Positions 1-64,000 of a DNA stretch of 64,000 bases are shown in pieces. The notes beneath the pieces were generated by a model that was not told where the DNA came from, searched no databases, and was given only the letters and a program-made list of their open reading frames with translations. How positions within the stretch are numbered: position 1 is the first letter of the stretch; each line of letters begins with the position of its first letter. The position numbers were made by a program, and so were the translations under genes. The DNA comes from Bosea sp. 124. Lineage in GTDB: Bacteria; Pseudomonadota; Alphaproteobacteria; Rhizobiales; Beijerinckiaceae. Location of the stretch: positions 1,931,001-1,995,000 of the forward strand of contig NZ_PZZM01000001.1 in the NCBI RefSeq assembly GCF_003046175.1, read 5' to 3'.

Positions 1-263
1 GGATCCTGCTCAGGCGCTCGACCGGCACGCTGAACGCAGCCTCCGGCCAGGTGACCAGCTTCCGCGACATCGCCGCCGCCGCGGGCCGGATCGCGGGTCG
101 CGAGGTCGTCATCAAGAGCCGGCCGCGGTCCGGCCCGATGCCGCATAACGGCTATCGTCCTTTCGACATCGCCGCCACGACGGCCGCCTTCCCGGATTTC
201 GTCTATACGGATCTGGAGAGCGGCATGGTGCGGGCGCAAGCGACGGAGTTCCCCAATGGCTGA
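1..263 (+). CDS. NAD-dependent epimerase/dehydratase, C-terminal fragment (5' end outside window)
   Basis: The reading frame is open from base 3 to the TGA at 261-263 (about 86 residues), so the gene starts upstream of the window. The visible tail includes GQVTSFRDIA and a segment ending in PDFVYTDLESG, which resembles the C-terminal substrate-binding part of extended short-chain dehydrogenases acting on nucleotide sugars (GalE/RfbB type). The Rossmann and YxxxK parts are not present here, so the substrate cannot be judged. Its stop overlaps the next start by 8 bases, placing it in the same operon as the sugar genes that follow. Confidence 0.7.
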   Translation, partial: ILLRRSTGTLNAASGQVTSFRDIAAAAGRIAGREVVIKSRPRSGPMPHNGYRPFDIAATTAAFPDFVYTDLESGMVRAQATEFPNG

Positions 264-915
264 GGTCGATCTGCTGCGCTCGCTGCCCAAGCCCAAGCGC
301 AACATCCAGAAGCGCTCGGAGGCCAAGGACCCGGCGATCATCGCCATCGCCAAGCAGTATGGCGAGATGTATTGGGATGGGCCGCGCGAATACGGCTACG
401 GCGGCTATCGTTATGACGGTCGCTGGCGCGCCGTCGCGCGCGACATCATCGAGCATTACGGCCTCAAGCCGGGTATGAAGGTGCTCGATGTGGGCTGCGG
501 CAAGGGTTTCTTGGTCAAGGACCTGATGCTGGAATGTCCGGGCCTCGAGGTCTTCGGGCTCGACGTCTCGCTCTATGCGATCCTGAACGCTCCCGAGGAG
601 CTGGCCGGGCGGCTTCATCTCGGCACCGCCGAGAAACTGCCCTTCCCGGACAACGCATTCGATTGCGTCATCTCGCTGAACACCATCCATAATTTCCCGC
701 GCCCACGGGCGATCAAGGCGATGGCGGAGATCGAACGCGTCTCGAAGACGAACAAATCCTTCGTGGTCGTCGACAGCTACCTGAACGAGGAGCAGAAGGC
801 GGTCTTCGAGAGCTGGGTCCTGACGGCCGAGTTCTATGGCTATCCGAACGAGTGGATCGCCGTGTTCGAGGACGCCGGCTACACCGGTGACTGGAACTGG
901 ACGATCATCGAATGA
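256..915 (+). CDS. Class I SAM-dependent methyltransferase
   Basis: A 219-residue soluble protein with the SAM-binding motif I VLDVGCGKGFL near residue 75, an acidic strand-2 residue in VFGLDVS, and a motif IV-like stretch FDCVISLNTIHNF. This is the Methyltransf_11 type of fold and could methylate a sugar or a small metabolite. The substrate is not evident. It starts inside the end of the upstream epimerase (ATGGCTGA overlap) and its stop overlaps the NUDIX gene start (ATGA), so the three are probably translationally coupled. Lying among nucleotide-sugar genes suggests a sugar methyltransferase, but that is inference. Confidence 0.85.
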   Translation: MAEVDLLRSLPKPKRNIQKRSEAKDPAIIAIAKQYGEMYWDGPREYGYGGYRYDGRWRAVARDIIEHYGLKPGMKVLDVGCGKGFLVKDLMLECPGLEVFGLDVSLYAILNAPEELAGRLHLGTAEKLPFPDNAFDCVISLNTIHNFPRPRAIKAMAEIERVSKTNKSFVVVDSYLNEEQKAVFESWVLTAEFYGYPNEWIAVFEDAGYTGDWNWTIIE

Positions 916-1415
916 GCGATCCGCTGCTATCGCGCAACCTGTTCATGGCTCCCGCCAGATTGAACTTCAAGGACGCGGCGGCGGCTCTGATCATGCTCGA
1001 CGACGGCCGCTATCTCATGCAGTTGCGCGATGACAAGCCGGGTATCTTCTATCCCGACCATTGGGGGCTGTTCGGTGGCGCGATCGAGGACGGCGAGGAT
1101 GCCGAAGCCGCCCTGCGCCGCGAATTGCGGGAGGAACTCGGCTATGATACCGGTGCCGTCACCTTTTTCACCACGATGAATTTCGGCTTCGACAGCATCG
1201 GCGCCAGCCGGTCGGTCAGAGTTTTCTACGAGGTCGCGATGAAGGCGTCCGATCTCAACGGTCTCGTCCTGACGGAAGGAAGCGCCTTCGAAGCCGTCAG
1301 CGTCGGCGATCTGCTGATCAACCGTCGCATCGTGCCTTACGATTCCTTCGCCATCTGGCTGCACCACAACTGGCGCAACGGTGTCTGGGTCGACGACACC
1401 TCCCAACCGAATTAG
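912..1415 (+). CDS. NUDIX hydrolase, GDP-mannose mannosyl hydrolase-like
   Basis: A 167-residue protein with a clear NUDIX box: glycine of GGAIEDGED, then RRELREELGY, fitting Gx5Ex7REUxEExGU. NUDIX enzymes cleave a nucleoside diphosphate linked to another moiety. Members in polysaccharide operons (for example Gmm) hydrolyse GDP-sugars, which would fit here, but the GDP-mannose assignment is only suggested by context and length. The ATG overlaps the preceding methyltransferase stop (ATGA). It is followed after 22 bases by an SDR resembling GDP-mannose dehydratase, which strengthens the guess that a GDP-hexose is the substrate. Confidence 0.85.
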   Translation: MSDPLLSRNLFMAPARLNFKDAAAALIMLDDGRYLMQLRDDKPGIFYPDHWGLFGGAIEDGEDAEAALRRELREELGYDTGAVTFFTTMNFGFDSIGASRSVRVFYEVAMKASDLNGLVLTEGSAFEAVSVGDLLINRRIVPYDSFAIWLHHNWRNGVWVDDTSQPN

Positions 1416-1437
1416 AGCCAACGAGAAGAGAGTTCCG

Positions 1438-2430
1438 ATGGGCAAGACTTACTGCATCCTGGGCGGCGGCGGCAGCTTTGGCATCCATGCCGCGCTCTAT
1501 CTGCTCGACCACGCCAACCCCAAGAAGGTCATCGGCATCGGCCGCAATCCGTTGCGTGGCGAGCCGTTCTCGCTCGGCATCGAGAAGCGCGAGGGCTACG
1601 TCTACCACGCCCGCCACCTGACCTATGAGATGGACCTGCTGCTCGAACTGCTCGACAAGGAGAAGCCCGACGTCATCGTCAACTTCGCCGCGCAGGGCGA
1701 GGGCGCCGTCTCCTGGAAGCACTCCTGGCGCTTCTTCGAGACCAACTCGATGGCGCTCGCCAAGCTCTCCGAGGAGCTGATGAAGCGCGATTGGCTGGAG
1801 CGCTTCATCCAGATCGGCACGTCCGAGATGTATGGCTCGGTCGAGCATGCCACCAAGGAAGACGAGCCGATCAAGCCCTCGAGCCCCTATGCGGCCTCGA
1901 AGGTCGCCTTCGACATGTATCTGGAGTCGGTCCACAAGTTCCTGAAGTTCCCGATGAACGTGATCCGGCCGTCGAACGCCTATTGCCCGGGCCAGCTTCT
2001 GCATCGTGTCATCCCGAAGACGATCTGGTGCGGGCTGACGGGGAACAAGCTGCCGCTGCATGGCGGCGGCCGCGCCGAAAAGTCCTATCTGCACGCCCGC
2101 GATCTCGGCCGCGCGATCCATCTCGTGGCGGAGAAGGCGCCTTTCGGCGAGATCTACAATGCCGGCCCGAAGAACCCGACCTCGATCCGCGAAGTGGTGG
2201 AGCGCACGGCGAAGGCGCTCGGCATGCCGTTCGAGGAGGTCTGCACCATGTCGGGCGACCGGCTCGGCCAGGATTCGCGCTACTGGCTCGACTCCAGCAA
2301 GATCAAGAACGATCTCGGCTGGGAGCCACAGATCGGCTGGGACGAGGGTCTCGACGAGATGGTCGCCTGGGGCCGCAAATATATCGACGAGCTGCGCACC
2401 GTCTCGACCGACTACGTTCTGCGGGGATGA
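1438..2430 (+). CDS. NAD-dependent epimerase/dehydratase, GDP-mannose 4,6-dehydratase-like
   Basis: A 330-residue extended SDR. The N-terminus CILGGGGSFGIHAAL carries the dinucleotide-binding glycines. GTSEMYGS supplies the active-site Ser/Thr and YAASKVAFDMY the YxxxK pair. The frame is open further upstream, but the ATG at 1438 is chosen because the protein then begins directly with the Rossmann strand and a purine-rich GAGAAGAGAG precedes it. The overall pattern is that of GDP-mannose dehydratase or dTDP-glucose dehydratase relatives, so it probably oxidises or dehydrates an activated hexose. The exact substrate is not decidable. It sits 7 bases upstream of the transketolase pair. Confidence 0.85.
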   Translation: MGKTYCILGGGGSFGIHAALYLLDHANPKKVIGIGRNPLRGEPFSLGIEKREGYVYHARHLTYEMDLLLELLDKEKPDVIVNFAAQGEGAVSWKHSWRFFETNSMALAKLSEELMKRDWLERFIQIGTSEMYGSVEHATKEDEPIKPSSPYAASKVAFDMYLESVHKFLKFPMNVIRPSNAYCPGQLLHRVIPKTIWCGLTGNKLPLHGGGRAEKSYLHARDLGRAIHLVAEKAPFGEIYNAGPKNPTSIREVVERTAKALGMPFEEVCTMSGDRLGQDSRYWLDSSKIKNDLGWEPQIGWDEGLDEMVAWGRKYIDELRTVSTDYVLRG

Positions 2431-2437
2431 ACCGGCC

Positions 2438-3280
2438 ATGACGATCACGCCCGACCTGAGCGTGGCGGCCCCGCCGCGCAACAGCTTCGACAAGGCGGCG
2501 GCGCAGGAGCGCTGCCGTGCCTATCGCAGACGCATCCTGGAGATCTCGCAACAGGTCTCGGCGCTGCATGTCGCGCCGGCCTTTTCATGCACCGAGATCA
2601 CGGACTTCGTCTACAATACGCTGATGCGCCCGGAGGCTGACGGTTCGCAGGACGTGTTCATCATGTCCAAGGGCCATGGCTGCATGATCCAGTACGTGAT
2701 CCTGGAGGAGCGCGGCATCCTCTCGCGCGCCGATCTCGATGCCTACTGCAAGCCCGATGGACGCCTCGGCGCCCATCCGGACTACGGCGTGCCGGGCATC
2801 CAGGCCTCCACAGGCTCGCTCGGCCACGGCCTCGGCATCGCCACCGGCCAGGCCCATGCGGAGAAGCTCAAGGGCACGGACACCCGCATCTTCTGTGTGC
2901 TGTCCGACGGCGAGTTCCAGGAGGGCTCGACCTGGGAGGCGATGATGATGGCCGGCAATCTCGGCCTCGATAACCTCATCGGCTTCATGGATAACAACGA
3001 TTTCTCGGGGCTCGAGCGGATGAGCGAGGGCCACAAGGCCTTCTATCCGCTGGTCGCCAAGGCCGAAGCCTTCGGCTGGGAGGCCGTCGAGGTCGAGGGC
3101 CATGACGAGGAGGCGATGTTCGAGGCGATCGGACGTCGCAAGGGCGGCAAACCCTTGCTGGTGATCTGCAAAACGATCAAGGGCAAGGGCGTCTCCTATA
3201 TGGAGCACATCCCGATCTGGCATTACCGCTCGCCGAACAGTAGCGAGTATCAGCAGGCGCTGCAGGAAATCGAGGCATGA
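2438..3280 (+). CDS. Transketolase, N-terminal (TPP-binding) subunit
   Basis: A 280-residue protein equal to the first half of a transketolase. It has the TPP/Mg motif region LSDGEFQEGSTWE followed by FMDNNDFSG, the spacing expected for the GDG-NN thiamine-diphosphate motif (here SDGE). The upstream frame is open, but the ATG at 2438 follows the preceding stop by 7 bases and gives a normal N-terminus. Split transketolases act as a heterodimer pair with the next gene and transfer two-carbon ketol units. Found between two nucleotide-sugar SDR genes, it is more likely to build or rearrange a special sugar than to serve the pentose phosphate pathway (inference). Confidence 0.9.
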   Translation: MTITPDLSVAAPPRNSFDKAAAQERCRAYRRRILEISQQVSALHVAPAFSCTEITDFVYNTLMRPEADGSQDVFIMSKGHGCMIQYVILEERGILSRADLDAYCKPDGRLGAHPDYGVPGIQASTGSLGHGLGIATGQAHAEKLKGTDTRIFCVLSDGEFQEGSTWEAMMMAGNLGLDNLIGFMDNNDFSGLERMSEGHKAFYPLVAKAEAFGWEAVEVEGHDEEAMFEAIGRRKGGKPLLVICKTIKGKGVSYMEHIPIWHYRSPNSSEYQQALQEIEA

Positions 3281-4197
3281 GGAACAAGTTCGCCGACACG
3301 TTCTATGAGCTCGGGAAGGAGGATTCCCGGCTCTGCATCGTCGTGGCCGACATCTCGCCCGCAGGCTCGATCGCGAAGTTCCGCGAGGAGTTTCCGGGCC
3401 GTTTCATCAACACCGGTGTCTCCGAGCAGATCATGATCGGGATGGTGGCGGGCATGTCGCAGCGTAAGCTGCGGCCCTTCGCCTACACGATCGCAACCTT
3501 CACGCTCTATCGCCCCTTCGAGATGGTGCGCGACGATCTCTGCTACCAGCACCTTCCCGTGACCATCGTCGGCATTGGCGGCGGCGTGACCTATTCGACG
3601 CTGGGCGCGACACATCACGCGCAGGAGGATGTCGCCATCGCCTGCACACTGCCAAACATGTCGGTCATTGCTCCCTGTGATCCGGCCGAGGTCGAGTTGG
3701 CGACACGCTGGTGCGCCACGCAGGAGCAGGGACCGGTCTATCTGCGTCTCGGCAAGGCCGGTGAGCCGGACTTCACCAAGGACGCGCCAGAGCCCTGGCA
3801 GTTCGGCAAGATCCGCCTGATCCGCCCGGGCGACGACGTCGCGATCATCTCCTACGGCACGATCATGAAGCAGGCCTTCGGCGTGGCCGAGCGCTTCAAG
3901 GAGCGCGGCCAGAGCGCGGCGATCTACTCGATGCACACGGTCAAGCCTTTCGACCGGGACGGTATCGCGGCGATCCTGTCGCGCTACGAGAAGGTCGTGG
4001 TAATCGAGGAATGCGCTCCCAACGGCAGCCTCTCCATGCAGGTGCAGCAGCTCGCCTGGCAGATCAAGGCGAAAGCCAGCGTCGACGTGTTCACGCTGCA
4101 GGACGCCTTCATCCACTGCTATGGCAGCCATGACGACATCCTCGCCGCGCATGGGCTTTCGGTGCCGCGGATCAGCGACGCGCTTGGCCTGAGCTGA
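3277..4197 (+). CDS. Transketolase, C-terminal subunit
   Basis: A 306-residue protein equal to the pyrimidine-binding and C-terminal domains of transketolase or DXS-like enzymes. It contains GVSEQIMIGMVAGMS, with the conserved glutamate that activates TPP, and RPFAYTIATFTLYRPFE. Its ATG overlaps the stop of the N-terminal half (ATGA), so equimolar expression is expected. The pair together has about the length of one transketolase. Family knowledge: such two-gene transketolases recur in archaea and in bacterial secondary or surface-sugar clusters, where the acceptor is often unknown. Confidence 0.9.
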   Translation: MRNKFADTFYELGKEDSRLCIVVADISPAGSIAKFREEFPGRFINTGVSEQIMIGMVAGMSQRKLRPFAYTIATFTLYRPFEMVRDDLCYQHLPVTIVGIGGGVTYSTLGATHHAQEDVAIACTLPNMSVIAPCDPAEVELATRWCATQEQGPVYLRLGKAGEPDFTKDAPEPWQFGKIRLIRPGDDVAIISYGTIMKQAFGVAERFKERGQSAAIYSMHTVKPFDRDGIAAILSRYEKVVVIEECAPNGSLSMQVQQLAWQIKAKASVDVFTLQDAFIHCYGSHDDILAAHGLSVPRISDALGLS

Positions 4198-4218
4198 GCC
4201 GCTTCGGGGAGCCCCGAC

Positions 4219-5088
4219 GTGGCGCGCATCGTGATCCTGGGGGCGGACGGCGCCATCGGCCGGCACATGGCCGGCCGCCTCACGGCGCTCGGCCATGACG
4301 TCACTGGCACGACGCGCCGGTCCGATACGCTCGGTCCAGGCCGCGTGCTTGCCGATCTCGCCGATCCGGCGTTTTCCGCTATGGCATTGCCGTCGGCGGA
4401 GATCGTCCTGATCTGCGCCGCGATGGCGCGCTTCGCCGATTGCCGCGAGCAGCCGGAGCTCTCCCGGCGCGTCAATGTCGCGGTGCCGGCACAGGTCGGC
4501 CGGCACTATGAAGCGGCCGGCGCCCGCGTCGTGCTGCTGTCCACTAGCGCGGTCTTCGACTGCCTCGCACCCAATATGGCGGCCGATGCGCCAATGAGCC
4601 CGCTATCCGCCTATGGCCGGATGAAGGCCGAGGCCGAGACGGCGCTGCTCGCGCTCGGCCCGTCAATATCCGTGCTGCGACTCACCAAGGTGCTGACGCC
4701 CGACATCGCGCTGCTCAATGGCTGGATCGCGGCTTTGAAGGCTTCGTCACCGGTACGGTCCTTTACCGACATGACCGTGGCGCCGATCACGCTGGACGAC
4801 GTCGAGGCGGCACTTCTGGCCGTGATTGCAGACGGCGCTGGCGGCCGCTACCAGGTTTCGGCCAGCGACGACGTCAGCTATGCAGCGATCGCCGGCCATC
4901 TCGCGCGGCGGCTGGGCGTGCCCGTAAGCCTCGTCGAAGCTATCGACGCGGCCTCGGCCGGCATTCCTCCAAACGAGGTCACGCGCTTCACCAGCCTCGA
5001 TACGCGCCGGCTTCAAGCCGCCTCATCCTGGCGCCCCTCCCCCGGCCTCGCCGCCGTCGACAGGGTCTTCGCCCCGTCTCTGGGCTGA
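4219..5088 (+). CDS. NAD(P)-dependent sugar reductase of the RmlD-like SDR family
   Basis: A 289-residue extended SDR starting at GTG, with the nucleotide-binding motif ILGADGAIGRHMAGRL at the N-terminus, a VVLLSTSAVFD strand and YGRMKAEAE as the YxxxK catalytic pair. The sequence and length resemble RmlD-type dTDP-4-dehydrorhamnose reductases, which reduce a 4-keto sugar nucleotide. It lies 21 bases after the transketolase pair and 1 base before a glycosyltransferase. A reductase finishing the sugar made by the preceding enzymes is the simplest reading. The substrate is inferred only. Confidence 0.8.
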   Translation: MARIVILGADGAIGRHMAGRLTALGHDVTGTTRRSDTLGPGRVLADLADPAFSAMALPSAEIVLICAAMARFADCREQPELSRRVNVAVPAQVGRHYEAAGARVVLLSTSAVFDCLAPNMAADAPMSPLSAYGRMKAEAETALLALGPSISVLRLTKVLTPDIALLNGWIAALKASSPVRSFTDMTVAPITLDDVEAALLAVIADGAGGRYQVSASDDVSYAAIAGHLARRLGVPVSLVEAIDAASAGIPPNEVTRFTSLDTRRLQAASSWRPSPGLAAVDRVFAPSLG

Positions 5089-5089
5089 A

Positions 5090-6139
5090 ATGCGCCCGGC
5101 GCTTGGCCTGCCGCGGCGAAATGCTCTATGTCTGCCCGTCCCTGTCCGATCTCTCCAGCCTGTGCCGGAATCCGTGTTGGAACCCGCCGATATTCGCCCG
5201 ACGGTTTCGGTCATCATCCCGAACTACAATCACGGCGCCGTGCTGCCGCGCGCGATTCGGGCCTATCTCGCACAGACGCTGAAGCCGACCGAGATCATCA
5301 TCATCGACGATTGTTCGACCGATGACAGCGTCGCCGTGGCCGTGGCCCTGGTGCGCGAGGCGCCCGACGTAGTCCGGCTGCTGCGTCACGAGGTCAACGG
5401 CGGCCCCAATGCCGGCGTCGCGTCCGGACTTGCCGTGGCGACGGGTGAATTCGTGACATTTTCCGCGGCTGACGACGTGGTCGAGCCGGAGTTCCTGCAG
5501 GCCTCCGTCGAGGCGCTTTCGCAGCATCCCCGCGCGGGACTGAGCTTCCTCGACCCATCCCGACTCGTCCTCCCCGGGGACATCGTGGAGCGCGTCCCGC
5601 TGTCGCTGGCGACGCAGGCGCGCTACTTCGATCCGCAGGAGATGGAGGATGTCTTCCGGCGCAACTCCTTCACGATCTCCTCCAACACGGTGGTGTATCG
5701 GCGTGCCGCCATCAGCGCGCTCGGCGGGTTCCGGAAAGATCTCGAATGGCAGGCCGACTGGATGGCCAACCTCGTGATGTCCTTCCGGCACGGGGCCGTC
5801 TACGTGCCGCGCGCGCTGGCGCATTTCACGGTCAATCCGAAGGGCTACGGGGAGCGGGGCGTGCGCTCGGCCGAGGGGCAGCGCCGCCTGCTCGAAAAAT
5901 GTCTCGTCGCCATCGAGCAGGATTATTCCGACGTGGCGGAGCGCTTCAAGCGCGCCGGCATGATCCCGGAGATGCGCCTGCGCACGCTGGGCTGGCTGCT
6001 GGCGACCGAGCGGGGCCGGCGTTTCGTCAGCCCGCGCCTCGCCGGAATGCTGATCCTGCGCGAGGCCTGGGCGAAGCTGCGCCCGCTGACCCCCCTGGGC
6101 TTGCGGCAATGGATGCGGCGACAGTTGGCCGGCCGCTGA
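5090..6139 (+). CDS. Glycosyltransferase family 2
   Basis: A 349-residue GT-A fold enzyme. The catalytic domain begins with VSVIIPNYNHGAVLPRAI, continues with IIIIDDCSTDDS for the nucleotide-binding acidic residues, and has FSAADDVVEPEF as the DxD-type metal site. The ATG at 5090 leaves about 38 unusual residues before the domain. A GTG near 5164 would start closer to it, so the true start is uncertain. It probably adds one sugar to a lipid-linked intermediate on the cytoplasmic face. It ends the first sub-block of the operon, with a 105-base gap before rfbG. Confidence 0.85.
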   Translation: MRPALGLPRRNALCLPVPVRSLQPVPESVLEPADIRPTVSVIIPNYNHGAVLPRAIRAYLAQTLKPTEIIIIDDCSTDDSVAVAVALVREAPDVVRLLRHEVNGGPNAGVASGLAVATGEFVTFSAADDVVEPEFLQASVEALSQHPRAGLSFLDPSRLVLPGDIVERVPLSLATQARYFDPQEMEDVFRRNSFTISSNTVVYRRAAISALGGFRKDLEWQADWMANLVMSFRHGAVYVPRALAHFTVNPKGYGERGVRSAEGQRRLLEKCLVAIEQDYSDVAERFKRAGMIPEMRLRTLGWLLATERGRRFVSPRLAGMLILREAWAKLRPLTPLGLRQWMRRQLAGR

Positions 6140-6244
6140 AATGAAGCCGTTTTGCGGTTCCCGGCCTGGCTTTACAGGCTTGGGGCGAAGGCTTAAGAGC
6201 CACGCACCGAGCCCTCCAGCCAGACATTCCAAGCGATCCGGCTT

Positions 6245-7321
6245 ATGCTGAAACCCGAATTCTGGCGCGGTCGCAGCGTGCTCGTGACAGGCCATACCGG
6301 CTTCAAGGGGGCATGGCTGGCGACGTGGCTGGAACGTCTGGGCGCCCGCGTCAGCGGCTTTGCCCTGGCTCCCGATCGCAGCAGCAGCCCCTATGAACTG
6401 CTGCGCCCGGCGCTCGTCCGCGAACATATCGGCGACATCCGCGAGCCGGGCCCGATCACTTACTTCCTGCAGGACGTCGAGCCCGAGATCGTGATCCACA
6501 TGGCGGCGCAGCCGCTCGTTCGTCTCTCATACGCCCAGCCGGTAGAAACCTTCGCCACCAACATTATGGGGACCGTGCATCTGCTCGATGCAGTGCGTGC
6601 CTGCCCGTCCGTGCGGGCAGCCGTGGTGATCACCACCGACAAGGTCTATGAGAACAAGGAGGAGGGCCGGCCCTTCCGCGAGGACGATGCACTGGGCGGT
6701 CACGACCCCTACAGCAGCTCCAAGGCCGGCGCGGAGATCGTGACCGCGAGCTACCGGGCCAGCTTCTTCCGTTCGGAGGGCTCGGCGTGCATCGCTTCGG
6801 CGCGTGCCGGCAATGTCGTAGGAGGAGGCGACTGGTCGGCCGACAGGCTCATTCCTGATCTCGTCCGCGCGCTCGCCGCCGAGGCGCCGATCTGCCTGCG
6901 CTATCCGCGATCCGTCCGCCCGTGGCTCCATGTCTTGGAGCCGCTTGCAGGCTATCTCGCGCTGGCCCAAAAGATGATCCAGCAGCAGGAAGCCGCACCC
7001 GCCGCGCTCAATTTTGCTCCCGATCCCGCGATGTCCTATACGGTTGCCGACGTCGTCGAACGCTTCGGCGCGGAATTTGGCGGAAGGCCCGGCTGGATCC
7101 AGGCCAATGGCGACCACCCGCGCGAGGCCGCGCTACTGAGACTCGACCCAACCGAGGCCTCGCGGCAATTGGGCTGGCGGGCGCGGCTCGATTTTGACAC
7201 GACCATCCGCTGGACCGCGGAATGGTATCGCGACCACATGGCCGGCACCGACATGCGCGGGTACACGATCGATCAGATCGAGCGCTATGCGGCTCTGGTT
7301 ACGGCCGAGCAGGAGACATAG
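6245..7321 (+). CDS. rfbG: CDP-glucose 4,6-dehydratase
   Basis: A 358-residue extended SDR starting FWRGRSVLVTGHTGFKG, a hallmark of RfbG, with TTDKVYENKE and DPYSSSKAGAE (YxxxK) as active-site regions. It converts CDP-D-glucose to CDP-4-keto-6-deoxy-D-glucose in the cytoplasm. rfbF, which makes the substrate, follows 5 bases downstream, so the pathway assignment is firm. The order G-F is the reverse of the F-G-H order in enteric bacteria. No rfbH-type 3-dehydrase occurs in the window, so the 3-hydroxyl is probably kept. Confidence 0.93.
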   Translation: MLKPEFWRGRSVLVTGHTGFKGAWLATWLERLGARVSGFALAPDRSSSPYELLRPALVREHIGDIREPGPITYFLQDVEPEIVIHMAAQPLVRLSYAQPVETFATNIMGTVHLLDAVRACPSVRAAVVITTDKVYENKEEGRPFREDDALGGHDPYSSSKAGAEIVTASYRASFFRSEGSACIASARAGNVVGGGDWSADRLIPDLVRALAAEAPICLRYPRSVRPWLHVLEPLAGYLALAQKMIQQQEAAPAALNFAPDPAMSYTVADVVERFGAEFGGRPGWIQANGDHPREAALLRLDPTEASRQLGWRARLDFDTTIRWTAEWYRDHMAGTDMRGYTIDQIERYAALVTAEQET

Positions 7322-7326
7322 CCTGA

Positions 7327-8100
7327 ATGAAGGTCGTCATTCTCGCAGGAGGCTTCGGCACCCGGCTTTCCGAAGAGACGGTTCTGACGCCGAAGCCCAT
7401 GGTCCAGGTCGGCGGTGCGCCGATCCTCTGGCACATCATGAAGATCTACGCCCATTGGGGCTTCAACGAGTTCGTGGTCGCGCTCGGCTACAAGGGCGAC
7501 GTGATCAAGGACTATTTTCTCCATTATGGCGAGTTGGCCGGCGACCTCACGGTCGATCTGCGCCGCAACAGCGTGACGCAGACACGCCGCAGCCAGGAAG
7601 ACTGGACCGTCCACCTCGTCGATACCGGCCTGAAGACGCTAACCGGAGGCCGGCTGCGCCGTCTCTCGCATCTGCTCGGCGATGAGCCATTCATGCTGAC
7701 CTATGGCGACGGCGTTTCCGACGTGCATCTGCCCACCCTGCTCAAGCTCCACCGCGAGCGCGGTGGCCTCGCGACCGTCACGGCGGTGCGTCCACCCGCT
7801 CGCTTCGGCGGCATCGCCTTCGAGGGCGATCACGTCACCGGCTTCGCCGAGAAACGCCAGACCGACGAGGGCTGGATCAATGGCGGCTTCATGGTGATGG
7901 AGCCTGGCGTCATGGATTATCTGAAGTCGGACGAGGACGTGCTCGAGGTCGACCTGCTCGAGCGCCTTGCCGCCGATCGGCGCCTTGTCGCCCACCGCCA
8001 CGAACAGTTCTGGCAATGCATGGACACCGTGCGCGACCGACAGACGCTTGAGGGGCTATGGGAAAGCGGCCGCGCGCCCTGGAAGCTATGGGACAAATGA
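7327..8100 (+). CDS. rfbF: Glucose-1-phosphate cytidylyltransferase
   Basis: A 257-residue nucleotidyltransferase, matching the RfbF length. The N-terminus MKVVILAGGFGTRLSEET is the nucleotide-binding signature, followed by TPKPMVQVGG and YGDGVSDV for the metal-binding aspartates. It joins CTP and glucose-1-phosphate to give CDP-glucose. Together with rfbG it commits carbon to CDP-deoxysugars. The stop codon overlaps the start of the methyltransferase that follows (ATGA), suggesting coupled translation. Confidence 0.93.
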   Translation: MKVVILAGGFGTRLSEETVLTPKPMVQVGGAPILWHIMKIYAHWGFNEFVVALGYKGDVIKDYFLHYGELAGDLTVDLRRNSVTQTRRSQEDWTVHLVDTGLKTLTGGRLRRLSHLLGDEPFMLTYGDGVSDVHLPTLLKLHRERGGLATVTAVRPPARFGGIAFEGDHVTGFAEKRQTDEGWINGGFMVMEPGVMDYLKSDEDVLEVDLLERLAADRRLVAHRHEQFWQCMDTVRDRQTLEGLWESGRAPWKLWDK

Positions 8101-9347
8101 CCGAACTTTCAGCCATGAACTCGCATCGCTGCCGCGCTTGCGGCTGCTCGACTCTGAAGCCTGTGCTCGACCTCGGCCGCGTGCCGCTGGCGAACTCTCT
8201 TCTGACGGCGGAAGAGGTGGCCGCCGGAGAAGAGGACCGCTTTCCTCTGGCGCTGTTCTTCTGCCCGGACTGCACGCTCGTACAGATCGGCGAGACAGTG
8301 ATCCCGCACCGCCTGTTCAGGCACTATCTCTACGCTTCATCGTTCTCGGAGACGATGCTGCGTCACGCGAGGACGCTGGTCGAACGCATGGTCGCGGAGC
8401 GAGCCTTGGGGGCCAACGCGCTCGTGGTCGAGATCGCCAGCAACGATGGCTATCTGCTTCAATACTACAAGCAGCGCGGCATCCCGGTGCAGGGCATCGA
8501 GCCGGCCGAGAACATCGCGGAGATGGCGGTCAGGGAGAAGGGCATCCCAACGCTGGTGGAGTTCTTCGGCGCCGAACTCGGACAGCGCCTCGCCTCCGAG
8601 GGGCGCTTCGCCGACGTCATCCATGCCCATAACGTCTTCGCCCATGTTCCTAACCCGAGCGACTTCGTTCAGGGGCTTAAGGCCGTCCTGAAACCGGAGG
8701 GCATTGTCGTTATCGAGGCCCCCTATCTCGGCACGCTGATCCGCAAGCTCGAATTCGACACGATCTATCACGAACATTTCAGCTATTTCAGCCTCACGTC
8801 AGTACATCGCATGGTGGAACGCCTCGGCATGCGCCTCGTCGATGTCGAGGAGGTCGAGATCCACGGCGGCTCGCTCAGGATGTTCATCGGCCATGAGGCG
8901 GGGTCGACTCCGTCGCCGCGCGTCACAGCCATGCTGGAGCGCGAGGCGCGGGAGGACATGGGCGATTTCGGCTTCTACGAGAGCTTCGCGGAGAAGGTCG
9001 AGGCGCTGAAGGCAGATCTGGTCGGGCTCCTGCGCCGGCTGAAATCGGAGGGGCGCACGATCGCGGGATACGGCGCCTCGGCCAAGGGCAGCACCCTGAT
9101 GAATGCGTTCGGTATCGACGCGTCCCTGCTCGACTTCGTCGTCGATCGCTCGACGTTGAAGCAGGGCCTGTTCACCCCGGGCAATCATCTGCCCATCCTG
9201 AAGCCGGAAGCGCTTCTGGAGCGCCGGCCGGACTACGCCGTCCTCCTGACCTGGAACTTCGCGGACGAAATCCTGGCGCAGCAGCAGGCCTACCGGGAGG
9301 GCGGTGGCCGCTTCATTGTCCCCGTGCCCGCGGTCGAGATCGTCTGA
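8097..9347 (+). CDS. Sugar C-methyltransferase (zinc-finger N-terminus, Methyltransf_14-type C-terminus)
   Basis: A 416-residue protein with three parts: an N-terminal zinc site (CRACGCS and later FFCPDCTLVQ), a SAM-binding domain with VVEIASNDGYLLQ, and a C-terminal domain with GYGASAKGSTLMN. This is the architecture of the TylC3/NovU family that C-methylates keto-deoxysugar nucleotides at C3 or C5. The ATG at 8097 is preferred to earlier in-frame starts because it overlaps the rfbF stop (ATGA). With rfbF and rfbG next to it, the likely substrate is CDP-4-keto-6-deoxyglucose, giving a C-methyl branched sugar (inference from context). Confidence 0.85.
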   Translation: MTELSAMNSHRCRACGCSTLKPVLDLGRVPLANSLLTAEEVAAGEEDRFPLALFFCPDCTLVQIGETVIPHRLFRHYLYASSFSETMLRHARTLVERMVAERALGANALVVEIASNDGYLLQYYKQRGIPVQGIEPAENIAEMAVREKGIPTLVEFFGAELGQRLASEGRFADVIHAHNVFAHVPNPSDFVQGLKAVLKPEGIVVIEAPYLGTLIRKLEFDTIYHEHFSYFSLTSVHRMVERLGMRLVDVEEVEIHGGSLRMFIGHEAGSTPSPRVTAMLEREAREDMGDFGFYESFAEKVEALKADLVGLLRRLKSEGRTIAGYGASAKGSTLMNAFGIDASLLDFVVDRSTLKQGLFTPGNHLPILKPEALLERRPDYAVLLTWNFADEILAQQQAYREGGGRFIVPVPAVEIV

Positions 9348-9356
9348 GGTCGCGCC

Positions 9357-10268
9357 ATGGCGACGGTCATGCTCACGGGACCGTCCGGCTTTCTCGGCAG
9401 CCATCTGCTCGATCGGCTTCTGCAGGTCGACGGCATGGCGATCCATGCCGTCAGCCGGACCGGGACAGGACGGGCCCATGACCGGCTGACCTGGCATCGG
9501 GGCGACCTTCTCGACCCCAGCATGGCGGGACGCCTGATGGCGGAGGCGCGGCCGACGCATCTCCTGCACAATGCTTGGTTCGCGGTGCCCGGCCGCTTCT
9601 GGAGCGACCCCGCCAATCTCACCTGGCTGCAGGCGAGCATCGCTCTGATGGCGGCATTCGCGGAGAGCGGCGGGCGGCAGTTTGTCGGGGTCGGCACCTG
9701 CGCCGAATACGACTGGTCGGGTAGCAAGCCTTATGCGGAGGACACGACGCCGATCAGGCCAGCGACCCTCTACGGCAAATGCAAGGCCGCCTGCTGGGCG
9801 GCGGCTCAGGCCTTCGAGGCGGCCGGGACCTTTCGCGCGGCTTGGGGGCGGGTCTTTCTGCCTTACGGCGAAGGCGACACCCAGGGCCGGCTTCTGCCGA
9901 GCCTGGTCGCCGAATTGCAGGCGGGGCGCCCGATGCTGCTCGGCGACGGGAGCCTGGAACGCGACTTCATCTATGCACCCGACGCGGCCGATCTGCTCGT
10001 GCGGATGTTGATTTCCGAGGCCAGCGGAGCCTTCAACGTGGCGAGCGGCGAGGCGACGGCGCTTGCCGTGGCGATCGAGCATATCGCGGGGCGCCTGGGG
10101 CGGAACGACCTGCTCCGCTTCGGCGCCAGGCCGACCCCGGTGAGCGAGCCGGCCAAGCTCGTTGCCGATCCCGCGAAGGTGCGGGGGACCCTTCAGTGGC
10201 GCCCCCATATGCCTCTTCTGCGTGGGCTTGATACGGTGCTGCAAAGCAGCCTACAAGGCGAACAATGA
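9357..10268 (+). CDS. NAD-dependent epimerase/reductase (SDR), CDP-sugar 4-ketoreductase candidate
   Basis: A 303-residue extended SDR with MLTGPSGFLGSHLLD as the nucleotide-binding motif, GVGTCAEYD near the catalytic serine/threonine and LYGKCKAA as YxxxK. It resembles the reductases that finish CDP-deoxysugars (abequose or paratose synthase type). Following the C-methyltransferase by 9 bases, it probably reduces the 4-keto group of the branched sugar nucleotide. The precise product cannot be read from sequence. Confidence 0.8.
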   Translation: MATVMLTGPSGFLGSHLLDRLLQVDGMAIHAVSRTGTGRAHDRLTWHRGDLLDPSMAGRLMAEARPTHLLHNAWFAVPGRFWSDPANLTWLQASIALMAAFAESGGRQFVGVGTCAEYDWSGSKPYAEDTTPIRPATLYGKCKAACWAAAQAFEAAGTFRAAWGRVFLPYGEGDTQGRLLPSLVAELQAGRPMLLGDGSLERDFIYAPDAADLLVRMLISEASGAFNVASGEATALAVAIEHIAGRLGRNDLLRFGARPTPVSEPAKLVADPAKVRGTLQWRPHMPLLRGLDTVLQSSLQGEQ

Positions 10269-10316
10269 AAAGGGCACAGGCCCATCTCCGCTAACCCGAC
10301 GAAAGTCCTGCCCCTG

Positions 10317-11081
10317 ATGCGCCTCATCATCGATACGAATGCCAAGACCGTCCAGAAGGACGACGGCGCCACTGTCGATCTCTACGGTCGTGAAGCTTTC
10401 GACCTGCTGGCGCAGCTCTGGCTGAAGACGAGCTGGAACCAGAAGTACTCCTACACCTTCTCCTGGATGGGGCGCCCGGTCATCCAGCACCCAGATGACA
10501 TGATCCGCCTGCAGGAGGCGATCTACCGGCTGAAGCCCGACGTCATCATCGAGACCGGCGTCGCCCATGGCGGCTCGCTGATTTATTCGGCCTCCCTGCT
10601 CAAGGCGATGGGCAAGGAGAACGGCCGGGTCGTCGGCGTCGATATCGAGATCCGCCCGCACAACCGCAAGGCCATCGAGGCCCATGAGCTCGCCGGCATG
10701 ATCACGCTGGTCGAGGGTGACTCGGTCGCCCCCGGCATCGTCGCCCAGGCCGCCTCGGCGATCCGGCCGGGGGACGTCGTTCTGGTCATCCTCGATTCCA
10801 ACCACTCCTATGACCACGTCATGGCGGAGCTCGACGCCTACTCGCCGCTGGTCACGTCGGGCTCGTACATCGTGGCCACTGACGGCATCATGGAGATGGT
10901 CTACGACACGCCCCGCGGGCAGCCCGGATGGGACCGCGACAACCCGTCGCGCGCCGCAGTCGATTTCGCTGCGCGCCGCGCCGATTTCGTGGTGGAGGAG
11001 CCGGCGATGCCCTTCAACGAGAGCGAACTCAACCGGTGGGTCACGGCCTGGCCCAATGCTTGGCTGAAACGCGTTTCCTGA
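10317..11081 (+). CDS. Cephalosporin hydroxylase-family (CmcI-like) methyltransferase
   Basis: A 254-residue protein of the CmcI/rhamnosyl O-methyltransferase family. Visible hallmarks are VIIETGVAHGGSLIYSA as the SAM-binding loop, VVGVDIEIRPHN, and LVILDSNHSYDHV containing the metal-binding aspartate and histidine. Despite the family name, such proteins in polysaccharide operons usually act as Mg-dependent sugar O-methyltransferases. The start at 10317 lacks a strong ribosome-binding site. The substrate is probably a hydroxyl of one of the operon's sugars. Confidence 0.85.
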   Translation: MRLIIDTNAKTVQKDDGATVDLYGREAFDLLAQLWLKTSWNQKYSYTFSWMGRPVIQHPDDMIRLQEAIYRLKPDVIIETGVAHGGSLIYSASLLKAMGKENGRVVGVDIEIRPHNRKAIEAHELAGMITLVEGDSVAPGIVAQAASAIRPGDVVLVILDSNHSYDHVMAELDAYSPLVTSGSYIVATDGIMEMVYDTPRGQPGWDRDNPSRAAVDFAARRADFVVEEPAMPFNESELNRWVTAWPNAWLKRVS

Positions 11082-11102
11082 CAGCAATCCGAGACGTCGC
11101 GG

Positions 11103-11666
11103 TTGAAGATCGAGTCACTCCCGCCGGCAGGGCTTCACCTCCTGACGCCCGAGCCCATCGCCGACGTCCGGGGCTTCTTCGCGCGCAGTTTCAGCCGGGA
11201 CGAGATGATCGACCTTGGCCTGGAGGCGGACTTTCCCGAGTGGAGCCTCTCCTTCAACCGGCGTAAGGGAACGTTGCGCGGATTGCACATGCAGACTTCA
11301 CCCCATGCGGAAACGAAGCTCGTCCAGTGCATTCGCGGCGCGGTTCTCGACGTCGCAGTCGATCTGCGGCCGGATTCTCCGAGCTTCGGCGAGCACTGCG
11401 CCGTTGAGCTGTCGGCGGAAAACCGTCGCACGTTCTATATTCCCGAAGGCTTCGCTCATGGGTTCCAGACGCTGACGAACGAAGCCGAACTCCTCTATCA
11501 TATCTCCGTCCGGCACAGCCCCGGCCACGCCCGCGGCGTCCGCTGGGACGACCCGGATCTCGCGATCGCTTGGCCGGACGCCGACAAACGGATCATCTCC
11601 GAACGCGACCTGAGCCTGCCGTTCCTGGCGGCCCTCAAAACGGAATGGCGGATCGGAAAAGCCTGA
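11103..11666 (+). CDS. dTDP-4-dehydrorhamnose 3,5-epimerase-family protein (RmlC-like)
   Basis: A 187-residue cupin of RmlC length, starting at TTG. It has DVRGFFARSFSRDE, the catalytic-histidine region KGTLRGLHMQ, and YIPEGFAHGFQTL. RmlC enzymes epimerise C3 and/or C5 of 4-keto-6-deoxy sugar nucleotides. No rmlA, rmlB or clear dTDP pathway is visible in the window, so it more likely acts on the CDP-4-keto sugar made by rfbF/rfbG, as known for the tyvelose/ascarylose epimerases. That substrate is an inference. Confidence 0.88.
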   Translation: MKIESLPPAGLHLLTPEPIADVRGFFARSFSRDEMIDLGLEADFPEWSLSFNRRKGTLRGLHMQTSPHAETKLVQCIRGAVLDVAVDLRPDSPSFGEHCAVELSAENRRTFYIPEGFAHGFQTLTNEAELLYHISVRHSPGHARGVRWDDPDLAIAWPDADKRIISERDLSLPFLAALKTEWRIGKA

Positions 11667-14392
11667 TGTCCATTTGGAATCCCGCCACGATTCTCAAGAT
11701 CGACCGTGCCAACCGTCTGATCGGAAGGAACCCGAAGACGGTCGTGTTCGTGACGCCGCTGCTGCGCCCGCGCGAGATCAAGATGGCGTCGGCGCTGCGT
11801 AGCAACGGCTGGAAAATCGTGCTGCTCTACAAGCAGACGACGCCGTTCGATCCCTCGAATTTCTTCGATCTTGCGATCAAGCTGGCGGACGAGATCGCGA
11901 TGCATCGCGTCGCCAAGATCCTGGAGCCGCGTCTGTGCCATGTATTCTCGGGAGCGGTGGACGAGGGCGTGCTGCGATTCTGCCGCGACAAACCCTCGCT
12001 CGTCATCGTCGATCTCAACGACATCTTCTGCCCGTCGCTGTTCAACTACCTGCATGAGCGCTTCGAACCGACGCGGGAATGTCTGGCGCTGGCCGACGGG
12101 CTGGTCTGTCGCGACCTCCAGCCGAAGATGGCCGAGCGGCTGGATCGATACGATCTGCCGCCTAAGATCCTGATGTTTCCCGAATATCCCTGGATCGACG
12201 GTCCGGCTGGGGCAGGCGCCAAGGCGAAAGGCGATCCCAATGAGGTGCGCATCGTCTCGGTCGGGACGTTCACGCTCGAAACGCAGGGCATGTTCGACAG
12301 CGCCTACCTGCAGATGGCGCGGATGCTGGCCGAACAGAAGATCCATTTCCATATCTATCCGCATTGGTTCTATCGTGACACACCCGGCTCGTCCTTCCGT
12401 TTCGACCAGAACAAGGACTTCGCCGATTTCGTCGCGCTCGAACAGGAGACGCCATACGTCCATCTCCATGACAGCCTTCCTGTCGAGGAACTAGCGCGCG
12501 AACTTCCGCAATATGACTTCGGCATCGTGGCGGGCGGAAGCGCTGCGCTGGGACAGAAGCTCGACTTTCTGACCCCGAATTACATGCAGGTCTGTTATTC
12601 AGGCCGGATCGCGGATTATCTCGACGCTCGCCTGCCGGTCATCATCAATCGCGAGGTAGGGTTCAACCACCGCATGCTGGCTCATTACGGAGTGGGCATC
12701 GATCTCGGCGGGATATTGCAGCCGGGCTTCCGCGATCGGCTTCTCGCCTTCAAGACCGATCCGGAACTCCGGCAGCGCGTCTCGTCGGCAGCCGAGCAAC
12801 TTGACTTGGGCAATCAGAGCGCCCGCCTCAGCCACTTCTACGAGGAACTGCTGCTTGATCGCCCTGTCAGCGACATTCGCGTGCCCATCTGGATGCGCGC
12901 TTCCAAGCGGCTGCCCGTTTTTGGCCGGCGCATCGCAACCGTGATCGAGAAGGCCCAGGAGGCGAACCGCGGCGACTGGGTTGAAGCCAGGAATGCCCGG
13001 CTGCGCAACCAGCTCGATGCGGAAATGGGTGAGAAGAAGGCGATGACCGAGGCAGCGCAGCGGTTGCTCGCAGCGCTGGGTTTCGCCGATCAGCATGCCG
13101 CCGGACAGACGCGCATGCGGGATCACACGGCCGCTCGTTTGGATGACGCCGCAGAACAGGTTCGCAAGGGAGCGAGCGGCCGCTCGCCAGGGCGTGACGA
13201 GATGGTGGCCAAATACTACGCCGCACTCGAGGAAAACCACGCCTTGCAGGCACGCCTCGCCGATCTGCGCCAGGAGTTGCAACTCGGAGGCATGCAAGTC
13301 GACGAGATCGCCGGTCTGCTGAATTGGCCGGAAATCTCCAACGACAAGGAACGTTCGAGCAGTTTTACCGAGCTGCTCCGGATGACCCGCCTGTTCGTCG
13401 AGGAAGGACGTCGCGGCGTCGGCTCACCGGGAGGTACATCTTCGGCATGGAGCCTTCTGAACCGCAAGAACCTGGACCAGCTCCTGGCCGATGGCTATCG
13501 GCGGTTCAAGCGGACCATCGCTCTCAACTACTTCACCTTTGCCGTTCAGGCCGGCGATCCTCAGATCGCCACGCTCGAGACGCTGATCGGCGAGAAGCGC
13601 GCGCACGCGCTCTGGGCCCTGGCCGAGAAACTGCCGGACGATCCCGACTTCGAGATTCGGCCGCAGACGCATTTTCGCTACCTCATGCTCCTGCTCTGGG
13701 ACCATGCGCTGTCGGTCGACGTGCTCGGCGTGCTCAACAAGATCGAAGAACCGCCGGAGGGCGCGCCGGTCTCACTCACGGTGGATGGCGCGCGCATCTC
13801 GCAGGATCTCGCCAACTCTGCCATCGAGATGTACTCGATAGCACAAGGCGTCGATTTCTCGGCCATCAAGCGCGTCGCCGAGATTGGGGGCGGCTATGGG
13901 CGCAACGCCTACATGCTCGCTCGCTCACACCCGCATCTCAAGATCGTCATGGTGGACATTCCACCGTCGCTCTATCTGTCCCAGCGCTATCTCTCCTCCG
14001 TGCTCCCGCAGCGTCAAGCGTTCCGCGTCCGCGACTTCGAGAGCTTCGACGAGGTGAGGCCCGAGATGGAGGCCGCGTCGCTGGTGTTCCTGCTACCGCA
14101 TCAACTGGCCATGATTCCGGACGATTATCTCGATCTGACGATCAACATTTCCTCTTTCGGCGAGATGACAAGAGCTCAGATTGAGTACTACTTTAATCAG
14201 ATCGACAGAACGACACGCGGAGCTTTTTTCAGCAAGCAATGGGTCGATTCGAAGAACCCCTTCGACAGCCTAGCCCTGACTGAAAACGACTACCCCGTGC
14301 GCTCCAGCTGGCGGAAGATTTTCTCGAACCCTTGCGCCACGAACGAAGCCTTCTTCGAGTCGCTTTACGAGACGAGAAGCCGCGATGGATAA
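11666..14392 (+). CDS. Fusion: GT-B glycosyltransferase-like domain, helical linker and sugar O-methyltransferase domain
   Basis: A 908-residue protein whose ATG overlaps the preceding stop (TGATG). Residues about 1-400 look like a GT-B glycosyltransferase: FVTPLLRPREIKMASALRS at the start, IVSVGTFTLETQG, and YSGRIADYLDARLPVI near the donor site. Residues about 430-560 are rich in charged and small helical residues and may form a coiled coil. The C-terminal third has a SAM-binding motif VAEIGGGYGRNAYMLA and VMVDIPPSLYLSQRYL, characteristic of the putative sugar O-methyltransferase family. It may transfer a sugar and then methylate it. The layout recalls chain-terminating enzymes such as WbdD, though the domains differ. 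Confidence 0.75.
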   Translation: MSIWNPATILKIDRANRLIGRNPKTVVFVTPLLRPREIKMASALRSNGWKIVLLYKQTTPFDPSNFFDLAIKLADEIAMHRVAKILEPRLCHVFSGAVDEGVLRFCRDKPSLVIVDLNDIFCPSLFNYLHERFEPTRECLALADGLVCRDLQPKMAERLDRYDLPPKILMFPEYPWIDGPAGAGAKAKGDPNEVRIVSVGTFTLETQGMFDSAYLQMARMLAEQKIHFHIYPHWFYRDTPGSSFRFDQNKDFADFVALEQETPYVHLHDSLPVEELARELPQYDFGIVAGGSAALGQKLDFLTPNYMQVCYSGRIADYLDARLPVIINREVGFNHRMLAHYGVGIDLGGILQPGFRDRLLAFKTDPELRQRVSSAAEQLDLGNQSARLSHFYEELLLDRPVSDIRVPIWMRASKRLPVFGRRIATVIEKAQEANRGDWVEARNARLRNQLDAEMGEKKAMTEAAQRLLAALGFADQHAAGQTRMRDHTAARLDDAAEQVRKGASGRSPGRDEMVAKYYAALEENHALQARLADLRQELQLGGMQVDEIAGLLNWPEISNDKERSSSFTELLRMTRLFVEEGRRGVGSPGGTSSAWSLLNRKNLDQLLADGYRRFKRTIALNYFTFAVQAGDPQIATLETLIGEKRAHALWALAEKLPDDPDFEIRPQTHFRYLMLLLWDHALSVDVLGVLNKIEEPPEGAPVSLTVDGARISQDLANSAIEMYSIAQGVDFSAIKRVAEIGGGYGRNAYMLARSHPHLKIVMVDIPPSLYLSQRYLSSVLPQRQAFRVRDFESFDEVRPEMEAASLVFLLPHQLAMIPDDYLDLTINISSFGEMTRAQIEYYFNQIDRTTRGAFFSKQWVDSKNPFDSLALTENDYPVRSSWRKIFSNPCATNEAFFESLYETRSRDG

Positions 14393-15845
14393 GGCGATGC
14401 GATACTGCGGCATCTATGATTTCGAGCTTCTGCCCTATGCTCTTGGCGATGCGCTGACGTGGAATGTTCAGACGGCCCTGCGCTGCCTCGAGGCCGGGCG
14501 ACGGGTCGTCGATGCCTATATCTGCATCGATCCGAACCATCCTTCGAGCATCTATCAGCGCGGGCTCGTCACATCCGAGAATTGTGCGCTGTTCTTCAAC
14601 GAGCTCTTCGGCGCCTTCGGAACGCATCCTCTCCTCGGCAACATACATCTCTACGCATCGCGCGAGGAGATGCTCGTGCGGCTGCGTGAGGTCTCCAACG
14701 ACGACCCCGTCAACACCGAGGTCTTGGAGGACTACGAGAGGGTGCTGGGCCAGCGCGACAATGCGGATGCGCTGAACAGCTACTTCATCAAATACATTTA
14801 CTCCCATGCCCGCCTGAACCGCTACCATGACGAGCATGGCCGCATTCCGCTGCTGGTGGCGAGCCGCGGCTGCGGGCCGGATATCGACGGTCTCATGGCC
14901 GGCCCTTTCGCCGGCAAGCGAGTTGTCGTGATTCATCCCCGTCTGCGCAGGCTCGACAATGGTCTGGCGGGCGACCACACCTATTCGCGGGATTCTGATT
15001 TCCTAGAATGGTTCGAATTCGTCCGCCTTGCTGAGGCGAACCACCCCGAAGTCCAATTCGTTGTCATGGGGCGGCTTCAGGAGAAGCCCCTGGAGTTACT
15101 GCGCCGGCCCAACGTCACGAGCCTGCGCGCGCTGGGACTCGGTCTCGGGCATGAGCTGACGTTAATGCTGCGATCCGACCTCTTCATCGGCACGTCGAGC
15201 GGTTTCGCCGCGATGGCCAATTTTTGCGAGATTCCCTACTTCGTCACCCATATGAACCCGGAATCCTGTAACGCCTATGCTATTCCGAATGGCGCCGAAC
15301 GCCTGCCCTTTGCGGCGCCTCATCAGTTTCTCGTCTATGAGCGCGAGAGCAGGGTGCTGCTCGAGACGCTGCTCGAGCGAGGGCTCGCGCTCCCCGCTCG
15401 CAACATCGCACCGGCCGTGCAACGCAAAGACGTCGTCGACGTCCGCTCCTTCGAGCGCGATCGTGCGGCCATGCTGGCGCCCCACGCGTCGACGAGCCGG
15501 TTCTTCATCGACGACACCTATGCCGATCAGGAGACCGCCTTCTTGCTCTGGCCGCGCGTCCAATCGGGCTTCGACGCGGCCGTCCAGGGTGATGAGGCGA
15601 ATGCCCGGGCAGTCGCTCAGCGTGTCGCGCATAATTTTCCTCGCCTGCCCGAAAAATTCTCCGAACTAGCAGGACTGTCCGAAGGCATCGTGCCGCCGCC
15701 CCGGCAGCTCGCCAAGGATCGACTTAAGCGGCGTCTCGTCCACCTGATGGACGGAAACATTCTGCCTCATTCGCTGCGCGGCACGGCAATCCATGCTATC
15801 GGTCGGCGCTTGAAGGATGCTGTTCTGGGATACAGGCGCAGATGA
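14385..15845 (+). CDS. Glycosyltransferase-like protein of unknown specificity
   Basis: A 486-residue soluble protein that overlaps the fusion gene by 8 bases. Its middle part has GKRVVVIHPRLRRLDNG, VQFVVMGRLQEKPLELL and LMLRSDLFIGTSSGFAAMA, which resemble the second Rossmann domain and donor-binding serine-rich turn of GT-B transferases of the heptosyl/fucosyltransferase type. I do not recognise the N-terminal 170 residues. An ATG four codons in (14397) is an alternative start. Position between the methylating fusion and the exporter suggests a late step in glycan assembly, but its function is unproven. Confidence 0.65.
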   Translation: MDKAMRYCGIYDFELLPYALGDALTWNVQTALRCLEAGRRVVDAYICIDPNHPSSIYQRGLVTSENCALFFNELFGAFGTHPLLGNIHLYASREEMLVRLREVSNDDPVNTEVLEDYERVLGQRDNADALNSYFIKYIYSHARLNRYHDEHGRIPLLVASRGCGPDIDGLMAGPFAGKRVVVIHPRLRRLDNGLAGDHTYSRDSDFLEWFEFVRLAEANHPEVQFVVMGRLQEKPLELLRRPNVTSLRALGLGLGHELTLMLRSDLFIGTSSGFAAMANFCEIPYFVTHMNPESCNAYAIPNGAERLPFAAPHQFLVYERESRVLLETLLERGLALPARNIAPAVQRKDVVDVRSFERDRAAMLAPHASTSRFFIDDTYADQETAFLLWPRVQSGFDAAVQGDEANARAVAQRVAHNFPRLPEKFSELAGLSEGIVPPPRQLAKDRLKRRLVHLMDGNILPHSLRGTAIHAIGRRLKDAVLGYRRR

Positions 15846-16699
15846 CGCGTTTCGTCTACACGCCGGATTCCCGGCCAGTCTATGCAAACCTGCTCTCGCC
15901 GGTGCGCGTCATGCGCGACCTATGGCGGTACCGGGAACTGACCTGGACCCTCGCCCAGCGCGATTTTACGGCGACCTATCGCAGCACCTTCCTCGGCGCT
16001 GCGTGGACAATCCTGAGCCCGCTCATCCTGCTGGCACTCTTCACCTTCGTCTTCGGCTACATCTTCAACGGGCGCTTCACCGGAAAGGCTGACGAAACCC
16101 CGGCCGAATTCGCGCTCGCGCTCTTCGTCGGTCTCAGCTTCTATCAATGTATCGCGGCCGCGCTGACCCAGTCGCCTAATCTGCTGATGGCCAACGCCAG
16201 CTATGTGAAGACAATCGCTTTTCCCGTGGAAACGCTCGCGGTCGGCAGCGTCATCATCATGATGATGAACCTGCTGATCGGGCTCGCGCTCTGCCAGGTG
16301 GGCTTCCTGGTGCTGCACGGCTTCGCCTACTGGACCTCCGTCTTCCTGATCGTCCACATCATCTGCATCGGGCTGATCGCGCTGGGCATCTCCTGGTTTC
16401 TGTCCGCGCTCTCCGTCTTCATCCGCGATGTCCCCTCCGTCACATCGCCGCTCAGCATGGTGCTGATGTTCCTGAGCGGCGTGTTCTTCCCGATCGAATC
16501 CCTGCCGCCGCGGCTTCAGCTCGTCTTTCGGATGAACCCGCTGGCGCTCATCATCGATCAGGCTCGCGGGGCCATGTTGTTCGGAAAGGTTCCGTCTTTC
16601 ACCGTCCTGGCTCTCGCCCTGGCGATCAGCCTTTTGGTGGCCATTGCAGGCTATGCTTTCTTCATGCGAAGCAAGCCGGCCTTTTCCGATGTGATGTAG
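15842..16699 (+). CDS. wzm: Polysaccharide ABC exporter permease (Wzm)
   Basis: A 285-residue ABC-2 type membrane protein with about six hydrophobic spans. The N-terminal cytoplasmic part reads DLWRYRELTWTLAQRDFTA and precedes LGAAWTILSPLILLALFTFVFG, typical of Wzm/KpsM/TagG permeases. Late in the chain PLSMVLMFLSGVFFPIESLP is a family signature. It moves undecaprenyl-linked glycan across the inner membrane with the ATPase encoded 3 bases downstream. The ATG overlaps the preceding stop (ATGA). Its presence shows this locus uses the ABC-transporter-dependent route rather than Wzx/Wzy. Confidence 0.9.
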   Translation: MTRFVYTPDSRPVYANLLSPVRVMRDLWRYRELTWTLAQRDFTATYRSTFLGAAWTILSPLILLALFTFVFGYIFNGRFTGKADETPAEFALALFVGLSFYQCIAAALTQSPNLLMANASYVKTIAFPVETLAVGSVIIMMMNLLIGLALCQVGFLVLHGFAYWTSVFLIVHIICIGLIALGISWFLSALSVFIRDVPSVTSPLSMVLMFLSGVFFPIESLPPRLQLVFRMNPLALIIDQARGAMLFGKVPSFTVLALALAISLLVAIAGYAFFMRSKPAFSDVM

Positions 16700-16702
16700 G
16701 GG

Positions 16703-18274
16703 TTGAAGCAAGGCGTGCCGGAAACCACCCAAAACGGGGACGATGAGTTCGCGATTCGGATCGAAGGTGTCTCGAAGGTCTATGGCCTTTGGTCCTCGCC
16801 CGGCGCGCGCCTCAACCATGTGATGCTGGAGATGGCCAAGAGCGTCGTTCCGGCCGGATCGGGCCTTGAGCGCCGCATCGATCGCAAGGTTGCCTCGATC
16901 TATCGCGAGTTCCCGGCGCTGCGCCCGATGTCCCTGGAAATCCGCAAGGGCGAGAGTTGGGGCTTTATCGGCGTCAACGGCAGCGGCAAATCGACCCTGC
17001 TTAAGATGATCTCGGGCAATCTGCGCCCGTCGAGCGGGCGCATCGAGGTCAATGGGCGCGTGGCCATCCTCGACTATTCCTCCGGTCTGCACGGCGATTT
17101 CACGGGTCGCGAGAACATTTTCCTGAAGGCGGCCGTGCTGGGGATGACCCGTCGCGACACCGAGGCGAAGCTGTCCTCGATCATCGATTTCGCCGATATC
17201 GGGGAGTTCATCGATCAGCCGGTCAAGACCTATTCGAGCGGCATGATGGCTCGACTGGGATTTGCCATCGTCGCCCATACCGAGGCCGACATCATCATTA
17301 CCGACGAGGCGCTGGCCGTCGGCGACGCCTTCTTCGTCCAGAAATGCATGGACTTCATCCGCGGCTTCCTCAAGCGCGGCACCTTTCTGTTCGTGTCCCA
17401 TTCCACGAACGACGTCATCTCGCTGTGCCAGAAGGCCGCCTGGCTGGACCATGGCCAGGTTCGCCGGATCGGGAGTGCCAGGGACGTTGCAGACGCGTAC
17501 CTGAATAGCCATGCGCTGGATCATTCAGAACGCTATCTTAAGAGCCAACAGCAGAGCGAAGCGGCAGCCAACCAGCAGGAACCCTCCGATGTCGAGCAGC
17601 CCGTATCTCCGCTGCCAGCGCCGGTCGCCCCCCGAGCAAGAAAGCACGTCAAGCTGAACGCAAGGCAGATCGCCCAGCTTCAAGATTACGTTGCTCCTGC
17701 TCTGTCGAACCGGCACCCGCAGCATCAGGCCGTCATTGCGATGGATGTGACTGCGAAACTTTCGCCGGAAGACATCATGAACAAAGGCCACGGGACCGGC
17801 GGGGCGAAGATCGTTTTCGTAAAGCTGCTCGATAATGAAGGGCGCATCCTTCCGTTCGTAATCGGCGGTGAAGAAGTCGCCCTGAGGATCGAATGCATTG
17901 CTGAACGGAAAATCGCGCGTCCCATCCTCGGCTTTCAACTACGCAACAACTTGGGCTTGACGTTATTTGCCAATAACACCGCCTCGGTTATGACCGATCG
18001 GGACCTCAGTGTCGAAGCCGGGCAGATTATGACGGTCGATATCGTCTTTGCGATGCCTCTGCTGCAGGTGGGCGATTATGTCGTACGCGTGGGCCTCGCT
18101 GATGGCGAGGAAGCCTCCAACGCACTTCTCGACATGCAACAGGAGGCTCTCCTCATCCAGTGTCGGACATCGGGTAGTCGGCATGGGCTCGTCAACCAAC
18201 CGCTCCTCAGTGTCGAATTTCGAGTCAGGGATGACGAAGGCGTAATCGCGATTCTAGAAGGAGATCCGACTTGA
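16703..18274 (+). CDS. wzt: Polysaccharide ABC exporter ATPase with C-terminal glycan-recognition domain (Wzt)
   Basis: A 523-residue protein. Residues 15-260 form the ATPase: Walker A GVNGSGKST at 90-98, signature TYSSGMMARLG, Walker B IIITDEALAVGD and the switch histidine in FVSHST. After a Ser/Glu/Pro-rich linker (about 275-325) comes a beta-rich domain of about 170 residues corresponding to Wzt_C, with KIVFVKLLDNEGRILPF and LGLTLFANNTAS. In known systems Wzt_C binds the modified non-reducing end of the finished glycan. The start is TTG; a GTG four codons later (16715) is equally possible. The stop overlaps the sulfotransferase start. Confidence 0.9.
   Translation: MKQGVPETTQNGDDEFAIRIEGVSKVYGLWSSPGARLNHVMLEMAKSVVPAGSGLERRIDRKVASIYREFPALRPMSLEIRKGESWGFIGVNGSGKSTLLKMISGNLRPSSGRIEVNGRVAILDYSSGLHGDFTGRENIFLKAAVLGMTRRDTEAKLSSIIDFADIGEFIDQPVKTYSSGMMARLGFAIVAHTEADIIITDEALAVGDAFFVQKCMDFIRGFLKRGTFLFVSHSTNDVISLCQKAAWLDHGQVRRIGSARDVADAYLNSHALDHSERYLKSQQQSEAAANQQEPSDVEQPVSPLPAPVAPRARKHVKLNARQIAQLQDYVAPALSNRHPQHQAVIAMDVTAKLSPEDIMNKGHGTGGAKIVFVKLLDNEGRILPFVIGGEEVALRIECIAERKIARPILGFQLRNNLGLTLFANNTASVMTDRDLSVEAGQIMTVDIVFAMPLLQVGDYVVRVGLADGEEASNALLDMQQEALLIQCRTSGSRHGLVNQPLLSVEFRVRDDEGVIAILEGDPT
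18256..18263 (+). promoter_or_regulatory. Ribosome-binding site deciding the TTG start of the sulfotransferase
   Basis: AGAAGGAG lies 7 bases before the TTG at 18271 and inside the end of wzt. It is one of the strongest Shine-Dalgarno matches in the operon, so the sulfotransferase is probably translated efficiently despite the weak start codon and in step with wzt. Confidence 0.6.
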
Positions 18275-19074
18275 CGGATTTCACAGAGGCAGCCAGGTCG
18301 CTGGACGGGTTGCTGTCGAGGGTTCTCCACTGCCCGATGGACACTGTTCCCAAGCTAGATGCGCGGCCGAAAATTCTGCTTGCCAGTGCTCCCAAGAGCG
18401 GATCAACCTGGCTCACTATGCTATTGTCTGAAAATTTCGAGCTCCCGGCGGTGCGCGGTTATCTAGAGGGCGGGCATAACGAGCAAGAGATCGATTTTAT
18501 ACAGTTTTCAAAGCAGATGGGAAATTCATGCCTTTTTGTACAACAGCATATCCGCGCGTCTGATCCAACGATCAGAATTTGCTTAGCCTTTAATACAAAA
18601 ATCGTCGTTCAGACCCGAAATTTATGCGACACGCTTGTATCGTTTCACGATCATATTTTGAACGAATCCGACATCGCTTCGATGTTTTTTGTCAAGACTG
18701 AATGGTTTTCTGAATTTACACACGAAAAGAGATTCGATTTCCTGATTGAGCACTGCCTTCCTTGGTATATCAACTTTCTAACTGGATGGCTGTCTGCGAG
18801 AAACCGTTATCCCTGCGAGATTCTCTTCGTCCGATACGAAGATCTGATCAACGATGTCGGTGGCGTTATTAGTCGGATATCACGATTTTCGGGGCTCGGC
18901 CAAGGCGTCGATGCGACGAAATATCGGCAGGTCACAGGCAATCTTCGCCTTAATGAAGGCCGAAGCGGGCGTGGGTCCGAAATGCTGACCCCTAATCAGC
19001 TAACGCGCATCGAGCGACTATTGAGCTATTATCCCAACGATTTGGGGTATGCGGAATTCGCTTTCGCCCGGTGA
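18271..19074 (+). CDS. PAPS-dependent sulfotransferase
   Basis: A 267-residue protein with the 5'-phosphosulfate loop ASAPKSGSTWL at about residues 39-48 and a 3'-phosphate region VVQTRNLCDTLVSFHDH, both typical of cytosolic sulfotransferases (Sulfotransfer_1). It would move sulfate from PAPS to a hydroxyl of a sugar. The start is TTG, overlapping the wzt stop (TTGA). A strong AGAAGGAG at 18256-18263, 7 bases upstream, supports it. The gene is visibly richer in A and T than the rest of the operon, suggesting later acquisition. cysD-cysNC next door make its donor. Confidence 0.88.
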   Translation: MTDFTEAARSLDGLLSRVLHCPMDTVPKLDARPKILLASAPKSGSTWLTMLLSENFELPAVRGYLEGGHNEQEIDFIQFSKQMGNSCLFVQQHIRASDPTIRICLAFNTKIVVQTRNLCDTLVSFHDHILNESDIASMFFVKTEWFSEFTHEKRFDFLIEHCLPWYINFLTGWLSARNRYPCEILFVRYEDLINDVGGVISRISRFSGLGQGVDATKYRQVTGNLRLNEGRSGRGSEMLTPNQLTRIERLLSYYPNDLGYAEFAFAR

Positions 19075-19092
19075 CAGAATAGTGCGGCGCGA

Positions 19093-19326
19093 TCAAACGC
19101 ACTGATTTTTGACGAGATAGTCGACTGCGGTGATCGCTAACTCCTCTGCGTGCGTTGTGTCCGTCTTGAACGTCAATTCGAGATTCTCAGGGGTTTCTTC
19201 GTCAACGACCGGTCGACCTATCGACTCTTTACCCAGACGAGACAGGGCGCGGGCCTCGATAGGGGCTGGCTTGTGGCGGCGCTGGCCGATGAACTGTCTG
19301 ATCTGATCGAGGACCAGTTCATCCAT
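19093..19326 (-). CDS. Small hypothetical protein, possibly acyl-carrier-protein-like
   Basis: A 77-residue ORF in the 330-base gap between the sulfotransferase and cysNC. The start region MDELVLDQIRQFIGQ and the end TAVDYLVKN resemble the first and last helices of acyl carrier proteins. GKESIGRPVVDE could hold the phosphopantetheine serine, though the usual DSL is ESI and the middle part fits poorly. It may be a diverged or decaying carrier protein, or a chance ORF. A plus-strand ORF of similar length overlaps it and looks less protein-like. Its stop lies 18 bases from the sulfotransferase end. Confidence 0.35.
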   Translation of the reverse strand: MDELVLDQIRQFIGQRRHKPAPIEARALSRLGKESIGRPVVDEETPENLELTFKTDTTHAEELAITAVDYLVKNQCV

Positions 19327-19403
19327 CGCGAGAACCTGCTGGCGCTCTGCCTGACGCTGCTCCCAGGATAATGAACGTCGCGATCGCCGAATCGACAGGC
19401 CGA

Positions 19404-21305
19404 TCAGGCGATGATGCCCTTCTGCTTCAGGTAGGCGATGATCTCTTCGACGGCCTCTTCAGGCGCCCGACCGACCGTCGTCACGCGGATCTCCGACTGT
19501 TCCGGCCGCTCATAGGGGCTATGAACGCCGGTGAAGTCTTCAATCTCGCCGGCGCGCGCCTTCCGGTAGAGACCCTTCGGGTCGCGCGCTTCCGCGACGT
19601 CGAGCGGTGTATCGACGAAGACTTCGATGAACTCGCCGGGCTCGAACAGGGACCGCGCGGCCTCGCGGTCGGCGCCATAAGGTGAGATCAGCGCCGTCAG
19701 GACGACGAGGCCGGCATCGACGAAAAGCCGTGCGACCTCGGCAACGCGCCGGATGTTCTCGACACGATCGGCTTCGCTGAAACCGAGGTCGCGGTTGAGA
19801 CCGTGGCGGACATTGTCGCCGTCGATCAGATAGGTGTGGTGGCCGAGCGAGAAGAGTCGGCGCTCAAGCAGGTTCGCGATCGTCGATTTCCCGGAGCCCG
19901 ACAGCCCGGTGAACCAGATCACGGCGGGAGGCTGGTTCAACGCATTGGCTCGCAATTCCTTCGTCAAGTCGACCGCCTGCCAGTGCACGTTGCGGCCCTG
20001 CGACAATGCGCCGTGGACCATGCCCGCGCCGACCGTCGCATTGCTCAGTCTGTCGATGACGATGAAGCTGCCCATCGCCGGGATGTCGGCATAGCGATCG
20101 AACACGATCGGCCGGCTGAAATGAAGATGGACGAAGCCGATATCGTTGTTGGAGAGTTCCTTGGCGGCGAGAGGCTGCCGCGTTTCGACGTCAACGAGAT
20201 GGATGATCTCCGTGACCGAGCCCTCGAGCGTCTGGGTGCCGATCTTGAAGACGTAGGATCGTCCCGGGACAAGCTTGGACTCGTGCATCCAGATCAGATG
20301 CGCCGTGATCTGCTCCGAAACCTCCGGCACGGCGTGGACATGCGACAGAACGTCGCCGCGTGCGATATCGAGTTCGCGATCGAGCCTGACCGTCACAGCC
20401 TCGCCCGCCTCGGCACTGTCCTGCTCGCCGCCGAGGCCCAGGATCGCACTGACCGTTGCCGTCGTTCCAGAGGGGGCCACGGCGATCTGATCGCCGATCG
20501 TCAGCCTGCCACTGGCGAGCGTTCCAGCATAGCCGCGGAAGTCCGCATCGGGCCGAATGACGAGTTGGACCGGCAGGCGCAGGGGGGCCTGCGCGGTGGG
20601 GCCGCCAACATCGATCTCCTCGAGATGCTCGAGGAGCGTCGGGCCGCGGTACCAGCCGAGCCTCGCGCTGCGCTCCACGATGTTGTCGCCATGGCGCGCG
20701 CTGATCGGAATGGCCTGCACGGAGGAAAAGCCAAGCTTCGCCGAGAAGGCGGCGTATTCCGCCTCGATCCTATCGAACACCGACCGATCGAAATCGACGA
20801 GATCGATCTTGTTGACGGCCAGGACGACATGCCGGATGCCGAGCAGCGAAGCGATACAGGAGTGCCGGCAGGTCTGGGACAGAATGCCTTTGCGGGCATC
20901 GACGAGGATGACCGCGAGATCGGCCGTCGATGCTCCCGTCGCCATGTTGCGGGTATATTGCTCATGGCCTGGCGTGTCGGCGACGCGGAAACGGCGCCTG
21001 GACGTCGCGAAGGAGCGGTAGCACACGTCGATCGTGATGCCCTGCTCGCGCTCGGCCTCCAGCCCGTCGAGCAGCAGGGCGAAATCGAGCGTCGAACCCT
21101 CGCTGCCGTGCCGCAGCGAGTCGCGTTCGAGCGCGGCGAACTGATCGTCGAGCAGAAAGCCCGTGTCGAACAGCAGCCGGCCGATCAGCGTCGATTTCCC
21201 GTCATCGACGCTGCCGCAGGTCAGGAACCGCAGCAATGGCGCCTGTCTTTGCTGCGAACCGCCGGCATAGGTCGCGTCGGCGGGCGCATGGCCCATCCTC
21301 ATCAA
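19404..21305 (-). CDS. cysNC: Bifunctional sulfate adenylyltransferase subunit 1 / adenylylsulfate kinase (CysNC, NodQ-like)
   Basis: A 633-residue two-domain enzyme. The N-terminal GTPase part has [15 protein letters not shown] (G1), [18 protein letters not shown] (G3) and NKIDLVDF (G4), as in CysN. The C-terminal 180 residues are an APS kinase with P-loop GLSGSGKST and [16 protein letters not shown]. CysN with CysD makes APS from sulfate and ATP using GTP. The kinase part phosphorylates APS to PAPS. It overlaps cysD by 4 bases. No cysH, cysI or cysG is near, so the pair looks devoted to PAPS for sulfation rather than assimilation, comparable to nodPQ (inference). Confidence 0.95.
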
Positions 21306-22219
21306 AAGTAACCTTCGCGTTTTTTTCGTTCCATCGAGCCGGACTGATCGTGATCGATGACCCTGCCGGCGCGCTCCGACTGGCGAAACCCGTTCAACTC
21401 CCTGACGATGGCGGCAGCACTAGTCGCCTTCGACGCAATCGCCGCTGTCAGGGGGTAGCAGCCAAGTGTGCGGAAGCGCACGCTCTCACGCCGGGACTGC
21501 TCTCCCGGAGCGAGAGGAAATCGATCGTCATCGACCATGATCAGGTGTCCGGCGCGCGTGACGACCGGCCGTTCGGCTGCGAAATAGAGCGGGACGATCC
21601 CGATCCGCTCGCGCTCGATATAGGCCCATACGTCCGCCTCGGTCCAATTGGCGATGGGAAACACCCTTACCGATTCGCCAGTCCGGATGCGGGTGTTGTA
21701 CAGGTTCCACAGTTCCGGCCGCTGGTTGCGCGGATCCCATGCATGGCTCGCGCTGCGGACCGAGAAGATGCGCTCCTTGGCCCGGCTCTTCTCCTCGTCG
21801 CGCCGCGCACCGCCGAATGCGGCGTCGAAACCGTGCCGGTCAAGCGCCTGCTTCAGCGCCTCGGTCTTCATGACCCGGGTATAGGTCGATGCGTCGTGGC
21901 TGAAGGGCGTGATCCCGAGCGCAAGCCCTTCCTCATTCCTGTGGACAATGAGGTCCATTCCGGACTGCGCGGCCACCTCGTCCCGGAAACGGATCATCTC
22001 GCCGAACTTCCACGTCGTGTCGACATGGAGCAGCGGGAACGGCGGCGGAGCCGGGTAGAAGGCCTTGCGTGCCAGATGCAGCATGACCGACGAATCCTTG
22101 CCGATCGAATAGAGCATCACCGGTGCGCGGAATTCGGCCGCGACCTCCCGCATGATGTGGATCGCTTCCGCTTCGAGCACATCGAGATGGGTTCTTGTGT
22201 TGGATCCGGGGATCGTCAT
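21302..22219 (-). CDS. cysD: Sulfate adenylyltransferase subunit 2
   Basis: A 305-residue PP-loop ATPase, normal for CysD. The pyrophosphatase-type motif [20 protein letters not shown] and the later [18 protein letters not shown] are family signatures. With CysN it adenylates sulfate. It is the first gene of the cysD-cysNC pair. The 233-base region upstream (22220-22452) presumably holds its promoter, but I see no clear sigma-70 elements or known riboswitch there. Confidence 0.95.
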
Positions 22220-22452
22220 CGTCCTGCTGCAAGCGCATGGGCGCGGAGCACGGGGCGACTCACCCGCCGTCCACTACGCGCATTCACGGTAAGGCGCGCT
22301 TATAGGGTGGCCCCGCCTCTTGCAGAAGATGTAATTTTGCTCCGTCTGACCCGCGTGAAGAGCGGAGGAGGTCTGGTTCGGGCGTGATCGTCGACACAGA
22401 GTGAGAGCATGGCTTCAGCGAAAAGCTGGTTCCTCCATTTTCACGGAATGCC

Positions 22453-24081
22453 CTAGCGATAGGGAGCGAGCGCCGGGGGTTTGTGGTCCGCAACCAGCCC
22501 GCTGGTCGGGCCCGACCAGCCCGAGGCGAGCTGCGCGGCGGTGCCGTCAGCCATCAGCGCATAGAGCTTCAGGGGTTCACGCTGCTGCGTGACATCGACG
22601 GGTGCGATCAGCGTGAAGCTTGAGGGAAACGCACCGCTGGCGATGTTCTGCTCGATATCGACGCGCCGCCCAACCGGCTCGCTGCGCGCGACGATCCTGT
22701 TCCCGACCGTTGCGACGATCGCCTGCACGGGCTTGTTGGCGGCCTGGTCGGCGGCCCAGCCGGTCACCGTGATCCCAACCGGGCCAGGTGACGCCGATTC
22801 GATCGCCCCTGCGAAACGGGAGACGATGGGATGGTGGGTCGATTCGATCAGCAGCCCGTCGGCCTCGGCGGTTCCGATCTCGGCAATCGTGAAATAGGCC
22901 GCACGCAGCTCCGCGATGCGCGCGGCTCCTCCACCGGCGAGATCGCCGCGCGCGTTCTCGAACGTCAGTGCGAAGGGCAGATTGCGCTTGGTCCAGGCCC
23001 GGATGGCTTCGCGGCGCTGCGCGACATGTTCCTTCACATTGTCTGGGGTGAGCCGCACCATGAAGTTCGGCGGCGTGCCTGGCTCCGCGCGGCCCAGCAG
23101 CGCCAGTTGCATGGCTTTGCCGACCTCCAGCGAGAAATGGATCGGGTCGTTCCAGTAGGCCATCCGGCTGGCGGGCGGTTCCTTGCTCCAGGCGTTGGCT
23201 TGGGCGAAGCTGTAGACGTCCGCCTTCGCGGTCAGGCGCGTCAGCCATTCCTCGACCAGGCCCCAGGCATCGACGGTGTCGATGTAGTAGTCGAAATAGG
23301 CGTGGTTGGGTGTCGCGAGGAAGGTCAGCGCGATGTTGCGGCGTTTTGCGGTCTCGATAATCTGATCGACCGATGCGAATGCGGCATCGCTGAGAGTGAG
23401 CGTGCGGGTGCGACGGAAGATGTCCCACATCCCAGCGGGAAACGCGCTGAAGGTGCCGCTGGGATCATGTCCGGCGGGATAGAAGAAGTAGCCGCCGGGC
23501 CGAACCTCATAGACCGAGCGGCGATCGAAGCGGTTGTGTGCGACCGTTGCCAAGCTGTCAATTACGGCATTGCCGCTGAACGTCAGCGAGAAAACATCCC
23601 GCAGCAGATGCCATGCCGGCATTGGGTCCGCAGTCTGGCCCTGACCAAGAAAATTATAGAGATAGATTTCGACAAAGGCGTTCTCGATACTCGGTGCGAT
23701 CCGGCCGTAGAGATCCAGATACGCGACGTTCATGCCGAGCGAGACGGCGGGCACCGAGGCATTGTAGGCGGGTGCAAATCGGCTGCCGTCGAGCACCGAG
23801 GGATCGATCGACTGATGGATGCGCGAGGTACCGAGGACGACCGTCTTCGGCTGCTTCTGCCAGACCTCGATCGGCTTGATCAGCCGGTCGATATCCTTGC
23901 GCTTCGGCTTGATCGCGTTGAATCCGGAAAGCGACACTCCCAGCGGGGAGATGCCGTAGGGGTCGACGACGGTGACGAGCCCGACGACGAGAGCCGCAGC
24001 GCCGACGCAGCCGCCAAGCAGCCAGCGCAGGAAACCGGGCGCGACCCCCTCAGAACTGGAAGTAGAGGAAGGGGCTGACAC
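22453..24081 (-). CDS. AlgJ/AlgX-like SGNH-type protein with extra C-terminal domain
   Basis: A 542-residue protein with one N-terminal membrane span (LLGGCVGAAALVVGLVTVVD). The periplasmic part carries TVVLGTSRIHQSIDP, with the likely nucleophilic serine, and NDPIHFSLEVGKAM, with the likely Asp-His pair, as in AlgJ/AlgX-type acetyl-handling proteins. The last 140 or so residues (GITVTGWAADQ to ALMADGTAAQL) look like a beta-sandwich found in other polysaccharide proteins. It overlaps the upstream MBOAT gene by 32 bases, so the two probably O-acetylate a glycan together. A clear paralogue without the extension lies at 32128-33297. Confidence 0.75.
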   Translation of the reverse strand: MSAPSSTSSSEGVAPGFLRWLLGGCVGAAALVVGLVTVVDPYGISPLGVSLSGFNAIKPKRKDIDRLIKPIEVWQKQPKTVVLGTSRIHQSIDPSVLDGSRFAPAYNASVPAVSLGMNVAYLDLYGRIAPSIENAFVEIYLYNFLGQGQTADPMPAWHLLRDVFSLTFSGNAVIDSLATVAHNRFDRRSVYEVRPGGYFFYPAGHDPSGTFSAFPAGMWDIFRRTRTLTLSDAAFASVDQIIETAKRRNIALTFLATPNHAYFDYYIDTVDAWGLVEEWLTRLTAKADVYSFAQANAWSKEPPASRMAYWNDPIHFSLEVGKAMQLALLGRAEPGTPPNFMVRLTPDNVKEHVAQRREAIRAWTKRNLPFALTFENARGDLAGGGAARIAELRAAYFTIAEIGTAEADGLLIESTHHPIVSRFAGAIESASPGPVGITVTGWAADQAANKPVQAIVATVGNRIVARSEPVGRRVDIEQNIASGAFPSSFTLIAPVDVTQQREPLKLYALMADGTAAQLASGWSGPTSGLVADHKPPALAPYR

Positions 24082-25627
24082 GGGCCAATCCGAGCACTGA
24101 AACGACGAACATGAAGCCGAGCAACACGGCCTGCGCCGGACCGAGCCGCGACAGGATACCGGTACCGCCCTGAAGCCGCTCGTCGATCCCGATCGCTGGC
24201 TCGAAGCGGCCGAGCAGGCGATAGGTGTTGGGCATGAGGAAGGTCAGCGCCGTGACGAGTGCCAGCAGCAGCCCCACCGGCTTCGCCATCGTCGCGAGAT
24301 AGTTCGGCGGCAGGACTGGCGGCCAGAGTTCGCGCGGCGTGAACCAGGTATCGAAGGCGCCGAAAATTCCGACATACTGCGCTGTGACGAAGGCCTTGAA
24401 AGAAACCAGTGCTCCCGGGCCGGGCATGAGGAAACCCAGCATCGTCGTCGCCTGCGACAGACCCGGCGAGCGGAACGGCACCCAGGCCAGCGTCACCAGC
24501 AGGAAGGTCAGGAAAACGAAGAAAATTCGCGCCGGAGCGCCCCTGAGCCAGCGGGACTGCGAGAGCGGTATCGCGGCCCAGGCGTGGTTGATCGCGAGCA
24601 TCAGGCCGTGCAGCACGCCCCAGACGGCGAAGGTCCAGTTGGCGCCGTGCCAGAGGCCACCGAGCAGCATGACCAGTCCCAGATGGAGATAGCGCCGCAG
24701 CGGGCCGTGCCGGTTCCCGCCGAGCGGGATGTAGAGATAGTCGCGCAGGAACCGCGACAGCGTGATGTGCCAGCGCCGCCAGAATTCCACGATGGACGCG
24801 GATTTGTAGGGCGAGAGGAAGTTGACCGGCAGCCTGATGCCGAACATCCGCCCCAGCCCGACAGCCATCTCGGAGTATCCCGAGAAATCGTAGTAGAGCT
24901 GGAAGGAATAGCTCAGCACGGCCACCCATGCCGAGGCGAAGTCGAGCGTCTGCCCCGCCGCGACCGCAGCATAGCCGGCGTCGGCGTAGACGGCGAGCGT
25001 GTCGGCGATCACCACCTTCTTGAACAGGCCGATGATGAAGATGCTGCAGCCGATGGCGAAGTCGCGGCTGAAGTCACGGCGCGGTGCCTCCTTGAGCTGG
25101 GGCATCACCTCGGCATGGTGGACGATCGGGCCCGCGATGAGCTGCGGAAAGAAGGTCACGAAGAAGCAGTAGTTCAGGACCGAGAAGTCCTTGACCTTGC
25201 CGCGATAGGCATCGACCAGGAAGGCGATCTTCTGGAAGGTGATGAAGGAGATACCGATCGGCAGCAGAATCTGCGGCAGCGTCCAGTTGGACCCGAAAGC
25301 CGTGTTCACGTTGCTGACGAAAAAGTTGGCATATTTGAAGTAGCCGAGCAGCGCCAGATTGAAGGCGAGGCCGGCGATCAGCACCAGGCGGGACTTCTTG
25401 CCTTCGCCCGGCATTGCCATCAGGATCTTGCCGAAGATCAGGTTGGCGATGATCGAGGTGAGGATCAGGAGCAGGAACTCCGCCTTCCACCATCCGTAAA
25501 AGAACAGCGACGCGGCCGTGAGCCAAACGATCGCCCAGTTCAGGTTCTCCAGCCGGCGCAACAGCGCAAAGCCCACCAGCACGACCGGCAGGAAGGCAAA
25601 GATAAAGACGTAGGAGTTGAACAGCAT
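24050..25627 (-). CDS. MBOAT-family O-acyltransferase (AlgI-like)
   Basis: A multi-spanning membrane protein of 525 residues counted from MLFNSYVFIFAFLPVVL, the usual AlgI-type start. The open frame extends 21 codons further, but those residues are not hydrophobic or family-like. GGLWHGANWTFAVWGVLHG contains the conserved MBOAT histidine. AlgI-like proteins pass acetyl groups across the inner membrane to periplasmic acetyltransferases. The partner is the overlapping AlgJ-like gene downstream. The target is probably one of the two glycans made in this region. Confidence 0.9.
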   Translation of the reverse strand: MLFNSYVFIFAFLPVVLVGFALLRRLENLNWAIVWLTAASLFFYGWWKAEFLLLILTSIIANLIFGKILMAMPGEGKKSRLVLIAGLAFNLALLGYFKYANFFVSNVNTAFGSNWTLPQILLPIGISFITFQKIAFLVDAYRGKVKDFSVLNYCFFVTFFPQLIAGPIVHHAEVMPQLKEAPRRDFSRDFAIGCSIFIIGLFKKVVIADTLAVYADAGYAAVAAGQTLDFASAWVAVLSYSFQLYYDFSGYSEMAVGLGRMFGIRLPVNFLSPYKSASIVEFWRRWHITLSRFLRDYLYIPLGGNRHGPLRRYLHLGLVMLLGGLWHGANWTFAVWGVLHGLMLAINHAWAAIPLSQSRWLRGAPARIFFVFLTFLLVTLAWVPFRSPGLSQATTMLGFLMPGPGALVSFKAFVTAQYVGIFGAFDTWFTPRELWPPVLPPNYLATMAKPVGLLLALVTALTFLMPNTYRLLGRFEPAIGIDERLQGGTGILSRLGPAQAVLLGFMFVVSVLGLARVSPFLYFQF

Positions 25628-25711
25628 CGGATCGAAATCAGGCCGGAGGGAGTGAAGGGGGCCGATCGTGAGTGTCGGCCGGAGGCGCATGCTGCACCCC
25701 CAACCGTTCCA

Positions 25712-26941
25712 TCACGCCGGACTGCTGTCGAGATAGAGGCAGAGCTGCTGGTAGGAGGCGTGGAAACCGCTGTTGCCGGCGAGCCATTTCAGCCCGACCG
25801 GCAGCTCGATCGTCCAAGCCGTCGCGCCCGAGGCGGCGATGGCCCGGTCGAGATCGGAGATCGCGATCTCATAGCCGCCGACGCTGCTCTGGCGTGGTCT
25901 CTGTATGCGTCGGAGCTTGCGCAGCACCTTTCGCATCAGGCGCTCGGCCCAGGCCAGGCGGCGCTCGCCGCCGAGCGGGCTGATCAGCCGGAAGAGATCG
26001 TCCTGCTGCTTGACGAACCCGTCGCCTGGCCAGAGCGGCTGCAGCACCGAATGGAAGTAGGCCGGCGGGCAGCCCTTCGAAAAATAGATCGCGTGGCAGA
26101 TGTCCATGACCCGCGCGAACTCGGCCGGATCGAGGTTGGAGGCCTCGCCATGCTGTGAGGCGAAGCTCTGCAGCCTGCCGCGATAGTCGAGATAATGGGA
26201 GCTGATCTCGGAAGGGTTCTCGGCGAACCAGTAATAGGTCTGCCACTTGTCGCGGTCCGGCTCCGCCGCGGGCCCTGAGCGGCGGGCCGCATAAAAGCTC
26301 GGAAAACGCTTCACCTTGCCCTTCAGCAACGCGGCGCAGGACTGGAACAGCTCCTGGAAATGCAGGCTCGGAAGCTCGGCCGCCCCGACGAAAATGTCCT
26401 GCAGGTCCGGGGCGCGGAAGACCCCGTAGAACATCGATTCGTAGTTCTGGCAGAGCCGGAAGACGCGGGCTCCGGGATGGGCTGCCTCGTTGCTCGGCCC
26501 GGCATATTCGCGTGTGACCAGCAGCCGATGGCCGTGCTCGCCGAAATTGATGTAGAGCCCATGGGCGCAGACATAGCCCTCGTTTCGCTCGAGCGTGAGG
26601 ATGGCTTCCTCCAGCCCGGCCGGAAAGACGAGGTCGTCGTCAGCGCAAAGCGAGACCGTCGGCGTTCGCACTTCCTTCAGCCCGTCCCGGATCTTGGCGA
26701 CCATCGGGACGGTGTTCGGAAAGGCGATATGCCGGCCGGACGCCGCTACCTCCGCGACCATGCGGCTGTTGTCCTCGGCGATCTCCGGCCGGCTGGAATC
26801 AAGGACCAGCAAGTGCAGATCGGGCGCTTGGCGAGCGTAATAGCTCACCAGGCGCCGCAGCAGTTCCGGGCGGTTATAGGTCGGGATGACGAGCGTATGG
26901 TGGCCGAGTGGGCTGCGTCGTCCGACGATCGCATCTGTCAT
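25712..26941 (-). CDS. Glycosyltransferase family 2-like, TIGR00180-type
   Basis: A 409-residue protein. The N-terminal GT-A domain begins HTLVIPTYNRPELLRRLVSYY and has SLCADDDLVFPAGLEEA as the DxD site. The remaining 250 residues, including VFRLCQNYESMFYGVFR, match the pattern of TIGR00180 transferases from surface-glycan clusters. It probably adds one sugar to a lipid-linked or protein-linked glycan. It is transcribed toward the MBOAT gene (84-base gap) and may share its transcript. Confidence 0.8.
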   Translation of the reverse strand: MTDAIVGRRSPLGHHTLVIPTYNRPELLRRLVSYYARQAPDLHLLVLDSSRPEIAEDNSRMVAEVAASGRHIAFPNTVPMVAKIRDGLKEVRTPTVSLCADDDLVFPAGLEEAILTLERNEGYVCAHGLYINFGEHGHRLLVTREYAGPSNEAAHPGARVFRLCQNYESMFYGVFRAPDLQDIFVGAAELPSLHFQELFQSCAALLKGKVKRFPSFYAARRSGPAAEPDRDKWQTYYWFAENPSEISSHYLDYRGRLQSFASQHGEASNLDPAEFARVMDICHAIYFSKGCPPAYFHSVLQPLWPGDGFVKQQDDLFRLISPLGGERRLAWAERLMRKVLRKLRRIQRPRQSSVGGYEIAISDLDRAIAASGATAWTIELPVGLKWLAGNSGFHASYQQLCLYLDSSPA

Positions 26942-27004
26942 GGCAACGGGGCTCTTGGCAAAGGCGGGCGTCGAGGGCGGAGGAGCGGGCAGGCGGCCGG
27001 GCCC

Positions 27005-28159
27005 TCAGGCCGCGGCCGGCATCAGATAGGACACGCCGGGCCGCTGCAGCCGGCTTGCGACCGCCTTGGCCACCGGCGTGATCAGCGTCAAGTAGACGAT
27101 GCTGCCGTCCGCGACCGCGTCGGGAGGCAGGATCGGCCGCCCCAGGAACTCGGCTCCGCTGCGGCTCGGATCCTCGTCCACGAAGAACGAGACGTCGTCC
27201 CCGACGACGCCGAAGAGCCACATCGCCGCGACCGAGCTGCCAAAGATGCCGAACTTGCCGCCGCCCGCGATGGCACGCCTGGCGCCCGCGACAACCGCAT
27301 GCAGCCAGTCGAGCTGGCCCTGTACGCGCTCGATCGCTTCCCGCGCTGAGGGCATCGGCGGCAGCGTCGCGACCGGACCCGAGCGGGTCGCGATCATCGA
27401 CAGCTCCTTGGTCACCCAATCGTCGGCGACGACCGGGACGCCGAGGCCCGCGCGCTTGGCCACCATCGCCAGATGATGCCGGGTGAAATGCGAGACGTGG
27501 TCGGCGATCAGGAGATCGAACGGCGTCACAGCCGCGTTCGGAACTTCGACGAAGAGGCAACCCGTATCGCTGAGCTTGTCGCGCAGGGCCATGAGCCCCT
27601 CGCGCGGATCGACGAAATGCTCGAGCGCATGCATCATGGTGATGACGTCGAAGCCGCCCGGAAGCTCATTGAGCGAACCTGTATAGAAGCGGTCGAAGCC
27701 CGGAATCGCCTTGAGCTCCGCAAGATGCAGATCGCTCAGCTCGTGGCCGTTTAGGCGCCAGCCGGGGCGGGCCTGCGCGAAGGCCTTGAGCATGACACCG
27801 TTGCCACAGCCGACATCGATCAGCGCGCCCTCGTCGCCGAGGCCCCTGGCCGCAGCCAGCTTGTCGATGATAACGTTGCTGCGCAGGCGCGGCCGGCCGA
27901 CCGCCGCGTCGAACACGGCCTGCTCGACGCCGCCGGACTGGAAATAGGGCTGATAGTTCTCATAGATGCCGTGGGCCTCCTTCTGCCAGGCGGCATCGGT
28001 CGGCTTCTGCACCGCGCCGCAGGAGAGACAGGCCATTAGCCGGCCCCCGGCCGGGAAAGCCTTGCAATCCGAGGTCACGCGCGAGAGGCTGGGATAGTCG
28101 CTGAACTCATGGAGTTCGAGCCCGCCGCAGATCCGGCAACTCTGCGCAATGTTTGTCAT
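27005..28159 (-). CDS. SAM-dependent methyltransferase with N-terminal zinc site (C-methyltransferase-like)
   Basis: A 384-residue protein with paired cysteines CRICGG and CLSCGAVQKP at the N-terminus, SAM motif LIDVGCGNGVMLKAF, HALEHFVDPREG, and a C-terminal Rossmann-like part with KFGIFGSSVAAMWLFG. This is the same broad layout as the enzyme at 8097-9347, but the usual GYGASAKG is replaced by GIFGSSVAA, so the substrate probably differs. It may methylate a sugar or another activated precursor. It lies 63 bases upstream of the GT-2 gene at 25712-26941 on the same strand. Confidence 0.8.
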   Translation of the reverse strand: MTNIAQSCRICGGLELHEFSDYPSLSRVTSDCKAFPAGGRLMACLSCGAVQKPTDAAWQKEAHGIYENYQPYFQSGGVEQAVFDAAVGRPRLRSNVIIDKLAAARGLGDEGALIDVGCGNGVMLKAFAQARPGWRLNGHELSDLHLAELKAIPGFDRFYTGSLNELPGGFDVITMMHALEHFVDPREGLMALRDKLSDTGCLFVEVPNAAVTPFDLLIADHVSHFTRHHLAMVAKRAGLGVPVVADDWVTKELSMIATRSGPVATLPPMPSAREAIERVQGQLDWLHAVVAGARRAIAGGGKFGIFGSSVAAMWLFGVVGDDVSFFVDEDPSRSGAEFLGRPILPPDAVADGSIVYLTLITPVAKAVASRLQRPGVSYLMPAAA

Positions 28160-28272
28160 CGGTACCGATCTTCAGCTTGCTATCGGGAATGCCACGGTCG
28201 ACAGGTCGGGGGGCCAATATCGCGGCTGTTCTATGGTAATCGTTTCGTCCCGGCAAGCACTGGCCGGACGCC

Positions 28273-29166
28273 TCAAGTTCCCCCACACCACCAGTTCTGC
28301 AAGGGGATGCGGAGGCGTGGACGCCGCAGCAGCGAAAGGGCCAGGAAGCGCGCCCGCGCGACGAAATCCCCGACATTGCCATAAGCCGCAGCGCGCTCGA
28401 GATCGAGATAAGCAAGCAGATCGCTGCGTTCGCGCTCCATGACCCCCGGCATCGCCGCCAGACCCTGCATGATGCGCTCAGCCGCCTCCTCGACGGCCGC
28501 CGGCCGCGCGTTGCCGCCCCGCGCGATGGAGGCGCCCATAACGTCGGCCACCAGAAGGCGCCCGCCGGCCAGCGCGAAGCGCAGGAACCATTCGAGATCC
28601 TCCAGGCGGCGGAGGCCTTCCGGCAGCGGGCCGCACAGTTCGAAGGCGCTTCGCCGCGTCAGCAGAGTCGTACCGGGGCAGAACCAGCAACCGGCGAAGA
28701 AGTCAGAGCGCGAGCGGGATGGGACGGGCAGCCGCCGGCGCACCACGCGCCCGGCTTCCGTCTCCTGCCAGCCGCAGGCCACCGCGACGAGCTCGCCCGG
28801 GTGTTCGGCGAGAAGCCTCCGCTGTGCCGTGAGCTTACCTTCCAACCAGACGTCGTCGGAATCGAGGAAGGCGACCAGCGGTTTTTGGGCGTGGGCGAGC
28901 CCCAGATTGCGCGCTCCGGCAGCACCGAGATTGATCTCGCTGCGCAGGAGCCTGACCGGCGCAGCGAAGGAACTCATGGCCGGGAGCGCGATCGGGGGCG
29001 ACGAGCCGTCGTCAACAACGAGGATCTCGTCATCCGCGCAGAGCTGCGCCGCGGCAGAAAGGATCGCCAGGGAGAGCGAGGCCTGACGGCCGAAGACCGG
29101 AATGATAACGGATACGCCGTCTACGATATCGAGCGCCACTGCATCGGTTCCTGGGAGCGTTATCAT
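28273..29166 (-). CDS. Glycosyltransferase family 2
   Basis: A 297-residue GT-A enzyme with GVSVIIPVFGRQASLSLAIL at the start, DEILVVDDGSSPP for the nucleotide-binding acids, and VAFLDSDDVWLEGKL as the DxD site. It lacks membrane spans. It lies 113 bases upstream of the zinc-site methyltransferase on the same strand. Together they form the start of the minus-strand block running to the acetylation genes. Confidence 0.88.
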   Translation of the reverse strand: MITLPGTDAVALDIVDGVSVIIPVFGRQASLSLAILSAAAQLCADDEILVVDDGSSPPIALPAMSSFAAPVRLLRSEINLGAAGARNLGLAHAQKPLVAFLDSDDVWLEGKLTAQRRLLAEHPGELVAVACGWQETEAGRVVRRRLPVPSRSRSDFFAGCWFCPGTTLLTRRSAFELCGPLPEGLRRLEDLEWFLRFALAGGRLLVADVMGASIARGGNARPAAVEEAAERIMQGLAAMPGVMERERSDLLAYLDLERAAAYGNVGDFVARARFLALSLLRRPRLRIPLQNWWCGGT

Positions 29167-29262
29167 AATCCAAGGGTCTATACGTCAGCACGTAAGGAGC
29201 CGTCCGACGAATGGGACGGGTTCTGCTTCATGCCGCTCGGCCGACAAGCGCCGGCCGTCACC

Positions 29263-29643
29263 TCATACTGCGTGATAGGTTTCAGCATGCACGATGCGTG
29301 CATCGACATAGTTGGTCACGCCATCGCCGATCGCCGATTCCCTGCGCCCAAACTTGATGCCGTCGCCGACAGGAACGACGACCGCCAGGTCGCCAGGCCG
29401 CCGCGGGCTCAGATAGCCGATGGCAACCCAATCGCCTGAGGCAAGCCGATCGATCAGGTATTTGTGCCCTGCGCCCTTGTCGATCTGATATTCAGCGATG
29501 CTTAAGATCCCCCACAGCAGCGGGTGCGGTCCGTCGATCGACGAGGTTGCTCTCGTTACGGGCGCCGAGCGCCCCCAGAGCTCTGAAATGGAGTAACCCC
29601 GCTCCCAGGATTCCATCGGGGCGGAGTGCTTGCGGTCGGACAA
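29263..29643 (-). CDS. Hypothetical protein
   Basis: A 126-residue ORF with sensible codon use and no membrane segment. The central part (DWVAIGYLSPRRPGD, then VVVPVGDGIKFGRRES and NYVDARIVHAE) reads like a small globular domain seen in unannotated proteobacterial proteins, but I cannot name a family. The gap to the GT-2 gene downstream is 96 bases. No function is proposed. Confidence 0.5.
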   Translation of the reverse strand: MSDRKHSAPMESWERGYSISELWGRSAPVTRATSSIDGPHPLLWGILSIAEYQIDKGAGHKYLIDRLASGDWVAIGYLSPRRPGDLAVVVPVGDGIKFGRRESAIGDGVTNYVDARIVHAETYHAV

Positions 29644-29930
29644 GAAGGGAACTCCTTTAGCTGCGTGATTCTACCCATCCTAGACCGATTTCCGATGCTT
29701 CTTCACCCGGCGCGGCATCACCTGGGGGCAGGCTGTCGCCGGGCTGTGCGCGGAGGCCGGAAGAGCGGCTGAGATTGAATGGGCCACCGGACCGAAAACA
29801 AGACCGCCCGCGCCGAAGCGAGAACGACCGACGCAGAACCCGACGCTGCCCTCAATATCCGAGGATGAAGCGACGGTGCCTGCCGCTACGGGAATTGACC
29901 CTCGTCAGGAGAGACACTATTCCCGTTCAG

Positions 29931-30140
29931 ATGAAAGCGCTGTCGCAGCCACGTTTCGAGTGCCCGGCCTGCGGATCGCCGTCCGTCTTGCTCCCCAGGC
30001 CGCTATCCAACGATGCAATCGTCCGATGCCGCGAATGCGAGAAGGGCCTTGGAACATGGTTGAGCTTCCAGGAGCGCGTCGCGGCCACCTTGAAAGCCTC
30101 CGGCCAACCGGTATCCGCCGACCCTATCCTGCAGAATTGA
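29931..30140 (+). CDS. Small putative zinc-ribbon protein
   Basis: A 69-residue ORF beginning at an ATG inside a longer open frame. FECPACGSPS and VRCRECEKGLGTW form two CxxC pairs about 20 residues apart, as in zinc ribbons. The residues upstream of this ATG are Arg/Pro-rich and not protein-like, so the internal start is preferred, although its GGAGAG lies rather far upstream (about 16 bases). It could be a small nucleic-acid-binding or regulatory protein, or a remnant. Confidence 0.45.
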   Translation: MKALSQPRFECPACGSPSVLLPRPLSNDAIVRCRECEKGLGTWLSFQERVAATLKASGQPVSADPILQN

Positions 30141-30412
30141 TGGCAACAGTCACGATCGGTTTCTCACAAATGGCACGCGTAGCGCGGCGCCAATAGGTCT
30201 TGCGCGCTGGAGCGGATGCCCCTCCGAAACTCCAGAATTGGCGCCGTCTTCCCGATCGACAACGATTGGTTTACCAGGAGCCTTGGCTACGGCTGACTCC
30301 CTCCAAGCATGAAAAAACCATCCGAGGGCGACGGTCGGGCCGGACCTGGCTTCGTTGCCAACGCTGTGGGCGCGGGATAGGTTGGCCAGCGTTTAAAATG
30401 AGGCTGGGTTGA

Positions 30413-31240
30413 ATGTTCAATTTGTTGACGTGGGCGCGCGATCTTCTTGGTACGCGCGAATTATTGAACCAGCTCGAAGAACGAGACGCAAAGATCTCTG
30501 ATCTCGAAAGTAAAATTTACGATCTTACAAGATATGGAAACCCTACATACGACGCCGATCATATGCGCTTATGGAATAAAAACGTCAGTTTCATGCGGGA
30601 TCCTTTATTTAGAAAGGCGTATAATATTGGTATAAATTCGGATCATGGCCTAGGTATTCCCGGGGCAATAGATATCCATATTGAATATAGGATTGCCGTC
30701 TGCTGTTGGGCAGCTTGGCATTGTCGGCAGTTGGCTGGAGATTTTGTCGAATGCGGCACAAACACAGGGATAATGTCGTTGGCAATTTGCGATTATATTG
30801 ATTTCAATGCAACTAAAAAGAACTTTTATCTATTTGACACTTATGAAGGCATCCCCCTTGAGCAAATTACCGAAGCAGAAAGCCATGCTCTCCAGCAGAA
30901 CGCCGCCTACCGCGATTGCTTTGACATCGCTAAGAAGAATTTTTCCCCATACCCAAGGGCAAATCTTGTCAAGGGTAAGGTGCCAGACACGCTTTCGGTC
31001 CCGGATATCGATAAGGTCTGCTATCTTATGATAGACATGAACATCGCCGCCCCCGAGCGCGCAGCGCTGGAATTCTTTTGGGATAAGATCGTCCCCGGCG
31101 GCATCGTGCTTTTTGACGATTACGGTTGGGCCGGCTACGAAGCTCAAAAGGAGGCGCATGACAAGTTTGCGATGACAAAGGGTCTTCAGATATTCAATCT
31201 CCCAACCAGTCAGGGCATGCTTATCAAGCCTCCAAAATAG
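30413..31240 (+). CDS. TylF/MycF-family O-methyltransferase
   Basis: A 275-residue protein. GDFVECGTNTGIMSLAICDY is the SAM-binding region, NFYLFDTYEGIPLEQI is a strong TylF hallmark, and VCYLMIDMNIAAPERAALEFF with GGIVLFDDYGWAGYEAQK gives the metal-binding acids. These enzymes methylate sugar hydroxyls in a Mg-dependent way. The first 40 residues are a short charged helix (LLNQLEERDAKISDLESKI). The gene is clearly AT-richer than the surroundings, indicating transfer. It has no close operon partner. Confidence 0.88.
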   Translation: MFNLLTWARDLLGTRELLNQLEERDAKISDLESKIYDLTRYGNPTYDADHMRLWNKNVSFMRDPLFRKAYNIGINSDHGLGIPGAIDIHIEYRIAVCCWAAWHCRQLAGDFVECGTNTGIMSLAICDYIDFNATKKNFYLFDTYEGIPLEQITEAESHALQQNAAYRDCFDIAKKNFSPYPRANLVKGKVPDTLSVPDIDKVCYLMIDMNIAAPERAALEFFWDKIVPGGIVLFDDYGWAGYEAQKEAHDKFAMTKGLQIFNLPTSQGMLIKPPK

Positions 31241-31450
31241 CCGACCGATCTGGTTCTAACGGGTTCGCTGGCACCAGCAAGGTAACCAACATCAAAACAA
31301 CGTCGGAGTATATACCCCCTCAAGCCAGAACACGTCGATATTGTCGCCGTGGCGCGGGAAAATCTTCGGTGAGCAACCATCAAAGGGCAGGACATAGTCC
31401 TCCCCGACGCGGGCGGGCGTTGGGCCAACTGCTGCGATCAGACGCGCGCG

Positions 31451-32140
31451 ATGATCGAACGCTTTTCAGATCTGGGTGCTGTCATCCACTATCTCCAATC
31501 GGCCAATACCGGCTTTGAAACGCGGCACATCAGGCAGGCGCTCGTGGAGTATGCAGCTTCGATGGGGGGCATGCTCGAGCGGATGTATCCTTATTTCGCC
31601 AAGCACATGGTCAGCTTCGAAGAAGCGCCCCTATCAACAGTCGAGGCGGTCACGACAACACGTGAGCGTTTAAGCAGTACACCTCTCCTTTATCACATGC
31701 GCATCATCATGCGGATGGCCCAATATTGTTGCCCTCAAACCATTGTGGAGATCGATGGCGCGTATGGCGCTCCTGGACGCGTCTGGATGACAAACGACCT
31801 GCACAAGCCGCCCCAGTATATCGACATCGATTTCGCGGAATCGCCCTTCTGCGCCGATGTCTATTTGTACGCTACAATGCCAGTTCTAAATATCTTCGAT
31901 CTTTATCACGGAGAGAGTCTCCCGGCCTCTAACACCAGATGCGCGTGCAGCGGGGTCGATTTCGCGTTAATTCTTGATGAATATTTGGCAGCGCTGGTGC
32001 TCTGCAGTGAATTGGCCATCAAGTCGTGGATGAGTTTCAAGTTTCTTGAATCTTTGTCGTTGATGGAGCCCGCAAGGCTTGCTCAGTCGAACGGCCTCAG
32101 CCATGGCTCGATGAGGAGGATAGTAGCTTGGGGATTCTGA
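31451..32140 (+). pseudogene. Decayed or truncated sugar O-methyltransferase
   Basis: A 229-residue ORF. The segment TIVEIDGAYGAPGRVWMTND followed by YIDIDFAESPFCADVYLYA lines up with the SAM motif region of the putative sugar O-methyltransferase family, where EIGGGYG is expected. Here EIDGAYG breaks the glycine motif. The expected catalytic tail after the SAM domain is missing or unrecognisable, and the ORF runs into the next gene by 13 bases. A truncated, inactive copy is the best reading. A diverged active protein is less likely. Confidence 0.55.
32113..32120 (+). promoter_or_regulatory. Ribosome-binding site supporting the TTG start at 32128
   Basis: GAGGAGGA lies 7 bases before the TTG at 32128. 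It decides the start of the AlgJ-like paralogue, which otherwise has no ATG near its membrane anchor. Confidence 0.6.
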
Positions 32141-33297
32141 ATCTAGCAGCAAACAGCTTGGCGCCGCAACGCGGCAGTATCTCGCAAAAATTTGTCCTGA
32201 TGCTGTTCGTTTCCGTGGTCGCATTCACGGCCGTCATCGCGGGCTTCGTGGCCCTGGCGGATCCGTACGGAGTTTCTCCGATTAAGGTTGCCCGTTCAGG
32301 GCTGAACAGCACCAAGCTGAAGCGCCTCAACATCGACCGGCAGCTCAAGCCCTACGAGGTTTTGCGCTATCAGCCCGACACGGTCTTCATAGGGACATCA
32401 CGGGTGAACCAGTCGCTCGACCCTGCCATCCTCGATGGAGCGCGCTTCGGGCTGTCTTATAATGCAGCGATCCCGGCGAGCACGCTCTCGGAAAACGAGG
32501 CGAGCCTGAGGCTTTTCTTCCGGCTGGCCCCTGGGATTAAGAATGTCCTGATGGAAGTTTTCTTTTACAATTTCACCCGTGACCAGTCTCCGACTCCTGA
32601 ATTCGCGATCAGCCAAGTTGCCGCTGACGCTGTCGCCCTGCAATTCAGCTTTCAGGCGCTGAGGCAGGCGATCGAGACCGTGCAGTACAACCGCATCACC
32701 GATGCGATCCCCGCCCATATGGAGCCACGTGGATATTGGGTGCCGGATTCCTGGTCCAAGCCCGGCGAAATTTTCCAGCTGCAGCCGTTCGTCACCTCGA
32801 TCATCGCCGCGGAAAGAAGCCATCCCCTGCAGGGTCTGAAGCAAAGTGCTGAGGTCAGGCTGGATCAAATCGTGGCCCTGGCGAAGGCTCACGATGTGAA
32901 CCTGACATTGCTGGTGCTGCCATCGCATGCCTGGGATGACTACCGGCTCCTATCGCTCGGGCATTGGGGGAAGCTGGAAGATTATTATCGTCTTCTCGCC
33001 CGGTACCAGAACGTCGTCTCGTTCACCCAGCCCAACGAAGTGACGCAAGAGCCCGCGCGTATCGGCATGCGATGGTGGTACGATCCAGTCCACCCGAGTC
33101 TCGATATGGGACGGATGGCGCTGCGGGCCTTGAACGGGGATCTCTCCGGTGCACCCCGCAACTTCATGGCCAGGATCACGCCAGAGGCGGTCGACCAGCT
33201 TCTCGCCAAACGCAAGGCCGCCGCGAAGCAATGGGCCGTCGAAAATCCCGAATTCGTCGAGCAGTTCGAAGCTGAAAAGGCGCGAGTGCTGCATTAG
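32128..33297 (+). CDS. AlgJ-like SGNH-type protein, paralogue of the gene at 22453-24081
   Basis: A 389-residue protein with an N-terminal membrane span (MLFVSVVAFTAVIAGFVAL). It matches the larger gene along its length: ADPYGVSPIKVARSGLN against VDPYGISPLGVSLSGFN, FIGTSRVNQSLDPAILDGAR against VLGTSRIHQSIDPSVLDGSR, and DPVHPSLDMGRMAL against DPIHFSLEVGKAM. It lacks the C-terminal beta domain and has no MBOAT gene beside it. It could share the AlgI-like partner 6.5 kb away or acetylate a different position. The start is TTG with a strong GAGGAGGA site. Confidence 0.72.
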   Translation: MGILNLAANSLAPQRGSISQKFVLMLFVSVVAFTAVIAGFVALADPYGVSPIKVARSGLNSTKLKRLNIDRQLKPYEVLRYQPDTVFIGTSRVNQSLDPAILDGARFGLSYNAAIPASTLSENEASLRLFFRLAPGIKNVLMEVFFYNFTRDQSPTPEFAISQVAADAVALQFSFQALRQAIETVQYNRITDAIPAHMEPRGYWVPDSWSKPGEIFQLQPFVTSIIAAERSHPLQGLKQSAEVRLDQIVALAKAHDVNLTLLVLPSHAWDDYRLLSLGHWGKLEDYYRLLARYQNVVSFTQPNEVTQEPARIGMRWWYDPVHPSLDMGRMALRALNGDLSGAPRNFMARITPEAVDQLLAKRKAAAKQWAVENPEFVEQFEAEKARVLH

Positions 33298-33431
33298 CGG
33301 GTTCACTATGGCCGCTTGGAACTCACAAGGCACGTGAGAGTATCGGCTCTCGTCAGTGCGAGCGAATGGATGGCATCAAAAACGCTGTCCAGCCGAAGGC
33401 GCCTGCAAAGAGCTCGCCATCAGCGAGATTT

Positions 33432-33506
33432 TGGAGCGGGCGATCGGGATCGAACCGACGACATTCAGCTTGGGAAGCTGACGTTCTACCACTGAACTAC
33501 GCCCGC
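33432..33506 (-). tRNA. tRNA-Gly (anticodon CCC)
   Basis: Read on the minus strand, the acceptor stem GCGGGCG pairs with CGCCCGC, followed by discriminator T and an encoded CCA. The D arm is GTTC AGTGGTA GAAC. The anticodon stem TCAGC/GCTGA encloses loop TTCCCAA with anticodon CCC. The T arm is GTCGG TTCGATC CCGAT. Total length is 75 with CCA. It separates the accessory glycan region on the left from core genes on the right. The rest of the 338-base gap (33298-33635) shows nothing recognisable. Confidence 0.95.
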
Positions 33507-33635
33507 ATGCGTCCGGCGCGGGCTCTCGCCGCGAGCCGGAGCAGGGCGTTCATAGCGGGTCGTGCGGCAGGTGTCATCCCGGAATCACGCGACACGCACG
33601 AGGCCGCTGCGGCGCCATGAGCCGGCGCCTCTCGC

Positions 33636-34724
33636 TCAGCTGTGAAAATGCTTGGAGAGCTTGAGGGCCTGGCCCTGATAGTTCGACTTCAGCCCGGCGC
33701 CATAGAGCGCCGCGGGGCGGCTGGCCATCGCCTCATAGACCAGCCGGCCGACGATCTGGCCGTCCTCGATGATGAAGGGCACGTCGCGCGAGCGCACCTC
33801 CAGCACGGCGCGGGCGCCCTGGCCACCAGCCGCGCTGTGGCCGAAGCCAGGATCGAAGAAGCCGGCGTAATGGACGCGAAACTCGCCGACCAGCGCATCG
33901 AAGGGGGTCATCTCGGCGGCGAAATCCGGCGGGACATGGACCGCCTCCTTCGAGGCCAGGATGTAGAACTGGCCGGGATCGAGGATCATCGCGCGCGAAC
34001 CATCCGACGGAATCGGCTCCCAGAACTCGGAGGCGCGGTAAGCGCCGACCCGGTCGACATCGATCAGCGCGGTGTGGTGCTTGCCGCGATAGCCGATCAG
34101 CCCGTCGAAGCCCGCGAGATCGACGCTGACGGCGACGCCGCCCTGGAAGGATGGCTCGGCGGCGCTGACCAGCGTCTCGCGCTGGTGCAGTTCTTCGAGC
34201 GCGCGATCGTCGAGCTTCGTCTCGCCGGCTCGGAAGCGGATCTGCGAGAGCCGGGAGCCGGAGCGCACCAGAACCGGGAAGGTGCGCGGCGAGATCTCGA
34301 TGAAAAGAGGCCCCTCATAGCCGTCCTCGACGAGATCGAACTCGCGGGCGCGATCGGTGATGACGCGGGTGAAGACGTCGAGCCGCCCGGTCGAGCTCTT
34401 CGGATTGGCGGCGGCGCGCAGGCCCGGCGGAAGGCGCAAGCCCTCCATCAACTCGGCGATGTAGACGCAGCCGGTCTCAAGCACCGCGCCACGCGTCAGG
34501 TCGATCTCGTGCAGCGCGAGCTGGTCGAGCCGGCTCGCAACCGTCCGCTCCGGGCCGGGCAGAAAGCTGGCGCGGACGCGATAGGCCCGCTCGCCCAGGC
34601 GCAGATCGAGGCTCGCCGGCTGGATCTGGCCGTCGGCCGGAGGCCGGGCGAGCCTGATCGCGCCGCCTTCGACGAAGGCGCGGATGCAATGGTCTGGCTG
34701 GATGCCGGGCTTGAAGGGCAGCAT
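33636..34724 (-). CDS. dcd: 2'-deoxycytidine 5'-triphosphate deaminase, long alphaproteobacterial form
   Basis: A 362-residue protein, about twice the length of the E. coli enzyme, as is usual in this group where two trimeric dUTPase-fold domains are fused. IQPASLDLRLGERAYRVRA, AAANPKSSTGRLDVFTRVI and YEGPLFIEISPRTFPVLVR are the core of the first domain. A second copy of the fold follows with LIGYRGKHHTALIDVD. It deaminates dCTP to dUTP for thymidylate synthesis. It is transcribed alone. Confidence 0.9.
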   Translation of the reverse strand: MLPFKPGIQPDHCIRAFVEGGAIRLARPPADGQIQPASLDLRLGERAYRVRASFLPGPERTVASRLDQLALHEIDLTRGAVLETGCVYIAELMEGLRLPPGLRAAANPKSSTGRLDVFTRVITDRAREFDLVEDGYEGPLFIEISPRTFPVLVRSGSRLSQIRFRAGETKLDDRALEELHQRETLVSAAEPSFQGGVAVSVDLAGFDGLIGYRGKHHTALIDVDRVGAYRASEFWEPIPSDGSRAMILDPGQFYILASKEAVHVPPDFAAEMTPFDALVGEFRVHYAGFFDPGFGHSAAGGQGARAVLEVRSRDVPFIIEDGQIVGRLVYEAMASRPAALYGAGLKSNYQGQALKLSKHFHS

Positions 34725-34973
34725 GCGATGTCCGCAAAAAGCAATCGGCTACAGCTAGCGAAGGCCGCGGCAAAGGCCAAGTATCGGGCTCTCCGGCGGC
34801 GAACGCCGCGTGGGGTTGTCCACGCGAGAATCGCGAATTGCGGCAGGCCACTCGACCCGGCGCGCATGATCGCGCCCCGGCCCTGCTCGAAAACCGCATT
34901 CCCCTTTTCGGGCTGAGGCTCTAACAAGACAGCATGCTAGCCGGGCCGGCGCATCAGGAATGGGGCCGTCACG

Positions 34974-35366
34974 ATGTATCAAGCGGAGACGCATGGCGTG
35001 CGCGTGACCGCCGTGCCGAGCTTCATGGAGGCTGAGTCCTCGCATGCGCAGGGCCGCTATTTCTGGGCCTACACCATCGAGATCCTCAATCTCTCGGCCC
35101 AGACCGTGCAGCTCATGAGCCGCCACTGGGTCATCACCGACGGGCGCGGCGAGGTCCATCAGGTGCGCGGCGACGGCGTCGTCGGCCAGCAGCCGGTGCT
35201 GCGCCCCGGCGAAAGCTACAGCTACACCTCGGGCTGCCCGCTGATGACGCCCGACGGCTCGATGGGCGGCTTCTACGCCATGCTCGGCGAGGACGGCGCG
35301 ATCTTCGATGTCGAGGTGCCGCTCTTCCCCCTCGATTCCCCTTATGTGAAGAAGGTCCTGCATTGA
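34974..35366 (+). CDS. apaG: ApaG protein
   Basis: A 130-residue protein of ApaG length, containing GRYFWAYTIEILNLS, LMSRHWVITDGRGE, VRGDGVVGQQPVL and SYTSGCPLMTPDGSMGG, all conserved positions of this fibronectin-III-like fold. ApaG was linked to magnesium/cobalt handling, but its biochemical role is unsettled. Its stop overlaps the TTG start of argE. Confidence 0.95.
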   Translation: MYQAETHGVRVTAVPSFMEAESSHAQGRYFWAYTIEILNLSAQTVQLMSRHWVITDGRGEVHQVRGDGVVGQQPVLRPGESYSYTSGCPLMTPDGSMGGFYAMLGEDGAIFDVEVPLFPLDSPYVKKVLH

Positions 35367-36538
35367 CTGCCACCTCGCCAACAGGGCAGCGCTACGCGCC
35401 GCTCGACATGCTCGCCAAGCTCGTCGCCTTCGACACGGTGAGCCATAAATCCAACCTACCGCTGATCGCCTTCGTGGAGGCGTATCTCGCGGACTGGGGC
35501 GTCGCCTCCATCCGCATCCCCAACGCCGCCGGCGACAAGGCCGCGCTGTTTGCGACGATCGGCCCGCAGGACCAGGGCGGCGTGCTGCTGTCTGGCCATA
35601 CCGACGTCGTCCCGGTCGAGGGACAGGCCTGGAGCCGTGACCCGTTCACGCTGCATGTCGCGGACGGGAAGGCCTATGGCCGCGGCGCGGTCGACATGAA
35701 GGGTTTCATCGCGCTGGCGCTTGCGCTGGTGCCGGATTTCCTGGCGGCCGGACTCAAAACGCCGATCCACCTGTTCTTCTCCTATGACGAGGAGGTCACC
35801 TGCCTTGGCGTCGTCGACGGCATCGCGCGGATGGGCAAGGATCTGCCGAAGCCCCGCGCCGTCATCGTCGGCGAGCCGACCTCGCTCGAACTGGCTGACG
35901 CCCACAAGGGCATCCGGACCTTCTTTACGGCGATCACCGGCGTGCCGGCGCATTCCTCAAAGCCGCATCTCGGCGCCAGCGCCGTGCATGGCGGCATCCG
36001 GCTCGCGGCCGGGCTGGTCGGTTTCGCCGACGAGCGCGAGGCGAGCCCCGACGACAGCGGCCGCTTCGACCCGCCCTACGACACCGTGCATGTCGGCAAG
36101 TTCCATGGCGGCATCGCCCGCAACATCCTGGCCGATCGCTGCGATCTCTCCTGGGAGGTCCGCATCTTGCCGGGCTCCGACCCCGAGGACGTTCCGGCGC
36201 GGTTCGCCGCGCTCTCGCAGGAGGTGCTCGCCCGGATGCGAAAGACCGCGCCTTCCGCGACGATCGAGACGGTGATGAGCTCGGACGTTCCCGGCCTCGC
36301 GCCCGATCCAGGCTCGGAAGCCGAGACGCTGGTGATGCGGCTCGCCGGGCGCAACCGCACTATCGCGGTCGCCTATGCGACGGAAGCCGGGCATTTCCAG
36401 CGGGCGGGACTGCCGACCATCGTCTGCGGGCCGGGTTCGATCGACCAGGCGCACCAGCCGGACGAGTTCATCACGCTGGAACAGTTTTCCGCCGGCGAGG
36501 CCTTCATGCGCAAGCTGATGGCGGAGTGCCGGGGCTGA
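35363..36538 (+). CDS. argE: Acetylornithine deacetylase
   Basis: A 391-residue M20-family metallopeptidase. Zinc ligands and catalytic residues appear in LLSGHTDVVPVEGQ, GRGAVDMKG and FFSYDEEVTCLG. GVPAHSSKPHLGASAVHGG is the dimerisation-domain entry, and the C-terminal CGPGSIDQAHQPDEFI is typical of ArgE. It removes acetyl from N-acetylornithine. The start is TTG overlapping the apaG stop (TTGA) with GAAGG upstream. argD and argF lie a few kilobases away on the other strand. Confidence 0.9.
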   Translation: MTATSPTGQRYAPLDMLAKLVAFDTVSHKSNLPLIAFVEAYLADWGVASIRIPNAAGDKAALFATIGPQDQGGVLLSGHTDVVPVEGQAWSRDPFTLHVADGKAYGRGAVDMKGFIALALALVPDFLAAGLKTPIHLFFSYDEEVTCLGVVDGIARMGKDLPKPRAVIVGEPTSLELADAHKGIRTFFTAITGVPAHSSKPHLGASAVHGGIRLAAGLVGFADEREASPDDSGRFDPPYDTVHVGKFHGGIARNILADRCDLSWEVRILPGSDPEDVPARFAALSQEVLARMRKTAPSATIETVMSSDVPGLAPDPGSEAETLVMRLAGRNRTIAVAYATEAGHFQRAGLPTIVCGPGSIDQAHQPDEFITLEQFSAGEAFMRKLMAECRG

Positions 36539-36560
36539 GAGCCACCCGGGCGGTCCCGCC

Positions 36561-37280
36561 TCACGGGGCCGCCGTTTCCGCCTCGATCAGCCGCACCAGT
36601 TCGTCGAGAGCGGACAGGCGAGGAATGCGCCGGTAGCGCGGCTGCCCTGCCGGCTCCTCGGCGTGCTCCAGCGCCCAGGTCAATTCGTGCGGGATGTGCA
36701 CGGCCCATGCGCCAGCCTCCAGCGCGGGCAGGATATCGGATTTGAGCGAATTGCCGACCATCATCGCCCGCTCCGGTCCTTCGCCATGGCGGGCGAAGAC
36801 GCGGCGATACATCTCCGCGGTCTTGTCGCTGACGATCTCGACACCATCGAACAGGTCGCCCAAGCCGGACTGCGCCAGCTTGCGCTCCTGGTCGAAGAGA
36901 TCGCCCTTGGTGATCACGACGAGCCGGTAGTCCCCTGCGAGCTGTTCGAGGGTCTCGCGCGCCTCGGGCAGCGTCTCGACCGGATGAGCGACCATCTCGC
37001 GGCCGGCGGCGAGAATTTCGCCGATCACGGACGCCTTCACCTCGCCTTGGGTGATTTCGATCGCGGTCTCGATCATCGAGAGGACGAAGCCCTTGATGCC
37101 GAAGCCGTAGAAGCCAAGGTTGCGGCGCTCGGCCTCGAGCAGACGGCCTGAAATCTCGGCCGCTTCGCCATGGGCGCCGAGCAGGGCGACGAAGCGCTCC
37201 TCGGTCAGGCGGAAGAACTGCTCGTTCTGCCAGAGCGTATCATCGGCATCGAAGCCGATCGTGGTGAGACTGCGCCCCAT
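36561..37280 (-). CDS. HAD-superfamily hydrolase
   Basis: A 239-residue protein with motif I FDADDTLWQNEQ, motif II VVITKGD and motif III/IV MVGNSLKSDILPALEAG, typical of haloacid-dehalogenase-like phosphatases. The long helical cap between motifs I and II fits the C1 type. The substrate is unknown. It may belong to the hslO-argF-argD transcript, since it follows hslO by 30 bases on the same strand. Confidence 0.88.
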   Translation of the reverse strand: MGRSLTTIGFDADDTLWQNEQFFRLTEERFVALLGAHGEAAEISGRLLEAERRNLGFYGFGIKGFVLSMIETAIEITQGEVKASVIGEILAAGREMVAHPVETLPEARETLEQLAGDYRLVVITKGDLFDQERKLAQSGLGDLFDGVEIVSDKTAEMYRRVFARHGEGPERAMMVGNSLKSDILPALEAGAWAVHIPHELTWALEHAEEPAGQPRYRRIPRLSALDELVRLIEAETAAP

Positions 37281-37310
37281 CGAACCCCCGGGCTTCGGGC
37301 CGGCTCCGGG

Positions 37311-38318
37311 TCAGGCCCCGGTGGACAGGCCATCCTCGACCTCGGTCGCCTCAAAGACATAGCGCCGCGAGCAGAACTCGCAGGTGATCGCCAGCGTGCC
37401 GTCATCGGCGACCATCGCCTTCCGATCCTCGGCCGAGAACCCGCGCAGCATGCCAAGCACGCGCTCGCGCGAGCAGCGACAGTCCTCATGCACCAGCACC
37501 GGCTCGAAGACGCGCGCGCCGCGCTCATGGAACAGCCGGTAGAGCAGGCGTTCGCTTTCCAGCAGCGGGTCGAGCAGCTCGTGATCCTCGACCGTCTCGA
37601 CCAGCGAGCGCGCCTCGGCCCAGGCATCGTCAGCGATGCCGTCCGGGTCCGCGCTGGTCAGAATCTCGTGGCCTTCCGGTGCATCGCCGGGGTGGAGATC
37701 GGCGGCGCGCAGGCGATCCACCGAATGCGGCATGAACTGCACGAGCAGGCCGCCGGCGCGCCATTGCCGGCCCTCGCCAGTGACGATCGAGCCGACGCCG
37801 AGGCGAATCCGGCTCGGAATCTGCTCGGACTGGCGGAAATACTGATGCGCCGCCTCTTCAAGGCTCTGGCGGGCCAGGGCCACCACGCCCTGATAGCGCG
37901 TCGTGGCGGAGCCCTGGTCGACCGTCATGGCGAGATGGCCTTCGCCGAGCAGATCGCCGGTGCCGACCTTGCCCTCGGCCACAGCCCGGGCGAGCGCCGA
38001 CTCATCGAAATGGGCGACGGCGCGATAGACGTCGGGCGCATTGAAATCGACGACCATCATCGAGATCGGCCCGTCGCTCTTGGTCTGGAGCTGGAAGCGG
38101 CCCTCGAATTTCAGCGCCGTGCCGAGCAGCACGGTCAACGCCGCAGCCTCCCCCAGCACGCGCGCGACGGCCTCCGGGTAGCCATGGCGGGCGAGAATGG
38201 TGTCGATCGAGGCCCCGAGCCGCACAACACGGCCACGCACGTCGAGATCGGGCACCGTGAAGGGCACGACCCGGTCGTCAAGCGCGGCCGTCGCCGCGCC
38301 GATGTCGGAATCGGCCAT
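37311..38318 (-). CDS. hslO: Redox-regulated chaperone Hsp33
   Basis: A 335-residue protein. The C-terminal redox switch is visible as HEDCRCSRERVLG and, about 30 residues later, ITCEFCSRRY, giving CxC...CxxC zinc ligands. N-terminal GEGHLAMTVDQ and QYFRQSEQIPSRI are conserved Hsp33 segments. The open frame extends far upstream, but the ATG at 38318 shares one base with the argF stop (TGATG), which fixes the start. Hsp33 holds unfolded proteins during oxidative stress. The argD-argF-hslO order is common in this order of bacteria. Confidence 0.93.
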   Translation of the reverse strand: MADSDIGAATAALDDRVVPFTVPDLDVRGRVVRLGASIDTILARHGYPEAVARVLGEAAALTVLLGTALKFEGRFQLQTKSDGPISMMVVDFNAPDVYRAVAHFDESALARAVAEGKVGTGDLLGEGHLAMTVDQGSATTRYQGVVALARQSLEEAAHQYFRQSEQIPSRIRLGVGSIVTGEGRQWRAGGLLVQFMPHSVDRLRAADLHPGDAPEGHEILTSADPDGIADDAWAEARSLVETVEDHELLDPLLESERLLYRLFHERGARVFEPVLVHEDCRCSRERVLGMLRGFSAEDRKAMVADDGTLAITCEFCSRRYVFEATEVEDGLSTGA

Positions 38319-39238
38319 CAGGCGGCTACCCCGCCGAAGCACCAGGCCAGAATGCCCTTCTGCGCGTGCAGACGGTTCTCGGCCTCGTCGAACACGGCCG
38401 ATTGCGGCCCGTCCATCACCGCGTCGGTGACCTCCTCGCCGCGGCTCGCCGGCAGGCAATGCATGAAGATCGCATCCTTCTCGGCGCGGCCGAGCAGGCG
38501 CTCGTCGACCTGATAGGGCCGCAGCAGGTTGTGGCGCGTGCCCTCCTCGTCGCCCATCGAGACCCAGCAATCGGTGATGACGCAATCGGCGCCCTCGACC
38601 GCGGCCTCGGGCCGGGTGGTCAGCGACAGTTTCGCGCCCTGCTTTTTGGCCCAGTCGAGCAGCGCCGGCGGCGGCGCCAGTTCCTCGGGCGTCGCGATGG
38701 CGAGCTCGAAATCGAGCCGGCCGGCGGCGTGGACCCAGGAGGTCAGGACATTGTTGGTGTCGCCGGTCCAGGCGATGCGCTTGCCCTTGATCGAGCCCTT
38801 GCGCTCCTCGAAGGTCATGACGTCGGCCATGACCTGGCAAGGGTGCTGGCGCTTGGTCAGCCCATTGATCACCGGCACGGTGGCGTATTTCGCCATCTCG
38901 ACCACGGAATCATGGTCGAGCATGCGAATCATGATCGCATCGACATAGCGCGAGAGCACGCGGGCGGTGTCGGCGATGGTCTCACGCTCGCCGAGCTCGA
39001 TCTCCTGGCCCGTCACCATCATCGGCGAGCCGCCGAGTTCACGGATGCCAACATCGAAGGAGACGCGGGTGCGCAGCGAGGGCTGCTCGAAGATCATCGC
39101 GATGACCTTGCCTTCGAGCAGGCGATCGGCGGCGGCATCCGGGGTGCGGCGACGCGACTTGATCTCCTCGCCGGCGCGCAGAATCGCGCGCAGCTCGGTG
39201 GCGGAGAAATCGGAGAGATCGAGGAAATGGCGCGTCAC
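38318..39238 (-). CDS. argF: Ornithine carbamoyltransferase
   Basis: A 306-residue enzyme. The carbamoyl-phosphate loop appears as [13 protein letters not shown] (SxRTR), the ornithine site as DCWVSMGDE (family DxxxSMG), and the conserved [11 protein letters not shown] is present. It converts ornithine and carbamoyl phosphate to citrulline in arginine synthesis. It lies 40 bases downstream of argD and is translationally coupled to hslO. Confidence 0.96.
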
Positions 39239-39278
39239 GGACGCTTCCTTCGCTTCGCGGGAATGAACGGTTCAGGCG

Positions 39279-40499
39279 TTATTCGGCGGCGGGCCGCTTC
39301 AAGCTCGCCTCGACGGCTCCGGCCGCGCGGTCGAGCCGTGAGACGGCGTCCGCCACCTCGGCATCGCCTATGATCAGCGGCGGCAGCAGGCGCACGACAT
39401 TGTCCCCGGCCGCGACAACCAGCAGCCCGGCGGCCCGGGCCTCGGCGACGAAGTCGGTGTTCGGCGTGTGCAGCTTGAGGCCAAGCATCAGGCCCTCGCC
39501 GCGGATCTCGGCGATCACCTCGGGATGCTTGTCCTTGAGCTCCGCCAGCGACTGCTTCAGACGCAGCGAGGTCTGCGCGACGTGGTCGATGAAGCCCGGC
39601 GCCAGAATGACGTCCAGCACCGCATTGCCGACGGCCATGGCGAGCGGGTTGCCGCCGAAGGTGGTGCCGTGCGTGCCAAGCGTCATGCCCGAGGCCGCCT
39701 CCTCGGTGGCGAGGCAGACACCCATTGGGAAACCGCCGCCGATGCCCTTGGCGACGGACATGATGTCGGGCGCAACGCCCGACAGTTCATAAGCGAAGAA
39801 CTTGCCGGTGCGCCCGACGCCGGTCTGGATCTCGTCGAAGATCAGCAGCAGACCGTGCTCGTCGCAGAGGTCGCGCAGCAGCCGCAGGAAGCGCGGCGGG
39901 GCCGAACGGAGGCCGCCCTCGCCCTGGATCGGCTCGACCATGAGCGCGGCGGTCTCGGGACCGATGGCCGCGCGCAGCGCCGCCTCGTCGTCGAAGGGCA
40001 CCTGGTCGAAGCCCTCGACCTTGGGGCCGAAGCCCTCGATGTATTTCTGCTGGCCGCCGGCCGCGATCGTGGCCAGCGTGCGGCCGTGGAAGGCGCCCTC
40101 GAAGGTGATGATGCGGAAGCGCTCGGGATGGCCCTTCGCGGCGTGATACTTGCGCGCCATCTTGATGGCGCACTCATTCGCCTCGGCGCCCGAATTGGTG
40201 AAGAAGGCGCGCTCGGCGAAGGTCGCCTCGCAGAGCCTGCGCGCCAGCTTCTCGCCCTCGGGCATCGTATAGAGGTTGGAGGTATGCCAGATCCTGCCTG
40301 CCTGCGCCGTCAGCGCCTCGACCAGATGCGGATGGGCATGGCCGAGCGAATTGACGGCGATGCCGGCACCGAAATCGAGATAACGCGCGCCATCGGCCGT
40401 GATCGCCCAGGGGCCTTCGCCGCGCTCGAAGGCGACGGGCGCGCGAGCATAGGTCGGCAGCAAAACGGAGGTGGCAGCGGAAACGGGAGCAGAGGCCAT
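39279..40499 (-). CDS. argD: Acetylornithine aminotransferase
   Basis: A 406-residue class III PLP aminotransferase. [53 protein letters not shown] and [13 protein letters not shown] (PLP lysine) are all present. It makes N-acetylornithine, the substrate of the argE product, and may serve lysine synthesis too. It is the first gene of the argD-argF-hslO unit; its promoter should lie in the 40500-41068 gap. Confidence 0.94.
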
Positions 40500-40610
40500 G
40501 GGATGCGATCCTCGCGACGGGCGGTATGAGAACGGATTGGCGCTGGACTGAAAACAGTGGTCCGGGCGGGCCGGCGGCAGGCTCTTAGCTGCACAGCCGA
40601 TTGCGACCCG

Positions 40611-40629
40611 GCGACGACGTTATCGTCGC
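40611..40629. promoter_or_regulatory. Short palindrome upstream of argD
   Basis: GCGACGA and TCGTCGC (7 bases each) flank CGTTA about 110 bases before argD. It could be an operator or a hairpin in the argD leader. I do not recognise it as a known regulator site, and high GC makes short palindromes common. Confidence 0.25.
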
Positions 40630-40813
40630 AGCCAGCTTCCGACTTCTCGTCGCGCCGTCATCCGCATCGTGGAAGACCCTGATCTTCAAAACATAAGCGC
40701 CGCCCGAGAGGGCGGCGGAGGTTGTTGAACAACTATGCAAAAGGACAGCGCTCCTGTCAATTCCACGGCGCGCCGCCGCGTGATCCGTGCCGCAGCGGCA
40801 GTGTTGCCGAAAG

Positions 40814-40889
40814 GATTCGCTTGACGCGCGATTGACGAATCGCCTGGGGAAAAAGCGATTTCCGATTCGCCGACTCTTGTGGCCGAGTC
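40814..40889. promoter_or_regulatory. Cluster of five GANTC methylation sites upstream of gcrA
   Basis: Five GANTC sites lie within 76 bases: GATTC at 40814, GAATC at 40837, GATTC at 40864, GACTC at 40872 and GAGTC at 40885. By chance about one per 256 bases is expected. In alphaproteobacteria CcrM methylates GANTC, and GcrA-sigma70 acts at such promoters. A weak TTGTGG / TGTATG pair (40877 and 40899) places the last site between the candidate -35 and -10. The rest of the 569-base argD-gcrA gap shows no gene. Confidence 0.6.
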
Positions 40890-41068
40890 AGGGCATCTTG
40901 TATGGTCGCCCTCGTCAGATACGACATCTCGTGCGGCGACCCCTGTACCATCAGTTTCGGCTGTAACGGCTTCCGTTGAGCGACGGACGCCGCCGGTATC
41001 GGTTTCCGCCATGATCCGCCCATAGGCCAGTTCCGTCAGGAACCGGCCGGAGAAGACAGGTGAGCCCG

Positions 41069-41632
41069 ATGAACGAAGCCGGAGCATGGACGGAAGAGCG
41101 CGTCGAGCTTTTGAAGAAGCTCTGGAGCGACGGTCTGAGCGCCAGCCAGATCGCGGCCGAACTTGGCAGCGTGACGCGCAACGCCGTGATCGGCAAGGTG
41201 CATCGCCTCGGTCTTTCGGGGCGGGCCAAGAACCCGGCGGCCGCCAGCACCCCTCGGGCGGCCAGCACCCCGCGCAAGGCGCCGACGCGCTCGCCGAGCC
41301 ACCCGATGGGCGGCCAGGGCGCAAGCCAGGGCGGCATGACGCGGGGCGCGAATGCGCTCGCCCCGCAATATGCGCCGGAGGCAGAGCCCGAGACCGCGCA
41401 AGAGCCGATGCCGTCCGAGGATGTGGTGATCCCCTTCTCCGAGCGCGTCACCATCATGGACCTGCGCGAGTATATGTGCCGCTGGCCGATGGGCGATCCG
41501 ACGACGCCGGAATTCCGCTTCTGCGGCGGCCGCTCCCAGACCGGCATGCCTTATTGCAGCTACCACGCCCGCATCGCCTACCAGCCGGCGGCGGACCGCC
41601 GCCGCGACCGCAGCCGGGTGGCGCGCGGGTGA
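41069..41632 (+). CDS. gcrA: Cell-cycle transcriptional regulator GcrA
   Basis: A 187-residue protein. The N-terminus WTEERVELLKKLWSDGLSAS, followed by IAAELGSVTRNAVIGKVHRL, is the GcrA DNA-binding domain, which recognises methylated GANTC. A Pro/Ala/Ser-rich linker leads to a C-terminal part with YMCRWPMGDPTTPEFRFCG and GMPYCSYHARIAYQP, the sigma70-binding region. The ATG at 41069 is preferred to the GTG at 41060 because GGTGAG then lies 5 bases upstream. It is monocistronic with a strong terminator. Confidence 0.95.
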   Translation: MNEAGAWTEERVELLKKLWSDGLSASQIAAELGSVTRNAVIGKVHRLGLSGRAKNPAAASTPRAASTPRKAPTRSPSHPMGGQGASQGGMTRGANALAPQYAPEAEPETAQEPMPSEDVVIPFSERVTIMDLREYMCRWPMGDPTTPEFRFCGGRSQTGMPYCSYHARIAYQPAADRRRDRSRVARG

Positions 41633-41657
41633 GGCGTCAAGCCTGAACGAGTATGAG

Positions 41658-41684
41658 AAAGCCGGCCGCGAGGCCGGCTTTTTT
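41658..41684 (+). terminator. Rho-independent terminator of gcrA
   Basis: AAAGCCGGCC and GGCCGGCTTT form a 10-base stem around the loop GCGA, followed by a T run ending at 41684. It lies 26 bases after the gcrA stop. On the other strand the T run is interrupted, so it is less convincing for the convergent aapM transcript. Confidence 0.9.
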
Positions 41685-41717
41685 CGTTGAGGAGCCGGCT
41701 TCCGCGCGAGCCTCCGA

Positions 41718-42767
41718 TCAGCGATGCTGGCGGCGCCCGAGCGTTTCCAGATACCGGCTCCAGCGCGAAAGCGCGAAGCAGATCAGCCAGTAGATCGAGC
41801 CCGAGAAGACATAGGCCTCCATGCTCATGCCGACCCAGGCCGGGTCCGCCAGCGAGGCCTGGGCGATGCCGAGCAGATCGAGGATCGAGACCACCAGCAC
41901 GAGGGTGGTGTTCTTCACCAGTGCGATGAACTCATTGGTCATCGCCGGCAGCGAGATGCGCAGCGCCTGGGGCAGGATGATCAGCCCGGTCGCCTTCCAG
42001 TAGGTCAGGCCGAGCGCGGTCGCCGCTTCACGCTGGCCCGATGGCAGCGCCTGCAATCCGCCGCGCACAGCTTCCGCCATATAGGCGGCGATGACGAGGC
42101 CGAGCCCGATCACGGCGCGCGCCAGACGGTCGATGCCGATGCCGCCGGGCAGGATCAGTGGCAACAGGAGCGAGGCGAGGAAGATCACCGCGATGATCGG
42201 CACACCGCGCCAGAATTCGATGAACAGCACGCTGATCAGCCGGACAACACGCAGCTCCGATTGCCGGCCGAGCGCCAGCAGGATGCCGAGCGGAATCGCG
42301 ATCAGGCTGGCATAGACCGATATGAACAGGGTCAGCATCAGCCCGCCCCATTCGCGCGTCTCGATCGGCTGCAGGCCGAAACCGCCGCCGAGCAGCCAGA
42401 TGCCGAGCGGCGGCAGGATGATGAGCGCCGCAATGCCCGCCTTCAGCCGCAGCCGCGGGGGGGCGAAGACGACGGCGGCCGTGCCGAGGACGAAGGCGAG
42501 GCCGGCGAGATCGGCGCGCCAGCGCTGGTCGCCCGGATAGAGCCCGTACATGAACTGGCCGAAGCGCGCCTTGACGAAGACCCAGCAGGCGCCGCCCGCC
42601 GCGCAGTCGGCCCGCGTCGTGCCGCGCCAGGTCGCGTCGATCAGCGCCCAGCGGATGATCGGGACGGCGATCCAGGCCAGCACAAGGGCGAGCAGGACCG
42701 TGACGATGCCGGTCGCCGGTGTGCCGAACAGGCGCTGGCGCCAGACGGGGGTTGCCATCGCGCTCAT
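41718..42767 (-). CDS. aapM: General L-amino-acid ABC transporter permease AapM
   Basis: A 349-residue inner-membrane protein with many hydrophobic spans and the permease signature GQREAATALGLTYWKATG (EAA loop). The long N-terminal part before the conserved permease domain is typical of AapM/BztC rather than the short His/Glu permeases. It pairs with AapQ, overlapping it by 4 bases. The usual next gene, aapP for the ATPase, is missing: gcrA follows on the opposite strand. Confidence 0.9.
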   Translation of the reverse strand: MSAMATPVWRQRLFGTPATGIVTVLLALVLAWIAVPIIRWALIDATWRGTTRADCAAGGACWVFVKARFGQFMYGLYPGDQRWRADLAGLAFVLGTAAVVFAPPRLRLKAGIAALIILPPLGIWLLGGGFGLQPIETREWGGLMLTLFISVYASLIAIPLGILLALGRQSELRVVRLISVLFIEFWRGVPIIAVIFLASLLLPLILPGGIGIDRLARAVIGLGLVIAAYMAEAVRGGLQALPSGQREAATALGLTYWKATGLIILPQALRISLPAMTNEFIALVKNTTLVLVVSILDLLGIAQASLADPAWVGMSMEAYVFSGSIYWLICFALSRWSRYLETLGRRQHR

Positions 42768-43927
42768 CGAGTCACCAGCGCGATCCTGGCATTGTACCAG
42801 TTCATGAAGGCGGAGACCGCGAGGCCGATGACGAGATAGACGGCCAGCGTCATCGCGATGATCTCGATGGCCTGGCCGGTGTTGTTCAGCGCCGAGCCCA
42901 TGAACAGGCTGACCACATCAGGATAGGCGATGGCCGCGCCGAAGGACGAGTTCTTAAGCACGTTGAGGTACTGGTTGGTGAGCGGCGGGATCATCACGCG
43001 CAGCGCCTGCGGGATGGTGACGAGGCGCAGGATGCGGACGGGTCTCAAGCCGAGCGCCGAGGCCGCTTCGACCTGGCCATGCGGCACCGCCTGGATGCCA
43101 CCGCGGACGATCTCGGCGATGAAGCCGGCCGTGTAGGTGACGAGCGCGGCGAGCAGCGCGACGAACTCCGGGATGACCACGAAGCCGCCGCGATAGTTGA
43201 AGCCGCGCAGCACCGGGATGTCCCAGCGCGTCGCGAGGCTCGCCCAGGCAATAGCGAGCGCCGGGACGAGCACGATCAGGACGAGCCCGATCGCGAGCAT
43301 CGGCGCGTCCTGCCCCGTGCGGTCCTTGCGGCGACGGGCCCAGAGCGAGACCAGCCATTGCGCCAGCCATGACAGCAGGATCGCAGCGACCGCCCAGCGG
43401 AAATTCGCGGGCGCATCCGGCAGCGGGATCGTCAGGCCGCGGTTGTTGAGGAAGGCGACGCCGAAGACGCTGACGCTGTCGCGTGGCGCCGGCAGGGCGG
43501 CGATGACGCCGAAATACCAGAACAGCACGAAGAACAGCAGCGGGATGTTGCGGACGAACTCGATATAGGCGCCGGCGATGGTCGAGAGCAGCCAGTGCGA
43601 GGACAATCTGGCGATGCCGACGAGGAAGCCGAGACCCGTGGCGAGAACGAGCGCCACCACCGTCACCAGCATGGTGTTGGCGACGCCGGCCCAGAACAGA
43701 TCAAGAATTGTGCCGGCGCGGGTGTAGTCGGTCAGCACGAAGGGCACATCGATGCCCGAATTGCGCCAGAGGAAGTCGAAGCCCGAGGCGATGCCGGCCT
43801 TGACCATGTTCTCCGAGGCATTGCGGACGAAGAACACGGTCAGCGCCAGGAGCCCGACAACGAGCGCGACCTGATAGATCACGTCACGGACGCGCTTGTC
43901 GTTGAAGAGGGCGAGAGCTTTGCTCAC
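42764..43927 (-). CDS. aapQ: General L-amino-acid ABC transporter permease AapQ
   Basis: A 387-residue multi-spanning permease. FVRNASENMVKAGIASGFDF and FLWRNSGIDVPF near the N-terminus and GQVEAASALGLRPVRILRLV as the EAA loop are typical of AapQ/BztB. It forms the membrane channel with AapM for broad L-amino-acid uptake. A palindromic repeat fills the 125 bases between it and aapJ, which may reduce downstream expression relative to the binding protein. Confidence 0.92.
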   Translation of the reverse strand: MSKALALFNDKRVRDVIYQVALVVGLLALTVFFVRNASENMVKAGIASGFDFLWRNSGIDVPFVLTDYTRAGTILDLFWAGVANTMLVTVVALVLATGLGFLVGIARLSSHWLLSTIAGAYIEFVRNIPLLFFVLFWYFGVIAALPAPRDSVSVFGVAFLNNRGLTIPLPDAPANFRWAVAAILLSWLAQWLVSLWARRRKDRTGQDAPMLAIGLVLIVLVPALAIAWASLATRWDIPVLRGFNYRGGFVVIPEFVALLAALVTYTAGFIAEIVRGGIQAVPHGQVEAASALGLRPVRILRLVTIPQALRVMIPPLTNQYLNVLKNSSFGAAIAYPDVVSLFMGSALNNTGQAIEIIAMTLAVYLVIGLAVSAFMNWYNARIALVTR

Positions 43928-43956
43928 AGGGGCGACGCCATTGGCTTCGCGGCGTC

Positions 43957-44043
43957 ATTCTCGGGCTGGGCAACGCCCGAACCCGAGAATCGCGTGACGC
44001 GAATGCTGGTTTCCGAGATGGCCGGGTCAAGCCCGGCCGTGAC
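43957..44043. repeat. Palindromic intergenic repeat (RIME-like mosaic element)
   Basis: Two hairpins lie between aapJ and aapQ. The first has ATTCTCGGG (43957-43965) pairing with CCCGAGAAT (43982-43990), with an inner GGGC/GCCC. The second has GGCCGGG (44020-44026) and CCCGGCC (44032-44038) around TCAAG. This 'ggtcaagccc' palindrome type is a scattered repeat of rhizobial-group genomes. The transcript could fold here and separate high aapJ expression from the permeases. Confidence 0.7.
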
Positions 44044-44052
44044 GAACCGCTC

Positions 44053-45084
44053 TCACTGGAACGGCGGCGTGAAGAGCAGGCCGCCCTTGGTCCAGAGCTG
44101 GTTCTGGCCGCGCTCGAGCTTCAGGCCCGAACCCATGCCGACCGTGCGCTCGAAGCTCTCGCCGTAGTTCCCGACCTGCTTGATGACGTTGTACATCCAG
44201 TCGTTCGAGAGGCCCATCGTCGCGCCGAAATTGCCCTCCGCGCCGAGCAGACGGCGAACTTCCGAGTTCTTGGAGCTGGCCTTCATCTGGTCGACATTGG
44301 CGGAGGTCACGCCCAGCATCTCGGCGGCGATCGTGCCGTTCAGCACCCAGCGCACGATCAACTGCCAGCGCTCGTCGCCCCAGCGCGTCACCGGCCCCTG
44401 CGGATCGTTCGAGATCGGCTGGGTCAGGATGATGTGGTCGCCGGGAACCTTGAGCTTGGCGCGCTGGCCGGCGAGCGCGCCGACGCCGGCGGTGTAGGCG
44501 TCGCAGCGGCCGGCGTCATAGGCGGCGATGGCGTCGTCGTTCTTCTGGAAATTGGTGATGGTGACCTTGAGGTTGCGCTCCAGGAACCAGTCGGAGGCGT
44601 TCTTCTCCTCGGTCGAACCCGCGGCGACGCAGACCGAGGCGCCGTCGAGTTCGGCCGCGCTCTTGGCGTTGGTGGCCTTGCGGACGATGAAGGTCTGGCC
44701 CTCGTAGAAGTTGATGCCCTGGAAGTTCAGGCCGAGCGAGGCGTTGCGCGAGAAGGTGATGGTCGAGTTGCGCGAGAGCAGGTCGACCTGGCCCGATTGC
44801 AGGATCGGCCAGCGCTGCTGCACCGAGGTCGGCGTGAACTTGACCTTCTTGGCGTCGCCGAGCACCGCGGCGGCCAGTGCCTTGCAGTAATCGACGTCGA
44901 GACCGGTCCATTCGCCCTTGTCGTCGGCGAAGGAGAAGCCCGGCAGGCCGAGATGCACGCCGCATTCGATGTTGCCGCGCGCCTTGATCGCGTCGAGGGT
45001 CGGGCTGGGAGCCAGTTGCTGGGCGCCAGCCATGGAGGCGCTCGCGGCCAGGATGGCGGTCACCGCCAGAAATCTCATCGTCAT
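44053..45084 (-). CDS. aapJ: General L-amino-acid ABC transporter substrate-binding protein AapJ
   Basis: A 343-residue periplasmic protein starting MTMRFLAVTAILAASASMAG, a signal peptide likely cut after AGA. LDAIKARGNIECGVHLGLPG and WTGLDVDYCKALAAAVLGD are typical of the polar amino-acid binding family. NSTITFSRNASLGLNF is typical of AapJ. The frame runs far upstream, but the ATG at 45084 is preceded by GGGGAG 9 bases away and begins the signal peptide. It is the first gene of the aapJ-aapQ-aapM unit. Confidence 0.93.
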   Translation of the reverse strand: MTMRFLAVTAILAASASMAGAQQLAPSPTLDAIKARGNIECGVHLGLPGFSFADDKGEWTGLDVDYCKALAAAVLGDAKKVKFTPTSVQQRWPILQSGQVDLLSRNSTITFSRNASLGLNFQGINFYEGQTFIVRKATNAKSAAELDGASVCVAAGSTEEKNASDWFLERNLKVTITNFQKNDDAIAAYDAGRCDAYTAGVGALAGQRAKLKVPGDHIILTQPISNDPQGPVTRWGDERWQLIVRWVLNGTIAAEMLGVTSANVDQMKASSKNSEVRRLLGAEGNFGATMGLSNDWMYNVIKQVGNYGESFERTVGMGSGLKLERGQNQLWTKGGLLFTPPFQ

Positions 45085-45182
45085 GATCGTCGTCTCCCCG
45101 AAGCCGTCAGCGGCTTTCTGCATTGAGCGCGCGACTATGCAACAGACGGGCCGCGAGCGGTAGCGGGGTCGACCTCGCGCTT

Positions 45183-46226
45183 TCAGCTTCCGAACACGGT
45201 GTTGAGCTGGCTGCCGACCATGATGAAGGTGGTGCGCTTGGGCATCTCCTTGAGGCGGACCGCGCCGATATAGGTCATGGCCGAGCGCACGCCGCCCATC
45301 AGCTCCTGCATCGTGCCCTCGACCGAGCCGCGATAGGGCACCTCGACGGTCTTGCCCTCGGAAGCGCGGTATTTGGCGACGCCGCCGGAATAGCGCTTCA
45401 TCGCCGTCTCGGAGGACATGCCGTAGAAGGTCATTGCGACGGGGATCTTCTCGCCATCGCGCTGCTCGTAGCGGATGTCGCCCTCGCATTCGTCATGGCC
45501 GGCCAGCATGCCGCCGAGCATCATGAAATCGGCGCCGGCGCCATAGCCCTTGGCGAGGTCGCCCGGCACGGTGACGCCGCCATCGCCGCAGACCAGCCCC
45601 TTCAGCCCATGCGCCGCATCGGCACATTCGATGATGGCGGAGAGCTGCGGATAGCCGACGCCGGTCATCTTGCGCGTGGTGCAGACCGAGCCCGGCCCGA
45701 TGCCGACCTTGACGATATCGGCCCCGGCCAGAATCAATGCCTCGGTCATGTCGCCCGTGACGACATTGCCCGCCATGATCGTGGCGTCGGGAAAGTCCGC
45801 CCGCGTCGCCTTGACCGTGTCGACGAATTTCTCGGTATAGCCATTGGCGACATCGAGGCAGATCTTCGTGATCGGCGATTGCGCGTGGACGCGCGCCAGC
45901 TTGTCGTGATCGGCCTCCGTCGTGCCGAGCGAGTAGAAAGCGTTGGCGGAACCCGGCTCGCGGAAGAAGGCGGCGAGCTCATCGGCGCCGTAATGCTTGT
46001 GCAGCGCCACCATCGCGCCGTGCCGCAGCAGGGCGCGCGCCATCGCCATGGTGCCTACAACATCCATGTTCGCCGCAATCAGCGGGAAGCCGGTCCAGTC
46101 CTTGCCGGTATGGGCGAAGCGGAAGGAGCGATGGACGTCGACCTCGGCGCGGCTGCCAAGCGTCGAGCGCTTCGGGCGAATCAACACGTCGCGGAAATCG
46201 AGCTTGGGGTCGTTCTCGATGCGCAT
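45183..46226 (-). CDS. guaC: GMP reductase
   Basis: A 347-residue protein, exactly the usual GuaC length when started at the ATG at 46226 (GAAGG 9 bases upstream). [33 protein letters not shown] and [17 protein letters not shown], with the catalytic cysteine, distinguish it from IMP dehydrogenase; no CBS domains are present. It reduces GMP to IMP with NADPH. It lies 98 bases before aapJ on the same strand, but no functional link is apparent. Confidence 0.93.
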
Positions 46227-46341
46227 GATCGGACCTTCGCGGCTGGCTTCGAGCACGCGCGGGCCAAGGGGCGCCAGGAGATGCGTGCGCCGATTCATAA
46301 CCGCAGGCGGCCGCGCGGGGCAATCCGGCCGCGCCGGCGGC

Positions 46342-47421
46342 TCAGGCCGAGGCCGGCTCGCGCGGGAAGGGTCGCGCATTCTTGCGGATGGTGTAGAGCG
46401 TCGCCGCGATGACGATCGCCGCCCCGATCCAGGTCGAAAGCGCCGGAATCTCGGCGAAGAAGACAAATCCGGTGAAGCTCGCCAGGATCAGCCGGCTGAA
46501 ATCGAGCGGGGCCAGCGCCGCCGCCTCGCCGACCTGATAGGCGCGGGTGATCAGCCATTGCCCGGCCGTGCCGAACAGGCTGAGCACGATCAGCCAGACC
46601 CACTGTTCGCGATCGGGCGGAACCCACCAGAGCCAGGCCGGAACCGCGAGCGCCGCGACCAACACGATGCCCTGCCAGATCAGGATGGTGTCCGTGCGCT
46701 CGGTCGCCGCCAGCATCCGTACGCTGACGGTGATGCCGGCACTGAACAGCGCGCCGCCGACCGCGAGCAGCGCATAGATGTCGAGCCCCTCGCTCGTCGG
46801 CCGCAGCATGATGAGGACGCCGACGAAGCCGATCAGGGTCGCGGCCCAGCGCCGGGCATCGACGACCTCCTTCAGGATGAGGACGGCCGCGATGGTGACG
46901 AAGAGCACCTGGCTGAAGCCGATGGCCGTGGCCTGGGCCAGCGGAATCCTGATGACCGCGGTGAAGCCGCAGAGCATGGCGATCAGCGTCAGTGCACCAC
47001 GGAAGACCTGCAGGCCCGGCCGCGTGGTGCGCATCATCAGGCGGAAGCTGCCGGCTGAAAAGGCGAGGATGACCAGGCTCATGATGATCTGGCGGACCAG
47101 CAGAATCTGGACCAGCGGCAGCACGCCGCCGACATGCTTGATGGCGCCGACCATCACCGCATAGACCAGCAGCGCCGAGAGCATGTAGACCGAGCCGCGC
47201 AGATTGGGGCTCGCGCCCGCCCACCAGGCCCGAAAGCGATGGCGACCCTGCGCGAGCCGGCTTCCGGGCCCCGCGGCCAGTCCATCGACCGGCGGCGTCG
47301 GCAGGTGGGCGATCCGGGTCTCGCCCGGGGAATCCATGATGCTCAACGGCGCTTCTGTCTCGGGCGAACCGTCCCCGTCTGCCGCGCGGCCCTGCCGCCC
47401 GGTCTGCCGTTCTTCGCTCAT
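46342..47421 (-). CDS. DMT-family (EamA) transporter
   Basis: A protein of 359 residues if begun at 47421; an ATG at 47337 would give 331. After an unstructured N-terminus come about ten hydrophobic spans in two EamA repeats, starting [20 protein letters not shown] and with [20 protein letters not shown] at the first repeat end. Such carriers export metabolites such as amino acids or drugs; the substrate is unknown. The 311-base gap upstream, shared with the divergent AbrB-like gene, shows no clear element. Confidence 0.85.
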
Positions 47422-47732
47422 CGACCTCGACCATCGGCCTGAGGCTTTGAGGCCTGGCCCGTTTCCGTCCCTGTCATGGATTGATCGACGAAAGCGGGCG
47501 CGTCCGCCAGCGCCGGCCGGACATGCCCGGGTTGTGCCGGCGCGATACGCCGGGAGGGCAGGCGCGGCATGCCCCATCAGGGCTTTGCGAGGGCTGCCAT
47601 GCGGTCTAGGAGAGCGCCGCATCGTCGCAACGCCCGGATCGACCGCATGACGACCTTCCCTCCCCGGCACGCGCCTGCAGGAACATCGCCCTGTGCCGTG
47701 CCGGCGGGCCGCTCCGGAGCCGGCGCCGCCGG

Positions 47733-48851
47733 ATGAAGGCGCTTCTCTCCGATTTCGTCGAGGGCCTGCGGGCACTGGGCCCGGCGCGTTTTCCCTATGG
47801 GCGCTTCGCGCTGGCGCTGCTGCTCGGCGGCACCGGCGGCTGGCTTTTCGTCCAGGCCCGGCTGCCGCTGCCCTGGATGCTGGGTTCGATGGTGTTCTGC
47901 ACGGCGGCGGCATTGCTGCGCTGGCCCGTCGCGGCGCCCCCGGTCATCCGCCCGCCGATGACGATGGTGATCGGCGTGATGCTCGGCGCCGGCTTCAAGC
48001 CCGAGGTGCTGGCGCAACTGCCGAACTGGCTGCCGACGATGATCGGCCTCGTGCTGTTCATGGTCGCCTGCGCCGTCGCCTGCGTCGGCTATTTCCGCCG
48101 CGTCGGCGGCTTCGACCCGGTCACGGCCTTCTTCGCCGGCATGCCGGGCGGCCTGCTCGAAATGGTCACGCTCGGCGAGGAGAAGGGCGGCGATGCGCGC
48201 ATCATCGCGCTCATCCATTCCGCCCGCATCCTGCTCGTGGTGATGACGCTGCCCTTCATCGTGCAGTGGATCGGTGGCGTGCCGGTCGGCGGCAACCGCG
48301 TCGCCGGCCCCTCGTTGATGCAGACGCCGCTCTTTGCCGAACTGATCCTGCTCGCCTGCGGCATCGCCGGCATCGTCGTCGGCCACTGGCTGCGGCTGCC
48401 GGCGAAGTTCCTGCTCGGGCCGATGCTGGTCAGCGCCATCGTCCATGTCTCGGGGCTGAGCGATTCCGTGCCGCCCTTCGAGATCGTCAACGCGGCGCAG
48501 CTCGTTCTCGGCATCACCATCGGCTGCCGCTTCGTCGGCACGCCGCCGCGCAGCATCCTGGGCGTGCTCGCGCTTTCGGTCGGCTCCACCGTGATCCTGC
48601 TCTCGCTGACGCTCGGCTTCGCCTGGGTCGTGGCGAAGGTCTCGGTCCATGGCCATGTGCCGCTGATCCTGGCCTATTCGCCGGGCGGGCTCGCCGAGAT
48701 GAGCCTGATCGCGCTGGCGCTGCACACCGAAGTCGCCTTCGTGGCAGCGCACCACATCATCCGCGTCTTCCTGGTGATGATCACGGCCGGGCCGCTGTTC
48801 GGGCGGATCATCGGCGGCCGCACGGCGGTCGACACCAAACAGGACGAGTGA
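47733..48851 (+). CDS. AbrB-family membrane protein (duplicated AbrB/'ammonia monooxygenase' type)
   Basis: A 372-residue membrane protein with about ten spans arranged as two repeats. LPLPWMLGSMVFCTAAALLR and the equivalent LPAKFLLGPMLVSAIVHVSG are the repeat signatures, and FFAGMPGGLLEMVTLGEE is the conserved loop. Family members were once called ammonia monooxygenases and are linked to aidB regulation in E. coli; their real activity is probably transport. It is unrelated to the Bacillus AbrB DNA-binding protein. Confidence 0.88.
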   Translation: MKALLSDFVEGLRALGPARFPYGRFALALLLGGTGGWLFVQARLPLPWMLGSMVFCTAAALLRWPVAAPPVIRPPMTMVIGVMLGAGFKPEVLAQLPNWLPTMIGLVLFMVACAVACVGYFRRVGGFDPVTAFFAGMPGGLLEMVTLGEEKGGDARIIALIHSARILLVVMTLPFIVQWIGGVPVGGNRVAGPSLMQTPLFAELILLACGIAGIVVGHWLRLPAKFLLGPMLVSAIVHVSGLSDSVPPFEIVNAAQLVLGITIGCRFVGTPPRSILGVLALSVGSTVILLSLTLGFAWVVAKVSVHGHVPLILAYSPGGLAEMSLIALALHTEVAFVAAHHIIRVFLVMITAGPLFGRIIGGRTAVDTKQDE

Positions 48852-48869
48852 CGCTGGCGGTCTTCCCCG

Positions 48870-50039
48870 CTAGCGCGCAGCCGCCAGCCCTCGCTCCAGC
48901 GCATCGGCGAGGGCCTGACGCTGCAGCGCCATGAAAGTTGCGCCATCGACGCGCTGGCGGTCACCCGCGCGGATGGCCGCGACCCGTGCCGCCAGCTCCG
49001 TCGCGAAGGCTTCCGCCGTATCGGCGCGCGTGACATTGGCGGGCATCGCCGTGAAACCCCGGCAGGAAACGGTCGTCGCCACCGCCGGCAATCCGAGCTC
49101 CAGCGCCTCGATGGTCTTGAGCTGGACGCCCGTTCCGGCCCGGCTCGACAGGGCGACGATCCGGCAGGAGCGCAGGAACGCATCGGCGGCCCGCACGCGC
49201 CCGAGCAGGGTAACGCGGGGCGGGGCGGGCGGCATGCCGGCCGGGAGGCGGCCGGCGACCGCGACCGTGATGTCCGGCGGCAGCAGCGGGCAGACCTCGC
49301 GCAGGAACCAGTCGAGTCCGATGAAATTCGGCGCCCAGGTCCAGGTCCCGATCAGGCCGACGTCATAGGCCGGGGCGGATTCGGCGGCTGCGGGCGGTGC
49401 CGCCACGCGCTCGCTCGAAGCCAGCGGCAGCACGGCCGACCGGGCGGCGAGGTCCGGCCCCAGCGCCGCGCGATCCTCCTCGGCCAGGGTCCAGACGAAA
49501 CGCGCCGCCTGCCACAGCCGCCGCTCGATCCGTTCGAGAAGCCGCGCCTCGCGCGTGAAAAGCCAGCGAAGCAGCGGGTTTCCGGCATGAAGCGCACTCT
49601 GCCGCGCCGAAGCGTGCTCGATATTGTGCTCGACGAGGACGCAAGGGCCGAGCGTCAGCAAGTCCGGGAAAGCACCGGGCAGCATCACCGAATTCAGCAC
49701 GATGGCGTCGAAGGGCCCGTTCGCCCGCACCGCCTCGACGAGACGGCCGGCGCCCGCCAGGCGCAATTTGGCGCAGGCGACAGGCAGGCCGCCGCGCAGG
49801 GCTTCCGCGATCCATCGCAACCGGCGCCCGGGCGTGACGACTGCATTCTCGATATCCGCCTCCGCGATCACCACAGCGCGCGCCGGATCGGCCGGAGCCT
49901 CGCCCGGGCGCGTGAAGCCGAAGGCTTTGACCTCGTGGCCGGCGGCGCGCAGAGCATCGAGGATCGCGGCATTGGCGATCTCGAAACCGGTATCGGGCCG
50001 AGCGACGGGAATGAGCGCGGTGAGGAAGGCGAGTCGCAA
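48870..50039 (-). CDS. Glycosyltransferase family 4-like
   Basis: About 389 residues if begun at the TTG at 50039, where LRLAFLTALIPVARPDTGFE reads as a GT-B N-terminus; upstream codons in the open frame look non-coding. YDVGLIGTWTWAPNFIGLDW starts the second Rossmann domain, and SSRAGTGVQLKTIEALELGL with the conserved glutamate is the donor-site motif of GT4 enzymes. It probably adds a sugar in the Wzx-type locus to its right. Start confidence is low; family confidence is good. Confidence 0.8.
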   Translation of the reverse strand: MRLAFLTALIPVARPDTGFEIANAAILDALRAAGHEVKAFGFTRPGEAPADPARAVVIAEADIENAVVTPGRRLRWIAEALRGGLPVACAKLRLAGAGRLVEAVRANGPFDAIVLNSVMLPGAFPDLLTLGPCVLVEHNIEHASARQSALHAGNPLLRWLFTREARLLERIERRLWQAARFVWTLAEEDRAALGPDLAARSAVLPLASSERVAAPPAAAESAPAYDVGLIGTWTWAPNFIGLDWFLREVCPLLPPDITVAVAGRLPAGMPPAPPRVTLLGRVRAADAFLRSCRIVALSSRAGTGVQLKTIEALELGLPAVATTVSCRGFTAMPANVTRADTAEAFATELAARVAAIRAGDRQRVDGATFMALQRQALADALERGLAAAR

Positions 50040-50220
50040 GAGAGTAGCCCATGGCGGCAGGATGGCGGCGAACGCCGGTGCGGCGCAGCAAGGCCCCGCG
50101 CGAGGGCGCCGGTCAAGCGCCACAAGCGACCATGACCACCGCATTGTCGCCCAGGACCCCGCCAATCGCGCCATTGCGATCACGGAACCTTAAGCCGGCC
50201 ATGCCCAAGCTGAATCCACC

Positions 50221-51276
50221 ATGGCCGTGACGGAACAGATGCGCAGCAATGACGGCGACACCGCGCGCGGACAGCGCTCCGTGACGGGTTTTGGCCTGCC
50301 CGAGAGCTTCAGCGTGCTCGCGGCCTCACCCGCTGCGGCGCTCGCCGGCGTCGAGAGCGTGGTCTGCGTGCCGACCTTCCGCCGCCCCGACCTGCTGGAG
50401 GCGACGTTGCGCTCGCTGGCGGCACAGCAGGGCGGCCATGAGTTTGCGATCATCGTGGTCGAGAACGAGGGCGTCGAGCGCGCCGGGGCGATCCGCGCCG
50501 CGTCGCTGCTGGAGGCCGGCCTGTTCCGGGGGCTGGTCATCGTCGAGCCGCGCCAGGGCAACTGCAAGGCCTACAACGCCGCCTGGCGCTGCGCGCTGAC
50601 GCGCTTCCCTGCTCTGAGGCAGGTTCTCGGCATCGACGATGACGAGCGGGCGCAGCCGCTCTGGCTCGACGCCTTCCTGCGCGCCGCGAACGAGGCTCCG
50701 GCTGAGCTGTTCGGCGGCTCCGTCACCCCGGAATTCGAGGACGCCTCGCGTGCCTGGCTGAGGGCGCATCCGGTCTTCCGCTCGCATTACGAAGTCTCCG
50801 GCCCCGTGCCGATCCTCTATTCCAGCGCCAACTACCTGATCCGGCGCGAGGTGCTGGGACGGCTCGGCTTCCCCTTCCTCAATGAGGATTTCGACTTCAC
50901 CGGCGGCGGCGACAGCGACTTCTTCGCCCGGGCGAAGGCCGCCGGCTTCCGCTTCTGGTGGGTCCAGGAGGCGGCGCAGCGCGAGATCATGCCGGCACGA
51001 CGCAGCGAATTCGGCTGGATCGTCGCGCGCGCACTGCGGAACGGTGCGATTTCGGCGGCGATCGAACGACGCAGCCACCCGGGGCCGGCGGGCCGGCTGC
51101 GGGTTCTCGCCAAATCGCTGGCGCTGCTCGCGGCGTCGGTGCCGCGCGGCATCGTGCTGGGCCTGAAGACGCAATCAATGCTGGTCGGGCTCTACCACGC
51201 GCAGGTCGCGATCGGACGCCTGCTGTCCGAGGTCGGCGTCAGCAACGAGCAGTACCGCAAGCCCGAGGCGAACTGA
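50221..51276 (+). CDS. Glycosyltransferase family 2
   Basis: A 351-residue GT-A enzyme with SVVCVPTFRRPDLLEATLRS, FAIIVVENEGVERAG, and VLGIDDDERAQPLWLDAF with the DDD metal site. NEDFDFTGGGDSDFFARAKA matches the ED-type acceptor motif. Near the C-terminus a hydrophobic LALLAASVPRGIVLGL may contact the membrane. It is divergent from the GT4 gene (181-base gap) and convergent with the Wzz-like gene. Confidence 0.88.
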   Translation: MAVTEQMRSNDGDTARGQRSVTGFGLPESFSVLAASPAAALAGVESVVCVPTFRRPDLLEATLRSLAAQQGGHEFAIIVVENEGVERAGAIRAASLLEAGLFRGLVIVEPRQGNCKAYNAAWRCALTRFPALRQVLGIDDDERAQPLWLDAFLRAANEAPAELFGGSVTPEFEDASRAWLRAHPVFRSHYEVSGPVPILYSSANYLIRREVLGRLGFPFLNEDFDFTGGGDSDFFARAKAAGFRFWWVQEAAQREIMPARRSEFGWIVARALRNGAISAAIERRSHPGPAGRLRVLAKSLALLAASVPRGIVLGLKTQSMLVGLYHAQVAIGRLLSEVGVSNEQYRKPEAN

Positions 51277-51302
51277 GCCTCCCGGGCGGCTGCCCTGCCG
51301 GC

Positions 51303-53702
51303 TCAGGCCTCGTTGACGACGAAACCACGCAGCCTGGCTGCGTTGGCTCCAAGTGCTGCCGTCGCACGCGCCATGTCGCCATCGCCGATCCCGCCTTCGC
51401 GGACGATCAGGACGATGTCGTCGGCCAGGTCGGCGAAGCGCTGCGATATCGGATCTGCGCCGATCGCCCCGCCGTCGATCACGATCGGACCGAAGCGGTG
51501 CGCCTTCTCGAAGAAGCCGCTCTCGATCTCGGCCGCACTGACCTTGTCAGCGGCGCCGACGCGCGGCAGGAAGAACAGCCCGCTACCCTCGTCCTGAAGC
51601 GCCGCACGGACCAGCCCGACCGTTCCGTTCGCGATCTCGTAGAGCCCCGCACCGGCATCGGGCGCATAGACCCGCGTCAGGCTGTCGTCGCCGCTGCCGG
51701 CGTCGACCAGCATCGCCGGCAGCCCCGCCAGCGCGGCATCGAGCGCAAGATTGAGCGCCAGCGTCGAAGCCCCGGCCTGCGGGCGCAGGCCGAGGACGAG
51801 GATGCGGCGATGGCCCGGACCGGGCGCTTCCGCGGCGAGCGTGGCGCGCAATGACCTGACCGCCTTGGCGAAGCCGGCATTGGGCTTGTCGATCACATCG
51901 ACGAGATGCGCCTTTGCTTGAAAGACCGAGCGCACATCCGCATCGTCGCGCCGCCAGCGCCGATGCCTGACGGCCGGCAGGCTTGCCAGCAGCGGTGCCG
52001 CAGCCGTGAGCACCAGATCGGGAGCGCGTTCGGCCTGCCCGCCCTGGATCGTCACGAAGCGACGCCAGCCCGCTTTCGGCGCAGCCGGCGTAACAGCGGC
52101 CGGCGTGTCCGGCATGACCGGCACGATTTGACCGGCAGCCTGCTGACCCGCAGCCTGTGTCGCAACGGTTTCCGGCACAGCGGCGGCAACGACATCATCG
52201 CCCTCCAGCGGCTCGCGCCCCGGCGCCGGGCGCGGCGCGGCGCCGAAGAGGGCAAGCCCGAGCGCGAGGGCCACGCCCACGCCGCCACCGGCGAAGCCGC
52301 CGAGCAAAGCGAACGTGCGCCGGCTGATGCCGCTCTTTTCGAGCGGCGGCATGGCGGCGCTGATGATGCGAGCATTGGTGGTGTCGATGCCGGCGAGTTC
52401 GCCCGTCTCGCGGGCGCGGCGCAGGAAGGCGTCATAGACGACACGCGAGGATTCGACCTCGCGTTCGAGTTCACGCAGCTCGACCGAGGCGCGGCCGGCG
52501 GCATATTGATTGGCGGTAAGCTGGTCGACGCGCCGCGCGATCTGGCGCTCTGCCTCGACCGCGCGGTCGAGTTCGACCTTGGCCGAGCGGGAGATGCGGG
52601 AGAGTTCGTCGGCGATCTGTCGGCGGGCGTCGCGGGTCTGGGCCTGGGCTGCGGCGAGAGCCGGATGACGGGCGCCGAGCGAGGCGAGCAGATCGGCCTC
52701 CTTGGCCAGCGCTGCGCCGAGCTGAGCACGAAGGGCCGTCATGGTGTTGGAGGCGACGGCCTCGGGGATGGCGCCGGCCTCGATGCCGGCCGGGCGAGCC
52801 GCGAGGGTCTGCTCGTATTTCGCCCGCGCTTCGGTGACGCGCGTCCGCAGCGCGACGAGCTGGGCATTGTTGAGCCCGAGCTGTTCCTCGCTCATCGACT
52901 TGCCGGCGCCGACACCGACGATATTGTTGGCTTCCTTGTATCGCTCGGCCTTTTCCTCGGCGGTGCGCAGGCGGTTGCGCAGCTCCTCGAGGCGCGCGGT
53001 CAGGGCGGCGGTGGCGCGCTGCGCGGCGTCGGCGCGGACCGAGGCCTGGTTTTCGAGATAGGTGTTGGCGAGCGCGTTGGCGATGCGGGCCGCCTTCGCC
53101 GCCTCGCGCGAGGTCACCCCGATATCGATGACGAAGGTGCGCTCGCCGCGGCGGACCGCGACGTTCTTGTCGAGGGCCGCCAACGCATAGACCATGCCGT
53201 CATGAGGCGGGGCGCCGCTGTTCGGCAGCAGATCCGCGAACAGCCGCGAAAGCCCCGATTTCGGGGCCTCGCCGCCAAACTCTGGATCCTTGTCCAGCCC
53301 CTCGGCGAGGACCACCGGCGACTTGATGCTGTCGGAGGCGATGATACGGGCCTGACTCTCCAGATAGCTGGTGATCGAGGTCGGGTCGCCGCCGGTGGCG
53401 TTCGGAGAGACCTCGTTTTGAAGCACGCGGAGGTCGCGCGGATCGATGAAGAGCTGCGCCGTCGAGACGTATTTCGGCGGCACCATCAGGCTGGCGAGCG
53501 CAGCGAGGACGATTCCGACGATGGTCGAGAGCAGGATCAGCCCCTTGCGCGACCACAAGGTCCTGGCGAGCCAGGCGGGATCGGTGAGGAGCACCGTCCC
53601 GGCCGGCGCCGGAACGGGGGCGACGCGCCGCTCCTGGCGCTCCCGCTTCTGCTCCGGCTCGCTGGCAGCGGTCTCGGTGGTGAACATGACGCTACGCTTC
53701 AC
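51303..53702 (-). CDS. Wzz/ExoP-type chain-length and export protein with degenerate BY-kinase domain
   Basis: A 799-residue protein with two membrane spans (LILLSTIVGIVLAALASLMV and, after the coiled coil, ALLGGFAGGGVGVALALGLA). The periplasmic part begins KYVSTAQLFIDPRDLRVL (Wzz) and continues with long helices. The C-terminal cytoplasmic part resembles a BY-kinase, but the P-loop reads RPQAGASTLALNLA, lacking the GKS/T lysine, and the protein ends GFVVNEA with no tyrosine cluster. It probably shapes chain length without kinase activity. The start is GTG with GAGGA 8 bases upstream. Confidence 0.88.
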   Translation of the reverse strand: MKRSVMFTTETAASEPEQKRERQERRVAPVPAPAGTVLLTDPAWLARTLWSRKGLILLSTIVGIVLAALASLMVPPKYVSTAQLFIDPRDLRVLQNEVSPNATGGDPTSITSYLESQARIIASDSIKSPVVLAEGLDKDPEFGGEAPKSGLSRLFADLLPNSGAPPHDGMVYALAALDKNVAVRRGERTFVIDIGVTSREAAKAARIANALANTYLENQASVRADAAQRATAALTARLEELRNRLRTAEEKAERYKEANNIVGVGAGKSMSEEQLGLNNAQLVALRTRVTEARAKYEQTLAARPAGIEAGAIPEAVASNTMTALRAQLGAALAKEADLLASLGARHPALAAAQAQTRDARRQIADELSRISRSAKVELDRAVEAERQIARRVDQLTANQYAAGRASVELRELEREVESSRVVYDAFLRRARETGELAGIDTTNARIISAAMPPLEKSGISRRTFALLGGFAGGGVGVALALGLALFGAAPRPAPGREPLEGDDVVAAAVPETVATQAAGQQAAGQIVPVMPDTPAAVTPAAPKAGWRRFVTIQGGQAERAPDLVLTAAAPLLASLPAVRHRRWRRDDADVRSVFQAKAHLVDVIDKPNAGFAKAVRSLRATLAAEAPGPGHRRILVLGLRPQAGASTLALNLALDAALAGLPAMLVDAGSGDDSLTRVYAPDAGAGLYEIANGTVGLVRAALQDEGSGLFFLPRVGAADKVSAAEIESGFFEKAHRFGPIVIDGGAIGADPISQRFADLADDIVLIVREGGIGDGDMARATAALGANAARLRGFVVNEA

Positions 53703-53790
53703 TCTTCAAATCCTCGCCCGGCCGACGCGACGGGACCATCGCGTGCAGGCATGATCGTCTCGGTCGTCGACCGCGCAGCGAGGTCGCTGC

Positions 53791-54882
53791 TCAGCTCTGG
53801 CTGCGCCGGTAGCGGTCGAGCACCGCCATCATCGGTTTCGGCCTGAAATCGGCATCCAGCGGAAGGGGGCGCGCGCGGGCGCCGTCCTTGCGCGGGAAGG
53901 TCTCGTGAACCCAGGAGTAGCGGTCGCTCAGCCCCCAGGTGACGATCGCCTTCGGCCGGCGCACGGAGACGATCGCATCCAGGAAGGTCCCGACCAGGCT
54001 CGCGGCGGCACGGTCGCGTGTCGCGGTATCGGCCGGCAATTTCCAGTCGATCACGTCGAGTTCGGTGATCTCGACATCGAGGTCGAGCTTGCCGAGTTCG
54101 ACCATGAAGCCTTGCAGGCCGTCGATATCGAGCGGCTTGTCGGCGTAGAGATGCGCCTGCAGGCCGATGCCGTGGACCGGGATGCCCTTGTCCTTGAGCC
54201 TGCGGCAGAGATCGAGTGCAATCTTCCGCCGCGCCGCCGGGCCGGGGCCGGGCTCCTCGAAATTGAAGTCGTTGAGGACGAGGCGTGCCTTGGGGTCTAT
54301 GCGCGCCGCCGTGCGGAAGGCGATCTCGACATGGGCGGGCCCGAGCAGGCGCTGCCAGATCGTGTCGCGCATGGGCTCACCGGGCAGCGGCTCGAACTTG
54401 ATGACCTCGTTGACGACGTCCCACGTCGCGATCCTGCCCTTGTAGCGGTCGACGACGGTCTCGATGTGCTGGACCAGCTCGCGCTCGGCCTCGGCCCGCG
54501 TGCTGATCTCCTTCGCCCAAGGCGGCAGCGCCTCGCCCCAGAGCAGGGCATGGCCGCGCAAGGACTTGCCGCTGCGCTCGGCGAAGGCGACCAGTTCGTC
54601 GGCGCCCGAGAAATCGAAGCGCGAGCGGTCGTGACGGATCGCCTCCCATTTGAGGTCGTTCATCGGCACGATGACGTCGCAATAGCTCGTCAGGGCCTGG
54701 CGATAGCGTGGGTCGGCGCGGAAGGTCTCGATCTGGGCGGCGGACCCGAACGGAATCGGCCGTGCCGCCGCCAGCCCCGGACCGGGCGCCAGCATGGCGG
54801 CCGAGGCGACGCCTGCGGCCGCGACCAGCGCGTCGCGCCGCGTCAAAGCGCCGATGTGTCGATCCGGTTCAGACTGTCGCAT
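53791..54882 (-). CDS. Tat-exported GH10 endo-1,4-beta-xylanase-like glycanase
   Basis: A 363-residue protein. The N-terminus has a twin-arginine signal, ALTRRDALVAAAGVASAAM, with a likely cleavage after GLAA. The GH10 barrel shows WKWE-type substrate motif NDLKWEAIRHD, acid/base Glu159 in WDVVNEV, HGIGLQAHL, and nucleophile Glu274 in ITELDV. It would cut beta-1,4 xylan-like or related chains in the periplasm or outside. Placed between the Wzz-like and flippase genes, it more likely trims the cell's own polymer than digests plant xylan (inference). Confidence 0.93.
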   Translation of the reverse strand: MRQSEPDRHIGALTRRDALVAAAGVASAAMLAPGPGLAAARPIPFGSAAQIETFRADPRYRQALTSYCDVIVPMNDLKWEAIRHDRSRFDFSGADELVAFAERSGKSLRGHALLWGEALPPWAKEISTRAEAERELVQHIETVVDRYKGRIATWDVVNEVIKFEPLPGEPMRDTIWQRLLGPAHVEIAFRTAARIDPKARLVLNDFNFEEPGPGPAARRKIALDLCRRLKDKGIPVHGIGLQAHLYADKPLDIDGLQGFMVELGKLDLDVEITELDVIDWKLPADTATRDRAAASLVGTFLDAIVSVRRPKAIVTWGLSDRYSWVHETFPRKDGARARPLPLDADFRPKPMMAVLDRYRRSQS

Positions 54883-55000
54883 GGGCAGGGACGGTTCCGT
54901 TTCGTTTAGGGTCGCTCAACGCCTGTCGGCTAGAAACGGGGCGACAGGCTGCACGGGGCAGGCACGAGCCGGGCCAGCCTGCATTGTCAAAACGGACCCC

Positions 55001-56266
55001 ATGCTGCCAGACCGCGCCGCCATCCTCGCCTACCTCACCATCCTGAGCGGCTCAGCCGGCCGGCTCGTCATCTCCCTTGTCTACTTCCTCATCGTTGCGA
55101 ATACGTTGACCCTCGGCGAATTCGGTCTGTTCGCCACGGCCTCGGCGACAGGGCTGATCCTGTCGCGGCTGCTCGCCTTCGGCTTCGTCTCGCCGGTCTA
55201 TCGCGTGGCGACGGTGAAGCCGCGCTTGCTCGGCGCCTATCTCGCCGGCTTCGCCGGTCTCGGCCTGCTCTCCCTGCCCGTGATCGCGCTCGCCGCGGCG
55301 CTCGTCTACCGGCTGCTGTTCGCAGACCGTCTCGCGGTCCTGCCGTTCGCGCTGATCCTGGTGGCCGAGATCCTGTGCTGGCGGCTCGTCGAGGTGGTCG
55401 CCATCGTCAACAACGGGCTCAGGCGCTTCCGGGAGGCGGCGCTGCTCGTGATCATCGGCTCGACCCTGCGCACGCTGGCGGCACTTCTGTTCGTCGCGTT
55501 CGGCCATCGCAGCCTGGAGATCTGGGTCTGGGCTTACCTGGCCGCAACGCTGGCGACGCTGGTCGTGGCGCTTGCCGTCTTCCTGCCGCCGCTGCGGCTG
55601 CGCTTCGAGCGCAAACTCTATCCGCGCCGCCTGTCGGACGCCGTCTATACCAGCGCCGCCGAGATCGTGTTCTACATCCAGTCGGAACTCGACAAGCTGC
55701 TGATGCTGGCGCTGGCGGGCGAGCGAACTGCGGGGCTCTACGCCATCGCGATGCGCGTCATCGATCTCACCGCCATGCCGGTACGCAGCTTCAACCAGAT
55801 GCTGGTCCAGAAGATCATGAAGGAGCGCGGCTTCGCCGGCGGGGTCGGCCGTCTCGCGCTTGTCGAATTCGGCATCGCGGCGATCTCGATTGCCGGCCTC
55901 GCAGCCGTGATCCTGGCGCTGCAGCCCTTTCCCAGGCTGCTCGGGCACAATGTCTCGGAAGCCGCCTATCTGTTCCTGCCGATGCTCGCGGTACCGGCCT
56001 TCCGCAACCTCGTGGAATACCATGCCGAGCTGCTCTATGCGCGCGAGCGTGGCGGCTCGCGAATCGCGCTGCTCTGCGCCATCACGGCGCTGAAGGCGGC
56101 GCTGCTGTGCTGGGTGATGCTGCGCTTCCCGGCGGCCGATGCCTGGGCTCCCTGGCTCAATCTGGTCTTCGGGCTGGTCTATGTGCTGTCGGCGGCAGTG
56201 ACCTACCGGCTGCTGGCACAGGCGCCTGCGGCGCGCCCGGTCATTGCGTCTCGAACAGGGCCCTGA
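55001..56266 (+). CDS. Oligosaccharide flippase (Wzx-like, MOP superfamily)
   Basis: A 421-residue membrane protein with about 12 spans, started at the ATG at 55001 (MLPDRAAILAYLTILSGSAG); the longer open frame upstream reads as non-coding. EFGLFATASATGLILSRLLA and IQSELDKLLMLALAGERTAG with GLYAIAMRVIDL are typical of Wzx/RfbX. It flips lipid-linked repeat units to the periplasm. Its presence shows this second locus is Wzx-dependent, unlike the ABC-dependent one at the left. Its end overlaps the convergent DUF6492-like gene by 26 bases. Confidence 0.85.
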   Translation: MLPDRAAILAYLTILSGSAGRLVISLVYFLIVANTLTLGEFGLFATASATGLILSRLLAFGFVSPVYRVATVKPRLLGAYLAGFAGLGLLSLPVIALAAALVYRLLFADRLAVLPFALILVAEILCWRLVEVVAIVNNGLRRFREAALLVIIGSTLRTLAALLFVAFGHRSLEIWVWAYLAATLATLVVALAVFLPPLRLRFERKLYPRRLSDAVYTSAAEIVFYIQSELDKLLMLALAGERTAGLYAIAMRVIDLTAMPVRSFNQMLVQKIMKERGFAGGVGRLALVEFGIAAISIAGLAAVILALQPFPRLLGHNVSEAAYLFLPMLAVPAFRNLVEYHAELLYARERGGSRIALLCAITALKAALLCWVMLRFPAADAWAPWLNLVFGLVYVLSAAVTYRLLAQAPAARPVIASRTGP

Positions 56267-57131
56267 TCTTTTCCACCGGCTCGCCGATGAAGGACTGGAC
56301 GCCGACCGCTACCTGCCAGGGCTCCATCACCTCCTCGAAGGAGCGCAGGCTGTCGATGGCCCCGGCCTTGCCGCCCCAGTAGACCTTGCAGAGCTCGCGC
56401 TCATCGGCCCAGTGGCCGGACGGACCCAGCCCGAGCACCTGTTCGACGAAGTAGCCGTAGATCATGTATTCCGAGAACGCCCGGCGGGACGCGATGGCCC
56501 GGACCCAGTCGCGGCCGCTCGCCCGTTCGAGCTGCGCCACCAGCGCGCGGACATTGTCGCGCCGCCAGCTCACCATGTTGTTGATGTAGTCGGGGCCGGG
56601 CAGGGTCGGCGGGGGAAGCCCCAGAAGCGCGCTGGCATTGTCGCACCAGATGCGATGCTCGGGCATGTCCGGCGTGATGCCGGCAGGCTTGCGGTAGAGC
56701 CTGATGCCCTCGTCCGTCACCAGGCTGCCGAGCTCGAACGGCCTGAGGAACAGCATGTCGGAATCGGCGAAGAGGACGACGTCTTCCGTGCTGTGGAGCG
56801 GCAGGGCGAATTTGCGCAATTGCTGCGCATGCCAGCCGCGCAGCGGCGGAATGCCCTTCAGCAGTGCGCGCGCGCCGGTCCAGACGCGGCGGCGGCCGAG
56901 GCTTAGCGGATCCGGCCGCGACCTGAGCCAGGAGGGCAGCAGATCGGATTCGGCGATCACGCGGCGGCGCGGCGTTTCGAGATCCCTGAACAAGGGGACG
57001 TCGCGATCCTCGACCAGCAGATAATGGGCGACATGGCCGCTGACGAAGCGGTCGACGCTCGCGCAGAGCAGGCGACAGCGCTCGACATCTCCGGCATAGC
57101 TCGGCGTCGCGATGGCATAGGTCAGGCTCAC
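56241..57131 (-). CDS. DUF6492-like protein (putative glycosyltransferase)
   Basis: About 296 residues from the GTG at 57131, which overlaps the preceding stop. LTYAIATPSYAGDVERCRLL, YLLVEDRDVPLFRDLE and EDVVLFADSDMLFLRPFE, a DSD metal-site-like motif, resemble GT-A transferases and fit what I recall of the DUF6492 family. The function is unproven, but a glycosyl transfer step in the Wzx-type locus is likely. It is translationally coupled to the WecG-type gene. Confidence 0.7.
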   Translation of the reverse strand: MSLTYAIATPSYAGDVERCRLLCASVDRFVSGHVAHYLLVEDRDVPLFRDLETPRRRVIAESDLLPSWLRSRPDPLSLGRRRVWTGARALLKGIPPLRGWHAQQLRKFALPLHSTEDVVLFADSDMLFLRPFELGSLVTDEGIRLYRKPAGITPDMPEHRIWCDNASALLGLPPPTLPGPDYINNMVSWRRDNVRALVAQLERASGRDWVRAIASRRAFSEYMIYGYFVEQVLGLGPSGHWADERELCKVYWGGKAGAIDSLRSFEEVMEPWQVAVGVQSFIGEPVEKIRALFETQ

Positions 57132-57994
57132 CGGGCCGATCTGCCGGCAAGCAAGCGCTGTCGCAGAAGGCGCAGCAGAAAGACCGGATTGCCGACGACA
57201 TAGCGGCGCCACAGGCGGCGCGGCTCGAGCCCGAGTCGGTAGACCCATTCGAGCCGCATCCGGCGGATGGCCTCCGGCGCACGTGGCACCTCGCCGGCGA
57301 AGAAGTCGAACAAGGCGCCGACACCGGCCGCAACCGCACAGTGCTGCGGGCCGAGCCTGTCGGCGATCCAGCCTTCCTGACGCGAATTGCCGAAGGCCAC
57401 GAGCAGAAGGTCCGGCGGCGCCGCCTTCAGAGCGGACAGCAGGCCGGCTTCCTCCGAGGGTGCGAAATAGCCGTGGCTGACGACGCTGAACGCATGGTGC
57501 GGGAAGTCTCGCCGCAGCCGGGCGGCGGCGCGATCGGCGATGCCGGGGCGGCCGCCGATCAGCGCCACGCGCAGGGGCCGCCGCTCGGCCGCGAGCAAAA
57601 ACGGGATGAAATCGGTGCCGTTGAGATTGGCCGGGAAGGCGGTCCCGTGCAGCAGCCGGCTGCCGATATCGACGCCGATGCCGTCCGCGAGCACGAGGAA
57701 GCCTGCGAGCAGGCGCTGCAGCGGGGGATCCTGCGCCGCGATATTGACCAGATTGGCATTGCAGAAGGCGAGCTTGAGATGGCGGCCGGTCGCCATCGCG
57801 TCCGAGATTTCTGCATGGGCGGCCGCCCTGGTCAGGACCGCGATCCCGATTCCGCCGATGTCGCGCACGTCGAAATGCGCCGCGGTCCGGGCTGCGGCTT
57901 GGCTCGCGAGGGCTATAGACAGGCTGGCAGGCACAGGCGATCGATCCGGACGAGTTGCGCGATCAGCGAATTTCACCCTCACGTCATGACCCAA
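57128..57994 (-). CDS. WecG/TagA/CpsF-family glycosyltransferase
   Basis: A 288-residue protein with KLAFCNANLVNIAAQDPP, LADGIGVDIGSRLLHG (the DG metal or base site), ALIGGRPGIADRAAARL, LLLVAFGNSRQEGWIAD and AVAAGVGALFDFFAGEVPRA, all hallmarks of this fold (GT26). Such enzymes add ManNAcA, ManNAc or glucose to undecaprenyl-PP-linked sugars. HfsJ of the Caulobacter holdfast belongs here, so an adhesin-type polymer is conceivable. The ATG at 57994 and a GTG at 57982 are both possible starts. Confidence 0.93.
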   Translation of the reverse strand: MGHDVRVKFADRATRPDRSPVPASLSIALASQAAARTAAHFDVRDIGGIGIAVLTRAAAHAEISDAMATGRHLKLAFCNANLVNIAAQDPPLQRLLAGFLVLADGIGVDIGSRLLHGTAFPANLNGTDFIPFLLAAERRPLRVALIGGRPGIADRAAARLRRDFPHHAFSVVSHGYFAPSEEAGLLSALKAAPPDLLLVAFGNSRQEGWIADRLGPQHCAVAAGVGALFDFFAGEVPRAPEAIRRMRLEWVYRLGLEPRRLWRRYVVGNPVFLLRLLRQRLLAGRSAR

Positions 57995-58380
57995 CGGCCG
58001 GCAGGGTCAAGCTGAACCGGCCGGGACGGTGAACGGCATCTTCAACCAGGCCACGACGCCGGGTTAATCGCCAAAGGCTCTGAAAACACAGGTTGTTTCG
58101 ATACGGGCCGTCTTGGCCGACACGGCCGGCGGAGGCGGCCCGCTCCTGTCGGAGAACGGCACATCGGGGCGCCGATCGCGCCGTTTCGGCACAGGCCGGA
58201 GCAGCGCCGGAGCTGCCTCATTCCCGCTGCAATGCTTAACGCGCACCGTCACGAAAGCGCGACGCCCGCACCCGGTGTGAAAAGCAAGGGCACGACGCAG
58301 GAGGGCGTCGTCCTGAAAGCCGGTTCCCACGGTTCCGCATCATGCTCTAGGGTGCCGGTCCAACGAGTCAGGGGCCGGCA
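57995..58380. other. Gene-free interval between divergent genes
   Basis: This 386-base gap between the divergent WecG-type and SDR genes has no believable ORF, tRNA or terminator. It probably holds both promoters, but I see no clear -35/-10 pair. An AGGGG just before 58381 serves as the ribosome-binding site of the SDR. Confidence 0.5.
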
Positions 58381-59127
58381 ATGAACCAGATCGATCTCAA
58401 GGGAAGAACCGCCATCGTCACCGGCGGCGCACAGGGCATCGGGCGGGCCGTGGCGGAACGCTTCGCCGCCAGCGGCGCCACTGTCGCGATCTGGGACCTC
58501 GACGGCGATCTGGCGGCCCGGACCGCGGGCGAGATCGGCGCGGGCGCCAGCGGACTGGGCATCGACGTCACCGATGCGAAGGCGGTGAAGGCCGCGGCCG
58601 ACGCGCTCGAAGCCAAACAGGGCAGCGTCGACATTCTCGTCACCAGCGCCGGCATCGCGGGCGCCAACCTCAAGACCTGGGAATACCCGCTCGACGAATG
58701 GGCCCGGGTGATGCGGCTCAATGTCGACGGCACGCTGCATTGCTGCCAGGCGGTAATCCCCGGCATGATCAAGCGCAACTACGGGCGCCTCGTGCTGGTG
58801 GCCTCGATCGCCGGCAAGGAGGGCAACCCCAACGCCTCGGCCTATTCGGCCTCCAAGGCCGCCGTGATCGCGCTGACCAAGTCGCTCGGCAAGGAGCTGG
58901 CGACGCAGGACATCGCGGTCAACTGCATCACGCCGGCCGCCGCCCGCACCCGCATTTTCGACCAGATGAGCGAGGAGCATATCGGCTACATGCTGGCGAA
59001 GATCCCGCGCGGGCGCTTCCTTTTGCCCGAGGAGGTGGCCTCGATGGTCGCCTTCCTCGCCTCGGCCGAGAACAGCTTCACTACCGGCGGCGTGTTCGAC
59101 CTTTCGGGCGGCCGGGCGACCTATTGA
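58381..59127 (+). CDS. Classical SDR oxidoreductase
   Basis: A 248-residue classical short-chain dehydrogenase: IVTGGAQGIGRAVAERF (TGxxxGxG), LVTSAGIAGAN (NAG-type motif as SAG), VASIAGKEGN with the catalytic serine, and YSASKAAVIALTKSLG (YxxxK). The acidic DLDGD after strand 2 suggests NAD preference. The substrate is unknown; sequence flavour is close to 3-oxoacyl/sugar-alcohol dehydrogenases. It is followed after 86 bases by an amidohydrolase on the same strand. Confidence 0.9.
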   Translation: MNQIDLKGRTAIVTGGAQGIGRAVAERFAASGATVAIWDLDGDLAARTAGEIGAGASGLGIDVTDAKAVKAAADALEAKQGSVDILVTSAGIAGANLKTWEYPLDEWARVMRLNVDGTLHCCQAVIPGMIKRNYGRLVLVASIAGKEGNPNASAYSASKAAVIALTKSLGKELATQDIAVNCITPAAARTRIFDQMSEEHIGYMLAKIPRGRFLLPEEVASMVAFLASAENSFTTGGVFDLSGGRATY

Positions 59128-59213
59128 GGCAACGGCCAGGCGGGCCTCCGGCTCACCATGCCGCGCCCGCGATCCGCTTTCAATCACCGCATGCGAAGCT
59201 CTAAAGTCGACCC

Positions 59214-60473
59214 ATGATCCAGTCCCTTCCGTCCGCCGCCGTGCTCGGCGCGCGTGCCTTCGCCGCGCTCCAGGGCCTCAACCGCTTCACCGACGAGCCC
59301 GGCAAGCTGACGAGGCTGTATCTCTCCCCGGCGCACCGGCAGGCGGCGGAATGGACGAAGGGCGCGATGGAGGTCGCAGGGCTGACCGCCTTCGTCGATG
59401 CGGCCGGCTCGGTGCAAGGCCGGCGCGAAGGGCCGGCGCCGGGCGGCCCCTGCGTGATGATCGGCTCCCATATCGACACGGTGAAGGATGGCGGGCGCTT
59501 CGACGGCAATCTCGGGGTCGTCGCCGGCATCCTGGCGGCGCAGGCCCTGCGGGACGCCGGCATCGTACTGCCCTTCGCGCTTGAGGTCGTCGCCTTTGGC
59601 GACGAGGAGAATGTCCGGTTTCCGACGCATCTCTCCACCTCCTGCGCGCTCGCCGGCGACTACGATCCGGCCTGGCTGGAGGCGCGCGACGCGGAGGGGA
59701 CGCGGCTTGCCGACGCGCTCGTCGCCTTCGGCGGTGACCCGACGGGCATCGCGGCGCTCGCGCGCAAGCCCGGCTCGGTCAAGGCCTATATCGAGCTGCA
59801 TATCGAGCAGGGACCCGTCCTGGAGGTCGAGAACGAGCCGGTCGGCATCGTCACCGCGATCAACGCGCAACGGCGCGCCCGCGTCCGCGTGACGGGCGAG
59901 GCGGGCCATGCCGGCACGGTGCCGATGAACCTGCGCAGGGACGCGATGACAGCGAGCGCCGAGATGGCGCTCGCGCTGGAGTCAATCGCGGCGGCGCATG
60001 AACAGGCCGTCGGCACGGTCGGTGTGTTCCAGGTCAATCCCGGCGCGACCAATGTCGTCCCCGGCGCGGTCGAATTCACGATGGATTTCCGCTGCCCCTC
60101 GAACGAGACGCTCGCGGCCATGGATGCGGCGATCCGCAGCCGCTTCGGCGAGATCGCGGCGCGACGCGGCGTCGCGCTCGACATCACGCTCTATACCAAT
60201 GCGCGTGCCGTGCCGATGGACGCCGATCTGCAGGATTCGCTCGGCGCGGGCGTCGCCCGTGCCGGCGGCAACCATGCGGCCAGGCGCCTGCCCTCCGGCG
60301 CCGCGCATGACGCGATGGCGATGGCGGCGCTCTGCCCCGCCGCCATGCTGTTCGTGCGCAATGAAAAAGGCATCAGCCATTCGCCGCTGGAAAACATGAC
60401 CGAGGCCGATGCCGGCATCGCGATTCGGGCCCTGCTCGAGGCGATCCTCGAGCTGGCGCGGCGCGAAGGCTGA
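59214..60473 (+). CDS. Allantoate amidohydrolase / N-carbamoyl-amino-acid hydrolase (M20 family)
   Basis: A 419-residue metal hydrolase. [20 protein letters not shown] and [20 protein letters not shown] carry zinc ligands and the catalytic glutamate; [12 protein letters not shown] and [17 protein letters not shown] are strong signatures of the allantoate/carbamoylase clade rather than ArgE. It releases ammonia or carbamate from ureido compounds. No other allantoin genes are near, so the exact substrate is undecided. Confidence 0.9.
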
Positions 60474-60559
60474 TCCCGATCAAAGCCGGCCGCGACACCG
60501 CGTGCCATTTCCCCTTCCGGGCCGTATGCTTAGAACGCGTGCGCCGCAGGAGGCTGGCG

Positions 60560-61771
60560 ATGGATTACGAGACATTCTTCCGCAAGGAGCTCGACGGCTT
60601 GCGCAGTGAGGGCCGCTACCGCGTCTTCGCCGATCTCGAACGCAAGGCGGGCCAGTTTCCGCGCGCGACCTATCATGGCGAGCGCGGTCCGCGCGACATC
60701 ACCGTCTGGTGCTCCAACGACTATCTCGGCATGGGCCAGCATCCCGCCGTGCTCGCGGCGATGCATGAGGCGCTCGACGGCTGCGGCGCCGGCGCCGGCG
60801 GCACGCGCAACATCGGCGGCACCAACCACTATCACGTGCTGCTGGAACGGGAGCTCGCCGATCTGCACGGCAAGGAAGCGGCGCTGCTGTTCAACTCCGG
60901 CTACATGTCGAACTGGGCTTCGCTCGGGACGCTGGCCGCGCGCATTCCGGGTTGCATCGTGCTGACGGATGCGCTCAACCACGCCTCGATGATCGAGGGC
61001 ATCCGGCATTCGCGGGCGGAGCGGCACATCTTCACCCATAACGACCCGGGCGATCTGCGCCGCAAACTCGCGGCGCTCGACCCGGCAAGGCCGAAGCTGA
61101 TCGCCTTCGAGTCGGTCTATTCGATGGATGGCGACATCGCGCCGATCGAGGCCTTCTGCGACATCGCCGAGGAATTCGGCGCGATGACCTATCTCGACGA
61201 GGTCCATGCGGTCGGCCTCTACGGCGCACGCGGTGGCGGCATCAGCGAGCGCGACGGCCTGACATCGCGCCTGAGCGTGATCGAGGGCACGCTGGCGAAG
61301 GCCTTCGGCGTGATGGGCGGCTATATCACGGGCTCCGCGGCGCTCTGCGATTTCGTGCGCAGCTTCGCCTCCGGCTTCATCTTCTCCAGCTCGCTGCCGC
61401 CGCCGGTCGCGGCCGGCGCACTCGCCGCGATCCGCCATCTCAAGGCGAGCAGCGTCGAGCGCGAGCGCCATCAGGACCGCGTAGCGATGCTGCGCCGCCG
61501 GCTCGACGAGGCCTTCATCCCGCATCTGCCCAATCCGAGCCATATCGTCCCGGTGATGGTCGGCGATGCGGCGCTGTGCAAGACCGTGAGCGACGAGCTG
61601 CTCGAGCGCTTCGACATCTATGTCCAGCCGATCAACTACCCCACCGTGCCGCGCGGCACCGAGCGGCTGCGCATCACGCCGTCGCCGCTGCATTCCGACG
61701 CCGATATCGATCATCTCGTCGAAGGTCTGACGGCGATCTGGGGGCAGGTGGGGCTGAAGCGGGCAGCCTGA
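60560..61771 (+). CDS. hemA: 5-aminolevulinate synthase
   Basis: A 403-residue PLP enzyme, standard for alphaproteobacterial [57 protein letters not shown] and [17 protein letters not shown] (PLP lysine) are present. It condenses glycine and succinyl-CoA, the first step of heme synthesis by the C4 route. The ATG at 60560 is chosen over one seven codons earlier because AGGAGG lies 6 bases before it. Confidence 0.96.
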
Positions 61772-61773
61772 GC

Positions 61774-62220
61774 TCAATCCGGCGGTGGACCGAACCGCGC
61801 CAGAAAGGCCCTCGCCCTCGGCATTGCGTCATGCAGGAACTGGTTCGGCTCGCGCAGCCACAGGCCGTCATAGATCTTCGACTTCGCTTCCGAAACCAGC
61901 ACCTCCTGCGGCAGCGGAATCAGCGTCGCATCCCATTCGGGCCACCAGCGTCGTCCCTTCGCCCATTGATGCGCGAGAAGCGCCGCTTCGTTGCGATAGC
62001 CGTGATAGTCAAATGCGGCGCAGCCATCGCTGACAAAGACGTGGTTTCCGCTGAACCCTTCGGCCGGCCTGATCCAGACCGCCCGAAAGCCGCGATCCGG
62101 ATAGGTCTCCAGAAATGCGTGGGCGAGAATGTGGCAGGCGCCACAGGCAAAGAAGACGCGCTCGGGCAGATTCCAGCGTTTCTCCGGGTTGCTCTTGATA
62201 CCGGGCTTCAGTCTGAACAT
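61774..62220 (-). CDS. Conserved-looking hypothetical protein
   Basis: A 148-residue ORF started at the ATG at 62220, since the frame further upstream only shadows hslV. It contains [20 protein letters not shown], ending in WKxx-free but orderly text such as [20 protein letters not shown] and [20 protein letters not shown]. The paired cysteines CGAC might bind metal or be redox active. I cannot assign a family. It is divergent from hslV, with 39 bases between the starts, so the two share a promoter region. Confidence 0.6.
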
Positions 62221-62259
62221 GTTGGCTGCTCCCGCCGACGGATTCCGGACCCGAATCGC

Positions 62260-62825
<566 letters not shown>

Positions 62826-62829
<4 letters not shown>

Positions 62830-63914
62830 TCGCCGAGGAGGATCTCCAGGCCGCCGTCGCGGAGGGCATCATCGACCAGGCCCAGGCGGTGCGCATCGCG
62901 CATCTGGCGCGGCTGCGACTCGCGGCGGAGGCCTCGTCACCGCCGCGCCTCGGCGCCAGCGTCACGGCCGAGGACCGCCTCGCCGTCGATCCCGATGACG
63001 AGCGCTTCCGGCTGATCGGCGGCTTCAACGACGTGTTCGTCGCGATCGGGGTCTGCCTGCTGGCCGGCGCCCTGCTTGGTTTGTCGCGCGTGGTCGGTTT
63101 CGGCGACGCGTTTTCAGGCGTGGCCGTTCTCGCCGCCTGGGGGCTCAGCGAGGTGTTCGCACGGCGGATGCGGCTGGCGCTGCCCTCGATCCTGCTCGCC
63201 GCGATGTTCTGCGCGGCAGCGGCGCTGCTGGTCGCGCAGTTGACGGCCGACCGGGCGCTCCCCGCCATCCTCTATGGCGGCTGGGTGCCGGCGGCGGCGG
63301 CCTTTGCCGGCGCGGCGCTGTTGCATCACTGGCGCTTTCGCGTGCCGGTCGACATCGCGCTTGCGGCAAGCGGCGGCATCGGCGTCCTGCTCGCGCTGGT
63401 CTCGGCCGTCGCTCCCGCACAGGCGCAGGACTATCTCAACCTGATCCTGCTGGTCTGCGGGCTGTCGGTCTTCACATTGGCGCTGCGCCTCGACATGCGC
63501 GATCCGCAGCGCGTGACGCGGCGGTCCGACGCCGCGTTCTGGCTTCATCTGCTCTCAGCAGGGCTGATCGTACACCCGATCTTCAGGGGCATGGTGAGCA
63601 CGGCGGGCAGCTTCAGCACCACAACATCACTGATCGTCCTCGGCGTCTTCGCCGCGCTCGGCGTCATCGCGCTCGTGATCGACCGGCGCGCGCTCCTGGT
63701 CTCGGCCCTGAGCTACGCCGGCATCGCCGTCGCCTATCTGATCTCGCAGAGCGTCTCGGACAATCTGAGCCTGCCGCTGGCACTGCTCGGCCTCGCCGCG
63801 CTGGTCCTGGCCCTCTCCGCCGGCTGGCGGGCCTTGCGTCGAGCGCTGCTGCCGGTGCTGCCGCTCGGCCGCTGGCGCGACAGGCTGCCCCCGATCGACG
63901 CGACCCCAGCCTGA
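62826..63914 (+). CDS. Multi-spanning membrane protein between hslV and hslU (DUF2157-like N-terminus)
   Basis: A 362-residue protein. The first 30 residues ([20 protein letters not shown]) look like the short soluble helix pair that begins DUF2157-type proteins. After a linker come about ten hydrophobic spans, from [20 protein letters not shown] to [17 protein letters not shown]. The function is unknown. The ATG overlaps the hslV stop, and hslU starts 47 bases after its end, so it is cotranscribed with the protease. Confidence 0.8.
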
Positions 63915-63961
63915 CCAGCTGCCGCCGGCCGGCGACCCATGTTTCAGGAAATGCTGCCCCC

Positions 63962-64000
63962 ATGACCAGTTTCTCCCCCCGCGAGATCGTCTCGGAACTC
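63962..64000 (+). CDS. hslU: ATP-dependent protease ATPase subunit HslU, N-terminal fragment (runs off the window)
   Basis: The last 39 bases encode MTSFSPREIVSEL, the conserved beginning of HslU, which unfolds substrates for HslV. The gene continues beyond the window. Its identity rests on this short match and on hslV just upstream. Confidence 0.85.
   Translation, partial: MTSFSPREIVSEL

Follow-up and report, generated by a model that had tools for sequence, protein, structure and literature searches.

A sulfotransferase gene coupled to wzt in a Bosea polysaccharide export locus and a possible sulfate cap read by Wzt

Described cap systems and the gene content of the locus

The accessible part of the literature describes methyl, methyl-phosphate and Kdo caps in known systems (PMC11231755), and known terminator proteins marked by a coiled-coil ruler (PMC11231755, PMC3482155). 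The first-pass annotation of the DNA analysed here had listed methyl or phosphate caps, which holds for methyl and methyl-phosphate and is incomplete for Kdo. A search of the open-licence literature for a sulfate cap read by Wzt returned no report.

The WbdD-type systems of E. coli O9a/O8 and K. pneumoniae O3/O5/O7 resemble our locus in having Wzm and a Wzt with a C-terminal binding domain. They carry the modifying enzyme on a coiled coil, as do relatives of our locus (L010, P0045-P0052), which combine a GT-like part, a coiled coil and the enzyme in one protein. Unlike the methyltransferase and/or kinase of those systems, the enzyme here is a sulfotransferase (ST) with PF00685/PF13469 matches only and no kinase domain in Pfam searches, and in the window it has a gene of its own, coupled to wzt. 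Aquifex aeolicus WzmWzt, which handles a 3-O-methyl-mannose/rhamnose cap, shares the overall Wzt fold (7k2t_A; VIA-align, whose match list is filled by NBDs, the absence of other families there meaning nothing) and Asn313, but its Leu300, Thr346 and Trp362 are here Gln, Arg and Val/Met. In the wbsalmo locus of Aeromonas salmonicida (wzt-ORF19-wbbB) an ST gene also directly follows wzt, but a WbbB 63% identical to that of K. pneumoniae is present; in the accessible text the authors give no function for ORF19, a sulfotransferase-domain protein, and no sulfate in the O antigen, so adjacency of wzt and ST is by itself insufficient (PMC4483657). The group III ABC capsule locus of Cobetia marina KMM 1449 likewise joins cysN/cysC-cysD and an ST to an ABC-exported polysaccharide, but its sulfate (Rhap2S) lies in the repeat, its exporter is kpsETMD, and "wzt" is absent from the accessible part of the paper (PMC11766843).

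The window, a 64,000-nucleotide stretch from Bosea sp. 124, encodes the ABC-2 membrane subunit wzm (15842..16699, + strand; PF01061, 2.4e-20) beside wzt (16703..18274, +; 523 aa from a TTG in the ORF call, the true start being unsure given a 519-aa database protein, P0024). Wzt consists of an NBD (about residues 1-265; ABC_tran at 73-204, 2.5e-21), a linker and, as the first-pass annotation had claimed, a C-terminal Wzt_C domain (residues 363-498; PF14524, 4.6e-24). An ABC-2 subunit next to an NBD with a C-terminal PF14524 domain is the arrangement of cap-directed export. Before wzm lies a possible glycosyltransferase gene (14385..15845, +), whose product gave no Pfam or NCBIfam match and is related to ORFs before wzm in L010 and L011 (46-49% identity, BLAST). 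It is preceded by the gene for a protein designated GT-CC-MT (11633..14392, +; start uncertain), composed of a putative GT-like part, a short coiled-coil-like stretch and a NanM-type sugar O-methyltransferase (TIGR04371, 1.9e-33 at residues 702-866; Methyltransf_2, 1.2e-5).

The ST gene (18271..19074, +; 267 aa, TTG start in the ORF call) makes the second of two candidate cap-modifying enzymes in the cluster, the other being GT-CC-MT. Its product scores above the family cut-off (PF00685, 1.4e-14, 54.6 bits vs 22; PF13469, 4.6e-8) and keeps the residues expected of a PAPS-dependent sulfotransferase: P41, K42, S43, S45, T46, H93, R116, D120 and S124 are invariant among 15 aligned relatives and fall in PKSxST and RxxxDxxxS, which we take to be the PAPS-site and catalytic motifs. 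Next to it, on the opposite strand, are cysNC (19404..21305, -; ATP sulfurylase large subunit fused to APS kinase, for PAPS supply; NF004035, 2.8e-284, above cut-off) and cysD (21302..22219, -; ATP sulfurylase small subunit; NF009214, 5.3e-153). This ST is the sole PF00685 match of a genome-wide profile search at E 0.01, and it adjoins the only full-length CysNC found in the genome, a second match spanning the CysN part only.

The wzt-ST junction reads ...AAGGAGATCCGAC-TTGA, with TTG at 18271-18273 and the wzt stop TGA at 18272-18274, giving a stop/start overlap at 18271..18274 (+). A ribosome-binding site, AAGGAG (18258..18263, +), precedes the TTG with a 7-nt spacer; the start of ST within the wzt stop codon, noted in the first pass, was thus confirmed. 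Base frequency predicts about 12 copies of AAGGAG on the + strand of the window and there are 19, so the motif by itself is not rare and its position carries the weight. In a Rhodocyclales MAG (L011) wzt and ST likewise overlap by 4 nt (ATGA).

Relatives of the sulfotransferase and the base composition of wzt-ST

A single 1074-aa ORF in L010 has the ST as its C-terminal domain (residues 842-1021), an N-part 49% identical to the window's GT-CC-MT and, between them, a Pro-free stretch (436-816), with AF2 helices at 429-591 and 597-799 modelled at low confidence (mean pLDDT 58). Eight database proteins of 947-1189 aa (P0045-P0052) show the same order of GT, coiled coil and ST, so that in all nine, as in WbdD-type proteins, a long coiled coil carries the modifying enzyme. 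The coiled coil was called from helix prediction, Pro-free stretches and weak coiled-coil Pfam matches; heptad periodicity (Fourier power) was set aside as not convincing. The N-parts of the nine fusions are 49-55% identical to that of GT-CC-MT. The window's GT-CC-MT has a short Pro-free stretch (429-518), and the ST there is free-standing.

A tree of 38 STs (P0011, P0023, L019, a copy of L017, and P0044, the same as L010, being excluded) placed the window ST in a 15-row clade with support 100/100, together with L011, L010, P0045-P0052 and P0002-P0005. Two members (window, L011) are coupled to wzt by 4 nt and nine are fused to the GT-coiled-coil chassis, a share set by the search, since eight of the nine came from one limited to long proteins. 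P0002/P0025 and P0004/P0028 are probably ST and Wzt pairs from the same contigs, as their longest contigs are equal in size (18311 and 37295). Sister pairs in the trees are the Wzt_C domains of the window and P0025 (97/99) and the STs P0001 and P0002 (100/100). Absence of an ST from the other Wzt contigs is uninformative because the same listing missed the ST of L011.

The ST gene is A/T-rich, as had been claimed, with a GC of 0.490 and GC3 of 0.545. The other listed genes of 8058-26941 have a GC of 0.605-0.684 and GC3 of 0.739-0.878, except for the linker and Wzt_C half of wzt (GC 0.572, GC3 0.643; NBD half, GC3 0.804). The GC3 step at the NBD/Wzt_C border (Fisher p 5e-5 within wzt) is the second largest of 72 Wzt genes and runs on into ST, forming a joint low-GC3 block. 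The suggestion that the cap enzyme was swapped in is partly supported by the low GC3 common to ST and the Wzt_C half.

The cap pocket of Wzt and the gene after wzt

In a profile alignment to 7k2t/8dky, Gln412 of the window's Wzt (17936..17938, +) aligns with A. aeolicus Leu300 and Arg462 (18086..18088, +), a candidate sulfate ligand, with Thr346, both in the methyl pocket. By this alignment the A. aeolicus-type pocket (Leu300/Thr346/Ala348/Trp362) is absent from all 15 family members. Gln occupies the Leu300 column in 15/15, vs 0/23 Trp362-type Wzt_C, and Arg the Thr346 column in 15/15, vs 0/23 Trp362-type and 18/51 other, more distant Wzt_C, so that Arg alone is no sulfate mark. Trp362 is replaced by Val or Met throughout (Trp in 0/15), and Asn313 is kept in 15/15. 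Ala at the His350 position was not counted as a pocket change, since Trp362-type loci often have it too. The comparison set comprised the 67 of 80 fetched places with a Wzt ORF of at least 360 aa (80 of 81 non-window places, G493 being left out) plus L010, L011, L017 and L019, 71 in total.

Arg and Gln occur together in 2/51 of the other Wzt_C. In one (L080) STs follow wzt; the other (L121) is from a genome (G718) with no PF00685 match genome-wide, which slightly lowers the odds of a sulfate cap. An ST follows wzt in loci L017/L019 and L079 too, yet neither pocket residue is present there, and P0040-P0042, outside the clade, also carry both. Gene surroundings were readable for a minority of the 15 Wzt_C relatives, so that some Wzt of this type may lack an ST.

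The gene directly after wzt encodes a methyltransferase in 13/18 scanned Trp362-type loci (Pfam), a count that has no contrast group among the 51 non-Trp loci; in the window this slot holds the ST. The five exceptions are glycosyltransferases (L061, L064, L069), a dehydrogenase (L062) and a GDP-mannose dehydratase (L076). Among the 23 Trp362-type loci, L084 and L089 were scanned at the second gene only (none and one methyltransferase, respectively), and L092 (unscanned), L141 (opposite-strand repA next) and L142 (methyltransferase just before wzt by annotation) stand outside the count. All of one genus, L073, L074 and L075 are not independent observations, and L141-L143 came from similarity searches and not from the phylum draw. 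Searching for methyltransferase motifs near wzt by regular expression (3/23 Trp-type, 17/51 other) proved insensitive and was dropped, because Pfam found far more in Trp-type loci.

The phylum draw of 378 genomes gave Wzt_C in 73 genomes at 82 places, and among the matches listed an ST lay within 300 nt after Wzt_C on the same strand at three of them (window, G836, G530), counted by script for 50 places and 29 listed STs sharing a contig and by eye for the rest. Our own ST profile, run over the fetched stretches of L059-L138, found only L079 (G836) and L080 (G530). A uniform null (0.006 expected, 81 places) was not relied on because its inputs are rough (163 STs; mean genome size 4.2 Mb) and it ignores clustering of STs in polysaccharide loci.

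Each of the three clusters read, those of the window, L010/L146 and L011/L147, had a GT-CC-MT, and the genome sets searched with Wzt or GT-CC-MT yielded no locus in which ST is decoupled from it. With Wzt, the order of G062 (399 genomes) had 29 genomes with a match at 1e-90, full length in G062 alone; its family (345 genomes) had three at 1e-125 (G062, G061 and G1130, the last with a Trp362-type Wzt that precedes a methyltransferase); the class of G000 (385 genomes) had two at 1e-120, its own and G745 (Trp362-type, with a methyltransferase); and 61 relatives at 1e-80 gave only its own. GT-CC-MT matched only its own genome among 299 of the phylum at 1e-15. Among plasmids, neither ST (at 1e-8) nor GT-CC-MT (at 1e-20) had a match, and the Wzt_C-like matches in 29 records did not exceed 38% identity.

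Possible roles of the sulfate

The chassis fusions, the methyltransferase slot count, the replaced pocket residues and the adjoining PAPS genes give good support for the ST being part of this export system and occupying a cap enzyme's place. The first-pass proposal of a sulfate cap read by Wzt is borne out as far as the ST's tie to the exporter and its cap-enzyme slot; we infer, with a probability of about 0.5, that sulfate is the cap or part of it at the non-reducing end of a surface polysaccharide exported by Wzm/Wzt.

The cap could instead be methyl, since GT-CC-MT, with its TIGR04371 sugar O-methyltransferase match, accompanies the ST in every cluster read. Wzt_C would then read a methyl group as usual, in keeping with the retained Asn313, while the ST adds sulfate to internal repeat residues, much as sulfate lies in the repeat of the Cobetia capsule. 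Replacement of Leu300, Thr346 and Trp362 in 15/15 speaks against this, as does an ST in the slot where a methyltransferase would be expected, and modification of each repeat would be difficult to reconcile with an ST carried by a coiled-coil chassis; we consider this reading somewhat unlikely. A methyl cap, or a mixed methyl and sulfate cap, is possible because the coiled-coil methyltransferase is also present.

Alternatively, a terminal sulfate may be optional, diversifying the chain end independently of export like the pyruvate of K. pneumoniae O1. Aeromonas offers some precedent, as A. hydrophila O11 has wzt-wbbB with no ST and its Wzt is 438 aa, the same as that of A. salmonicida, in the accessible accounts of the two loci (PMC4483657, PMC4413209). 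The K. pneumoniae O1/O2 transporter, however, has no binding module according to the available part of PMC11231755, unlike our Wzt, whose module has an altered pocket. Optional sulfation appears quite unlikely. It is very improbable that the ST acts on another acceptor (glycan, lipid or small molecule) and came to lie beside wzt through chance horizontal transfer, for although PF00685 is a broad family and 6/10 loci, all with more distant STs (L012-L016, L018), had no Wzt_C in the stretch read, the ST is coupled or fused to this export system in separate lineages.

If sulfate is indeed part of the cap, ST and Wzt would be made from one message, with PAPS coming from the neighbouring CysNC and CysD. 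The ST, probably in complex with the GT-coiled-coil-methyltransferase, would act in the cytoplasm and place sulfate on the final residue of the lipid-linked chain, which would halt chain growth; a methyl group may also be on this end. Wzt_C, its former methyl pocket now furnished with Gln412 and Arg462, would bind the sulfated end and admit the chain to the Wzm channel. The fuller proposal, a new cap chemistry in which a ruler-complex ST writes a non-reducing-end sulfate ester, an Arg462/Gln412 anion pocket of Wzt_C reads it, and reader and writer moved as one cassette, is tentative, at slightly less than even odds.

Cap reading by Wzt_C is a quality check of ABC-dependent O-polysaccharide export. 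A sulfate cap, if real, would add a charged, PAPS-dependent mark to methyl, methyl-phosphate and Kdo. The GT-coiled-coil-sulfotransferase proteins provide a defined enzyme for testing, and Wzt_C with ST may be a module swap that could be rebuilt in a laboratory strain. Together, the gene after wzt and the pocket residues offer a testable rule for predicting cap type from sequence.

The wzt-sulfotransferase pair and its surroundings

The first-pass annotation had placed a wzt gene (16703-18274, + strand) immediately before a sulfotransferase (ST) gene (18271-19074, + strand; PF00685, 1.4e-14), and both open reading frames matched its coordinates exactly. Its reading of an ST start inside the wzt stop codon, behind a ribosome-binding site, and of a Wzt_C domain at the Wzt C-terminus also held: the wzt stop overlaps the TTG start codon of ST in a common TTGA, AAGGAG precedes this start by 7 nt, and the ABC domain of Wzt is followed by a C-terminal Wzt_C domain (PF14524, 4.6e-24, residues 363-498). 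Upstream of wzt lie wzm, a gene for a 486-aa protein, and the gene for a protein termed here GT-CC-MT (11633-14392, + strand), in which an N-terminal part taken for a glycosyltransferase is joined through a short coiled-coil-like stretch to a sugar O-methyltransferase of the NanM type. Downstream of ST, on the opposite strand, cysNC and cysD encode PAPS-making enzymes.

The window ST was the single PF00685 match at E 0.01 or better in its own genome. CysNC matched twice there at 1e-40, a limit at which a short APS kinase standing alone could be missed; only the window copy is full-length, the other match covering no more than the CysN part. Of the 41 genomes searched within the genus, 14 had a full-length CysNC match, and Wzt matched in 1 of 61 relatives at 1e-80, with 36 of the others from the same genus. 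Thus, the sole ST of this family and the sole CysNC found adjoin in one polysaccharide locus, whose Wzt is absent from the other sampled genus members at that cut-off. At locus L145 (2689-5285, genome G066), a gene resembling APS kinase, whose product shares 54% identity with the CysC portion of window CysNC, lies directly upstream of wzm-wzt and is another link from PAPS to Wzt_C export. The excerpted account of the wzm/wzt-type O-antigen cluster of A. hydrophila O33 places cysC, citT, cysN and cysD in it (PMC6124807).

Elsewhere in the window, the regions 2447-4197 and 6245-9347 encode a transketolase split into two proteins (PF00456; PF02779/PF02780), along with a nucleotidyltransferase, a C-methyltransferase and a protein resembling nucleotide-sugar 4,6-dehydratases, possibly the enzymes of a branched deoxysugar pathway; transketolase-like ORFs upstream at L146/L147 resemble the window pair, as judged by eye. 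An MBOAT acyltransferase (PF03062) adjoins a 542-aa protein without Pfam match (22453-25690, - strand), which has a 389-aa paralogue (37% identity) ~8 kb away (region 32128-33297, + strand), together a possible O-acylation module.

The Wzt_C pocket and the gene after wzt

In A. aeolicus Wzt_C, the 3-O-methyl cap is held by Leu300, Thr346, Ala348 and Trp362, plus Asn313 and His350, in the portion seen of PMC9445017. We mapped this pocket by profile alignment to the A. aeolicus structures and by alignments of 92 and 97 Wzt_C rows. The window Wzt has Gln412 in place of Leu300, Arg462 in place of Thr346, Gly for Ala348 and Ala for His350, and the Trp362 column holds Met in the window and Val in relatives. 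Throughout the 15-member Wzt_C clade, Arg at the Thr346 column, Gln at the Leu300 column and Asn313 were invariant (15/15 each) and Trp was absent (0/15). Neither Arg nor Gln occurred at these columns in the 23 loci outside the clade that retain Trp362 (0/23 each); Ala at the His350 column was frequent there too and has no power to separate the groups. The remaining 51 loci are distant and less surely aligned; 18 had the Arg and two (L080 and L121) had both residues. These substitutions indicate that the methyl pocket is gone from the clade and that a positive charge is invariant within it. Judged by its residues, the clade pocket is compatible with an anionic cap, which is not proof of one. 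L080 also has two consecutive ST genes directly after wzt (7322-9065, genome G530), which makes its Wzt_C another, though distant, candidate for the sulfate type. L121 has Arg and Gln but its genome (G718) is without any PF00685 match, which counts against a strict pocket-ST rule.

The gene directly after wzt was scanned with Pfam in 18 of the 23 Trp362-type loci, with no contrast group from the 51 other loci, and carried a methyltransferase domain, alone or N-terminal in a large glycosyltransferase, in 13 of the 18 (three of the 13, L073-L075, from one genus). ST occupies this position in the window and in L011, and follows wzt with other Wzt_C types in L079, L080 and L017/L019.

Relatives, fusions and possible joint entry

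Scanning genome_contigs (84,980 species genomes by its description), with seven aligned STs as the query, yielded 10 loci, four of which had a Wzt_C gene within the stretch: L010 and L011, both Rhodocyclales MAGs, and L017 and L019, nearly identical to each other. GT-CC-MT, the protein before wzm, wzm, wzt and a GT2 protein are common to the window, L010 and L011. The wzt and ST genes of L011 overlap by four bases, ATGA; this locus also has ~2 kb of additional DNA between wzm and wzt (6186-8176), with two ORFs (429 and 198 aa). In L010, a single 1074-aa protein ends in the ST domain; its N-terminal part shares 49% identity with window GT-CC-MT, and its middle is a 381-residue Pro-free stretch. 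Eight more proteins (947-1189 aa) have the same order, with N-terminal parts 50-55% identical to window GT-CC-MT, longest Pro-free stretches of 173-423 residues and ST domains 42-46% identical to the window ST. AlphaFold2 with a nine-row alignment predicted, at low confidence (mean pLDDT 58), helices 429-591 and 597-799 between the enzyme parts. A coiled-coil ruler is the mark of the chain terminator in known ABC-dependent O-antigen systems (passages of PMC11231755 and PMC3482155). The same chassis, a GT-like N-terminal part plus coiled coil, is joined here to a methyltransferase in some proteins and to a sulfotransferase in others.

The ST tree (38 rows; P0011, P0023, L019 and P0044 excluded) placed the window ST inside a 15-row clade with 100/100 support. 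Two of the 15 members overlap wzt by 4 nt and nine are fused to the chassis, a share set by the search, since eight of the nine came from one admitting long proteins only. Two further members, P0002 and P0004, probably lie on the same contigs as Wzt relatives P0025 and P0028, respectively, as their longest contigs are equal in length. Window Wzt_C is sister to that of P0025 (97/99), and STs P0001 (the window ST) and P0002 likewise form a sister pair (100/100). The NBD of P0043 groups with P0025 (95/90, long branch) and its Wzt_C with P0040-P0042 (100/100); P0040 shows a less firm conflict. These tree conflicts suggest that Wzt_C domains switch partners.

GC3 dropped along wzt, from 0.804 over its NBD half to 0.643 over the half with linker and Wzt_C, and further to 0.545 in ST; in cysNC it was 0.819. 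The NBD-minus-Wzt_C difference (0.160) ranked second among 72 Wzt genes (mean of the other 71, 0.016, SD 0.072); L011 and L010 have no such step. The drop common to the Wzt_C half and ST argues, with moderate strength, for joint entry of the reader domain and the writer gene. A second low-GC patch (30413-32140; 0.46-0.53) encodes a TylF-type methyltransferase and a 229-aa protein.

Sulfate and methyl as candidate caps

We propose that the chain would elongate on its lipid carrier at the cytoplasmic face, where ST, complexed with GT-CC proteins, would sulfate the terminal residue, alone or together with a methyl from GT-CC-MT, ending chain growth. Wzt_C would bind the sulfated end via Arg462 and its neighbours, and ATP binding would free it so that the chain passes into Wzm. 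What was observed of this scheme is the gene content, the coupling, the residues of the pocket and the fusions; the remaining steps are modelled on A. aeolicus, E. coli O9a and K. pneumoniae.

Alternatively, the cap may be a methyl group and the sulfate may sit inside the chain, since all three clusters read encode GT-CC-MT as well as ST; Cobetia offers a precedent, an ABC-exported sulfated capsule with internal sulfate, in the part seen of PMC11766843. Two Aeromonas cases also count against a sulfate cap: in A. salmonicida, ST follows wzt accompanied by WbbB, with no known sulfate in the excerpt of PMC4483657, and A. hydrophila O11, as excerpted, has wzt-wbbB without ST. Searches of relatives and of order, family, class and phylum samples found no cluster with a window-type Wzt_C lacking either ST or GT-CC-MT, so that presence and absence leave the two inseparable as cap candidates.

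In the open-licence PMC literature, we found no paper that describes Wzt recognising a sulfate cap, or that names WbdD alongside a sulfotransferase. If true, a sulfate cap read by Wzt_C would leave the logic of cap-directed export unchanged, while the chemistry of the cap and the class of enzyme carried by the ruler would both be new.
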